This document shows, one piece after another, positions 1-64,000 of a stretch of DNA of 64,000 bases (position 1 is its first letter; every line of letters starts with the position of its first letter). The notes under the pieces were generated by a model. That model saw only the letters and a program-made list of their open reading frames with translations. It did no database searches and was not told the DNA's origin. This stretch comes from Daphnia pulex (Eukaryota > Arthropoda > Branchiopoda > Diplostraca > Daphniidae), in assembly GCF_021134715.1 (NCBI RefSeq), contig NC_060025.1, positions 2,356,001 to 2,420,000 of the forward strand, in the 5' to 3' direction. Position numbers and translations under genes: made by a program.

Positions 1-695
1 GGCCCGCTGTCTTTATCCTGCCGGACATTTGCAGTCGACATGGCGGATGAAAGAGACTGCGACGTGAAAGCCTCGCCCTTTCTCTCTCCCCTTCCGTAAC
101 TGTTCCACCCAACTCTCTCTCTCTCTCTCCTCAGTTAAGAACCTCTTTCCCTGGAAATTCGCCAAACTAGGAGCTCGGCCTCCTCCTCTGGTGGACGTGA
201 CCCTTTTTATGACGGGCCGGACCTTCTTCATCCCCGCGCTCTCTGTCGTATGAACCTTCTCCTTGTTTGTTTTTTTGTATTTGCCTTGTGTCGTCCTGTC
301 CTATCGTATCCTCCAGCTCAGGGGCTGGCCGTCTCCCCTCTATTTCACTTGGGGTTCTCGACAGAGATAGAGGCCAGCGTCGTTGGGTTTCTTTCGGTCC
401 TCCCAATAAAACGTTTGTTTATCACCCCCGTATAGTAGCGACAGGCTCTTTTGTCTACCAGCAGGTCTTGGACAAGAGTCGTTTGGCATGTGCTTACCAC
501 TTTCGCCCGTCTACTTTGACGATTTTATTTGCTCTTTCAAAAAAGGCCAAAGGATGGACGGACGGACGGACGGATGAGAGGGTGGGGGGGTCGGCTAGAC
601 TTTTATACTTTTTATCCGATCAATGAGTCGATACCTATCTAATGCTCTTTTTTCTTTCTTGGTTGTTGTTGTTGCACACTGGGCAACTCGGGCAG
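1..695 (+). other. intron / 5' flank of the SPATA20-like gene, no exon recognised
   Basis: No segment here translates into the part of SPATA20 that should precede the first recognised exon, so most of it is probably intron. It holds a CT microsatellite near 114-130 and a GGAC tetranucleotide repeat near 554-576. A 3' splice site ends at 695. A very short or poorly conserved exon could be missed. Confidence 0.5.
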
Positions 696-2768
696 GATCC
701 ACATGATGAGCTCAAGGGCCAGAACGTCCTGATTATTCGCGGGAGCGACGAGGAAACGGCGGCCAAGTTTGGATTATCAATGGACGTTTTGCGGGAGTTG
801 CTGGAGACGGCCTTATCAACAATGCGGGAGGCCCGCCAAAGAAGACCACGTCCACATCTTGACGATAAAATGCTGGCCAGTTGGAACGGTAAGTCTCACT
901 CCTCGTTGCTGCTGCCGCCGAGAGAGGAAAAATTTAGGGCCGTCTTTCCCCCCACTCCCGAGCCACGAGACGGGCTGGATGTGACGCTAATGCGTCCGTC
1001 TTCCTTGTTACCCTCATTCCTTTTTTTCGACTGAAAATAATATGAAAACGGGATCGCAGGTTTGATGATCTCGGCCTTGGCCAGAGCCGGCCAGATTCTC
1101 GGCCGAGACACTTACGTCGAGAGGGCCGCCAAAGCAGCCGAGTTTGTGCGCCAGCATCTCTACGACGGGCAAAGTGGACGCCTCTTGCGCAGCTGCTACC
1201 GCGGCGGCGACGGCCAACAAGACGCCGTCTCTCAAAAGTGAGAGTCTCTTTTTTCCTTTTTTTTCTTTTTTTCGAGTTAATTTGGGTCGGAATTAATTCA
1301 ATTCCGTCAGTGCCGAGCCGATTGGAGGATTCCTCGATGATTACGCTTTCGTCATTCGTGGACTGCTGGACTTGTACACGGCCTGTCAGGACGAGAAATG
1401 GATCCAATGGGCCGACGAATTACAACAGAAACAAAACCAACTCTTCTGGGACGCGTCGCAGGGCGGATACTTTAGCTCGGCGGCCGGCGATCCCAGTATC
1501 CTGATCCGGCTCAAGGAAGGTACGTATAAATCTAATCGAATCCGATTGGGATTTATTTCTTTTTTCGGCTTGAGATTTGGGCCCGACCTGACCTGTTACC
1601 GAACTATTCACGGCGGATTTTTTGTTGGTTATATTTTGATCCAGAACAAGATGGAGCCGAGCCATCCGGCAATTCGATAGCTGTGGGCAATCTGGAACGG
1701 CTAGCCGTTGCGGTCGATCGAGAGGACTATCGCGATCAAGCCAGACGTACCCTGTGCCTGTTCCAAGATCGGCTGGCCAAAATCCCCGTCTCCTTGCCCG
1801 AAATGGTGGCCGCCCTGCAGCTCCACCAAGGATCGCCGACCGAGGTATATAGACGTCATCTAAAGCCTTCCGGTCCCTTTTATATATTTTGGAAGAAAAG
1901 AAAAGACACAATCCCCTCCCCATTCAACAGTCGGTAAAACAAAAACAAAAGCAGATCCGGCAGCCTACACAGGACACACACAAACACACACACAACATGG
2001 AAAAAGAGTCGAGTTGACATTATACACCAGGCCATCTGATGACCTCGTATAACTCTCGTTAGGAGGACGGGTTTTTTTTTTGTTGTAATCGGCTCCTTTC
2101 GTGCGCAGCCGGAAGAGAGAGAGAGAGAAGGGGTGGGTAGGATCAAGGTGAAGAAGAAAAAAAAGGCAGAGAAGGAAACCCATTTAATGACCTCCCGCTC
2201 TCTCCTGTCCGTGACGCTGGCGATCGATAATTTCTTTCCTCGTGCAGGTTCTTTTTCGCCTACTTTGTGTGTCTGTCTGTCTGTGTGTTTTTCTTCTTTT
2301 TGGCTATCGGATTGACTGTGCGGGATGGTTAGATACGTCAGCCAGGAGGTCAAGTCACGAACGGGGCGTGGGAGGGGCTGGCTTATCCTAATACGTTCGT
2401 GCGTGCAATCGTCAGATTTCCTTTTTCCGGTTCTTTTTTTCGAGTTTCTAATTTTTTGTGTTTGTTTCTTCGATTAGGTGGTGATTGTGGGTCCCAGATC
2501 GTCAAATGTCGGCCATCAGCTCTTCAGAGAAGCCGTGACGCACCGCAAATCCTTACTGGGTCAAGTGGTGATCCGTTTCGATCCGTCCAGCTCTTCTTCT
2601 TCCTTTTTGGCCAGTCGTAGGCCGTCATTAGCGGCTATGAAACCGCCCCTAAAAGGAGGTGACGTGGCCGACGCTCCTGCCGCTGCTGCTTACCTCTGCC
2701 GAAATCGATCCTGCTCGGCTCCCGTTGATTCCCCAGAGGATTTACGACAGTTGCTTAACTCGAACTGA
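696..2768 (+). CDS. SPATA20: SPATA20-like protein (thioredoxin / glycosyl-epimerase-like fold), 3' portion
   Basis: Five exons, 696-888, 1060-1237, 1311-1519, 1645-1844 and 2478-2768, join in phase to 356 codons plus a TGA stop. The product follows the C-terminal half of spermatogenesis-associated protein 20: it starts with DPHDELKGQNVLI, continues with RPRPHLDDKMLASWNG, GGFLDDYAFVIRGLLDLY, EQDGAEPSGNS and LPEMVAAL, and ends with AYLCRNRSC and a short leucine-rich tail. In this family an N-terminal thioredoxin-like domain precedes an alpha/alpha barrel related to N-acylglucosamine 2-epimerases. Only the barrel part is in the window. Its biochemical role is not settled, so none is assigned. 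All introns are GT-AG; the last is longest (633 bp). The 5' part lies to the left of the window. Confidence 0.93.
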
Positions 2769-5700
2769 CATTGATCCTTTTTTCTTTCGTTCTTTCTTTC
2801 TTCTCCTTTTTGCGCCCAGCAGCGATACACAACGGACTCTCCAAATGCTTTTTCTTCTTCCATTTCTTATATACATAGAAATACTAACCGCAATGTATTT
2901 GAGAGAGAGAATAGAAAGAAAACTTGTAAATGTATTCGAAATCGCCGGATAAAATTGCTCGACGTACGTATACGTCTATCGTAAAATATATCGACCGCAA
3001 AGTTGACCTGGCGGCCGGCGCCAGTGTCTATTTTCGCTTGTAAAGTTTCCGTTTTGTGTACTGGGAGAGAAAGAGAGAGAGAAAATTTAAGTATTCCTTT
3101 TTTCTTCTTCTTCTTCTTCTTCTTCTTTGGCTGAATGATAACCGCCAACAACGTGGCCCGCTGACATGATTGAGGTATAGCTCGAGAGGGGGGTTGGGGG
3201 TGGGCTGTGCTATACACACTAACCCGGTGAAAGGAAATTGATCGATGGCCCAGCACCAATGACAAAAGCTATTGGAGTCGGTGTGTGTATGTGTGTGTTC
3301 CTCCGGCTGCTCCCTTTTTTCTTTCTTGTGTGTGTGTGTCGCTTCCGTTTTTCTCCGTATTCTCTCCTCCGTGCGCCCCCCGTTTTTCTTTAGCTCCCTC
3401 CGAGTTTCTTCTCGTTGTATTATTTATTCACGGTGCATTACGCTGCCGTTTCTTTTTGTGCCCACCCCCTTTTTTTTTGAAGGGGAGGAGGAGGAGTTGC
3501 ATCAATATTTTATTCCGTTTTTTTTTTTTTTTTTTTTTACTTTGGATTTCTCTGTCGGACCAGCGTCGTGAAAAGGGGAGAGAGAAACACGGAATCGAAT
3601 GCAAATCGAGCGACGGAATTCGATCGCCATTCAAATCCATGTTATAGCCCCCCCGGAGGAGGAGGAGGAGGGACGAATAAGAGCGGGCGACCATTTCTAG
3701 CTGCTACGTGACTTTTCCGGCCGCATTATCGAACTACCATCAGCAGGTGTGTCGTCGTCGGATGGAAGAGAGAGACTAGAGAGACATACAGAAGAACTCG
3801 GCTGGCTCTCCTTTTGCCAATATAGAGCGAGGTACGTCAACGAGCGGCACGCGCCTCCAGCTCCTCGACGTACCTCGCTCCCACCCTACCCCACTCGTAT
3901 TCAATCGATGCTGTATGTATGCACCGGCAGATACACACACACACACAGCGTCAGTTCAGCCACAAAGAAGAAAAAAGGAACTGGAAACAAATAATAATAA
4001 AAAAAGAGAGAAAAGAATAGAAGAATATCCCCGTGAAAAGAGAACTTCTACCTCAATTCCCTGGCCATCTCGATCGTGATGGTGTACTGTACACACACCG
4101 CATCCATCGGCGCATCCAGCCTCCTCCTCCTACCTCCATTCAAGACAGTGCGGTGTACGTGGAAAAGGAGAATCTCAAAGTCTCTGGGGTTGGCCAACCC
4201 GGGCCTCATCGTGTCTTTCCGTGTTTTATCATTCCGTCTCTCTCTCTCTCTCTCCTTTTTCTCTTTTTGGTCGGGTCAAAAGGGAAAAAATAATCAAAAA
4301 TTAAAGATAAAAAGTTCCTTTTATGATTCATCCAGGCGACGGAAGCAAACCGGCAACGACTATACTAACGGAAACAATGACGTTCTCGTCAAGGAGAAGA
4401 AAAGGTAAAAAAGAAAACCAAACAAAACAAAAAAACAAAATCAAATTACAAATGGAAAACGATCGAAATGAGGAGATGCTCCTTCAACATTTGAGGCCCC
4501 CCCTTTTTTCCACCGTGTCGCTCCTTGATTCGTCGAAATGATTACGAGAAGAGAACCAACAATGGGCCGCGCGCAGTTGCCGAAGAGATAAACCCAACAA
4601 GGGAGAGAGACAAAAAAGCTCTATGCATAAAACAACCCAAGTCGACTCATCCTGGAAGAGGAGAAAATAACAAGATGAATCGATCGACGACGCCCAGGTT
4701 TAATATTTCCTTTTTTTTTTCAATTCTTTTTTTAAAAATGTTTATTTTTCTTGGCTAATAATTTTCGTGTGCCAAAATAACGACTGGGGGGGGGGGGGGT
4801 CCACGTCCTTGTTACAAGTCGGGTAAATTTTTGTTAATTATATAAGGAGCTGGAAGACAAAAATGTTAATGAGGAAAAATGAGACATTTTGTTTGTTACA
4901 CATCACGTCACGCTCTATAAAAATCATCAGGTGACACACACACACACAAGTTGCGGTGATTGGTCGGAGCCAATGTGTGTTGTTGTTGCTGTAATCCCAA
5001 CTCGGGCGAAAAAAGAAATAACAATGGGGGAGAAACTTGGTAACGTTCCACAAATGAGTCAATGAGACGTGCAATGGATTGGCTACAAGCCTCTGTTGTT
5101 CCTCTGTTGTTTTCTTTGCCATCAAACAAAAGAAGAGCTAAAAGAATCTAAATAACATTTCACGAATGGCCAGCAGCAGTGCTCACAGTAGTCCGGCGTG
5201 TGTGTGATATAACAAGTGAGTTGACTCATTAACTAATCGGAGGGGTCGACTGCAAAAGTCAAAGCTTGGAATCGCTCCAGGCTGCTCCTGCTCCTGCTCC
5301 CGCCATCGACGCCAATTCAAACGTAATAGGAGAAAAAGTTGCGTAACATTTGATTCATTGGAGGACATTTGGGCTTCGACCAAAGCGCCGATAAACGTCG
5401 GTTATATGCTAATGCATAAATCAGACGGGAGACGGCCCCCAAAGTGTCGAAATGTGGCTTATTGGAAAAACGACGGACGTGATGAAGTGCTCTAATAAAA
5501 AGAAATAACCGACGGCGCTTAACTTAACGGCTCGTCGTTCTCCCGTCGAATGCTGGACGAATGTTTCAACCGGCGGGCGACAAAGATTTTTTTCTCCACC
5601 AACTCATCACCGAAAAGTTTTGAGTCTGCCCGCAACCCAACAGCTGTGCGACGTGTAGTATTACAAGCGAGAGATGGACGATGACGAGAATGCCAAGGAA

Positions 5701-8455
5701 TGTCCGGGCACAAATATTTTGGCCGTGCTGTCCTTGAGTGAATTGCTGGGCCGTGATTTTTTGGTCCTCCCTCCACACCAATTGGAAATTTGTCAATGGA
5801 ATTTGTTTGCCAGTGACCGTGGAAACTCGTCCGGAATGTGTCGCCATTTGCTTGGCCAATTATTGACGCCTGTGCGTAGTATCTGTTAGAATTCACGCTC
5901 GAATTGACTGGGAAAAAAACATTGACAAATCTTTTTTTTCCGCCTTTTTCGACCGGCTGTTGCTGCTGCTGCTCCTGCTGAGCTCCTTGTTTCTCTTTGT
6001 TCTTCTTGTTCTCGCTCCCTCTTAGGTACCGGAATTGCTCCATGTTTTAAATATAGACAAGCTGTCGACCCATAAAGGCGCACGTACTATTCCACTCTCC
6101 TTCGCTCCTTCGCTCTCTCCGTGCGCTTGTCTCCTTACCACTTTTCTCTGTTCCCCCCCAACGACGTCTAACCCCCCGCGCCGCTGTTTTGTGTTTCACT
6201 ATACCAAGCCCAAAGAAAAGAGGAGGAAGAAAGAAGAAGAGACTTGACCTAGAAAATTGTCGACTCTCTCAGCTTCTTCTTCGATGCGATAAATGTTGAA
6301 ATGTTTTTTTTATTATTATTTTTTCGTTAGGAGCGCCAGAGATTTGTGTGTGAAGAGAATCGTGGCCCGCACTTGAAAATGTCAGTCGCCGATGAACTCC
6401 ACCAGTACACTGTACACATCGGTGGAGAGGGGAAATTTTCCATCCACATTCCGGAATCTTTTCTTTTTTTGGGGAGGGGTTGTTGTTGTTGTTCCTAGTG
6501 GCCTGTGGGGATTTGTTCTAGTGCACAGGAGTTTCTAAAAAATCCAATGGGTTATATAGAGAGAGAGACGATGTACACACAGAGAGGCGCATTAGATGGT
6601 GTAACAGCAGCGCACGGACAAGCGGGAATGCGCGGCCATGTTGATGCCTAAAATTAGCCGGACGACGGCTGATTGGCACGGACCAGAAGACCGAGCGTCC
6701 ACCTCCTCCCTAAAAAGAGTATAAAGAAGAACTCAAAAACCCAAACAAAACATTCCGGTACTAGCGCACTGGACTTTGTGTGTGTGTGTGTGTGTTATTC
6801 GCTTTTTTTTTTTTTAATGTCTAAAACTTTTAAAAATTTCTGATTTTGATTTTTGACCTCGTTCCGCCAATCTCTCTCCAAGTTACGTATCAAGACACAA
6901 CAACATTCCGGCCGGAATAGTTTGAGATGACTTCATCGACTGATTTTCATCATTACACACAGCACACACACCTCCCCACCTCCTCCCACCTTTCTTCTTG
7001 GCGGTGTGGGGAGGGCGTTTTTATTAGTTAAAAAGAAGAAGAAGAAACGGTAAGAAAAACTTTTTCTCTTTTTACCAAAGTGAAAACAGTTGCGCAATGG
7101 TACGGCGGCGCATTGAAATCCGGCCCGCTCCTCCCTTCCGTTTTTCTCTCCGCTTCTCCTGTGTGCTCTCGCCTTTGTGTGTATGTATGTGGGGTGGGGG
7201 GGGGGGGGGGTTAGAAAATAGAGAGAGAGAGGTGGGGAGGGAAGGAGGTGGAGAGAATAGTGGGAGAAAAAGAGTGGGAACAGTCCGGAAAGCGGATCAG
7301 TCGACGTGTGCTTGCGTCCGTTGCCGGCAACACCAGTCCGTTTTTGGGTTTCCTCCGTGTCGTTTCTTCGTTTTTCCCATGTGATACAAGAGGCCGACCG
7401 ACCGACCGACCAGACATTTACAGACTCGACCAATTTTTTTTTCTTTTTTTTTTCCTCTGGTGGAGGAAGTTGATAAATATTTTTAAAAAAGTGCAAAAGG
7501 AGGGAAAATATTACGTGTGGTGGACCGGATGTACGTGCAAGTGCGTCGCTAAAGTGTGTGAGTGACGAGGAACGAACGAACCAACGGGCCGGTTTTTTTT
7601 TCGAATTTTACTCAATTTGAAATTCCCGCCAATAAAAATGGGCTAACAATTTCGGGTGGCGTTTATTTTTTGAAAATCGTCTAGTGCATTTCGTTCTTCT
7701 AACATCTGAAGAAAGAAACCGAAACCCCCCCAAAAGAATCGGGCGAATTTGATTGTTTCCCCATCCGTCCGCGCAGTTTCCGCTCGGCGTTTATTTGTTC
7801 GTTTTTCTTCTTTTGTTTTTGTTTGTGTTTGTTTTTTTGGGGTGGCTGAAGAAGAAGAAGAAGAAGAAGAAAAAAGGTTTGTGTTTCTCTCTTTTCCCCC
7901 TTTTTCGTTTCTTTTTCGGCGCTACTTGACGGTAGAAATAAAAAATCCCAAAAAGAAAAAGAAATTCCGCCCAGGGAGAAATAAGAAACACACACACAAG
8001 ACACCCAACATCTCCGATTCGATAACGACCGCAATGTCATAAGGAGCCGCCAGCCTCTCTCTGTGCTCTCTCTCCCTGTGTGTGTGCGTGAGTGTGTGTG
8101 TGTGTGTGCAAAGTGTGTGTATGCGCTCCTGGAAATATATATATATCTAAGGTGTGTTTCTTTCGATATATCTGGTGGTCTTGTGTGTGGGTTGTGCGTT
8201 GTGTGTGTGTGTGTTATCGCGGTGCGTGTGCTCTGTGCCATCGGGCAGAGTCTTGTTTGCTCCTCGGCGAACCTCTCAGCAGGCCGGTCGGCGCGTGTTG
8301 CGGGCGGAATGAAGGAAATCAAGGAATAAAAAGATAAAAAAAAAGAAAAAAAGATAAAAAAGACGATCGAACCATCAAGAAGAAGAAGAAGAAGAAAGTT
8401 GCTCCGGCCCTGGAAAGTTTTTTTTTTCTTCCCCCAATGAACGACAGTCGATGTG
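2769..8455. other. intergenic region, SPATA20 3' UTR and calcium channel 5' UTR/promoter
   Basis: No conserved protein could be read on either strand. The long open frames here are low-complexity products of microsatellites. Visible repeats include a TTC tract near 3102-3127, a 14-base G run at 4786-4799, a GT tract near 6778-6795, a 15-base G run at 7196-7210, a GAA tract near 7850-7872, and GT tracts near 8085-8107 and 8201-8213. The right end must contain the calcium channel 5' UTR, but I cannot place its promoter or any 5' non-coding exon. Confidence 0.6.
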
Positions 8456-8478
8456 ATGGATCGTCGGGTCGGAGATGA
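8437..8478 (+). promoter_or_regulatory. upstream ORF overlapping the calcium channel start codon
   Basis: An ATG at 8437 opens a 13-codon frame that ends at TGA 8476-8478, so it overlaps the channel ATG at 8456 in another frame. If the transcript starts upstream of it, ribosomes using this ATG would bypass the main start. It is seen directly in the sequence; its effect on translation is inferred. Confidence 0.4.
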
Positions 8479-9081
8479 AGTAGGTGAAGGGGGAGGAGGC
8501 GATCCAGCGGCGGCGGCAACGGCAGACAAATCGCCCGTCATCACGACCAAGAACCGGCCATCATCGCCGACATCATTACGGCTGCTGCTGCTCCTGCCGC
8601 CACCGCAGCCGTCGATGGCCGTCGCCCGTCCTGAACTTGTCATCGACGACACGGTCCAGCAGTCGCCGACGACGGACAATCAAGTGGAGCCTCAACAACA
8701 ACAACAACAGCAGCCAGAAACAACGAGGACGCCGCCCAGCGTTTACATCGAGTGCAGTCCGTCTACTGCTGGGCCCGACTACGGAGGAGGAGTAGAAGCC
8801 GGTGGCGGAGGAGACGACGTCCTCTACTATTCCGGCTACCACTCTGAGGAGGTGGACGAAGATCTGGAGGATTTGGAAGAGGAGCAAGAGGAGGAAGACG
8901 AGGATGATGAAGTGGAGGAAGAAGAAGAAGAAGAAGAAGAGGATCAAGTTGATGGCCAAGAAGAAGAAGAAGATGAAGAAGATGATGGTTTACCCTTTCC
9001 AGGATTCGTGCCCGTCACTTTGGGGTTCATGACCCAGTACAGCCGGCCCAGGAGCTTTTGCTTGCGGATGATCACCAATCC
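8456..9081 (+). CDS. Ca-alpha1T: calcium channel exon 1: cytoplasmic N-terminus
   Basis: This exon encodes about 208 residues, ending in a block highly conserved in Cav3 channels ([14 protein letters not shown], then [14 protein letters not shown]) just before IS1. The preceding part is low complexity: Gly/Ala-rich, a run of Gln, then about 45 residues that are nearly all Glu and Asp (about 8848-8985), encoded by GAA/GAG/GAT repeats. The N-terminus of Cav3 channels varies in length and sequence, so the low-complexity part is unsurprising but extreme. The exon ends after two bases of a proline codon, at a U12-type AT donor. Confidence 0.9.
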
Positions 9082-12000
9082 ATATCCTTTTTTTGATTTC
9101 GGAAATTGTTGTTGTCTTAATTAGATTCAAGTTAAGTCGATTTAAATGGCGAGCTCCCGCTTTGTTGGTCGTCATCATCATCATCATCTCTATTGATCCC
9201 GACTCGGTTCTCCTTTGGCGGGCGGATAGTCCTCCTGTGTGTGTGTGTGTGTGCGTGTGACAGATGGTGGACAAACATGGCCGACAGGTGAGCGCATCCG
9301 ACACACACCAAAGTATTGACTTTCTCTCCCTTTTGAAATCCTTCCTTTCTCTTCCCGCGCATCATTTCGATTCAAAATCTTTTTTTCTTCCGGCGGATTT
9401 GATTTCTTGTAACTTTAGACGGATGTTCTTTCTTTTCCCGCCGTAGGTGTTTTTTTGGCGGGGGGTATCTATTCCCGCAGTGTACAGTATCCCGTTTGTT
9501 GACGTAATAATCGAACTATTTTTTAATAAGCGATGCGCATCGAGATGGCTCCGCATCAATCCGGTTTCCATGACAACGCCGTTTTTTTGAAAATTTGAAA
9601 AAAGGGAAAGGAATTCCGTCCGGAATAAGTCAAGAGAGAGAATGTCTCTGAGCTTCTAATATTCTTACCCATTTTGACTGCGTAAAGTCGCTGGATTGGC
9701 GCATCTCATTTCCTGCCATTTCCATCCGGATTCGGGGGAGCATCGCGTAGAAAAACTTGGCAACCGTGTCTATACAACCGATCCGCGATTGGTTCGGCCG
9801 TCGTTCGAAATAATAGTCGGATATAACCACCCACCCATCCTCTTTTTTCTTTTGAATCGAAAAAAGAAAAAAAATCCTCCTTTTTCTATCTAGCGCTGGA
9901 TCGCGTCACGTTGTCGCCTCCGCACACATTTTGCCTTGGGTGACGTTTTTTTTTTGTGTGTGTGTTCTCCGTCCCGGTTCAATCAAAAAATCGCATTATG
10001 CTGAATCCAGTCGAAAATCCGCCTTTTTCATCATTTTCTATATCCTACCACCAAATGGAAGGATCTTTTATTTTTATTCTTTTCCGCTGAGATCATCAGT
10101 CGATTTGACGATCCAGGAGAGCGGCCATCAGACGTCCAGCCGTTGACGAGGATCGTTTTCTTTTTCTTGGCCAGCGTCTATGCGTAGTCTCGTCCGTATG
10201 TCTCCATCATCTTCGTGATATTCCAGCCGAAAATGCCACGGTCTAATCCCATTTGTTTGGCCCAGTCGAAAAAACAAAAAAACAAAAATCCTGCTGGATG
10301 TAGACAATTCCCCCCGTATATAAATACTAAACGTGACAGTGTTTGTTTGCCAAATTGCTGGAGATGTCCCCCGGCATTATTTACTCGGCCTTTATTATTC
10401 CAGATCCACCTCGATCCTTGTAAGAAAAATAAAAAAATGCCCTATACATGCACGTAAATGTTGGCTATACCATCCCGGCCGAGTGATGGTCGGACATTCC
10501 TTCAATGTCTGGCCGATGAAAAAGGGGGGGAGGGGAAGCTCGACACCGTCCTCGTCGACCCATCCTTTTTGGCTAGGAAAAACGATCCTGTCTTGTTCGT
10601 CCCTCTTGGCCCCAGACAGTTTCTCTTTTGCCTCCCAAACTTTTTTTTTCTTCCTTTTTTTGGCATTGAAACAAGCGCATTTTCGATATACAATATTTCC
10701 TTTAAAGATGACAGAGAAGAAGAAGAAGAAGAAAAATAATTTTATAAAAGCCACCCGAGGATTGCACGAGCGTCGATCCTTTTTGGGTGGGGCCCTTGAC
10801 GATACACACAGGAGCTGTGCACGCTCGATATCAAATGCGTTTCCTTTTTTTCTTTTCCTTGGTCGGTAGATTATTTACTTGTGTGCAGTTTCGCCGAGAG
10901 GACCAGCGCGGATTCTATTAGCATAGAGAAAGAGAGTACGTGAACCTTTTTTCTCTGTCGCCCAGGATCGAAATTGGTGGAGTGGCGATTTTGATCTTCT
11001 CTCTTTTCTCCCGGCGAGACAATAGTCAAATGGCCGCCGGGGTTTTGAAATTGTGTCGAGTGGCAAATAGCTTCGACAGCAGCGACTTTCGCTCTACAAC
11101 AGCAGCAGCAGCGCGTGGGGGCAAAAGACCAAAAAGAAGTTGAGAAAACAACTTGAGAAAACTAGAAATTTTTTTCTTTCTTAGTTGGTCCTTATATCTT
11201 TTCGAGCTGCTGCTGCTGCTCTTGCCCGTTGGCGCAACTTCTATTTCTGCCCGCCCTTCGTTCCCGTGGTCATCATCATCTGCCCAACACACACACAAAG
11301 AGAGAGGGGGTCTGTGCTGCTGGCCCGTCCCGTACCCAGTGTAAATATTTGAGTCGGACACACGTACACACACACACAAAAAGGCTGGCCCGCATATTTT
11401 TTTTTTCCTTCTCTACACGTCCGTGCTGGATCGAAATACATAGCCAAATGGGAATAGACGAGATTGCGACGATGACGAGGAGATGGGACGAAAAACGATC
11501 TCTCTATTGATTGGCCGTTTCATTCGTTTCCACCGACCCCCCGAAAAAAAAAAAACAAGTTTAATCCAAGTTAAATTTGATGGTATCAACTTTAAAAAAA
11601 CCCATTTGACCTTTCCATTTTAATGAGGGAATCAATCCATTCTGTCTGAAAAGGGGATTTGAAATTGTTAGGTGATTCCAAGTAAAATTCCTCCATAATA
11701 AAAAGTGATTCCAATTCCGAGTTTTAGCCCTCCATTAGTAGTAATGCGACTGCCGCTACGCAATCGTTCACAAAAAACAAACGGGATTGGATAAATCCCG
11801 AATCAGAGGATCGATACCTGCAAAGTTCTTGAAAGATGCCAAAGGTAGATGGATTAAAAAAAAAATAAAAATAAAAATAAAAACCCTCTCGATGTTTGAA
11901 CGCCAGTGAAAATTGGTGGGGCTTTTAAAACACACACACACACCAAAAAAAAAAAACTTAATGAGGCCGGATCGATTCCGGCGCATCGAAAAAAAAGAAG

Positions 12001-15000
12001 TTTTTTTTTTTTTTTCTCTCTCGTCGACTCATCCATCCGACGGGCGTAATAATGACCGTAATAATAAGAGGAAGAGCGTGTGAGAAAGAGTAGAAGCCCT
12101 TGATCTCCTTCGCTCCTTATTACATTCCCCCCTCCTTTTTTTCTGTTCTTTGATTGGTTGCTGATGTCTAGGAGAAGAAGAAGAAAAAGACAATAAGTCG
12201 CTCTAAATGGGCGACTTTGAGTTTGACGATACGTCGGAAAAAAAATCGGCGATGGGCCATTTTGGATTTCTTTTGATTTTTGTCGCCAATTCAAAGCCCC
12301 GTCGTCGTCGGCGGCGGCGTCGGCGGGCGGACGTGAGACCACTCGAGTGGCAAACTTGCAGGCGCGCATCCGGCTGGCACAAGACATTTTCCCCACCCCC
12401 ACTTTTTTTTTCTTTTGTCGAGTCCAGCCCAGCAAAGGGCCGGCCATCTTTCACTGTCTAACCCCTTGGTGCACGTGTCTCGCAGGAGATGTGCCTTTTT
12501 GGTCGATTCACAGTCGTCGACAATATTTTGGCCAGTTTCCAAATGACCAATTCGAAATGAAAGAGAGGCCCCTCCTCGGAGATAATAGCGCCAGTGTCCA
12601 GCCCGTCTATAAGAATCTCTTTTTGGCCCGTCTTTGATGATTATACCGTTTTTCACCCCAAGCACTTCACCAGCCCCCACCCAAAAAAGGAAAAAAAAAT
12701 CTATCTGGCGGATTGGCTGATGACGAACGAATCAATCCGTGCACTTGCGGATGTCACCAGAAAAACCTTCGGCCCGCCATCATTTCTCTCTTTCTTTATT
12801 CAAGTGTCGACTGTAATAATCAACCGACCGGACAATCAAATGAGTCGAGACGAGAGTTTCTTTCATGTGATATCCAAGGATTAATTGTAAACGAAATTTT
12901 TTGGTGAAAATTGGCTTTATTCATTTCATTTTTTCTCTTTGATAATTTTGAATTGAAAGAGATAAAGTTGGAAAAAAGGCCTATCTGTTGTTTGTTTGGT
13001 TGCAGCCACAAGAAACAAGACAAGCTATATCTATATCCCATATACACACTGTCTAACCTTTTTATCTTTGGGCTGATGCTGCGGCTGCTCCTGGGAGTAT
13101 ACAACATTTGGCTCCTTATTATTCCATCAACTTTGGAATGATGATGTCAGCCAAAGGCGCTCGGGAATGTCTGGGGTTCATTTCGTTCGTTCCTTCATTC
13201 CTTTTTTCTTTTATTTCCCCCCATTGGTGAATTTTCAGATTTATTTTTGTTATTTAGTTTTGGGTTCACTGCAGCAGATGGAATGGTTGTGTCTGCTTAT
13301 TCCATTCTCTGTAGACCATCACTCTCGTCGTCGTCTCTATTCGATTCTTGTCATCGAAATTATTTTCATTGTTTTGATAAAACAAACATGTCTCCTCTTA
13401 TCTTCTACATCACAGACATTATTATTCAAAAGATGGATTCCTTTTATCCTTGGACGGACTATATGTAGCCTAGGGGGGTCGAATGTCCAGCCTGCACTTG
13501 TCATCCAGGCTGTGGGCAACAGGTCACGGCCTTTCAGTCACGCACCACTCGCATGGCCGAACGGCAGGAAAAATGAAAAGAAACTTAATTTCTGGTTTGA
13601 TTCATCTCTAATGATGATGGCGTTGCCATGACGACAGTGTTCTGTCGAATAAGGTTTTTCGTGATTTGAGCGTAGTCGAATCACGAATAACTTTCATTTA
13701 TTCGACGAATAACAAATACGAATAAAAATAAGGGTCTTATTCGAATTTTCGAATAGAATAACGAATAACGAATAAGAATAAAGTTTCGAATAAATTTTCG
13801 AATATAAGATAAGAAAATTTCGGATTTTAATCAATTAGTAAAAGGTTTTAAGAGAATGGGTAAACGAAATTGATTTATGAAAAAACAAAATAAAAGTTTT
13901 TCGGTCTTGGCTTCCTACCACATTTAAGATTTAATTGGAATTTAAATTTTTGCAGAACCCAGTTTCCAGTTAATGCCCAACATAGCGATTTGTGATGACT
14001 CATAGCGCCACTTAGTGTAACTTAGGAATTTGCTACAACACAAATTTCGGTGGTTGAAGCACCACCCTCTAGGCAATTCCTTTCCCTAGCAATGGGGGTG
14101 GAGCTTCAACCCCCTAAAAGTTGTCTTCCTCTGTCTCACCACAGGTGGCGCTGGCGCTAAATGTGCCTTAAACAGTATCCCAAAATGCAACATTGATTCG
14201 AAATTGATTCGATTTATTTATTCGAAATGTTATTCGCGGACAACGAATAATTTTTTTCTAAAAGATAAAGAATAACGAATACGAATAACTGTCATTTATT
14301 CGACGAATAACGAATACGAATAATGTTATTCTTTATTCGCGAATAAGGAATTTTATTCGAAAGGAATTATCCGACAGAACACTGCATGACGACGTAGTAT
14401 AAAGAAGGGCCCCTCATTAAGCGCAAACTCGTTAAGGTGTAGAAAAGAAAAACGCAATCCCGGAAGAATTTGCCCAGCCAAGCTGATGCGGTTATATTGC
14501 CGATTCATCAGTGCGCAATTGTTTCCTTTTGAGTCTTTTTTTTTGGGTGTGTGTGTGTGTGATGGATGTGTAGACTCCTGAAAGGATCGTTCCACATTAG
14601 ATTAGAGGTCCGGGGCCTCTTTTTTTTGTTGTTGATGGGCTGATGTTTATTGGCCTCCCCGCCAACCGTTTACTACTGATTTTCGTTTTTTTCTTTTTCT
14701 TCGGGCGAGTAACGATCGCAAGCATTGTTGACTGTTGGGCCAACTGTAGACGCAGCTGGATAGCAATCGATGGAGATTAGTAGCGGTCCAGCAGCTGCCT
14801 GAAAGTCCAGCCAGCCATCTCTAGAGCGGGCGGCAGGCCGTTCAAATAAACCTTCGGCTTTTCTTCTATCGTAGATGTAATGAAACTCTTCTGGCCGGCA
14901 GAACAATAATAAGACACACAGGACATCGTCACAATAAATACAGATTCATCGTTAAATCAGAGATGGAAGCGGGTGGGACCAAAACCCCACCACCACCACC

Positions 15001-18000
15001 ACCACGGCAGACATATTGTGGGGGCCCCCGTGTATGGGGTAGTAAAATAAGTGGCGAAAGAGAGAGAAAACTAATCGATTGTTTAGAGTCGGTTCAAAAA
15101 AAGAACATCAATCGTATCGTGGTAGCAGTTTGTGTCGGGACTGTAACCAACTGTTCCTCCTTTTTTTCCTCTCAATTTTATTATTATTTCTTCTTCTATT
15201 TCAATTTCGGCTCCACTCGGTTGGAATAACAGGCAGCAGCCAAGATATATAGGAAACAAAACCAAAGTAGCAGCCAGCCAGCCAGCAGCCATAGAGTCAT
15301 TCGATATACACTCGTAACAACTACTATATATAAACTATTCTTTTCTCTCTTTTTTTAAAAGCTATATGCACTTGTAATGGAGCTAGGGAGAGAAACAGTA
15401 GTAGACTGGGGATATCGATCTTTGATGCATCTCTCTCGACTTGTTGTATATTTCTTGTCCCACAGATTGAGGCGAAACAGAAAAGGAAGGAAACGGACGA
15501 TTCCATCAAATGGTAGGTCATCAAGTTGGGGATCAATCTGAGGATTAGTCACAGCGCGGCAAATATATATGTATGCACGCTATATATAAAAGAGCCCCCA
15601 ACAGGGGAACAATATCTTAACAAAAGCAACGGACCCAGAATTGCTCCGGGGGCATTTCCGATCGAATCTCTCTCTGTACATCCTTTTCAACTTTTACGGC
15701 CCTTCCCAGGCTCCGTCCGATACAATTTAATAACAAGATGAACTTTCACCGTATCTCTATGTACTAGAGCGGACAATAAAGTTTTTCTGAGATCTCAGCA
15801 GCTCCTTTTTTTACCCAGTCGGAAAGTGGCTGGGAGATGCGCAGCAGGATATTAATATTACGACACACAATCGCGGGAGGAAAGTCATAAATGTGCACTG
15901 GCAGCAGCATATTTAGTTTGATACGTCGTCGTCGTCATTTTACCTTTGGTTCATTTTGAAAATGATTACAAGCGCGCCATTGAATAAAAAAAAAGGGAAT
16001 TTTATTTTGGGGTTTTCATTTGAAAATTGCGCCGTTGTTGTTTCTTTTTTTTCCCCGGGAGCGGACGTTGTGGGCTCCTTTCTTTTGACGTCATCCAACC
16101 AAAAGATGCCGACACACACGCGGAGATTTTCTCTTTTCTTTTTGGCCCATTTTCATTGATAAACAGCACCGCCGCTGCTGCTTTTTGCCCACGGGTCGTT
16201 ATGTATAAATCTTATATATCTTTCTACCTCATGTATTAGTATAGAGAGAGAGAGACTGGTAGACAGGAGTCTGTGTATGTATGTGTACGTGCGTGCCATC
16301 CATATATTCATGTTGGCAGCTTCAAGTTGCACGAATCATAAAAGCAAGCTCTCTCTAGCTCTTTCCCTTGGCGGATTCGAACCTCCATCCTGCCCTGGAT
16401 GGAGGTCTGCTGAGCGTGTGCCAGCAGTGGGTGTGTGTGTGTTGTACATCCACGAAGAGAATCGACTAGACGTTAACACAATATCTTTGTTCCTTTTCTC
16501 CGCCAAGTTCAAAAGAGTCTATTAAACACGGGAGAAGTCTATACAGACATATACCGCACATGGGTGGTATTTGCATAATTGGGATTTCCTAACCCGTGTA
16601 TTTCCGTGTAAATCCGGTGCATATGTGAAATGATGTAACGACCGAGAGACCAAAGCGGGAGTAGTAGAATTATTAACCACAACCGACATTTTTTTTAAAG
16701 TTAATTCTATAAAAAGAGAAAGAAATTGTTTTCCTTTAACTCTTTGAAAATTCGACACGTGGTTCGAGAGGATCAGCATGGCCGTCATTTTCTTCAACTG
16801 CGTCACGTTGGGCATGTACCAGCCGTGTATCGACCAAGTCTGCAACACCAATCGATGCAGAATCCTCCAGGTAACAACAGCAACCCGTGAAATATGCATA
16901 AGACCAAACTATGTTTAATTTATCATCATCTGTTGTTGTTGTTAATGCGCCCAGATGCTGGACGATTTCATCTTCGCCTTCTTCGCCGTGGAAATGTCAA
17001 TCAAAATGGTCGCCATGGGAATCTACGGCAAAGGAACTTACCTGGCAGAAACGTGGAACAGACTCGATTGCTTCATCGTCGTTGCCGGGTAACATTTTCA
17101 ATTTTTCACGTTTGATGTAATCTACCTTTTTTTTAAATTATTTATATTAGTAATAATTGAATTGTTTATTCATTTATTCATTGTCGAATATTGGCATCCC
17201 TGTTTTTTTCTTACCCCACCTTCTCTCGCTCTTCTTTTGTTTCACGAAATGAGTTGGATATTTCGGTTGTCTGCACATGACAGTCGCTCTGTTTAATTCA
17301 ATTTTTTAGTCGTCGTATTGAATTATATCAAACTTTGAGTGTGATTACTTGTTCCAACATGAATCGAAATGTGATTTGTCAGGGCGGTGGAATATTGCCT
17401 GGACATGGAGAACATGAATTTGTCGGCCATTCGAACGATTCGAGTCCTGCGACCGTTAAGGGCCATCAATCGGATACCCAGTAAGTTTTTTGTTGTCTAT
17501 TTGTTTGTTATTATTGTGTGACATGACAACGAAAAAGGGAATCGATTTATTGATGGCGTGTGTCTGTTTCCAACTTGATTTTTTAGGCATGAGGATATTG
17601 GTGATGCTCTTGCTCGACACGTTGCCCATGCTCGGCAATGTCCTGTTGCTCTGCTTTTTCGTCTTTTTCATCTTTGGAATCGTCGGCGTTCAACTCTGGG
17701 CCGGAATCCTCCGGCAGAGATGTTACCTCGACCTACCCAAGGGCATCCATCCACCGCCCACTTTGTAAGTGGTCGATTTTTGTTTCAATTTTGTCTTCAT
17801 CAAAGTGAATTCCAATGTCATTCGACACCAGAAAGAAAAATTCAGTTCACATTTTTCTTTCTGTTTTTATTGTTGTTTGTATATTTCATGATGAGGTGGT
17901 TCATACGATAATTTCTAAGATTTCTGACAAATTACAAGTACATGTCACACCAATATGCATATATATATATACAGGACATTGCCTCCGTACTATTCGGACA

Positions 18001-21000
18001 AGGTGAAGGTGACCCTGTAAGCCAATCGATTCCATTTGATTGATTTTCATTTTGCTATTCTCTTTTTCCTTGTTTTAACCCCCCGAATTTCATTCCCCCC
18101 TCGGCCACATACAGTTTGGTATAATCGTCCCCTTTTTCAACTAAACACCTTCATCGGAAATTTATTAATTTGTTTTTAAATTCTTGATCGAAAATTAATT
18201 CTGGTTAAAAAAACAAAAACCCAAACAGCAACGTCACACTTTCTTTACGTTGTGATGCAACGCACTCACGTTAACTAAACAAAACTAATCAGACGAAAAA
18301 ACACAAAAGTTGTTGTTACTGTCGTCGTCCACACCCGCGTGAATTTTTTTGTTTTTCCAGAACTTGACACACCCGCTTTTGTCATTATTGTCTGGTGCCG
18401 TGTGTCTCGTGATTCAACTTGTTTTCTTTATTTAATTTTTTCTTAACGATACATTACGTAACAGCACCACAAGTCAGAAACATAATTCAATTCCGACGAG
18501 TGTGAATTAACATATTTAGAGCCGTTGAAATCATATTATCTGGGTCTTGTTCTAACAGCACGACCGTCGACCGTACTCTGCCCATCTTTTACAAACCCAA
18601 GACCAATTACAGGTATTGGCAGCGAAACCTACTACACGAAAAAACTTGACTAAAATTTAAATTGCTGTGGCCAAATTTGTTGATAGAAAAGAGCAAAAAA
18701 AAAAAACGACAAGAAATCGAAATTGATTTCTGCTGCATTTGTATATTCGGCTGTCACTATTTAGTCGGATGGCATCTCTGTGGACTGCTGCTGAGTGTTG
18801 TCCGTCACACATTTTTTTTTAAAGTCTTATTACGTCAAATAGCAATTAATAATTAGTTGTGCAAATCTATTAGTCTAAAGCCTATCGATCCAATAGAAAA
18901 GATGCCTCATTTCCTCACGGTAAACTTTAGTCTAGAGAAACAAAACTCACGAATCCTATCTTAGTCAAATCACCTTTGTGAATGGAAAATAGTTGATAAT
19001 ATTAGCTAAACCCTTTTGTGTAGAGACTATAGAGAGACGAATTTCGACACAGATGAATAAGTGCCGAATTGTGTGTTGTGTTCAATGGTCGTGTGCTAAA
19101 AGGTGTGCTGATATTCTGTCGTGTGTTTTTTCTATGTCGTCGTCCTCTTGTTGCCTGGCGCATGACCAAACAAAATGGAGTAAAAACAAAAAAGAACAAC
19201 TCTATATTTATTCCGCCGTTCGTGATTTGTGCCAAACCTCCCCCCTCTCTCATTTAGACGACATGTGTGAGATGCCTGCCTGGGACATGCATTGATATTT
19301 GAAATAATCACTGAATGATGTTTTGTCATTGATTGAAGCTAAACAAACAAAATTCTCTTAGTTAACAAAATGAAAACCGATTGAAATGTTTTATTGATTC
19401 AATTTTCTCTTTTACACCCAATTTAACGGAAACGATGTGTGTGCGCACACACACACACAAAGGCCTCTGTCGAGCTATTACAAAGTGCAAGAGACGGAGA
19501 AGGACTACATCTGCTCGCTGGCCAAGGACAGCGGGATGCACACTTGCGGTTCGCTGCCTCCGACCAAATGGGACGGGCGCTTCTGCAACGATAGCGTCGT
19601 CCCCGGGATACCCGTCGGGATGGACGGCCTCTCCGTCAACGGCTCGTGCATCAATTGGAATCAATACTACACTGATTGCCGGGCCGGTGAAAAGAACCCT
19701 TTCCAGGGAGCCATCTCCTTTGATAATATCGGCCTGGCCTGGGTCGCCATCTTCCTCGTAAGTTTCTTCTTCTTCTTCTTTCTTTTTTCATTTTCTTTGT
19801 GCTGTGTTTAGGAGCACGTGCTCTTTTTTTGTGGGGGGATAGAAAAAATCCTGCACCTTTTGCAAATTGTTACGCTATTGTTCTTTTTCTATGGTCGAAA
19901 GGAGATTGGTATTAACTTTGAATCGATAGAATTTTGATGGCTGGCTGGACCAACCAACAACTGTTACGTAACTCTCTAAAAAGTTACTTCCTCTGTAGAG
20001 TCTGGTTCGTTCAATTGGTAGATGAAGGATCCTGTATTGTACTTTTGGCCCCAACGATTTAGATATACACACACACCGGTGTGTGTGTATAGTGGAGTGA
20101 AGGTCTATGTATAATATATAAGAACATCATTAGGAGCCTTTCGGCGGAGGTTCCCTGCGGTGGATCTGCAGTCGACTAGGCCCCCCTCCCAATCCAGGAG
20201 AGAAAAGAGAATGTAACGTAACCTATTGTTAACTGGCATCCTGCTGCTTCCACCCCGCCATTATGACAAACAATCGATATAACCTCTCCTCCACCTACGT
20301 TGTGTGTGTGTAGACTCTTTTCACTTTCTTTCTTTCTTCTATGGATATATATTCTGTGAAAATGTGTGTTTCATGCGACCCCCCACCCACTTTCAGTCGA
20401 TCCTTTCTCCCTCCTTGTTCCATGTTGTGTATAAAGTGGCCCGGCTCTCTCTATATATGTGTACAGGCGGGCTGGGGGGGGACTCTTTGGGGGTGGTAAG
20501 TCTCTTTTGTCTCGATCCTGCCAGCAGCTTTTTCCAACGGGAGGAGGTGGTTTCCCCCCTCCTTTTATATAGGACCAACGCGGTACCTGCGCAACCCCGG
20601 CACATCGTCACCTTTTCTCCACTTTGACGTGGATATTGCGGCGCGCAACTGTTTCGTCTCTCTCTCCGTTGTGTGTGTGTGTGCAACTCTCTACGGTACT
20701 ACACACTTTAAGTATCGATCGACACAACAGCACACGAGTCCCCCCCCCCCCCCCACCTCCTCTCATTAACTCCCGTTGCCCCCGCCCTTTCTCACCCCAA
20801 ACGGACATGCCAGCCACTCGTCCATTTCCAAAAAGGGGGAGAGTTCTAAACAAGGGTGTCTAAAATGGTGCACACACACATTCCGGTGAACTGTCTGAGA
20901 TGATTATTAACTCGTACCAACATGCGCACACATATATGACTTTTGTGACTTAACCCATTTCTTATTTTGATCGATTGCAGGTAATTAGTTTGGAGGGATG

Positions 21001-24000
21001 GACCGACATCATGTACTACGTCCAGGATGCCCACTCTTTCTGGGACTGGGTCTACTTTGTCCTCCTCATTGTGGTGAGTTTTTATAAAAAGAACAAACTT
21101 AACACACCCCCCACTTGCCAATTTTTCAAAACAGAAGAAATGAGGCGGAGAGATAAGACCCTCCGGTTTTCATTTCCCAGCAGCCGAGTCTTAATGATGA
21201 TGATGCCGTAGGACAATAAATTTGCTTTCTTCAGGATTAAAACGCGGTGTAAATCACGAATGATGTAGTACAGTATATAGATGGCCCCTATACATATTAA
21301 TGCAGTTATATATATCCGACGGAACCGGACTTCCGCATCCCCTCCTCCTTCTTCCTGGGCTTCTTGCAATATCGTGTGTAGGCCCCATAAACGTGTAAAG
21401 ACTAGTTTGTTCTATTGCTTTTTCTCTTCTTCGTTCAGCCATCCAGAGTTCCGTTTCGCCGTTGTTGCTGCGTTACTAAAAAGAGATTTTTTTTTCCCGG
21501 GGTGGGTGGTACCATCTCCCGATCCCTCCCGCCGATGGCAAAGTGATGAGATTTCCTCGGCGATCCCTTATAGTTTTTTTTTTGTTGCTGTTGTACGGGA
21601 GGTTGAGAAATGGGAAAGCTTTTTGGCTTTTTTTTATTTCATAGTATCTCCTGAACGAACTTGTCTTTTCTTCCCGTTCGACGAGCTGGAGAGAAATAGA
21701 GGAGCCTCCCGGTTAACAAAAAAGAAGAAGAAGTCGAAAAATAAGGGTGAAAGATGTATCAAGTCCCCGTTTCCCAAACTCAACAATGGGGGTAGCCCGC
21801 AGTGGGTTGCGTTGCGTGTTCAATCTTTTTCTCGTTGCAGGTCTTATCCTAGACTCGTATATCTATCTACATATCGGATGGGAAATCTCTTTGAACTTCT
21901 CGGGGACAAGACCACGAAAAGAAAAGAATCCCTCTCCCCTGTCCTTTCATATATCCTGGAACTTTTTCTCTCTTTCTCGCTCGGGTTGTTGGGGATCTTT
22001 TGGTTATTTGTGCCTCCATCGATCCGCCGCCTTTTCTCTCTCTCTCTCCGCCAGCAGCTTGCAATCTCTGAATTATTCGACTGTTTGACTTGACTTTTCT
22101 TTTCTCTTTCTGTCGTTCCGGATGGAATAATCCGGAAAAAAAAGATCGGCTCGTTCTTCATGATCAACCTGTGCCTGGTGGTGATAGCGACGCAGTTCTC
22201 CGAGACCAAGAAACGGGAAATGGAGCGGATGCGGCTGGAACGGGCTCGTTACCAATCGACGTCGACGCTGGCCAGCACGTCGGCCAGCGAGTCGACGTCG
22301 TGCTACCGCCAAATCATCAAGTACATCGCCCACTTGTGGCGGAGGAGCAAGCGGCGCATACTCCGCCGCTACCGGGCCTACCGCAGCCGGAAGAAGTTGC
22401 AACAGCAGCAGATGCAGCTCCAGCACCAGCAGCACGGCAAGCAGCAGCCGGTGACGCATTCGCTCAGTTTGAGGACGAGACGGAAACAGCAGCAATCGCG
22501 GAGGCGGAAGAGGAGGAGGAGGCGGAGCAGGCATCCGCATCCCCAATGCCCCCAACATGGCGTCGTCGCCCAACAACAACAACAACAGGACAACCAATTA
22601 CGGAGAAACAGTCCGTTTTCCAGCAGTTTGCGAGTCCCTTCCGTCAGCTCGCAGGTAGCGCTGCGAATCAACGACGGGCCGGCCTCCAATGTCGAGTCAC
22701 CCGTGCCCATTCTCTCGATTGGCCGGCGGGCCAGCGTGGCCGTCTCCATCGACCACCAGCAGCAGCAACGATCCTCTCCATTCCTCTCGCCCAGAGGTGA
22801 ATATAATTGTTGAACGGCCTGAATTTGCATGCATACAGCCTATTGATTAACCAACGTCGTGTGTGTGTGTTTATTTTTCGCAAGGATCGTTGGCGTTGGC
22901 CGATGACTCGTCGGATTCCTCGCAGTTGCTGACGCCGAGGACGCCCAGACGTCGCCGGAGCAGCGTCATGTTCAGCAACGTGGTGGTGGAGCATGGATTG
23001 AGCAACAGCGCGGCTGACGTCAACGTCTGCTGGAACGAGAAAACGACCCAGACGGGACAAACGGGCGGCGGTTTCAACTGCGAACTTGTCGTTTGTTCTC
23101 CCGGCGGAATAACTCACCCGCCGGCTGGTTCCTCGAATCCTTCGTCTCCGCTGTCGCTGAACCGCAAATCTTTACTGAGACAAAGGAAATCCAGCAATGC
23201 GGACGAACAACGTCTACCCAGTCCCGGTCTAATGGCCGGTGGCGTAACGACGACGACGACAACCACCGCCGCCGCCACTTCACCGCAAGTCCCGAACGGG
23301 GCCGGTTTAACCTGCCAAGAATTGCTGGCTCTTAGCGGAGCCCTAGGGGCTGCACTTCCCACTCCTTTAGCGTTGCCCAACTATCCATCAGTGGATGATC
23401 CAGCCTCACCGCAGTTATCATCGACGGCGGTGGCGGCCATGGCCGTTTCTCCCACCGTGACATCATCCAAGCATAGCAACAATAATAAATGCAATAACCA
23501 GCTATTGGCACCGCCGGGCATGATGCCCATTCTACCAACGTTAGCCATGTCACTTTGGCCGGAACCTTTCCAAGGTAACAAGAAAATAATTTTCTTTCTT
23601 TTTTTCTTTTTTTTTTGGACGATAGAAGAAATTGGAAGTAGAAAATAGTTTTAAAAAAGGTAACGCCGGAAACTGTTTCCATGTCAATTTTCGCTTTCCC
23701 GCCTTTTTTATTTTGAATTTTTCACGACAAGCAATTTTAAACGATTTTTTTTTGTGGGGGTTCTTGCCCGGCAATTGCATCCGTCGCTGCTCATACTTTT
23801 GGGCGTGCCGTTTCTTTAATGGACTCGGGTGAAACTTTTTTTTTCTTCTTCTTGTGTTTTCTATTTGGGATGAAACATTGTCGTCATCGCTGCGAGTTGG
23901 GCGATAGAAGTCTACAAAAGTTTCCATCGACATGTGAAATTCCAAAAGTTTGTGAGTCTCTCGCTAGCGAAAGATGTGGAAAGAGCAAAGCGACCTTTGC

Positions 24001-27000
24001 CGCTCGCGGCGGATGGGCCATCCATTCATCCATCCGCACAGCAGCAGCAGCATCAGCAGTCGGTGATATCGACATACTTTTGTAATGAAGAGCATTTCCA
24101 GAGATTGTTGGTAACTTTGGCGCAGCGGAATCCAAAAGGAGAAGAAGATTAAAGACTCAGACTATTCCATTGTCGGTTTCGACAAAGAGCCTTTAATTCC
24201 GGCGGATTGGCATTTCTCTATCCCATTTCGCCGGCTGAGACAAAAGAGTCTCTTTTTGTTTAATAATCAAATTTTCCTTTCAAAATTGAAAAGGTCGATT
24301 TTTTAACGTCAGAAGGATCTACACCAGAAGTAGATATTCTTTGCTTACAATAGAATGTCGTTAAAAAGTCGAATAAAAGGGGGAAGCATAGCTACTCTGG
24401 GATCGGATGTTTTTACTGCCGGCTGTCCCATTATTTGCTATTTTGGTTACGTGACAAAGAAAGTCAAAAGTGTCGTAATAACAGGAGTGCGTCTATACTC
24501 GCCGCCAGCCAGTCAGCAGCTAATACTGTGGGGAAATCATGGAATATGCAGTTTTGTTTGTCGTGTCGATTTTCGCCTCGCCGTCTAACGAGCAGCTGAT
24601 CCAGCGGAACGAATTGCGCACGAATCGCCCCGGTAACGACACGAACTAATCGAATTCTTCGTTGTCGACGTTGTTGCCTTGCTAATTGAACTCCCACCGA
24701 CGCTGCTGCAACAGTTGACGTTCCTTTTTTTCTTCACGTTTGTGTGTTTTTTTTTCCTGTTAACGGTCGATAATCTTTACCATTGATACTTGATTACACG
24801 CAGGAGCGGCCAGGAGCGGGAACGATCACTGGACGACGGTGGCGTGCAGCAGGAAACCGACGGAAACGGACGTGACAGCCGTCGAGGTGGAGACGGACAA
24901 CAAAGACAACCAGGACGATTGCTGTTGCTGCTGTTCGTCTGACGAGGATTCAGGATCGGACGAGGATTCGGGATCGGACGAGGAGGGGAACGAAGAGGAG
25001 GAGGAGGAAGAAGAAGACTATTATTACGAAGGAGACGAGGAACAGCCGGGAGCGACGGCGGTCGAAGTGTCGGAGCATCGCCGCTCGCCCATCGCCCGCT
25101 ACTTTTCACTCGTCAAGAAATATTACAAAACGTTCCAGCGGAGCGTCAAAGCCCTCGTCGAGCACAAATACTTCCAGCAGGGACTTTTAGGAGCCATTCT
25201 TATCAACACGCTCAGCATGGGCATCGAATATCACAACCAGGTATGTGTGCATCGGCCTTTCCAGTTTTTTCCCTCCTTTTTCATTTATTATTTCGGGTTG
25301 ACGTAACAGCACCAAAAAGGGGGTGGAATAAGACACTTTATTTTTGTTGGCAGTAAAGAAGCAAGTCTAAAAGTCGGTGTCTATCGCGTGATCCGCTTGG
25401 CCGATTGTCGATAAAAGTGTACACACAGGCTTCCCGTGTTTGTCCTGTGTATGATGGAGTTGTGGCTTAATCTTTGAACGGTCTAAATCCTTGGCCGATG
25501 GATTGATGCGTCGGGCTTCTTTTCCATCCCTGCTGGCCCGTTTCACACACACACACGGGGACTCTTTTTTTTTTCCTTCTCGATTCAGCCAAAGGAAAGG
25601 CGAGATTGAAAGGAAGAAAATAAAAGTTGTGTGTGGCCATTGATTTTATTTGATTTCTTCTTCTCCTCCTTTATCCCGCCATGTATTTTTGCGCTCAACG
25701 GCGGAAATGGTTCCTCCATCCAGTTTCCCATTTTCTCGATTCACTTATTCAACACACACTGGCGAAGATAACGTACATGTACAATTTGGATTTCTTCCGA
25801 CCCAAAACTCGACGTCCATTTCTTATATCTACTGGCGGAGAGGGGGGAGGGGGGGAGGGTTGACGGGGATGGTAGTGGTGGCCATTCGGCGCTATCAAAC
25901 CAACTCGACCGGATGACGTTTCCCCTACTTTATTACACTCCCCGTTTCTTTTCCATGTCCTTTTTTTTTCTTATTTTATTTATATATGTATTTATGTCAG
26001 TTGCATTTTGATTGAGTTTTTTGCTTTTATGGACTGTGTGTGTGTTCCTTTTTTTTTATACATTTTTATTTGACTTCATGGACTCAAATAGCCGGAAGAA
26101 TTGACGCTGACGGTCGAATTCAGCAACGTCGTTTTCTCTGCCATCTTCGCCATTGAGATGTTGCTCAAAGTCATCGCCGAGGGTCCGCTCAACTACGTCG
26201 GCAACGGATTCAACGTTTTCGACGGAGTCATCGTCATCCTCAGGTATGCAAATATTTTCCCCTCCCCCCTTCTCCACATTTTTGCGCAAATTGAATATTG
26301 AATATTGTTCTATTTTTTCATTTTGATTTAGTTTGGTGGAAGTCTTTCAGAGCTTCAATCGGTTCGAAGGGGACGACGGTGGCAGTTCGGGCCTGTCTGT
26401 TTTGCGAACGTTCCGTCTCTTGCGCATTTTGAAGCTGGTCCGCTTCATGCCCAACTTGCGCCGCCAATTGATCGTCATGTTGCGCACCATGGACAACGTG
26501 GCCGTCTTCTTCGCCTTGCTCCTTCTCTTCATTTTCATATTCAGGTACAATATTGACGTTTAGCGGTCCGGTTTTCTATCTAAATTAAAAATATTTTCGC
26601 CGCTCGTCGTGTTGCGTGTTGTATCATCTCCCTCTCTCTCTGAGCCACACAAAAGCTCCTTATATATATATATCTACATGTGTGTGAACAACTTGTACCA
26701 CTACCGCGTAACGTACACACATCAAAGGAGAGAGAGAGAGAGGAGTTTTGGGTTATTATCAGTCGGCCAGGTTCTAGGTACAGTTCCGCTCGTTTCTCCC
26801 ACGTATCGATCCGCCTTCATTGCAGCACCCCCCTAAAGGCTCTCTCCAGTTCTGGGGATGGCTGCCGACTGTCTGTCGTTTTATTCATAAGTTGGCTTGC
26901 AGGAAAAAGATGGCCGAAGAGAGAGAGAGAGAGAGAGAGTCTGTATGTATGTGTGTGCAGTCAGTCGATTTTGTAGGTTACACTGTTGTGCCCGGCCAGG

Positions 27001-30000
27001 AGCCGGGGTAGTAGCCCACAGTCATACGAAAGGAATGAAAGAAGTATATTGAGACATCCATAATGGATAGAACTCCCCGAGTGTAGTGGTGGTAGTAGTA
27101 CTAGCAAGCAGCAGCAGCAGCAGCGGAGAGCTTTGAAAGAGGTGGGAGAGACGTCCGCTGGGCTGGATGCGTTGCGAGCATGGCGGATGACGACGACTTT
27201 TATATAGTGCAAGTCCCTAATGCCCCGACGCGGTCGTCGGAGATCATTCAGCGCATTTTCTCCGGGGCTCTGGAATATTTGACGACGTCGATTCATATGC
27301 TATTTATGTTGGTGTTTTCTGATTGTTTTTGTCTTTTTTCTTTCCCGCTATTTTTTGGTTGTCTTTCTTCTTCATCTTCTTCTACTTTGAAATTGTTTTG
27401 CCATCCGATTGCGGACGGAAATCAAACCCAATCGGCACAAACAGCATTCTGGGCATGAACTTGTTCGGATGCAAATTTTGTCGCAAAACCAGCGACCAAT
27501 CGACGAGTTGCGACCGTAAAAACTTCGACTCCCTCCTGTGGGCCATAGTGACCGTGTTTCAGGTACATCCAAACCAAAAAACCATCCATCCATCCATCCG
27601 TCTCCATTCTTCTTTTACACCCTTTTTCTTCTTCCTTCCCTCCCATTGAATAATGATCCTGTAAATATCTAACGAATGAGCCGAGAAAAACCAACCCAAC
27701 CTTTTATCTCTTTTCTATCCATTCCGTCCAATGACATCATCAATCGCTTGCATCGATCCGTTTCACTCCTCCCTCCCTCCATCCCCCCTCCCAACTCCCC
27801 GTACAGTAGAGAGAAAGTTGGATGACTTTTGAATTATTTGATTGCCAAATGACTTTGATCACTCCCTCTCGCCCTATATAGTTCAACCATCACTACCCAC
27901 GGCCACCATCCACAATATCTAGAAAAGACATAGACATAGATCAGAAAAACCCAGCACCACCAAACTTTCTACTACTTCTTCTTCTTCTTCTTCTTCTTGG
28001 CATTTTCTGCTGCTGCAACGGCAGACCCCCCTCAATTAGCTAATTAGATACCTCCTTTAGAAGTCGCTCCCCGGTGCAGCAAAGGAAATCGCATCCTTAT
28101 GTTCCGTCTACCGCGTCTAACATAGATTATTGCCAAACGGCTGCTACCTGCCCTCCCTCGTGCTCTTCCAGCATCCCTCCTCCCTTATAGCTCTATGGCT
28201 GTATATATATATTTATATACACTACGCTTTCTTCCTTCTTATATTATATATACACACACGTCCGTATTTTTTCCTTTTTTTTTTTCTTTTTCTTTCTTCT
28301 GTCTGGTTCCTTACCACTTAACGTCGCTGCTGTATAGGCTCATTATTAACCCCCCAGGCTTCTAACTGGCTGACTTCTTCCATCTAGTAGCCGGGTTGTG
28401 CTGCTGTGCCTATTTTTCTTTTTCTTTCTTCCCTCCTTTTAGAAATAGATGACGATGTGTGACGTTTCCATTCGTAATAATCGCTCTGCCGAAACGGCCG
28501 TTCCAATTGATCGTCCGTTCAAATAGGCGCTGAAATCAACTTGTTACAGATCGATGGCCGCGCGCACAGGATATTAGTCGATCAGATATAGAGAGGACTT
28601 GCCCGCCCGTCATATCTTCTGGTGAATTCATCGCGACACGGGTCGTTTGACATCCAAAGACACAGCCAGTTGGAGGAGAAGGAGTACGCCAAACTCTGGG
28701 TGGATGGGGGGGCTCGACTAATTATGTCTGCAATCTCTTACTACTTCTTCTTCTTGCGACTTTTGCTTCATCTACCATTTTTGGCTTTTAGTATTTGATG
28801 TCGGAAGAAGAAGAGAGAGAAAAGGGAGGAAGAAGAAGAAGAGAGGTCGTCCGGAAAGAGTTATGACGTCGCTGCCAGAAAACGGTCAATAAACCGCGGC
28901 TAGAGTAGCGCGATAAAGGAGAGACAGAGTCGAGAGTCTAGACTGATTTATACATATTAGGCGGCTCAATCTAGGACCTCTAAGAAACCCAGGGTGTGTA
29001 CGTGTGTCGCGGCTCCTGTAACGCAAAGATATCCTTTGATTATTCACCGAGAGAGAGAGAGAGAGAAAGGGGGGGGGGGGAGGAATAGGAGGCTGCAGCA
29101 GCTGTCCGGTCTATAGCCCATTTCCCTAGCTACTTGTCTATAAGCTGGCAGTAATGGAGAACTCTTCAATCTCGCACGGCCGACACATCCGCAGAGAGGA
29201 GAGCTGATCTGGGCGTCTGGGGAAACTGGGGCGACGAGTCGAGTGTGTCTGTGAGACATGTCAACACCATTGCAGCAGCAGCAGTTGGTCGATGGGTGAT
29301 GAGTGTGAAAGATAACACCCAAAAAATGAAAAGATCCTTCTCTTTTTTTTATCCCTTATTTCCACTCGAAATAGTGGAAACCCCCTCCCCCCTTCCGTCA
29401 TCGGCGCTGTGGGACAGACAAATCGTTCGTGTCGTTCCGTCTTCTCCTGATTGCATTTCAACAGCGTCTTTACAATTTCCCCTCGGAATGGAAAAATGGG
29501 AGGGTGAAAGAAAACGAAAGAGAAAAAGTGCTCATTCAAATGTTGTCGTGTAGGCGGGATCGAATCAGTCCCCGATAATATCGTCGTCATTACCGAGAAA
29601 AGATGATGACGACGACGACGAGTCGTACAGTTCAATATGTTTTTTTTTTTTAATTTTCAAGGAGTTGATGAAATATTCATAAACGGCCACGGACTTTTTT
29701 AAAATTTATGTTTTGGCTGCCCGTTCTATTAAATGTGTTCTTTGATTGTACCGTGTCATTAGATGTGTTTTATTTCTTTTTTCTCTTCTTATTTTCGTTT
29801 TTCTCTCCTAATTTGTCCAATTTGTTGACGGTCGATGACGCCATGACAGCGTACTAGGCATGTATCTGTTTGGCGGTAAATTTTGCATGCGAGAGGACGG
29901 CTCCCGATCTTGCACGTGCTCGGAGATTCTCGACCGGGATCCCGGTTGCGTCTGCGACCGAAAACACTTCAACACTTTGCTTTGGGCTACTGTCACCGTC

Positions 30001-33000
30001 TTCCAGGCAAGTAGCGTGTCGTACAATTTAACCCGTCAATTGATTATATTAATCTAAAAAAACAAACAAAACATTACACACGATACAGTAATGTTATCCA
30101 TTCATTAATTAGTAGTGAATTTTTTAAAAACAATTATGACAGCCCAACATTTTTAACATTTATCTTTGACTGCATATTATAAAATAGAGTAGACCCCTCC
30201 CCCCCTCAACAGAGATCACTCATGTGTTTAGATATTTCCTTTTACTCTCTCACAGTACATAGTTTTACCGAAATCCTCTCGATGATGTCATTCTTTCGAT
30301 CCTTATCATTTGTACGTTTGTCTTTTTCCGGGATAAAACCTTGGAACACAAATTCCTTCTTACCCCCCCAGTTAATGAACTTCTTTTAAAATATAAAAAA
30401 ACATCAAAATCCCTCGCCACCCCTTTTGTGTCCCGTTCCAATTCCGTGCTTCCCCAATCCCGATCCTAGCACATAATTCTTGGCCATTGAATGTGTATAA
30501 CGCCGCGGTGTCTCTGTGTGTGTGTCTGCTGGCGTGTATAGATCTTGACTCAAGAGGATTGGAATGTCGTCCTCTTCAACGGCATGGAGAAGACGAGCCA
30601 TTGGGCGGCCCTCTACTTCGTGGCCCTCATGACGTTTGGCAACTACGTCCTCTTCAATCTACTCGTCGCCATTCTCGTCGAAGGTTTCTCCGCCGAGGTA
30701 CGTAACAACACAATCTATACACGGCTAGCTAGCCTACTCCCTATTTATTGGTGGGCGCGCACCATAACCGTACCCACCACACACGCATTTACATTCGGAC
30801 TTTCTATTGATTTTCTGTCGCCACACGGCCAACACAACAAAAGAGAAACAATAACCGTCACAATTTCTATTCAACTTTTGTCAAACAAAACAGAAACGAG
30901 AAAAAGAAAACGAATTTAACTGATTCGGATTTCACCTGGCATGGTGTGATTACATAAGAAGCTAGCCTATTTTTGATTTGATTTGACATTTGCATGGATC
31001 ACTTCAATTGGAGAATTGAAATTTAACTCGAGTCTGGAATGCCTAACTAACAAAAAAAACCAACGAAAAAATGGTCCCGGGAACTTTTTTTTGGGTTGGT
31101 GGGATTGAAAAGGAATAATGGAGGCTGTCAAGAAAGTGTCATTGTTGTATTTTTGCGGTTACGGTTGTCATCTTGGCCATCACCCATGGGTACTCCCCTC
31201 ATGGTGAATGTGTGTGTGTGTGTGTAGAGAACGGAGCGATTGGAACGTGAGCAGCGGGAGCAGGCCAGACAGGAGCGTCACGCGGCAAGGGCTTTGGCCA
31301 CGGCCGCCGCCCTGTCGATCCAGGACGAAGGAACATCCGGCGCCGGCTCTTGTCACGATGAGCAGGCACCCCCTCCGCCTAACGATTCGTCACCTGACTC
31401 ACCACCTCAAGAGCAGCAGCAGCTCCAACAACAGCACGACAACTACTTTTCGAGATCGTCGGTGACGGAGGAGAGTTGCAGTCCCGTCGGTTACACCCCG
31501 TCACCGGTCATCAACAGCGCCGAACTCGCCGACTTGCTACTCGAGGTCCGTCTCGTCTGTGTGTCTGTGTGTTGGCCGCTGTTATATTTTATTTTCCAAA
31601 AAAAAAAGACAAATTTTTTTGATACAAGTGGCCTTATAGTCTCTGTAGAACGCTCCCTCCCAACCCCGCGCGCGCGCTTTTTTGATTGACGTTATTATCT
31701 CGATCCATTGACAATTCAGGACATGTGCAAGAACGGCTGTGGCACTAGTGAATGGGGGAATTTTTGACGTTTCTCGTTAATGAACTTGACATTTTCTACG
31801 ACAACGTCAACGGTTCCGCATACATTTGATAACTTTTTTCTTCTTTTTTTTCCACCATCAACCACTTTCACATGTTCTCGAATATCTCCCGCGAGGCGAA
31901 AAGAAACACGCATCCTTGCGTTGTATATTCGTGGCTTTATCGTTTATAGTTTGGATAGAGCGAAAAAAAGCTTTTCATGTGACGCATAATACCTAATTTT
32001 TTTTTCTAGCCTCTCCCCTTATCCTCAATGTATCCAGTTATCTAATAATCATTACCTCATTAAAGAACCAGACAGAGATGGAAAAGCCCAACACATAAAT
32101 CAATAAACAAACGGAGGATAAAAAAGACGTTTCCTCCGGCTACCCAAGCCAAAATGTACAGATAGAATAGACCATCACCACCGCATACCATAAAATAAAA
32201 TAAAAACAACTTCCAATGACGACGGGAAAAAGAAGTTGATATTACCCATAGTTTCTTACCCCCCTTTTTTCTGTGTGTGTGATTTCTTTTTTTTTATTCA
32301 ACGTCGTAGATTTTTTTGTGTGCTCTGTGTGTTTGCGCGGTGTGCATCATTTTGTTTCTACATGTACACCAACCACATCTTATTTCTGTTCTCCGGCGTG
32401 TGTGACTTTGATCGATCTTAATGACCCCATCCTCGCAAAAAGGCCATACAGCATCAATGGTGTGTGTGTGTGTGTATCACATAAAGACGCGAGAGAAGAA
32501 GAGTCTAACCGCATGATTGAAATCGATGAGCTGTTTTCTTTTACTTTTCCTTTTTATTTTTGCGGCTCATTTTTCTTTTTTTAGTCGCATGAGGAATGTG
32601 CAACAACAACAAATCATGTGAGAATGATGAAGGAGGGGAGGTTGAGTTGTATCCGGCGAAAAAGAAGGAGCGGGATTTCGGTATACACACGAAGCCAACT
32701 CTTTTTTTTTTCTTCTTATGTTGTCCATTCCCCCGACTTCATCGTTGGTTGTTTAAACAAACGGGCGCCGTTTTGTACTAACAAACTTTTTTTTCTTTTA
32801 AATTCCCGCTTTTTTTTCTTCTTTTTTTTTCTTGTCGATCCTAATCCTCCTGACGCCATCCTCCCCTCCTCCTTCCGGCTGTGTACATATGATGTAGGAG
32901 GAGCGCAAACAAGCCAAACTGGCATTGTTGGAGTCTCAACAACAGCGACGTCTTAAGGAGAATTCGTATAATGCCATTCAGGAGCAACAGCGTCGCGAAT

Positions 33001-36000
33001 CCTTGCACAATAAGAGCCAGCTCGACTGCCCCGGAAGCCCGAACCATTACGATCCAAAGTCAAACATCGACAGAGGTTCATTCAAACGTTCGTTCGACAC
33101 AAACACGTCTTAATTGAAAGAAAAACACTTCAATCATTCTTCTCTTCTCTCTTATTTGTTTCCTTCCGAACAGAAACGATCCTACTCTGTCAGCCGCCGC
33201 CGCCTTCCGTTGTCTCTCGACCAGAATTCCAAACGAGGACGGCGATCAATGGATCGGAAAGGATGGAGACGACAGGAGCGTCGTCGTCTTCGCAGCATTT
33301 ATTGCATCCGTCAGCGGCCGCTCCCATCATCACCCACACGGCGGCCACTCCGCAAGGATCTCCCAACGCCACACTTGATTCCATTTGCAGCCGCAGGGAC
33401 AGCAGCTCGTCGTCCTGCGTCAGACTGTCTCCCTTGAAGTCGGTCAAGTTGGTGGGAGTGTCCTCGCCGCGGACTTCCGCCGAAACTTCGCCCCTGCACG
33501 GCGACGGCATCAATTTGGTGAGTGAAATTGCGGAATCGTAACTTGTTGTAAACTTGTTATCCCCCCCTGACCGCCGGTAAAAAGGACCCTCGACCGCTAA
33601 TCCTTTGGCACACTGCACACACACACACACAGGGACTTGAGACGCTGAGTTCGCCATCTTTACTGCGGACGCCGAGCAACAGATCGTGTGCCAGCTCGAG
33701 ATCTTCCCGCCGATCCAGCCTCACCCCAATAATGCCCACTCGAAGTATTCTTAGCCGGAAGAGCAGTCTGGCAGCTCCCTCAGGGTTCGCTTTAGTTTTT
33801 CCTTTTATTTCTTCTTCTTTTCCGTATTTGCCACTTGACTGACGACGCCATTTGTCGTTTTCTTTCGCCCCTGTGGGGGGTGGAGTAGAGGTCCGATGAT
33901 TTCTTCGCCGGAAGAGTCGGCCGACACCAATTCGCTGTTGCCGCTATCTCCCTCGGAGGATCGTGGCGGCGGTGGCAACGGCGTTTTGCGTCAGGGCAGC
34001 AAGAAATTGTGGAGGAAACTTTCGTCGCGCGAGACGGGCGGGATGCCTAATGTCGAGTCACAAGCGGATCTGGAAGCCGAGCTGGAAGAGGATCGAAATG
34101 CGGGCAATTACAACCTTCTCAACAACCTCAACAACCAACGACAGCCGAGGTACTCGTCAATTTTCTTCCTTTTGTTTTTTAAGAGCTCCAGTCTGAATAA
34201 TCCTTTGGATTCCTGTGTGCCCAGTTGCAGTAATCACGATCGACTTGCGTGCAACGGCAGCGTCCAGCACGACGGGATCCACCAGCCGTTCAACCGGAAA
34301 CCGATCCTGTCTCATCAGAACTCGTTTGGCAGTCCGACGACGCTCAGTCCGCAGAATTCCATCCGCAGTAACGGCTCGTCGCCGCGGACTCCATCGCCCG
34401 GTTTCAATAACCTGACGGTAAGCCCTTTGCGGATCACTTCAATTACGCGAATACCTATAAACAGCGAATGTCTGGCGTGTCAGCAGCCCAACAACAACAA
34501 CAACAGCAGCAACTTCAATTTCTCCATCGGGGAGGGACAGACGGGAGCCAACAGCGCCACCACCAAGACGGAAGAGGAAGTAGTGGTGGCCAAGAAACCG
34601 TTGATTGTCCGCCTCTATGAGCGTTTCCCGCGGCTCAAGGAGCGCGAAGATTACGCCCTTTTCCTCCTATCGCCGGAAAATTCGTAAGTGGCCCGTTTGT
34701 GCATCTGCGCTGAGTTAATTCATTGTAATTGAGAACGATTCTAACGCGTTATTCTCATTTGCGGGGGGCTGGAATCGGCAGCATCCGGCAGTCTTGTGGT
34801 AACTTGGTGAGAAAGAGTTGGTTCGACCATTCGATCCTGTTTTTCATCGGATTGAATTGCGTCACGCTGGCCATGGAACGGCCGCTCATTCCTCCCGACT
34901 CGTTCGAGCGTGCCTTCCTTTCCCTGTCCAACTATGTCTTCACCTTTGTCTTTGCCATCGAAATGATGTTGAAAGTGCTGGCCGTCGGCATGTTCTACGG
35001 CTCCAACGCTTACTTTGATTCCGGATGGAACATCATGGACGGACTGCTTGTGACCGTCTCCATCGTCGATATTCTCATGTCGCTTCTCTCTAGCGGCAGC
35101 CCACGCATTTTTGGCATTCTCAGAGTAAGGCGACAATTCCAATTGACAGTTTTTAAAATATCATTCATTTGAACAATTTTGTCATCTTTTTCAGGTCTTC
35201 CGGCTGTTGCGATCCTTGAGACCGCTACGTGTCATTAACCGGGCGCCCGGCTTGAAATTGGTGGTTCAAACGTTACTATCTTCGCTGAAGCCCATCGGGA
35301 ACATTGTGCTCATTTGTTGCACGTTCTTTATCATCTTTGGAATTTTGGGAGTCCAGGTACAGTAAATGCCTTTATAGAGACCTCTGCCGGCCGACTTATT
35401 TATTCTTTGCTCTTTGGACAGTTATTCAAAGGCAGTTTCTTCTACTGCGAGGGACCCAACATCCGTTCGGTTCGCAATCGGACCGATTGTCTGGCGGCCG
35501 ATCCTCGCAATATGTGGGTCAACCGCGCCTACAATTTCGACGACCTGGGACAGGCCTTGATGGCCCTCTTTGTCCTCTCATCCAAAGACGGCTGGGTCAA
35601 CATCATGTACACTGGGCTGGACGCCGTTGGGGTCGACCAACAGGTTCTGTCTACTCAAAAAATTTGAAAATCAAAAATTGAGAAAATCGATTGACACACT
35701 TTTGCGTCTGAATGGCCAGCCGATCGAGAATTACAGCGAGTGGCGCTTGATCTACTTCATCTCGTTTCTGCTGCTGGTCGGCTTCTTCGTGCTCAACATG
35801 TTCGTCGGTGTCGTCGTCGAGAACTTTCACCGTTGCCGTGAGGAGCAGGAGAAGGAGGAGCGGGCTCGACGTATGGCCAAGCGGGCGCGCAAAATGGAGA
35901 AGAAGCGACGAAGTAAATCGATAACGTTATCTTGCCACATTTTTCTCTAGGCCGCCCAACTTTCCCCGCCATCATTTTTATTTATTAGATAATTAAGCTG

Positions 36001-39000
36001 GAAAAGATGTGGCGCTTTAGACTTTTGAAATTAATTCGCGGGAGCTGTTCATATATGACACTTCGTTTAATTAAGTTTTTTTTTTTTTTTTTTTTTACTT
36101 GAGTGATTCCCTCCCAGCGACCCCGTACGATCCACTTCATTATTTATCTTCCGAGTTGATTTTCATATCTCTAAGAAGTGTGACCAAAAGCCGACTTCAC
36201 ACTTTATTTTTATACATAGCCTAGTCCGCTCTAATCCTTCTCGTTATTTATTACGGCCTACGCCTACTCTCGTTAGCGGCCAACACTTAGACACTTTCGC
36301 ATTATCGTACTGTTGAATTTCTTATCGGTGTTTAGCTTCTTCGTTCCATAGGACCTTGTTTCCGTTCCACTTCTTTCCTCTTATCTTTACTGACTTAATC
36401 TATCGACTGCAGCGTTTTCGTGTCTTTTCATTTCATCTCACCGTAGAATTCTTTCTGTTCTCTATTTTTTTTAGTCTGGTTGGTTTTCATTTGGGTTTAT
36501 CTTCGTTCAGGTGGCGAAAGGAACCGAATATGTTTTTTCTCCTTTTTTCTTTTTTCCTGTATTATATTATTGAAATGCCATTTTTGTTCAAGTTGGTATT
36601 GTAGTCGCACTCAATGACGTCATCGATGGCACTGAACGCGGACCTAAGCCCAGAGCCGTGAAAACGGGTAGGAAATTAGCCATTCCTGACCCACTCACTG
36701 TTGTTTTTTTTTTCTTTACCTCTTCTAGCCACATACTAGTCTAGAGATAGCAACAACATAAAACAAAAAAACAAAACAAATCAGCAACATACACAAAACC
36801 CACATCCCCCAATCATAAAAAATATTTGCACTGGTGTGATTTTTATTTTTCGCTGGCTTATCAAGATTATTACTTCACACAGCCACCCCTCAAAACACAC
36901 CCCCCAACATTTATTTATTTATTTATTTATTTTTTTATTGATCCAACTGTGACTGTCGGGATCACTGATAAATCCATTCCAGGAAACAAACATCGCCGAC
37001 TTGTTTGTTCGCACCCTTGCGACTGTATCTAGTAGCTACATATATAGATACTTCCCTTACTATTATGTGGATTGCCTTTTATCTCATTACCATCAGAATG
37101 AATTCGAATTTTTGTAATTCTAGTTACGTATAGTCGACGAGCTGCGGCATGACTTTTCTTTAATGACGCTATCAGAGATTTGACATTAACGGCACGTCGT
37201 CACTTCTTTATTAGTAGTAGACGTCATGTATTCTGAATGCCACACACAATTCCATTTTTTTTTCTTTTTACAAATGTATCTCACCACAATCAGTTTTCGT
37301 GTGATTTTCAACTTTTTGGCCCTGATTTCCAAGCGGCGATTGGGGAGTCTGCGAGCTTTATTATATACTACATTATTATTAGGCACATGTTTGACAATTT
37401 TTTTGCGTGCAGTTTGTGTTTGTCTGTGTGGTTTCGATTGATGATTCCATTCACGACGAATGTTAACTATTTAGTTCAGTCATTTGATTTTCTTTTCTTT
37501 TCTTCGCTCGACGTAATAATCCTTCCAGAGATGCGACGGCCACCGTATTACACCAATTATTCACGTTCTCGGCTGCTGATTCACAACGTGGTGACATCTA
37601 AATATTTTGACTTGGCCATCGCCGCCGTCATCGGTCTCAATGTCGTCACCATGGCCATGGAATTTTACCTGATGCCGCCTGTAAGTTGATCTTCCCTTAT
37701 TTTATTATTATTTTTTAATAAGTAACAAACGAAGTTGTTGAAATTGTACACGACGATTTGGAATGCCGTAGGAACTGGAGTCTGCTTTGCGCATTTTCAA
37801 TTATTTCTTCACGGCCGTCTTCATCATCGAATCCGGTTGCAAAGTGGTGGCCCTGGGAGTGAGACGGTACATCAAGGACCGCTGGAATCAGCTGGACGTT
37901 TCCATCGTCATCCTGTCCATTGGTGGCATCGTTTTAGAGGAAATGAAATCCGATTTAATTCCAATCAATCCCACCATCATTCGCGTCATGCGAGTCCTTC
38001 GGATAGCCAGAGGTGAACTAAACAAAAAACAAATTATAATTTCATTTAAATACGATTAACATTGTCTCTCCGTTCTTACTTTAGTTTTGAAATTGCTGAA
38101 GATGGCCAAAGGAATCCGTTCTTTGCTGGACACGGTGATGCAAGCCCTGCCGCAAGTTGGCAATCTCGGTCTCTTATTCTACTTGCTCTTCTTCATATTC
38201 GCCGCCCTCGGAGTCGAATTGTTTGGTCGACTGGGTAAATATTACAAGCAGAACAAAAAATTAACGAGCCCCCCGGCCAACCGGAATGAAATGTTTCGTG
38301 TGTTTTATCGCCATGTTCCGCCTGTCAAGAGTGCGACGACGACCATCCGTGCCAGGGACTGGGCGAGCACGCTCACTTTGCCAACTTTGGAATTGCTTTC
38401 TTGACGCTGTTCCGGGTGGCCACGGGCGACAATTGGAACGGCATCATGAAGGACACGCTGCGGGAGAACTGCGATCACTCGGCCGATTGCATCAAGAACT
38501 GCTGCGTGTCCCGCATCATCGCTCCCATCTTTTTCGTCATCTTCGTCCTGATGGCCCAGTTCGTCCTGGTCAACGTCGTCGTCGCCGTTCTCATGAAACA
38601 CCTAGAGGAATCGCACAAACAGGTAACGCAACCTTTACCCCGCTCACTCCTAAATGGAAAATACCCCATTCACTTAATTGATCCCTGAATCCTTCCACCG
38701 ATTTACCGACTCATCACCCAAATCTCAAACCAGCTATTAAATGAAACCCCAAAAATCGTATCCATTAATCTAATATTGATAAAAAAAAGTTAACCAAAAT
38801 CAAAACAAATATTTAAAACAAATTACCATTGTAAGAATGTCAGTTAGAGGAGGTAACCAAATTTGAGAACTTGCAAGAGGGATGAATTTATTATTAGACG
38901 GATCGTGCAATAAGTTCCCTACGTGTGTGTGTGTGTGTGTGTGTGTGTTCAGACGGCGGAAGAAAAGATTCAGACGCCGACAACCGAGACGGAGGGCGAT

Positions 39001-40081
39001 ACGGAGGGCGATACGGACGATGATGCTTTGGTGGAAGAGGTGCGAGAAACCAATGCCTATCCGATGATAACGTTGAGTGTGGACAGTGAGACGGAGGCTG
39101 AAGTCAGAGAAGAAGAAGATGTCAAAGAAGAGGAAAATCCAACAACGGCATCTTCAGTCTGCAGTCCTTGACGGCGGTGGGGGTAGGAGGGAAAGAAACG
39201 ACCGCCATTGTGTGCTGGAAAAGTCTCTTTTTGGGGGAAAACAAAACAAAAAAAAACAAAAAAAAAAATAACTCGACGACCTCACGCTCGGTTATGATAT
39301 CAATCATCACATGAGTCCAAATGCAACCAGGAAAAATCGATGGATATAACCCCCCTCGAAGGAAACAAGTTTCGCTTGAAACCCACAAGTCTAGAGCGTA
39401 AGCAATCGATTTGGCAAGGCAGCACCAACCGCAGTTCGATCACACACTTTTTTTTTGTTAGACTCTCTAATATAATTCTCTTACAATTTAACCATCACGT
39501 TTGATAACAACACCCTTCTTTTTACATGATATAGTTTTATTACTTTTTAATAACTGGATTATTTTTTTACCTTTTTTTTTCTCTCTTTTTCGGCATTTGA
39601 TATTTGATTTCCCCGAGCCTCAATAACAACCCCGACCGAACACCAAAAAGAAATTCAGATTTTACAAAAAGAGTGTTATCCTGCTGATGTGGCTGTTCCA
39701 TTTGTGCATGTTTGGGATTGGAATGACAACCGCAAAAATCTATAGAGAGAGTCGATCGGAAACTAAACATTGCCTGGTAGATCCACCCAGGAGACTGCTG
39801 ATAGTATGTTTCAAAGAAACCCCACAGAATAAAAAAAAGAGCCCCCGACACCCCCTTTCGTGTGATCCCTGTTATCTTGGTTGAATTGAAATTGATGGAT
39901 GTATTTCTCTTCTCTTCTCCTACATGTATGGACGCGACAGATGGAAGACGACATGGAGATGGAGATGCAACTGGCGGAAGAGTTTGCACCGCTGCCGACC
40001 GCCGACGACGAGACGAGGAAAGTCAACGACGAGATGGAAGAACTGGAACTGACTCACACGGTTGGATCATTGCCGCAGTAG
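8456..40081 (+). CDS. Ca-alpha1T: T-type (Cav3) voltage-gated calcium channel alpha-1 subunit, whole gene
   Basis: This is the pore-forming subunit of a low-voltage-activated calcium channel in the plasma membrane. The joined exons encode about 2541 residues in four homologous six-helix domains: I about 205-545, II about 1085-1318, III about 1895-2175, IV about 2235-2490. Pore residues are E (SLEGW), E (TQEDW), D (SKDGW) and D (TGDNW), the E-E-D-D filter typical of Cav3 rather than the EEEE of high-voltage channels. S4 segments carry regular arginines, e.g. [15 protein letters not shown] in I and [18 protein letters not shown] in IV. No alpha-interaction domain or IQ motif is seen after S6, as expected for Cav3. 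All exon phases match, so the model is internally consistent. The ATG at 8456 is the first in frame after a stop at 8438. Exon blocks and variants are listed separately. Confidence 0.97.
13635..14384. mobile_element. non-autonomous hAT-superfamily MITE
   Basis: This 750-bp element has 18-bp terminal inverted repeats that match at 17 of 18 positions and begin CAGTGTTCTGTCG. It is flanked by a perfect 8-bp target duplication, CATGACGA, at 13627-13634 and 14385-14392. CAGTG termini and 8-bp duplications are hallmarks of the hAT superfamily. The element has no transposase frame. The subterminal parts are packed with ATTCG/CGAAT-type repeats. The centre has an inner inverted repeat around 14054-14071 and 14094-14111. 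The intact duplication suggests a fairly recent insertion. Confidence 0.9.
16381..16406. repeat. 10-bp perfect hairpin in intron 1
   Basis: ACCTCCATCC and its exact complement GGATGGAGGT are separated by the 6-base loop TGCCCT. It lies about 350 bp before the U12 3' splice site. No known function; it is too short to be a microRNA precursor by itself. Confidence 0.5.
16759..21073 (+). CDS. Ca-alpha1T: calcium channel domain I exons (2, 3, 4, 5, 7, 8)
   Basis: The exons are 16759-16870, 16955-17088, 17383-17480, 17587-17764, 19463-19757 and 20981-21073. They encode IS1 ([18 protein letters not shown]) through the domain I pore ([13 protein letters not shown]) and into IS6. The S5-pore turret is Cys-rich, as in other Cav3 channels, and ends with NWNQYYTDC. 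The IS3-S4 loop reads [16 protein letters not shown] and lacks the histidine that gives mammalian Cav3.2 its high nickel and zinc sensitivity. Two small in-frame exons between exons 5 and 7 are listed separately. Exon 7 has a CA repeat directly before its acceptor. Confidence 0.93.
17975..18016 (+). CDS. Ca-alpha1T: candidate cassette exon 6a, domain I turret
   Basis: This 42-nt segment lies between a CAG acceptor and a GTAAGC donor. It enters and leaves in the same phase (2/2), so it can be kept or skipped without shifting the frame. It encodes [15 protein letters not shown] when joined to exon 5. The LPPYY motif resembles a motif in mammalian Cav3 domain I turrets and the LPLSSYY that opens exon 7, which suggests exon duplication. 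Use in transcripts is inferred. Confidence 0.55.
18559..18612 (+). CDS. Ca-alpha1T: candidate cassette exon 6b, domain I turret
   Basis: This 54-nt segment is flanked by a CAG acceptor and a GTATTG donor, with symmetric phase 2/2. It encodes 18 residues including [13 protein letters not shown], again an LP..Y-type motif like exon 6a and the start of exon 7. It can be included alone, with 6a, or skipped. No stop codon arises in any of these combinations. Confidence 0.5.
22145..25240 (+). CDS. Ca-alpha1T: calcium channel IS6 end, I-II linker and IIS1 (exons 9-11)
   Basis: The exons are 22145-22796, 22885-23574 and 24804-25240. Exon 9 completes IS6 ([20 protein letters not shown]) and continues into a basic, helical stretch with [19 protein letters not shown]. 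That position corresponds to the helix-loop-helix gating brake of T-type channels, which sets the low activation voltage. The rest of the linker is Gln-, Ser- and Pro-rich and poorly conserved. Exon 11 has five consecutive Cys followed by a long acidic run, then conserved sequence starting at [20 protein letters not shown] and IIS1 ([14 protein letters not shown]). The exon 9 acceptor has a run of A and a stem-loop where a pyrimidine tract would be expected. Confidence 0.9.
26092..30697 (+). CDS. Ca-alpha1T: calcium channel domain II constant exons (12, 13, 15)
   Basis: The constant exons are 26092-26243 (IIS2-S3), 26332-26544 (IIS4-S5, with [18 protein letters not shown]) and 30542-30697 (pore [13 protein letters not shown] and IIS6 [17 protein letters not shown]). 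Exon 14 between them exists in two mutually exclusive versions, 27445-27562 and 29850-30006. Exon 13 ends in phase 2 and exon 15 starts in phase 0, so exactly one exon 14 must be used. Confidence 0.94.
27445..27562 (+). CDS. Ca-alpha1T: mutually exclusive exon 14a: domain II turret, three cysteines
   Basis: This 118-nt exon encodes the end of IIS5 and the extracellular S5-pore turret of domain II. It reads [12 protein letters not shown], a short linker, then [19 protein letters not shown]: three cysteines in all. It has a CAG acceptor and a GTACAT donor. Its length is 1 mod 3, as is that of exon 14b, so including both or neither breaks the frame. It resembles the vertebrate Cav3 version (LFGCKF ... 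[17 protein letters not shown]) more than 14b does. Confidence 0.93.
29850..30006 (+). CDS. Ca-alpha1T: mutually exclusive exon 14b: domain II turret, five cysteines, GC donor
   Basis: This 157-nt exon is a diverged duplicate of exon 14a. It reads [16 protein letters not shown], then [15 protein letters not shown] and [12 protein letters not shown]. It is 13 residues longer in the turret and has five cysteines instead of three. It splices from exon 13 and into exon 15 in the same phases as 14a. Its 5' splice site is CAG|GCAAGT, a GC-AG donor, common at regulated exons. Three- and five-cysteine turret variants of this kind are known from invertebrate Cav3 channels, where they change sodium versus calcium passage (recalled knowledge). 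Confidence 0.92.
31228..34683 (+). CDS. Ca-alpha1T: calcium channel II-III linker exons (16, 18-22)
   Basis: The exons are 31228-31545, 32898-33075, 33174-33517, 33633-33784, 33889-34149 and 34225-34683, all joined in phase. They encode a long cytoplasmic linker. It begins with charged helical sequence ([16 protein letters not shown]), is Ser/Pro-rich, and contains [14 protein letters not shown], similar to a conserved patch of vertebrate Cav3 linkers. It ends in a conserved segment before IIIS1 ([17 protein letters not shown]). Exon 16 follows a GT repeat and exon 20 a CA repeat. The intron at 34150-34224 is 75 nt, in frame and free of stops, so it could be retained. I treated 34420-34462 as coding because an intron there would be only about 44 nt. 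Confidence 0.85.
34782..35912 (+). CDS. Ca-alpha1T: calcium channel domain III exons (23-26)
   Basis: The exons are 34782-35124, 35195-35356, 35422-35643 and 35720-35912. They cover IIIS1 ([17 protein letters not shown]) through IIIS4 ([20 protein letters not shown]), IIIS5, the turret, the pore [10 protein letters not shown] with its Cav3-type Asp, and IIIS6 ([18 protein letters not shown]). The last exon ends in the very basic start of the III-IV linker ([14 protein letters not shown]). Introns are short, 65-76 bp. Confidence 0.95.
36605..36667 (+). CDS. Ca-alpha1T: cassette exon 27 in the III-IV linker
   Basis: This 63-nt exon encodes 21 residues ([20 protein letters not shown] plus the junction codon). 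It has symmetric phase 1/1, a TAG acceptor and a GTAGGA donor. Skipping it joins exon 26 to exon 28 in frame. The position matches the alternatively spliced exon 25/26 region of vertebrate Cav3.1, and the DVI motif is shared with that region. Whether it is alternative here is inferred from phase and position. Confidence 0.75.
37529..38622 (+). CDS. Ca-alpha1T: calcium channel domain IV exons (28-31)
   Basis: The exons are 37529-37680, 37772-38012, 38085-38234 and 38330-38622. They encode IVS1 ([19 protein letters not shown]), IVS4, IVS5 ([20 protein letters not shown]), the pore [13 protein letters not shown] and IVS6 ([20 protein letters not shown]). The loop after the pore reads [13 protein letters not shown]. 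It has four cysteines, against two in the human Cav3.1 loop; these may bond with the domain II turret cysteines. The product up to here is about 2495 residues. Confidence 0.95.
38922..38952 (+). repeat. GT repeat forming the 3' splice site of exon 32a
   Basis: About thirteen GT units run directly into TTCAG. In RNA this is a UG tract where a pyrimidine tract is expected. UG tracts at acceptors are known targets of CELF- and TDP-43-type splicing regulators. Confidence 0.8.
38953..39171 (+). CDS. Ca-alpha1T: alternative last exon 32a: acidic C-terminus
   Basis: This exon starts in phase 0 after exon 31 and gives 72 residues plus a TGA stop. It opens [20 protein letters not shown] and ends TASSVCSP. 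It is strongly acidic and not obviously related to other Cav3 tails. An AATAAA at 39828-39833 lies before exon 32b and could serve as its polyadenylation signal. An internal GAG|GTGCGA near 39040 could also act as a donor into exon 32b, so it may be a cassette in some transcripts. Confidence 0.7.
   Translation, partial: TAEEKIQTPTTETEGDTEGDTDDDALVEEVRETNAYPMITLSVDSETEAEVREEEDVKEEENPTTASSVCSP
39941..40081 (+). CDS. Ca-alpha1T: alternative last exon 32b: canonical Cav3-like C-terminus
   Basis: This exon starts in phase 0 after an acceptor at 39939-39940 and gives 46 residues plus a TAG stop: [18 protein letters not shown], then TLVQ-free acidic sequence ending HTVGSLPQ. Joined to exon 31 it reads [20 protein letters not shown]. 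This resembles the Glu-rich helix that follows IVS6 in vertebrate Cav3 channels, so this is probably the ancestral ending. The tail is short for the family. Confidence 0.75.
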   Translation: MEDDMEMEMQLAEEFAPLPTADDETRKVNDEMEELELTHTVGSLPQ

Positions 40082-41822
40082 CAGAGAGCTCCCTCACCCC
40101 CCCTGCTCTCATCGAAAACTCCCCCTCCAAATTTAGAAAGTTACGTGAATTTTTTTTATTCTTTTCTCTCGTCCCATAGTTACTATTCAAATGATATGAT
40201 ACCATAAAGGATATCCGCGAGTCTTTTCTTGTGAAAATCGACTCGTGGATTTTTAGAATTTTTTTAAAATCGTCGCCCCCCACATTGACGAATCGGGGCG
40301 ATTTGCGTCTTAAAAATTGAAACTACATATTCTGCCGCGTACCTGTTTTGAAATGCAGCAGGTATCGAGCATAGGAATAGAGTCACCACCTTTTTCTTCC
40401 CTTGTAGTCTGAAAAATGTGTATTGGTTCGTTTGTTTTTTGTTTGGTGTCGCCCACTGAGAAACTGCGAGAGCCAAGACCCTCCCTTTTTTTTTACGTCA
40501 ATCTCTACTTGAAAAGAAAACCAAAAGATGATCGGGTTTATTAGGTCATCGTCGTCATCTTTTCGTTAACAATATCGGAAAGCACTTGAGCGCCTTCTCA
40601 TTCCTCTGTGTAATGATCCACATGTCCTCCTGCACCTGCAGCTCCTTCCATCCAAGACCACCAACTTTTGATTTTTTCTTATTCCCTCGAATTTCTTGCT
40701 TTTTATTTTTGGGCCAATTACGAAACGAAAAAGTTCAGTCTCACACTCATGATCACACCTGACCGTCTCACCGTAACTATACCGTGACTATGTGTGCGTA
40801 GAGAGCAGCGATTTCGTCGTCAGCGGGGAAAATGGGAAAAGTTATTTCTTCTTCAAATTGTTTTTTTGTTTTTTATTTTTCAATTCTCTCATCTATTTCT
40901 CTAGTGTAAAATGAACCTAACCAAAAGGAGCGGATACGGTTTTTTGGGGGAATATATATAATTGTTTTCATGATAGTTTGTTATGCCGTTTACAAGAAAT
41001 TGAAAATTTTTCGGGAGGATTGTATTCGAGTTGATAGCAATACCTTATTATACACACCTTATTCAATGAAAAATGAACAGACGATATGACACCTTATATA
41101 CACCCACTATACACCCTACAGTATACACTCAAAAGACCTCCCGAATTCTGTACTATTGTAATCTCCTCTTATATAAATGCCCTTGTAAAGTGACGCCGTG
41201 TTACAACAAAAAAAAAATATTTCGTTTCCGTTTCATTCGATTTATTTAGTATGATTTTATTTGTATTTTTTTTTTACGTTTGGAAAAAATTCTACGTTGG
41301 TTTTTAGTTTATTTGCGCCGTTATCACGATCGTGCGATAAGCGAATTTAACTTGGGTTTTAGATTTGAAATTTAAAAATGTTGTTCAGCTGCGCTTTGAA
41401 ATCGCCTTACACCTCGTATGGTTGAGTAGTAGTGTTATCGCATCGTAGACGTGACGAACAATCGAACGATTTTATTTCACCGTTCAAACAGCTATCGACA
41501 ATATCACTGAAAAAATAAGAAAAAATCTTTCCATGGGAAATATGATTTCTCATAAGTTTCTCGATGAATTTTCGACTCATGCTGTTTCCGTTTGATGGCA
41601 TTTTCCGACTCCCACCTAAAAAGTGGAGTTGACAGGATCGGAGTGATACGAGAGAAACAGCTGGGTTTTAGCCTAAGCTATAAAATGCCGTGGCGCAATA
41701 TTCCTGTGGGTTTGGCACGATGTCACGAAACCTTTTCAACACGTTTATCTCTTTTACAGTTGAGCTTCATCTTATCTATATTCGGTTTGGGCGTTTTCAA
41801 CTATCAAATGAAATAGTAACAA
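40082..41822. other. calcium channel 3' UTR and intergenic sequence
   Basis: Nothing that looks coding was found. The first part is presumably 3' UTR of the calcium channel. From about 41 kb the microsatellite-rich composition of the channel locus gives way to AT-rich sequence. Confidence 0.6.
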
Positions 41823-41852
41823 TATAAAAGGGCTCCCAAAACTTGACAGTCG
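41823..41852 (+). promoter_or_regulatory. core promoter (TATA box) of the Cys-rich secreted protein gene
   Basis: TATAAAAG at 41823-41830 is followed about 25 bp later by an initiator-like ACAGTC at 41847-41852. This lies about 70 bp before the ATG at 41920, a normal arrangement for a strongly regulated arthropod gene. Confidence 0.6.
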
Positions 41853-41919
41853 AGCAGCCCACCAGTGAGGCTGATTTTCAATCCTTCGACGAGTTGAACT
41901 GCTCGCTCAGCCAACAGAA

Positions 41920-43954
41920 ATGGCCGGTAAGTTGTTCAACGTTTTTGTCTTTGTGCTGTTGCTGGGCATTTTCGCCCTTTCCACCGAAGCTTCGACGGGC
42001 GGAAAACCGTTGAAGAAGAAATCAGTTCCGGAAAAAACTGGCAACAAATATTCCTTCTCCGACGATGACGAACTCATGTTCGCTGATCAGAGTGGCGACG
42101 GTCCAGATGACAATGAATCGATTGACGAGCTCGACCCTGATTTTTCGGTTGACGGGTTACCGGACCTTAACGAGCTCTTACCCGAAGGAGAAATAGATGA
42201 GGTGATACCAACACGGAGACCCCCCTACCGGCCACCAGCAACAGTTAAACCTCCTTGCGGCCAAGCCGGTAAACCTTGCCAATCTGTGAATCGTCCGCCT
42301 TGCCAAGCCGGCAGACCTTGCCAAAATGCGAATCCTCCGCAATCTGCGAATCCTCCCAAGCCTTGCCAATCTGGCAGACCTTGTTCACAGGCGAAACCTC
42401 AACCATGCCAATCCGGAAGGACCTGCACACAGGCGAAACCGACGCCATGCAAAACCAGTAAACCCTGCCCGTCGGTCAAACCTCCGCCATGCCAAACCGG
42501 TCGACGTTGCCAAACGGCCAGGCGTCCGTGTTATTCGAAACGCACCTGTCAAACTAAACGTCCATGTCAAACCAAACGTCTATGCCAGTCACCTGCACCC
42601 ATTATACCGCCGGCATTCAGTCCTACGGTTGTGTAAGTTATTTTCAATTGTAACATATTTGTAGAGAGCTGAGAGTTAGACGGTGATCCTAATCACGTCC
42701 CGTCAATCATCGGTTTGACAGCCCATCGTTCGACCTCAAATATTGGTTCACTTTTTCTTTTATCGCGTTTTAAATGGGTAAAAGATTACAACAAGATATA
42801 CATTTGTGTTTTGTTATGACAGATACTTCTGTTCAAATTGCCCTACGTTGATTAAATGTTATATGCCTTATTTGTACAATGTAGTAGAGACGTGGCTTAA
42901 AAAATAACTATGTGAACCGTATAGAGTTCATAAAACAATGATAACCCATGTACAACTTTTTGTGTTTCTGTGTAGGTGTGGAAAATCCTATTACTGTCGC
43001 AAAGGTTACCAAGGACCTTGTAACAGAAATGAAATCTTTACTCCGAATCCCATTGCCATTGCACGACCTATCCAACCCACATGTCCTTCGATTGGGATTA
43101 TTTCAACAGGTTGCATCTCATCTAAAAATCCGTTGTCTGTCAAATCGGTCTCAAGCAATCCCGGATATTGCGCCATTCGCTACACACAAAAACCGTGCTA
43201 CGGCTATCCATCGTAAGTGACTACGAGTCAAATCGAATTTGAAATCAAATTTATTTTTCAAGTATCCAATTCCAGGACATTTCGCTATTGCCAGAATACA
43301 AAGCTGTGCTATCCGACTTCTCCCACACCAATTATCTCACGGTACACTCGTAGAACACATGTCTCAGTTACATTTGAAATATTAAAGTCGTTTAATTGGA
43401 TTTTGAAATTAGAAGTAAGTTGGTCGTTCCGAGCCCATGTCCGGCTGATCAGTTTTTCACCGCCGTGGATCTTTCTTACGGCTTTTGCCGTTGCAGTCGG
43501 CCCAACTATGTCAGGTGTCAAAAAACCAACCGCTGCTACCCAGCGTACACCAAGGTACAGATAAGACCTGGCATGATGAAATGATTAACCAACTTATCCC
43601 ATGATGATCCTCCCATGACACATTATTTTTTTTTTTAAATAGGGCACCTGTACTACCGGCCAATGGATGGTTCCTTACGGAAATCAAGGCTTATCCACCT
43701 GCCAAATCTGTCCATGCCCGTCAAAGGCTGACGGCCGTCACATTTATTGGAGCGGACAGTTCGGAAGACCGGGCTGCTACAAGTCGCAAACTCGTGGTCC
43801 TTGCCGTCAGGGCATGCGCTTTGTGATTAGCGATATTCTCACGGGCTCTTCACGTTGTGTGCCAAATAGTTCTATGATACGGAAGCAGCCGAGTTCGAGT
43901 TACAACTCGTTAATGAATGACTGGAACTTGTTTTACGGTGGCTTGACCCGTTAA
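41920..43954 (+). CDS. secreted Cys-rich protein with DUF4789-like C-terminal region
   Basis: Five exons, 41920-42632, 42976-43212, 43276-43341, 43413-43554 and 43643-43954, join in phase to 489 residues. Residues 1-25 form a signal peptide (hydrophobic core FNVFVFVLLLGIFAL, likely cut after TEA). Next come an acidic stretch (about 45-90) and a Pro/Cys repeat region (about 105-235) made of units like PPCQAGRPCQ and PCQTKR. The remaining exons have spaced cysteines with CPADQFF, CRCSRPNY and CYKSQTRGPCRQGMRF, the CY..GPC..G pattern of arthropod DUF4789 proteins. An extracellular, perhaps cuticle- or mucus-related, structural role is possible but not shown. AATAAA occurs at 44183-44188. Confidence 0.85.
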
Positions 43955-45996
43955 CTAATAACTATAGTTGCCGTTGGATAGTTTTCTCTGATGCAGGCAG
44001 GTTTTTTTTTTCAAACAAAACAAGTTGATAGGAGAGTACAAGAAAAATGGAAAGATTTTTGTGGTTGCGTAGAAGCTGAAGATTTTTAATTGAATAACGC
44101 TAATGCTAAAATCAGTATACTGCCAAAAGAAATATATAATGCGCTGCCATTCAACTTTGCACTTGTATTTTTCGTTAACTGAAATAAATTTTCTAGGTGG
44201 AGGAAGTAATACAGTTTCATTATATCGCTTGTTTGAATTCGTGTCGTGACAACTAACCAACCAAGGTTTTCCAATATTTTCTGTAAATTTGACGTCTTTC
44301 TTCGTTCCATTTTTATTGATGCAATAGCATTTTGAATGAATTGCATTTAATGACTTTTGAATTATGACAGCAGGATCGGCAACAGTGTGACTGTTGGCAG
44401 AGATTCTGACTGAGACTGAGAACATAGACAGAAGAGTCTGCATGTCTGCTAGTAGAGTTTGATGTGGTGTTACTGGTGTGTGTGTTTTGACTGGCAAAAA
44501 TGCAGTTCTTGTCGCATCAGCGGTAATTTTCTTAATTTCTTTGGACAACATTTTACCACCCTTCATCTATGTCACAAATTTAAGGTTTATGGTGTGCTTA
44601 CACATCTACCCATATTCGATTGGCGATGTTATTCAAGCAAATATTTGTATCTGCCTAGTTTAGATTTTATTGCTTTTTATCAACACTTCGTGCAATATAA
44701 CCTAGTCACTGTTTGTAAGTTAAAGAATCTAGATCTAGTTCATGTGTGGAATTCGCTCTTATCATCGTACACAACGACGTATTGTTTTAATTCGAATGGA
44801 TTTTCAGTTGTAAACCAGGAGCCATTAAAATATTACTTGATAATGTGAATATATCACGTAGAAAAAATTGTTCAGCTATGCTGAGAGTGTAACTGTTTCA
44901 AAGTTTTCTCTTTCATTTCTCTCAATTATGTATTCTCTTATTACTAGAATCCATTTAGATTTCTCGTTATTTTCGCGCAAAGAATATTGTCCATCAACCT
45001 GCCACCAAGTTAATTCGGATAAAAATGTTTCGCTCAACTTGAAATAGGGCAAAGATTTTTTTTTAAATTCCACATATACTTAGATTTGATTATGTTACAT
45101 TCATAAAATCGCAGTTTACTTAGATGATTCTCATTGTTCTTGACCAAATATTCGTGATATTAATTGAAGCACACAAAACAATTGAATTCACGAAAGAGTG
45201 AGCTTTCCGTATAATCCGGTGGGGGGGAAGGTTGGAGAAAGTCCAAATTAATTAGTCCATCTCAACTATCGGTTGGCATTCTAGGAAGTTGTTGAGCAAT
45301 AAAAAACTTATGAGGATTCATTGGTAACTTGTTTGACTGGAAATGCGTCGTATCGTCACCTCCTTTATGCACCAACCTAAAAAATGATTATATCTTCAAC
45401 CGGTTTATGTGATGAACAATCCAGAATCCAACAAACAATAACCGGATGTGGGCAAAAAGCAACAATGTCCTACATGTCAGCCATTCGTTGCGTCGTTTTT
45501 CCAAATCGACAACCCATAGTCCTATATATCTATGCTTATCGCTGATATCGTAATACCAAATGTTGTGATATTTATAGTTTGTAGTTACTTTATCTTATTA
45601 TCTGTATTTGTCTATGATGTGCAATCGATGCAGCATCACGGAGCCCTATTTGTCCTGTCGCATATTCTAGGCGATACGCCTCCACATAATGGAAAATATT
45701 TGTACATCCGCCAATGTAGAAATATGTGGGACAATTGGGGCATACATCCATTTTCGCCTAGTTTGTTTTACTCCTCTTGACATCGCAATTCTCATTATAC
45801 GATACGTCAAAAACCCGTCAATCCAACGACTCCAGGAAACAAAGAAGATGATGGATAAGAACTTGAAGATCATCTTAGATAGAAAGTAACTGGTTTTATT
45901 CAGAACTTTCCCCCGTTTTGCTGCTCATCAACTGACATTATCACGATCAAGAAGATTCTGTTCACTTGAAGCTGTCATCATTGAAGTATGAGCGGG
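43955..45996. other. intergenic, AT-rich
   Basis: The first about 230 bp is probably 3' UTR of the Cys-rich gene. A 203-codon frame on the minus strand (43955-44566) begins with protein-like sequence, but I recognise no family, promoter or splice signal for it. Smaller frames around 45532-45889 are also unassigned. Confidence 0.5.
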
Positions 45997-46035
45997 TATA
46001 TAAAGGTTTGAATCGGAAGGAAAAAAGTATCAGTT
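45997..46035 (+). promoter_or_regulatory. TATA/Inr core promoter of the cuticle protein gene
   Basis: TATATAAAG at 45997-46005 and the arthropod initiator TCAGTT at 46030-46035 are spaced about 33 bp apart, as in canonical promoters. The ATG follows 30 bp after the initiator, so the 5' leader is very short. Confidence 0.75.
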
Positions 46036-46064
46036 ACACAACTACTTCTCTCCTCTTAACAATC

Positions 46065-47104
46065 ATGATGAAGGTAAGCATTTTTTTTAATTGAATAATT
46101 TTTACTTTTTAAAAATGTTGACTGTAAACACATTGATCTTTGTAATAGTTTATTCTCTTCGCCGCTTTGCTTGTCATCGCTGCCGGTGACAGCACCAACC
46201 AAGCCGCGGATTCTCAAGTCAACTATGTAAGTTTTTCTCAAAGATTTTCAATTTTATTGTAGTTAAATAATCTCTATAATTTTATGTGCAGCCTCCTCAA
46301 CCGTATAGCTATTCCTACAATGTACTAGACGAAGAATCAAACAACGATTTTATCCATTCTGAGAAAACCGATGGCAAAGTGACCACTGGCTCTTACCGGG
46401 TCTCACTTCCCGATGGGCGCACCCAGTTCGTTACCTACAAAGCCGACGAGAATGGCTTTACTGCTAACGTCGAGTACGAAGGTGAGGCCCATCATCCTGA
46501 TGGATACGTTGCACCTGCTACACCGTCATTCCAGGCACCAGCCGCACTTCCGTACTCTGCTCCTGCTGCATCAAACACCAAAGTACGTGAAGCTCCTTCC
46601 TACAACGAAGCTTCATCTTCAGCAGCGCCGGTCGCAAAGGAACCAGCCCCACCTGCCCCCAAGACTCAGGATGCACCTGCCAACAAGGAGCCTACCGCTT
46701 CGGCTCTCAAAACTCGTGATGCTCCTTCCTACAAAGAATCCTCCACGCCGTCCTACAAGGATTCTGTTACAACTTACAGTCCTCCTTCTCCACCTGCTTA
46801 CAATCCTCCTTCTCCACCTGCTTACAATCCTCCTTCTCCACCTGCTTACAATCCCCCTTCCCCACCAGCATACAGCCAGCCTGCTGCTCCAGCTTACCAG
46901 GCTCCTTCTCCACCAGCATACAATCCTCCGTCTTACCAGGCTTCTGCCGCAACACCATATCAAGCTCCTGCATACAAGGCTCCTGCCTACAGGTCTCCTC
47001 CACCAACCTATAGAGCTCCTTCTCCACCTCCATATCGATCCCCAGCTCCTCCTACCTACGGCTTTACCCCCATTGGGCCTACCCCACTCGCTTATAGAGG
47101 CTAA
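46065..47104 (+). CDS. cuticle protein with Rebers-Riddiford (chitin-binding type 4) domain
   Basis: Three exons, 46065-46073, 46149-46226 and 46292-47104, encode 299 residues. The first exon holds only ATG ATG AAG, and the intron interrupts the signal peptide, a layout typical of arthropod cuticle genes. Residues 1 to about 18 are the signal (FILFAALLVIAAG). Residues about 33-95 form the chitin-binding domain, with GSYRVSLPDGRTQFVTY and KADENGFTANVEY. The rest is low complexity: Ala/Pro/Lys-rich, then repeats of the type PPSPPAYN and YQAP/YKAP/YRAP. It would be secreted by the epidermis and bind chitin in the exoskeleton. The domain looks RR-1-like, but I am not certain of the subclass. Confidence 0.95.
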
Positions 47105-50100
47105 AATTCAATACTTTTGAACTCGTCTTGCTGGTCAAGATGTGCATTATTACTTGGTGGCATTGTCAACAACCTATAAAGTTTGGTTTGAAATAATACA
47201 AATACGTTAGATTTAAACAAGCTCCAACGAAACGATTGTTGTTTATTTTTGCTTTTTGTGCTTCTGGGTAACTGGAATTATCCGAAGGGTTTCTGTACAG
47301 ATTTTCGTTTTTTTCCCCACAGGTATGGGATGGATTTCCAATCGAGTCAGAGCAGTGAAGGCGAGTGAAGGTCAGCTATTGTTTCCTAATCATTATTTCC
47401 TGTTCCCGTCGATTACTTTTCTCAAAGTGTTTCACAATTTCCTCTTTTTTTTAACGTGAAAAAAGAAAAGCAAGAGTAAAATACTGTGTTCTTCAACAGA
47501 CCATTGAACGGTACCCTAGTGTGCGGGTCGCTGAGTGTGACATGAAATTAGAAGGAAAATACCATATGGCGTCTAAAAGTTATCATCTTGGAAGACGGAA
47601 AAAGATTTTTATTTGCACGCAGTTTTATCTTGCAAGTGAGCCACGACGTGTTTTTTAAATCTCGTACCCTTTTTAATCTGCCATCTGTTATTCTTAAAAT
47701 CTCAGAGCATTTCCATCGAATGTTGTGTCAGACGCGGCATTTTGCAGAGATGTGTCTGACTGTTCTTCTATTCTAATTCTTCCTTCTCCGATTATTATTT
47801 CTCTTTAAGATGGACAATTGGGGCCGTCACAACCGTTTTTTCAATCGATGTTAAGAGTGAAATAAGTTTGCGACCATGCATTTTTATTAACCTTTTCTAA
47901 CACATTTATGGTTTCTCCTTAGTGCAACTGCGATGCCTTGTTGCGTCTTGACTGATATTTGAGGTGCTACGTTTTTTCAACCTTAGCTGACATAGAAGCA
48001 ATGAAGGTCCCGAAATTTCTCACTAGGTGCCGCTGAACAAGAAAACAACAATGGCCGCTCCCTTTCATGTTATTTATGTTCTGTCTTTCATATTTCATTG
48101 ATTTGAAATGCTAATTGGAATTCATTTTATAAATTTATTTAATTTCTTCTCTGTATAGAGTCGGTTACTTATGGTTACTGTAAAGTAGTAACTAGTAAGT
48201 CCCAAAGTGGGTAACTTACTAAGTCTGTAGTCTGTACTTCATGGTTCCTGTTCAGTCTATGCTATTAGTCTAAATTTAATTTCACTGACTCAAGAGTTTG
48301 TAAAACTACACCCATATGCTGGTAATATCTTCTCTTGTTTTTGTTAGATTATGTTCTTTAACTATGTCGTGAAGGATAGCAATTAATGTCTTCTCTTCCC
48401 ACTCTTGTTTGACAGATGGTAATATCGGGCCCACCAAGGATCTAATTGAATTCGCTCCTAGGGAGGGTCTACCCTGATGCAGTTTGTGGTGAGAACAAGA
48501 AACTCATGCCATGCTCTTTTGGCTTTTGATAAAGTGTAAATCAAACCCCTTTTTTACCTCTGAGTGTTCGCAATCACATAAACCAATCCCCATAAAGGTT
48601 TCGTCCCATTTCATCCAACCTATGAAATGGATCAACTGACAACAATCACAAAACAAAGAGATCCAAAAACGGTCTAGCTAAGCAAGTTTTCAAGATCTAG
48701 CTTACAAAAAAATGTATGCAAATTTTACTGAATCAGCCAAATATTCCCTGGTATGCCTTATATTGGATAATGAAGAAAAATATTTTATTTTTATGACATA
48801 ATTTTTTCTTTAAAGGTGGATGGAATGGAGAATACAGTCCTTACTCTTCCAGTGTTTTTGAAGATAAGACAGTCAGACAAGACGCATATTCGGACGGCAC
48901 CCACAATTTTAAATGCGCAAAGGACTCGCAGTAGAGGCCGCTGTCGAAGCCAGCGGATTACGAAGCTACACCACTACTAAACTACCCAACCGACGGCTTG
49001 TCAACTCACCCCTCTTACTCGCTCTCATCTCTCAACACAGAACGGGGTTTTGATCTTTAGATTGTTTGGCTGTTTGTGATCTGTGATGGTGATTTCTTGA
49101 GGACGACGATGATGTGAGTATTGAACTGTTTTTTGTTAATGTTTTAATATTTTAATTCAGTTGAGTGTCGATGAGCTAGAGGCAAGACGTTTTTGTTTTT
49201 GACATTTCTTCTTTTTGACAAGATGACACATGTATGGCCTCAGATCGTTTTTTAGCTCAGAAGCACCAGCTTCAGTTACTTTTATTTTGCACATTTCTAA
49301 AGACATTTATCGGAGTTACTGTTAAGATTATTTGGGTGATATTTGACCGTAAGTGATCTAACAACAAAGATCACTTGTTAGATTTTTGATAATTTGCGTC
49401 TTTATCTACTTCCGGTTACTAAATCAGCTAATAGTACAGCAAGTATTCATGTGACGCACAAAACAACCAGATATCCGTGATCCTCGTCGAATTGAGGGTC
49501 GTTTCATGGTTCAGTATAAAATATCTGAAAATGGGCCAATAGTTAAGGAAATTCTCGATTTCGATCAAATTTTGGATTTCGTTTGAATCACATGGAACCG
49601 CAAGCCCAAATCTTACGGAGCTCACGAATATCTTGGTTGATTTGAAGACAGCTCAGTAGTAAGGTAGCTATCGCTTACTTTCGGTCCATTTCCGGAAACT
49701 TTGCATTGATCTAGCAAGTGAGCTTTATTCTGTATACATTTCTTAACGTGTCAGTCAATGTTTAAGCTAATTAAATTGCGCTGCTCAAGTTTTGTGAGTA
49801 TTTAAAGTATTGATCTGCACTTACGTCTATCTTATGTACGACGATTTCGAGTGTATACTTGAATCTGTTTGATTATTCTTTTACTTATTGAAGTTTTTTT
49901 TTCATTTACAGGTTCTAACCTACAGGTTCCTAAAATTGCATGACAGACTTTATGAGAAGTAATATCCTTTCAAGAAAGTCAACAAGGTCCCTTGTTTGCT
50001 AACTCAATGGCTGAGACTACCCTTGAATCTCCCGTTATACTTCCTTAAACGGGCCCTCTTGATTTGAGGTATTGTTTTCTGTCGCTAAAATTTATTGAAA

Positions 50101-50488
50101 ATTATTGTCATCCAAAATAAATGTTCTTTCTGCTTACAGGGTAAAGGGGGGTAATCCTTTGCTACTTATCGTTGACTTCATCAATTGCTGAACACCGACG
50201 AGAGCATGCTGTCATTCAAGACTGATAAATTGTATTGTTAGTTAAATTACAAGTGCATATCTGGGCTCCCTTCTTTTCTGTGGCCCCGTTTCCCTATCTA
50301 ACCACTAACCAACGCCCGCCGGTGGTCACTCACCCGCTGTGAAACCAGGAGGAGGGGAGGGCTCTGGTCGAACGGGGACTTGGAAGGCGCATGATCTGAG
50401 GGTCATGAGTCTAACCCGGAAGCCTAGTATGACTAATCGCTCCCCAGAAAAACTTGCCTCGCACTCTTCTCTCCTCTTCCATTTCCAG
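47105..50488. other. intergenic, with possible decayed gene fragments
   Basis: No intact gene was recognised. Short stretches after splice-like AGs look protein-like but end in stops. Examples are 48418-48476 (frame with IGPTKDLIEFAPREGL), 48816-48980 (VDGMENTVLTLPVFLKIRQS) and 49927-50060 (FLKLHDRLYEK, a stop, then YPFKKVNKVPCLLTQWLRLP). They may be relics of one gene or chance. Confidence 0.35.
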
Positions 50489-50673
50489 GTAATCTCCCTG
50501 GATCTACGCCGACACTGCATGTGCGAGTTTTAGAAAGCAATCCGCCACCCAATTTGACAAAAAGTGATAGTTTGTTTTCACGGAAATTGCGTCAGACGGT
50601 TGAAAAATTTCTAGTTCAACAATCTCATGTAGAATTAGCATCTAGTCTACTGGTGCAAATTGCGATTCTTTAA
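50489..50673 (+). pseudogene. exon-like coding fragment running into the inverted repeat
   Basis: After a good 3' splice site (ATTTCCAG at 50481-50488) an open frame of 61 codons runs to TAA at 50671-50673. It reads NLPGSTPTLHVRVLESNPPP, then NLTKSDSLFSRKLRQTVEKF and LVQQSHVELASSLLVQIAIL. It looks like real protein, but I cannot name the family and see no intact gene upstream, so I call it a gene fragment. Its second half is duplicated in inverted form at 50816-51034. Confidence 0.4.
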
Positions 50674-51034
50674 GCTTGATTAATTTAGATGATGTGTTCA
50701 AAGCTATTGTGGGGTAGCTAAAAAATTGAACTAATTCGCTTTTCATTTTGAAGAGAGATCACAAGAAAATCCAAAAACAACAAAGTGATCTAAAACCAAA
50801 ATATTCAGAAAAAGTGGATTAGTTCAATATTTTAGCTACCCACAATAGCTTTCAACACATCACCTAAATTAATCAAGCTTAAAGAATCGCAATTTGCACC
50901 AGTAGACTAGATACTAATTCTACATGAGATTTTTGAACTAGAAATTTCTTTACCATCTGACGCAATTTCCGTGAAAACAAACTATCACTTTTTGTCAAAT
51001 TGGGTGACGGATTGCTTTCTAAAAAGCCTCGCAC
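50521..51034. repeat. long inverted repeat, two arms of about 218 bp
   Basis: The left arm, 50521-50737, and the right arm, 50816-51034, are reverse complements with only scattered substitutions. They are separated by a spacer of about 78 bp. Both ends carry GTGCGAG/CTCGCAC. No clear target duplication is seen. Each arm carries the same reading frame (RKLRQ.V.KFLVQ.SHVEL) outward to inward, ending at the same TAA. A transcript across it would fold into a near-perfect hairpin of over 200 bp. Confidence 0.85.
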
Positions 51035-52699
51035 AAAAAAAATTGTCTTGAACCGGACGCTCTGTTTAATGAATTGTTTATTTTGCATGTGTTCCAGAAT
51101 AAATATAGTTTATACTATTTATTTACAATGGCGTTTTATTTATTTAAATATAAATATGATTATAGATATACAACAATTGTTTGAATTCGATGTTGGAGAT
51201 TGTGGGGTTTTAGGAATGGATGTGAGTGGGTGTGGGATTTGATGTTGGTGCTTATGGGGTTTGAGGAATGGATGTATAAGTGGGGAAGGTATAGGTTGAC
51301 AGGAAGGTATAGGTTAACAACAGATTTTATCACCAAGTACTGCATATTCATTAAAAATATACCTCACTTCTTTTAGTAAATCATAACCATATACCCAACC
51401 CCAACTTCCTCCACATTCCCCCATCCTGGACATGTTTATTATTTGTTTGACATAAACCTCCCCATATTACTATTTTTTTTTGTTCCTTCTCAATATATAA
51501 AGGTAAACTGCAAAGACACAAATAGCAATTAAAAACAATATTGGATGTCACTTCTGTAGCACAAAACCAGCACCTTAGATGCACAAGGAACAGCAACTTG
51601 ATGCAGATATCTTTCACCACCATAGGCTGCAACAACACACCACATTGGACAGCAACACCACTGCTACGTAAACATGAACCTATAACCGAAGTAAAATTAA
51701 TCTTCAGCTCCATTGGAAATGCTATATGATTTTTAAAAAAATATGCTACATATCACTTCAAATATTCAACCCAAATATTATATGGCAACATTATCTTATA
51801 CCTATCGTGGAAACTTAAATTAATAAATTTACATGAAACTAGATGACTCATTTAAGGTTTAAATACAAATTCATTTAAACTTTAAAGGATACTCTACAGT
51901 GGAACAAATAAACAAAACTTCTTTCAGAATATGCCTTTCTTGCATACAACAATCTCCCCTTAAATAATCCATAACAGAACACAACCCTGAAGGAAATAGC
52001 TGTTGACTTGACAAAATCCCAAAATGTTAAAACTAACCAATGAATGCAAAGCTTAATCACATTTTAATTGTAAAATCTATAACTGGATAAGATTGTCACC
52101 TTCAAATAGTGTATGTGTTCATGATGTTCACAGCAAAGGTAAATGCGACTTCCATGCAGCCTGCACGATTTGATGGAAGTCCTATATTGGATGGCTTAAG
52201 TTCCTTTATTAAGAGGTGCCTGCAATCAAACATTGCAAATGTTATGATCCACATATATTTCAATCAGTTTAATTGTTAATTTTACCATTGTAAAAGCAGA
52301 ATGTTACTCAGCTTCTCGATGTGGTCGACAGCATGGTTTCCAAGTCTTTCAGCATCAAAATTCGTCCACAAATAAAAATGAAATTAAACACTTTCAGCAT
52401 GCTTTCAGGCCACTTTCACTGCACATGCAATGCAATTTAATCGCATCAATTATACCAAGAATAATAGCAAGCTCACGAACCGCCAACCCTTACCAACTAA
52501 AACCATCACATTCTAACGCCACGCCTCACAAGTGGCAATCCAGCTAATTAAGCCAACATCAAAATTCAAAACCTCACTAAAATAAAAAGGTTTAAAAATG
52601 GCGACTCTTTCTCTCAGAACCTCATGATTCAACTAAGACTAACAATGACTTCTCAAAGACACTCGCGTCATCTGGCGGCTGGGGGACAACTTGATTTTA
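51035..52699. other. intergenic, AT-rich, with one tandem duplication
   Basis: Two degenerate copies of a 52-bp unit lie head to tail at 51189-51240 and 51241-51292, each starting GATGTTGG and containing GAGGAATGG-like sequence. Nothing coding was recognised elsewhere. Confidence 0.5.
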
Positions 52700-54980
52700 G
52701 CCACCTACTGACGGAGCCAATGAAATACTTTTCCATACAGTACAACTCGGTAGTAGGCCTAAATACCAGCAAGCAACCGTTTCCCAGTTCGATTTACTTC
52801 ATTGGCTCGAGAACACGCCTGGGAAAGGACACCAAAACACTCAGCTAATGCAACGCAGTCCCTCTGTTTTTCATAAGTTGGTACAATAAGTCGGTAAATT
52901 TCGAGTTGCATTTCGTAGCGTTCAGCTTTTTCTACCGCACGGCTACATTTCTTCCAACTGTTCGAGTAGCATGGCTTCGTCATACTGAGTATCATGGATT
53001 CCTGAAAAAAAAAAGAGTTAATTCATCATTAAATAATTTTAATATTTGAATTAATATGCGCCTTAGATTTAAACCTGTGACTAAACGAAGGTTGCTCTCA
53101 TCTTGAACAATATTAGGTGACAAGGAACTAAAGGTTTTGCATCCCTGTTGTCGGAGACCTCTCCGGTACAGGTACTCGGTTATGAGAGCTGTTACATGAA
53201 TTCGGCACTGGGCTACTTCGGACCAATTCCCCAAGCGAGTATGATGACGAGCAATTGTTTCCAACCAAGTTTTTCTTAGTTCAGGCGTGGCAGAATATGA
53301 ATTAGCAAGAGTGAGTATGCTGCAGATCAATAAGCAGTTCGGGGTCTTGGGCTTGTTGGCGCATCTGTAAAGTTGCTCTAAGTACCGTCTGTGCCCTCTT
53401 TGTCAAGTCACGAACTTCCCCGGGGAAAACTGCAACGAATAAATTATTATATGAGTACATTACTTCAAGATGACGATACAAGTTTGAAACCTACCAGTAG
53501 ATTGCATGGCTTTATCGCTGCTTGCGAATCCGTTTATGACATTGAGACTCTCTCCAAAGCGACTGCTATTCAAACCACCAATTTCTCCAAGCAACTGGGA
53601 AACAGAAATGATCACCTGCAGGTGAACTCCTGTTAAGGCTTTTTGCCCACTGCACTCGAAGTTGCTACGCATTAGCAAGTAAAGGACGGCGCAAGCTTCT
53701 TGTCGCACCAATGACAATTTACTAGCACAGCACCGTAACAGCTCATAAGCGACCGCAAAGCCAAGCATTACCTATAGTCATAACAGAAAATGGTAAATAA
53801 TGTGTGAAATTGGTCAAATAAAATAAAGACGATACCTTGGTAAAGTGCTAGAGGAAAACTATTGATGATTGCCAGCAGAGCTGTGAACACGTGCTTCGAA
53901 AGACTTTCAGACCGATTTGAAGGAACGACAGGTAGATGTCTAAAACTTTTCTCATTTAAGGGGCTATCCCCATCTTCACTCAGTAACGCCTCCTTGAAAT
54001 GAAGGCAGAAGAGACCTACTGCATCAAGAACTATCAGGCCAACCTCGATTGTCAAATTTGATTCTAATAAAGATCGGTAAGTGCTGTCGCCATCCGAAAT
54101 TGCGAACAAGAACCTGGATTTTAAAATAACTACATTAAAAATGCTGAAAGAAAAGCATTCATTATACTGTATAAGTAATATTACCTACGTCGGGTTCGTA
54201 GCATGTTCGTAGCATGTTGATGGTCTGTATCCAAACACAGGTGAAGGAACGCGAGGCGGAAGAGTTGAGGATATAGATGAATTTCCGTCACCCATAATCC
54301 CAAAACGCTTTCTTCCCATTTGAACTGTCTCAAACTCAGTTCTAATACATGGAAGAAGCAAATAAGGTAATGCTGCGAGGCATTGTGCCACCAATTAATG
54401 CTTGTACCATGCAATTAATGCTCCCTCGTCGGCGTGTGTCAGGACGTACATCAGGCACAAAAGTAGGCCTACTTCCTTTACTTCGTCCGGTTGTAACTTG
54501 GTGTAACGTATAACTGGTGTGTTATAAATTATAAGGCTGGCATTTCTAAACAAGAGAAAAATGTTTAAAACATTTTTACATAAAGATTTTAAGAAGAACC
54601 GAATACTAAATACCTTGAGTGAGTTTTTATTTTGTCTTTGTCCGTTTTTTCAGTGTCATTAGACTCCCTAGGAGGTCCTTGAGCACCTTTTTCACTTTCA
54701 GGTGATTCACGAACTGTAGATCTATCCAACGAAATTGTGGAAGAGCTGTCCGATTCTCCTAGACTGCTTACTGAGCAACCATTAGTAAATGTTGCCTGAC
54801 TGCTAGAACATGGAACCCCTAGTGTAAAAAATTAAATAATACAGCAGCTTTTATATGTGGAAAACGAATTAATTTGCAGTACCTTGACCAGCAATTATGG
54901 CTAAATATGAAGAATTTCTATTAGGGTTGAAGTCAGATCGGACTGGAAATGAAGTCTGGGACCAAGGAGTTCCAGGATTT
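52700..54980 (-). pseudogene. DOCK9/10/11 (zizimin) family pseudogene, DHR2-proximal part
   Basis: Seven exons with splice sites preserved can be placed on the minus strand: 54883-54980, 54614-54818, 54185-54545, 53836-54113, 53495-53771, 53075-53429 and 53001 down to about 52700. The translated pieces follow DOCK-D family guanine-nucleotide exchange factors. Examples are SLLESNLTIEVGLIVLDAVG, VHLQVIISVSQLLGEIGG, FPGEVRDLTKR, SATPELRKTWLETIARHH and KAERYEMQLEIYRLIVPTYE. The frame is broken about six times: near 54400, near 54315, at the 53771 junction (2-nt loss by phase), near 53315, near 52938, and by a TAG at 52759-52761. The PH and C2 regions and the catalytic end of DHR2 are missing. Kept introns mean it arose by DNA duplication, not by retrocopying. 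Confidence 0.87.
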
Positions 54981-55745
54981 CTGAAACATAATTTGCTCGG
55001 TATGAAACGGAACTTTTGAGATTGAATTCCCATGTAGACTGGAGATTAGAATTCATGCTATTTCAGGCAAAATATACTGTCACACAGTTTAATTGGGTGT
55101 GTGTGGGGTTGTGAAGCGTATGGCCATAGACTACAAGGCTGAGGCTGACACTGAGCGACTGAAGAATATTTCTCAAACAACAAACACGCGTGACGCGTGA
55201 ATATATTAGAGCAGACGACGGATGAAATGAGATTGGAATGGAATGAGCAGTTCGTAATTCCTCCACCAGGAAATTCGTATAATTAATGGCGGCTGGATTC
55301 AAAAAGAAAAATTCACTTATTAAAAGTGGGTAGCAAACGAAAAATCTCTGATCAAAGACAATGGATTATTCCTATGTAATATTTCTATGACCGTTGTTCA
55401 AGCATTCCCGATTCCCCCCTTCGTTGTCTAGATATGTCCACGTCGACTCATCGATAATATTGGGATATTGGGATTTATCATTTATTATAACTTTTTTTAA
55501 TACACATAGACCAGAGAGAGAATGTATATGCATTGAGGTAAAGAAACTAGTTAATTTTTCAAGCATCAAAGAAACAATTGAGTCACCTTAATAGTCAATG
55601 AATGTTGATTGTTGTTAAGTGGTTATAACCGATTCTCTAACACAACCAACCAAAGGCAAGTAAACGAACAAAAATTACGAAAAGAATCAATTTCTTAAAT
55701 TATTTCTACAAAAATGTAAAAATTTGTTTGGAACTAGACTTTATA
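54981..55745. other. intergenic, AT-rich
   Basis: No further DOCK-like exon was recognised upstream of the pseudogene. The 79-codon minus frame at 55063-55302 has no match I recognise. Confidence 0.5.
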
Positions 55746-55827
55746 CGACGTGGATGAGACTCGAACTCATGCGTGCAGAGCACAACAGATTAGCAGTCTG
55801 TCGCCTTAACCACTCGGCCACCACGTC
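55746..55827 (-). tRNA. tRNA-Ser, anticodon GCT
   Basis: On the minus strand an 82-nt tRNA folds with acceptor GACGTGG pairing CCACGTC, discriminator G, and D-arm sequence GGCCGAGTGGTTAAGGC. The anticodon loop CTGCTAA carries GCT (55792-55794). A long variable arm typical of type II serine tRNAs and a GAGTTCGAGTCTC T-arm follow. There is no intron and no encoded CCA, as usual in eukaryotes. It reads AGC/AGT codons. Confidence 0.96.
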
Positions 55828-57165
55828 ATATTTATTGATTATAACAGATTTACGGAATTTTATTTTTTTATAAATAGTCAACCAAAGCTTAATTGAAATA
55901 ACAAAGAGATGCATGAAAATGGTAATGGACAGCCAAATACAAAAAAAAGCAAAAGACTAGACAAGCCTGGAAGTTAGAAACGTCCAATCTTAAGCGGTAA
56001 GAGTTAAGAAAGCCTTTCGACCACATGCTGGCAGGAAGTCTAATTTCTCCCATAGATGCACGGAATCCCCGTATAAATGGCAAAAATAATTTATAACGAA
56101 ATGACTGCTATAACTTTTTTATTATTACCAAAGAGTCCTCGTTGGTAAACACATGCAACAATAAAAAAAAACGAAGATTGCAGTCTACCAACTTTCACTT
56201 GAGAAATTTGTATTAGCTGTGTGCTGTCACAGCTGACAGCAAATAAAAAATAGAAATGTCGTTGGCAATAAAAATAGTGTGCATAATGACTTAAAAACCA
56301 AGTATATGGCAAATTCACGGAATGTCGGGTTTCATCGTTCCATCGCTTCAGTAATATCTAATAGTTGAAGATTTTTCACATTTTTCAAAGGAAACTTCCA
56401 TTAAATAAATTTCTTTAACCAAGTGCAAAAAAATCTTTTTTGGGATAGGGATAGTGGCATAGCGCTTTACTGCGGTTCTCGACTTTGGTTCAGTAGTTCA
56501 CCTCTGAAGTGTGAAAAGGCGTACGATTACCCACTGCAGATTTCCTAGCATAAGTCCATTACCGTTCTCGAGGCTGGCAGGCCATTATAATTATATTAAA
56601 TCATTGTTCTCTTATAGGCCTGAATCGTTGTCTTGATATATACCCCCACGCTCTGTTGTCTAGAAATATAATGGTAAAGGCCACAGCCGTTGTTCCACTG
56701 TTTGACGAAAATGTTTCTTTCGCATACTTGTCATTACCCAGACCCACGATATTACCCCAAATAATTAATTACCTAAACCGAGCTCAAGAACTTGAAGAAA
56801 CGCATAGAGTTCCCTCTCATTTATCACGTTACATTTGATGAGCTCAATGAAACGATGAGACGAGCAAACTTAAATGACAACACCAACGCGACATGAGATT
56901 CGCCTTTGGTAAAAACAAATGAAATTAGTTTGAATTACGCGTATTACTGCTTACACCGAGACAGGTTGAGTAAAACGATCTTAAATATCCGTCAATGTCT
57001 TTCTTTTCTTGTTTTAATATTCATATTAACTTCTTTTGGAGAGAATGATAAAAACATATATACTTGTGAGGCATCAACGCGAACGACGCAAAAGAAAGGA
57101 ATGATGAGGCACGACAGCTTTTCTGCGCTTTTTCTTCCAACTTGGTATATGATTACATACTTTGT
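55828..57165. other. intergenic
   Basis: Nothing certain. A 55-codon plus-strand frame from ATG 56671 (MVKATAVVPLFDENVSFAYL...) is the most protein-like piece, but it has no recognised family or other support. Confidence 0.45.
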
Positions 57166-58536
57166 TCAAAACCGAGTGATGTATATTGGGAAGTTTTCGG
57201 AAACGAGATGGTTGTCTTCAAACACAACCGAAATGTTGACTTCGAATTCTGTATGGGCAAAAACTTTCAGGACATTCCAGAAATTTTTCGAAAATGAAGC
57301 AATAAAGGATTACCGAGTTTAAAGTTAGCAGTGCTCAATGTGGGGCAAGTAAAGAGACGAGGGAAAACCATGTAAATAGGTATCGGCACTTTCCGAACGA
57401 CATCGCCGTCACCTAATATTGAATAGAGAACAGAACATTTAACGACCATAAAAGATTCATAATTCAATACCTTACCAATTTGAATGTTTTGTATCTCGGT
57501 GGCTATTAACAAATACCATAATTAAGTCAATCAATCAACCTAAACTCATATCTTTGGAAAAATTACCATCTTTTGAATAACCATCTGCACAGCCACACGT
57601 CTCTACTCTGACTAGCTGAATTTCTATGGATTTAATTTTCTCATCGCAGGATTCAATAGTTATCTAGAAAAAAAATGCACATGTTAAAGAGATGTCAAAT
57701 TTCAGAAACAATGATCATACCTCTCCTGTGAAAGGGTTAGAAATACTGCAAACTAATGAGTCTAGTTTCCCAGTTATTTTAAAATTAGGAACATTATATT
57801 TCCTTTTTAACTTTTGCACAGATTCTGGAACTATCACAAAGTCAATAGGTTTTAGTATGGCTTTTTCAGCACTTCTGGCCTGAAAAATAAAAATGAAAGA
57901 ACATAAACTAATGGAATTACAATATATCTAACACACAAAACACTCACCAAAGATTCAACAATAAATTCACATGATTTATCAAGATCCTTGGCCAACAATC
58001 CACGCTTCATGTCCACTTTCATAAAGTATTGGATATTAATGAAGACACCATGATATGTCTCATGCAATACTCTTGTCTGACCTCCCTGAAGATTGAATAC
58101 AAAAGGAATCTCAGTCGTTCCATGGGGAAATTTACCAGAACCTTTGCAAATTGGGAAAGAATTCAGCAAGAGCTGCATTGGCTAAAAACATAAAACACAG
58201 AAATTAAGTTTTTCTCATTCAGGCCACATACAAAAAAAAAAAAAAAAAAACAAGTGAAACACACACCTTAACAGAATTGTAGAAAGACTCATACTGACCA
58301 ATACATTTAGAGCTCAGTTCAAGGTTGACAATTCCTTCAACTGTTAGATTTACGCCCTCGTGACGCGTTTCCGTTGAGCAAGAAATAACTACGACGCCAC
58401 TGACAGATTCCTATTGTTTTGTATAAACAAATTAATGACACGGAACAATTTATGTCCTGTTTCTAATGTTCGTACATACTCCTTCTCTGTATATCTTGCT
58501 CGGTTTCTTGAGGCGGATATCAAGTGAGACGGACAT
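57166..58536 (-). CDS. VPS26C: VPS26C (DSCR3), arrestin-fold subunit of the retriever complex
   Basis: Eight exons, 58480-58536, 58267-58410, 57948-58181, 57721-57879, 57567-57663, 57476-57502, 57314-57412 and 57166-57248, join in phase to 299 residues, close to the 297 of the human protein. Conserved stretches include SGVVVIS near the start, FYNSVKPMQ, HETYHGVFINIQYFMKVDMK, LLAKDLDKSCEFIVES, QLVRVETCGCADGYSKDATE, VPIPIYMVFPRLFTCPTLST and a C-terminus EFEVNISVVF...SENFP. VPS26C pairs with VPS35L and VPS29 in retriever, which with the CCC complex and SNX17 returns membrane cargo from endosomes to the cell surface. All introns are short GT-AG. One exon is only 27 nt. Nothing suggests decay. Confidence 0.96.
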
Positions 58537-61500
58537 TTTTATACTAGCACCACACAGGAATTTTAACAATTCACCTTGCTGAATATGGAACAGGCTAAGT
58601 TACAATGCCAGAACAAATGATTCAATATAAGAAATGATTGAATGCATCTGTATCAAAAATTGACAATAACGTCAACTGCCGTAAAAAAAAACGAAAAGAT
58701 CGTCTGCTAGACCGATGATAAACAAACACCATCTAACGGTAAATGATAGAAACCAACGAGACCCTACCCAGCACAAACAGCACAAACGAAAGCCCAAAAG
58801 GACTTCCTTAGTTCCTTAGATTAAAATTACCTGTCAAAATTATTTTAAACCTTTATAAATCAAAGTACAATTTTTGACTTTTACCAAAAAAATTTTCTTA
58901 TTGCTCATAATGATTGATAATCAAAACTTTAGGGTTATAATTCGAATCGAAGCTTTACTTTGAAATTGTTCACGTCATTGACGTGTCACACTAAAAGTAC
59001 AATAGAAACGCTTGTAAAATTATTTTGCTATTAGTTCGACCATGTAGTCGCTTTCTCGTCACAGTTTTCTTGACGTGAAACTCTAATAGTCGGTGATGGA
59101 GACGAGCAGACAGAAATTCCTAATGTCTTCCGCATTTCGTATTTTTCTTTCCTTCTGGAATAAAATATTAGGAAAAATACAGTAAACATGGGGCCATAGA
59201 CAGCCCAGTTTTTATATAAAGAGAAAGATGTGAAAATCGATAGTGAAAAAGGGATGAAAACGTGTTCAAGAACTATTTTTCCGATAGACTTTACGGAAAA
59301 TATGCGCAGCAGGAAATCCCATTCCTGAAAATGTTTAGATAATCGAGAAGAAACTGGCAATTCAGTCATTTCTTAACAAGTTCGATTTAACACAGTGAAC
59401 AAGAATGAAACCTAATGAAAATGTTAAATAAAACATCCAGCAGTTTTCGTTACAAATACTTCTTGAAAAAATAAGAAATAAACCTCTCTACATTGTTCAT
59501 TGTCGAACCTGGTAGGATAAATCAAGGGTATATAGTGTTGATTCGAAACACTTGACGTTCCGTACGATACTACAGCCAATCACTCTACACCCAATGGCAA
59601 CCAAGCCATATAATTAGAGTCGTCTTGCTTGTTCGCATGTATTGATCATACCGCAAGATGATTAGCACGGCGCTGACATCAGTCAGGACTTGCTCAATTT
59701 CTTGTTTCTATGTTTCCTGTGTTTCAAATTAATTATACGGTGTGTGATGAAAGCCTTATAGAAACGCAGTACATACAACCTCAGTTCGAGGACACCGTCA
59801 TCAGCTCTAGGCTCGACATAAAAGTGTCGAACTTTCCATTAGAGATTTCTCTACACCTGTACAATGCATAGGGGTTTACATGTTGCATACACATCTGAAC
59901 ACACAGCGCTTTGATTTAAACTTGATTAAGCATTTCATAATATCTAGCTTTATGTGGGCTATTGTGTTGCTACACAAATGCACTACGCAATGGGAACAAT
60001 GTCCACTGTCAAACTGCTGAGTCGAGAAAATACGGTAAACTATGTTCAAGTAGACCAAGGAGAGTGAAAATCAAATCTAAAGAACCTTGGATGACCATAA
60101 TGCATTTGGCAAAAGTATCCAGAACGTCAAGACGAATTTCTGAAAGTGCATTAATCTGCGATAGTGAAAGTAGGATGCAGTGACATCTGAAGATAATGGG
60201 CAGCATTTGGAAAAGCTAGACCTATATTATCCATAGTATCGGTATTATATAAGGGCTAGAATTGATGGTCGAATTTTCAATCGTAAAATTTCGAAAATTC
60301 ATATGGTAATGGTTACACATTGCGTGTCATTTTTTCTTCTTTTCACACATTCGTCAACCTCTCTATTCACTTTCCTTATTACTCATCATAAACAGCTAGT
60401 TTAGGGCGCCAAAAATAGTTTGAAAATATATACCGGTACTAGTCGTTTGGCCAGCCATTTCCTTGGAAATGAATCTCTCTTTGGAAGGGAAATCAATGCA
60501 ATAAATGCGCAAACGCAGCAAATGTTTACGAAAAGAACAACTATTACAGTTTCAAAGACTGGCAATGATTTAGGCACTCATGCAGATGTACACTAAATAA
60601 CCCTTTAACTCAAAATATTAGAAAACAAATAAGCTTTTGTAAAAAAAACAAAATGTTCCTGCCAAACACAAATTTTCAGTAGTCCAACGTCAATAGTTCT
60701 GATTCAATGAATCTATGCTACGTCTATCTCTTTAGAACCAGCCCGCAAACATTTTATTGTAGCTTACAGCTTACACGTAACATCATTGACTATTGTTTCA
60801 TTATTGGAAAAACCCAGCTCGATGATCTCGGCTCTATAAACAATAAAATAGCACCTCCGAGTCACGAAGAGCTGTGAAATAAAAACACGCGAGAATTTAT
60901 GGTCGTGAATGTGTCAGTTCAATGAGCCGTTTCAAAATTATTGGCAAGGAAATGATCAGGAAAAAAGTCGATAAAAATCTACATTTTTTTCAATAGGATA
61001 ACTTTTTAAAAACGCATGTGGATCTCAAGCTATAATGGAAGAATTGTCTGCTTCGTTTTAAGTTTTAGTCTTTCGTTCACCGTAAAAATTCGTGAAAGGG
61101 AATGGCGATATAATGAACATATTTGCTTCTTTAATGCATCATGTTATATATGTGGTGAGCTTGTCATTGTACTGCATAAGTGACCAACTACGTGTGTGGG
61201 TTTGTTTGGCTGAATCTACAAGTTAAAACAAGAAATGGAAAGTTCGTGCTTACCTTTCGTTTTGTTTTTCTCCCATCATATGATGTTGTCAGGCCGGAGG
61301 CATAAAAAAGAAAATTTTCACGCCCGTCTTCTGTCCTAAATTCCGTGTTTATCCGCCGATCCATGTTTCCCTTTCTCAGTATTGTATTTAGACCACAAAT
61401 GCAAGTGATGCCATTCTAGTCATTTTATGGCGTCATATATAGCCTAGAGTGAACTCTAGGTTGTTGTTGCATTTACACGGGAAGTCATCATCGGCTGTGA

Positions 61501-62459
61501 TTTTACTGTAGTAAAGCCAAAAGTTAGATAATACTGTCACGAAACTAAACACGGAATTCACGCAACAAAAAAAGTAGCTTCAATGGCCATAGGCTCATTT
61601 TCTCTTTCAGTAAATAACAGTCATAAACACCAGTGCATATAGGATCATATACTTTTTTTGGTTATTGTCCTAGACGAACATATAGATGCACAAGGTATCG
61701 TTTCTACAATAAGTATACTACTAACCTGTTTTTGGTATGAATGGACGAAACTTTGCTTTGTATTTGCTCCTCCGTGCTTTTTTTGAACGATGGTGAGAGG
61801 TGCAGACGTTAAAAATATTTTTCTCAACTTCTAGTAGAAACTCGAGATCGATGAACTCCACAAAAGGCTAAAAGAATGACACACATTCAGGTCGTGCCAC
61901 AGCGCCATCTCTCGGCCATAGACAGATGAATGGAAAAATAAAGTAATCTGGAACAGCCACGCCTTCACAATTATTATACGTGTCTAGGGCCACGTGAAGA
62001 TAGTCGTCTAGGAATCTGGAGTAGCTCTACTAGCCGCATGCCTTTTAGTCTACGTAAGAGATTTGCACAATGTCTGGCCCAAAACTAACTGACGTCATTC
62101 CATATGGCAGCATGACCTTGCATTTTTTAAAGCTGAGCCAAATCATTCGCAAATGTTTGTTCCATGAAAGAAACACTTTCAAATAAATTCAAAAACGCGA
62201 TAATGTGAACGCTGCAAAAATAGATTGTGACAGTTTCAAAAGCAAACAAAGTGAAAGCTTCGATGATGCATAATGCAAATCTCTCATCACTTCACGCAAA
62301 CAACGACAAATTATAATTTATGAGTCAATAAGAGATCTATATTTATTCGCGATAATAATGATTCACGTTACATAGAAAATATGTAAATAGTTTTAGAATA
62401 ATGTAATTTATGTATAAATGTAAATATCTTTTGTATATATAGTGAGAGATGGGTGCTGT
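58537..62459. other. intergenic, AT-rich
   Basis: No recognised gene. A 112-codon minus-strand frame at 59031-59369 has its own entry. A GCGCCATCT-type motif lies at 61911-61919. AATAAA on the minus strand at 62342-62347 is a likely polyadenylation signal for the sulfotransferase gene. Confidence 0.5.
59031..59369 (-). CDS. hypothetical small protein, possibly membrane-bound
   Basis: This single open frame of 112 codons runs from ATG to stop. It starts MTELPVSSRLSKHFQEWDFL, has one or two hydrophobic stretches (FIPFSLSIFTSF and MFTVFFLIFY), then a basic segment RRKEKYEMRK. I do not recognise a family. There is no promoter or conservation evidence, so it could be a chance frame in AT-rich DNA. 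Confidence 0.22.
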   Translation of the reverse strand: MTELPVSSRLSKHFQEWDFLLRIFSVKSIGKIVLEHVFIPFSLSIFTSFSLYKNWAVYGPMFTVFFLIFYSRRKEKYEMRKTLGISVCSSPSPTIRVSRQENCDEKATTWSN

Positions 62460-63951
62460 TTAATCTTGCTGCTCCAGCTCTGTGATGAAATTCAAATCAG
62501 TGTCTTTCAAATTCTCTTTCATCCATTCTTCTATCCGCGCGTTGAGCTCCGGTGAAAAGTGGTTCTTCCAGTCGCCAGTTTTACCTATGATCACCGAACA
62601 TACAAGTTATATAATCAAAACGAGTTTATTAAAAAATGATAATGAAAATTTCAGGTTTTCCCGAAAAAATTCCAATGAAACAAAAACAAAACCTCACCAT
62701 TGCGGATGAATCGACCGTCAGGGCTCATGAAATTCAGCCACCTATAGTGCTCAAAGTTGACGGACTTGTTGGTGGCAAATTTGTCGATGCGCAAATGTTC
62801 GACCATTTTGTTGAGCTGGTATTCGTTGGGATATCTGCCCAGGAAACGGCCAATCTTTTGGATTTCACCTCTCAAATCCTGGGCGGGAAATAAAAAAGTT
62901 GAGTATAAAAACACCCAAAACAAAAGAATTGCATAATCAAGTGAAAGTTACTGTTTTAAGATCCTCGTAAAAGATGAACAGTAAATTGGGATGATGTCTC
63001 TTTGTCCAGGCGTCGAGCAAATGCGGAAAATAGGGAGAAGAGTAAACTGTTAAAAGTATAGACAAAGCAAATGTGTTAGATCAACTTTGACAGCAAACTT
63101 GAAATAAGGTGTGACATTATTATTTTTACGTCTGTCTTTCATAAAGTAGTCGGCGAACGACTCGAGATCGCCGGTGAATTTGTGTTGATTCATCAATTTG
63201 TGAAAGTGGAAGTAGGAGACGATGACATCTTTTGGGTTGCGAGCAACGTAGACGACCTGGTATTATTATTATTCAATCGATTTCAAGAGTTACCAAGAAT
63301 GTGAAAGTGTAGCCTAGATACTATACTGTCTCTAATGGGCTTGTATCAAATCTTTTCAATCTAAAAATAGAATTTTAAATTATATACCTTGCTGGTTTCT
63401 AGTAATTCGGGGTGAAGTAGGTAAAGTGGCAAGTGAGTTTTGAAAACCCTGGGTGATTTCATGCGCTCCAGTTGATTCAAATCACGCACTGCCTCGCCCA
63501 CCACCAGATTCATAATTTTCATCACTGCCGGCCGCACAATGTCCATGATGTTGAATCGGTACATCAGGTCGACCAGGAAAGCTGGCAATCTCATTTTGCT
63601 GCAACACACACAGAAATGGACCATGTCAGTTTTAACATATCGATCGACTCCACCATGGATCAGATATGATCGTTTTTAAAAAATCAATAACCAACCTAAT
63701 AATAGCGTCGCGCTCGTATTTCTCTTGCAGGGCTTTCGGCACGTAATAATTCATCCTGTCGATTGAAAGAGAGAGAGAATATGAATCGACACAGTTTCCT
63801 CTCTCCGCCACTTTGCAATCATTATGAGAATTATATAATGAAGTGGGGACTTACTCTAGAAAAGGTGAGCGAATCACTAATGGTATTTTGGACCTTTCAA
63901 AGTCGCAGTTGTTCATCAGCAGCCAAACAAGATCTTGAGTCCATGTCGTCC
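62460..63951 (-). CDS. cytosolic sulfotransferase (SULT family), 3' portion
   Basis: Seven exons on the minus strand, 63855-63951, 63696-63755, 63388-63598, 63130-63256, 62952-63046, 62698-62878 and 62460-62584, join in phase to 298 codons including the TAA stop. The enzyme transfers sulfate from PAPS to hydroxyl or amine groups in the cytosol. Visible motifs are the 5'-phosphosulfate loop (GTTWTQDLVWLL, with its first residues in the missing exon), FKTHLPL with the catalytic His, the 3'-phosphate site RNPKDVIVSYFHFH, FIFYEDLK, and the C-terminal RNGKTGDWKNHF. All key residues in view are intact, so the gene looks functional. The substrate cannot be told from sequence. The first exon or exons lie beyond the right edge. 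Confidence 0.95.
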
Positions 63952-64000
63952 CTAGTTTAGATTTAAATTTAATTATTTCATCATTTAAAATTAATTAATT

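Follow-up and report, generated by a model that had tools for sequence, protein, structure and literature searches.

Predicted alternative domain II turret exons of the Daphnia pulex T-type calcium channel gene, both encoding the lysine that marks the sodium form in snails

The window analyzed here, a stretch of 64,000 nucleotides of Daphnia pulex DNA, contains two exons (14a and 14b) that each encode a turret in domain II of a CaV3 (T-type) calcium channel. In a snail, the choice between two such exons switches the channel between calcium and sodium, and the question raised by this locus is whether the same holds in D. pulex. Turret splicing is already known as a way in which selectivity is set by a region other than the filter. 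This calcium/sodium switch may work differently in D. pulex, where the lysine serving as the mark of the sodium form in snails and worms is found in both exons. The positions of all features are collected in Table 1.

Table 1. Features of the D. pulex CaV3 locus, with positions counted from the first letter of the window
Feature	Position	Strand	Basis or remark
PCIDQVC..., cysteines of the domain I S1-S2 loop	16823..16843	+	candidate partner in a turret-to-voltage-sensor disulfide
SLEGW, domain I selectivity filter	20987..21001	+	motif
Exon 13 (numbering of the sequence-only reading), domain II S4 to S5, ends FIF	26332..26544	+	frame joins 14a/14b
Stretch of 191 bases lacking AG, ahead of the acceptor AG of 14a	27252..27442	+	predicted distant branch point
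Exon 14a, 118 nt, 39 codons, three-cysteine turret (CxxC...C)	27445..27562	+	translation, frame
14a lysine codon AAA (K25 of 39), place of snail 12a K1067	27518..27520	+	residue indices
Exon 14b, 157 nt, 52 codons, five-cysteine turret (C...CxC...CxC)	29850..30006	+	translation, frame
14b lysine codon AAA (K38 of 52), place of snail 12b A1078	29962..29964	+	residue indices
GC-type 5' splice site of 14b, CAG/GCAAGT (cut after CAG)	30007..30012	+	boundary gives VFQ/ILTQED as in 14a
Exon 15, with S6 and the domain II selectivity filter TQEDW (containing E and beacon D), which starts at 30548	30542..30697	+	reading frame, PDB matches
SSKDGW, domain III selectivity filter	35578..35595	+	motif
TGDNW, domain IV selectivity filter	38422..38436	+	motif
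Four-cysteine domain IV L6 loop (C..C..CC), 12 residues	38470..38505	+	motif

Judged from its motifs and matches, the locus is a CaV3 gene. The CaV3 selectivity filter E/E(+D)/D/D was read as motifs across the four domains, and exon 15 has the three human CaV3 channels as its best matches among PDB sequences (E 4.4e-30 to 5.2e-29), CaV3.3 scoring 4.4e-30 and CaV2.3 only 2.3e-14. The four-cysteine L6 loop of domain IV is the invertebrate form reported alongside exon 12a (PMC7382465). A disulfide between the turret and the voltage sensor is predicted in D. pulex from CaV3.1 as described in the same paper, with the domain I S1-S2 loop as the putative partner.

Within this gene, 14a and 14b are confirmed, as far as translation and frame can tell, as alternative S5-P1 turrets of domain II. 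The cysteines lie at indices 9, 12 and 22 in 14a and at 12, 21, 23, 33 and 35 in 14b. The split codon at the end of exon 13 is completed by either exon, and each of them stops at a codon boundary, followed by ILTQEDWN. When spliced in silico, 13+14a+15+16 and 13+14b+15+16 both remain open (the bounds of exon 16 were placed in the present analysis). With both exons spliced in, the frame runs into a stop starting 27 nt into 14b and 127 nt ahead of the 14b junction; with neither, the stop starts 4 nt into exon 15 and 149 nt ahead of the exon 15 end. The frame permits exactly one of the two exons. Because transcripts with both or neither would meet these early stops and would likely be removed by nonsense-mediated decay, a functional transcript is expected to carry exactly one of 14a and 14b. 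The sequence-only reading had given the coordinates, lengths and cysteine counts (three versus five) of the two exons exactly; its shared flanking phases and its frameshift upon joint inclusion agree with the splices above, and its assignment to the domain II turret of a T-type channel is borne out by the filter motifs and PDB matches. It had also named transcripts with only one of the two exons as grounds for refutation, which is misworded if meant per transcript, since mutual exclusion predicts one exon in each; only constant use of the same exon would count against the proposal.

The resemblance between the two exons was compared with that of other reading frames of the region. In positions 8000-41500 of the window, the plus strand has 431 stop-to-stop frames that are 25 aa or longer, and blastp among these gave nine pairs at E <= 1e-3. 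One of them is 14a/14b (E 3.3e-11); the remaining eight are interpreted as the repeated domains of the channel matching one another. A search of the 133 Mb D. pulex genome gave, among the best-scored candidates, 14b itself and 14a for the 14b peptide, and 14a itself and two pieces of 14b for the 14a peptide. Neither a second CaV3 turret nor a third turret exon was found among these best-scored candidates, which a strongly diverged copy could escape. Against PDB, 14a matched the turret of human CaV3.2 at E 7e-13 (best CaV2, 0.019). For 14b, human CaV3.3 scored 0.0019 over the whole chain and 0.097 for the best stretch alone, and CaV1 and CaV2 were absent from its matches up to E 10. Since this score is weak, the identity of 14b rests mainly on its likeness to 14a, its frame and its place. 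Bacterial and archaeal genome contigs and viral contigs contained no relatives of 14b or exon 15, these being non-animal collections that are uninformative on conservation.

Length and cysteine pattern place both exons in known classes. Protostome exon 12a encodes 38-46 aa with CxxC...C, and 12b encodes 48-55 aa with C...CxC...CxC in most protostomes (PMC7382465); the 12a motif is printed as CxC....C in PMC4436565 and as CxxC...C in PMC7382465. With 39 aa, 14a fits the first class, and 14b fits the second with 52 aa. We are nearly certain that the D. pulex exons are orthologous to these protostome turret exons and exclusive by frame.

The residue that carries the switch in snails gives a different picture. 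In both D. pulex exons, a lysine precedes the beacon aspartate of domain II by 20 residues, and K38 of 14b lies at the same distance from the exon end (14 residues) as A1078 of snail 12b. Snail and D. pulex places were matched by published residue numbers (PMC9694082, PMC7382465), and the mutually agreeing values were used, the source papers having slips: the 12b mutant is also named A1089K, C1051 is printed C0151, and one legend gives C1054-C1075 for a loop that is C1054-1064 in the text. In the snail, the switch consists of lysine in 12a (K1067, beacon D1087) versus alanine in 12b (A1078, beacon D1098) (PMC9694082, PMC7382465). The alanine-to-lysine mutant of 12b is sodium-permeant, with a 13.49-fold current increase with sodium versus 2.32 in the wild type. 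For 14a, the lysine is the one expected of a 12a exon, although it is not specific, as human CaV3.1, 3.2 and 3.3 also have lysine at this place (CaV3.1: K904 versus D924). For 14b, K38 takes the place where 12b exons have a neutral residue (A, M, S or T); this rule is stated for molluscs and nematodes, and the departure from it bears on function, not on orthology. With lysine in both exons, the calcium/sodium switch is not simply transferable to D. pulex.

The human CaV3.1-3.3 channels serve as calcium-preferring reference channels; they have the lysine yet prefer calcium, and the lysine alone is thus not decisive, high sodium permeability also calling for a suitable geometry of the loop. The published switch could accordingly operate in D. 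pulex, with 14a sodium-permeable and 14b calcium-preferring, if the five-cysteine loop held the lysine off the beacon aspartate. Both exons do have the canonical cysteine architecture (PMC7382465), and cysteine bridges shaped selectivity and block in the snail. As the human turrets combine the lysine with the lack of high sodium permeability, 14b could still prefer calcium. However, lysine added to the snail five-cysteine loop sufficed for sodium permeation, and 14b has that lysine naturally; this argues that 14b may not be the calcium-selective alternative. We regard an operating switch as possible but rather doubtful, and lean slightly toward the absence of a lysine-based on/off switch from the D. 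pulex gene.

We consider it reasonably probable that the pair as a whole represents exclusive turret exons orthologous to 12a/12b whose choice brings a graded rather than an all-or-none change of selectivity. Under this graded account, the 14a channel would be sodium-permeable, by analogy with snail 12a, and the lysine-bearing 14b would fall short of a cleanly calcium-selective alternative when the published lysine rule is applied. Given the lysine in 14b, the main effect of exon choice would probably come from the difference in disulfide scaffold and voltage-sensor tether, which would set gating speed and divalent block. A stricter form is offered tentatively: the lysine switch would have been lost or never present, each isoform would neutralise its beacon aspartate and let sodium through, and splicing would set gating speed and divalent block via the disulfide tether to the voltage sensor.

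How one exon per transcript might be enforced was also considered, as exclusivity is required at the protein level. Steric clash was rejected, 14a and 14b being 2287 nt apart, far too distant for it. Pairing between introns was scanned in this one genome with 80-nt windows, 40-nt steps and 6 shuffles: the best duplex beat all 6 shuffles in two of three intron pairs (-42.4 versus -41.8 and -45.7 versus -42.4 kcal/mol), but the margins are small and the shuffles few, and in the third pair (-57.7 kcal/mol) the best shuffle was stronger at -58.6 kcal/mol. With such small margins in a single genome, it is left unproven that RNA pairing causes the exclusivity, and enforcement by either steric clash or pairing seems unlikely.

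The splice sites show some unusual features. The AG-to-AG distance at 14a is 193, and only 2 of 3270 gaps in the window are at least that long, that of 14a included; the AG-free zone contains a pyrimidine-rich stretch ~60-120 nt ahead of the exon. This zone (cf. PMC1431707) and the GC donor of 14b hint at a regulated exon. A GT donor that lies in frame 9 nt past the GC donor was rejected by eye, as it would add three extra residues right before the filter. That 14b is unused or dying, leaving the gene with the 14a channel only in practice, is very improbable: its GC donor and the low pyrimidine content in the 20 nt upstream of its acceptor (0.40) would suit such decay, but the donor otherwise fits the GC-AG intron consensus, the 14a acceptor is hardly better (0.45), the frame, phases, five-cysteine pattern and pore-helix end are all intact, and the turret pair is reported in most protostomes. 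Both exons are very likely used in vivo.

Arthropods have already been named as having both turret exons (PMC4436565; PMC9694082), and the D. pulex pair belongs to a class on record rather than extending the mechanism to a new lineage, as the sequence-only reading had proposed. Its analogy to published turret variants holds as homology to protostome 12a/12b but does not simply carry over to the calcium/sodium switch it described, lysine being present in both exons. Its attribution of that switch to molluscs and insects was overstated: in the parts of the sources covered, the only measurements of it come from a mollusc (Lymnaea), with modelling for nematodes, and the covered parts of the honeybee and fly papers (12 of 18 term places in the latter) yielded no current data for two turret exons.

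In the covered parts of the papers on insect CaV3 (Drosophila Ca-alpha1T, PMC4673464; honeybee Am-CaV3, PMC5286435) and decapod CaV3 (PMC5096308), one T-type gene is reported per species and turret exons are not mentioned; the decapod transcriptome paper, which names the crab and lobster CaV3 accessions JN809810 and KU702652, lacks the terms 'turret' and 'mutually exclusive'. In the open-licence literature, no title on a crustacean turret exon was among the matches listed. The second lysine, seen here in one arthropod sequence, may be either peculiar to D. pulex or general in arthropods. The nematode (C. elegans) CaV3 is likewise reported to have two turret exons, a shorter three-cysteine 12a and a longer five-cysteine 12b; unlike D. 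pulex 14b, some nematode 12b exons use CxxC...C...CxC, and nematode 12b is reported with a neutral residue (A, M, S or T) at the switch place.

Human CaV3.1, 3.2 and 3.3 share with D. pulex the turret end (17 residues), the following ILTQED and the lysine 20 residues before the beacon. In contrast to the two D. pulex exons, the calcium-preferring human turret has one cysteine, with no alternative turret exon reported. A close likeness is with Lymnaea LCaV3, for whose exons 12a/12b Senatore 2014 is also a source. Its pair has the same protein place and cysteine patterns as that of D. pulex (Guan 2020, PMC7382465; Guan 2022, PMC9694082), and both genes have the EE(D)DD filter and the four-cysteine domain IV L6 loop. 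Lymnaea 12a, like 14a, is 39 aa long and has its three cysteines (C1051, C1054, C1064) and the key lysine K1067 at the indices that they occupy in 14a, whereas Lymnaea 12b has 50 aa and alanine where the 52-aa 14b has lysine. D. pulex 14b thus carries naturally, in a five-cysteine turret, the lysine that snail 12b needed by engineering. Comparing it with snail 12b and human CaV3 would show whether calcium versus sodium selectivity is decided by the lysine, by the disulfide scaffold or by the two together.

Coding pieces of a T-type (CaV3) calcium channel gene occupy the + strand from about 16.7 to 38.7 kb of the window. The four selectivity filters (SLEGW, TQEDW, SSKDGW and TGDNW) correspond to EE(D)DD, the bracketed D being the beacon aspartate of domain II, and the domain IV L6 loop has four cysteines. 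Among solved structures, exon 15, which encodes the domain II filter and S6, matches human CaV3 best (E 4.4e-30 to 5.2e-29), followed by CaV2.3 (E 2.3e-14). Outside this gene, the DHR-2 frame probably belongs to a downstream DOCK-family gene on the - strand, judging by its match, while the two repeat-containing frames had no Pfam match at E 0.01. Genome-wide (133.19 Mb, 13 contigs), a 30-base TTAGG repeat query gave 7439 + 4286 exact matches and the TTAGGG repeat gave none, a pattern that fits an arthropod.

Annotated features, in window coordinates
Feature	Position	Strand	Detail
Domain I S1-S2 loop cysteines, PCIDQVC	16823	+	Candidate turret tether partner
AG-free stretch before 14a acceptor	27252-27442	+	191 bases; AG-to-AG distance 193
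Exon 14a	27445-27562	+	39 codons after codon-completing base
Exon 14b	29850-30006	+	52 codons after codon-completing base
14b 5' splice site, GC type, CAG/GCAAGT	30007-30012	+	Exon boundary
Open frame, secreted-looking cysteine-rich repeat protein (CQ.GRPCQ-like units)	41914-42633	+	
Open frame, tandem EKEDCKQV-like repeats	46770-47051	-	
Open frame with a Pfam DHR-2 Lobe A match	52995-53402	-	E 7.9e-24
Predicted tRNA-Ser (anticodon GCT)	55745-55828	-	ARAGORN

The alternative exons 14a and 14b encode domain II turrets with three and five cysteines, respectively. In each, the single first base finishes the codon opened by exon 13, and both end in VTVFQ before ILTQEDWN of exon 15. Splicing with either exon alone leaves an open frame; with both joined, a stop arises within 14b, 27 nt from its start and 127 nt before its junction, and omitting both creates one 4 nt into exon 15. 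Nonsense-mediated decay should clear both aberrant transcripts. A comparison of 431 frames reported nine matching pairs; one is 14a with 14b (E 3.3e-11), and we read the remaining eight as repeats between the four channel domains. Among the best candidates scored in its own genome, neither peptide matched anything beyond the pair itself. The exon pair described in the sequence-only reading is confirmed in its coordinates, matched join and frame behavior.

The GC donor of 14b gives the conserved VFQ/ILTQED join and is the sole non-GT site of the five donors examined; exons 13, 14a, 15 and 16 have GT. Upstream of 14a, the AG distance is the second longest in the window, where two of 3270 AG gaps, its own counted, are at least this long; a pyrimidine-rich stretch lies 60-120 nt upstream. 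The acceptors of exons 13, 14b, 15 and 16 have distances of 88, 87, 72 and 91. In the passages of PMC1431707, alternative splicing was seen more often in human exons with AG exclusion zones of at least 100 nt, and the experimental distant-branch-point exons were all alternative according to the authors. A distant branch point is predicted upstream of 14a. Pairing between introns was slightly stronger than all six shuffles in two of three intron pairs, but not in the third, and is no proof of a cause of exclusivity. An AG gap of 203 at 32693-32896, longer than any other in the window, lies downstream within the same gene span and may mark another regulated exon.

Most non-vertebrate CaV3 genes are described as carrying mutually exclusive exons 12a (38-46 aa, CxxC...C) and 12b (48-55 aa, C...CxC...CxC) (Guan et al. 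2020, PMC7382465), and arthropods are listed among the carriers (Stephens et al. 2015, PMC4436565; Guan et al. 2022, PMC9694082). Exons 14a and 14b fall within these respective definitions and therefore represent a further case of a known pair, in a group already named as carrying it. In snail LCaV3, sodium permeability goes with the three-cysteine exon and calcium preference with the five-cysteine exon. The sequence-only reading pointed to such a switch in molluscan and insect channels and left 14a and 14b unassigned to either form; the turret-exon identity is known, and functional transfer is uncertain.

The snail switch is K1067 in 12a versus A1078 in 12b, each 20 residues upstream of its beacon, D1087 or D1098 (Guan 2022, PMC9694082). 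These sources contain slips (the 12b mutant also named A1089K, C1051 printed C0151, and a figure legend with C1054-C1075 against C1054-1064 in the text; PMC9694082, PMC7382465); the numbers used here are mutually consistent and fit the published exon lengths (39 and 50 aa). By this numbering, 12a spans 1043 to 1081, and its C1051, C1054, C1064 and K1067 are residues 9, 12, 22 and 25, identical to the 14a indices; A1078 lies 14 residues before the 12b end and corresponds to K38 of 14b.

Exon choice would exchange the turret, its internal disulfides and a cysteine able to tether the domain I S1-S2 loop, a contact taken from CaV3.1 as told in PMC7382465. Like snail 12a, 14a is expected to be sodium-permeable, with added support from the four-cysteine L6 loop, whose snail counterpart a human channel needed to show the full effect (PMC9694082). 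For 14b, the predictions conflict: sodium-permeable by the lysine rule, calcium-preferring by cysteine architecture. Replacing alanine with lysine in snail 12b made the channel strongly sodium-permeant (13.49-fold current increase with sodium versus 2.32 in wild type; PMC9694082), so by analogy 14b could be so too. We lean slightly toward a sodium-permeable rather than a calcium-preferring form. Splicing would then mainly adjust gating and divalent block, and selectivity to a lesser degree. Honeybee Am-CaV3 has a sodium-to-barium current ratio of 0.46 in passages of PMC5286435, which do not state the turret exon of the clone.

What merits a test here is the double lysine. Molluscs and nematodes, the groups for which the main text of the sources states the lysine rule, are reported with lysine in one exon only, the other carrying a neutral residue, whereas this gene has lysine at the beacon-minus-20 place in both. 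Human CaV3.1, 3.2 and 3.3 share the lysine at the same offset, yet are calcium-preferring in the source papers, which weighs against a sodium-permeable 14b; loop geometry must therefore matter.
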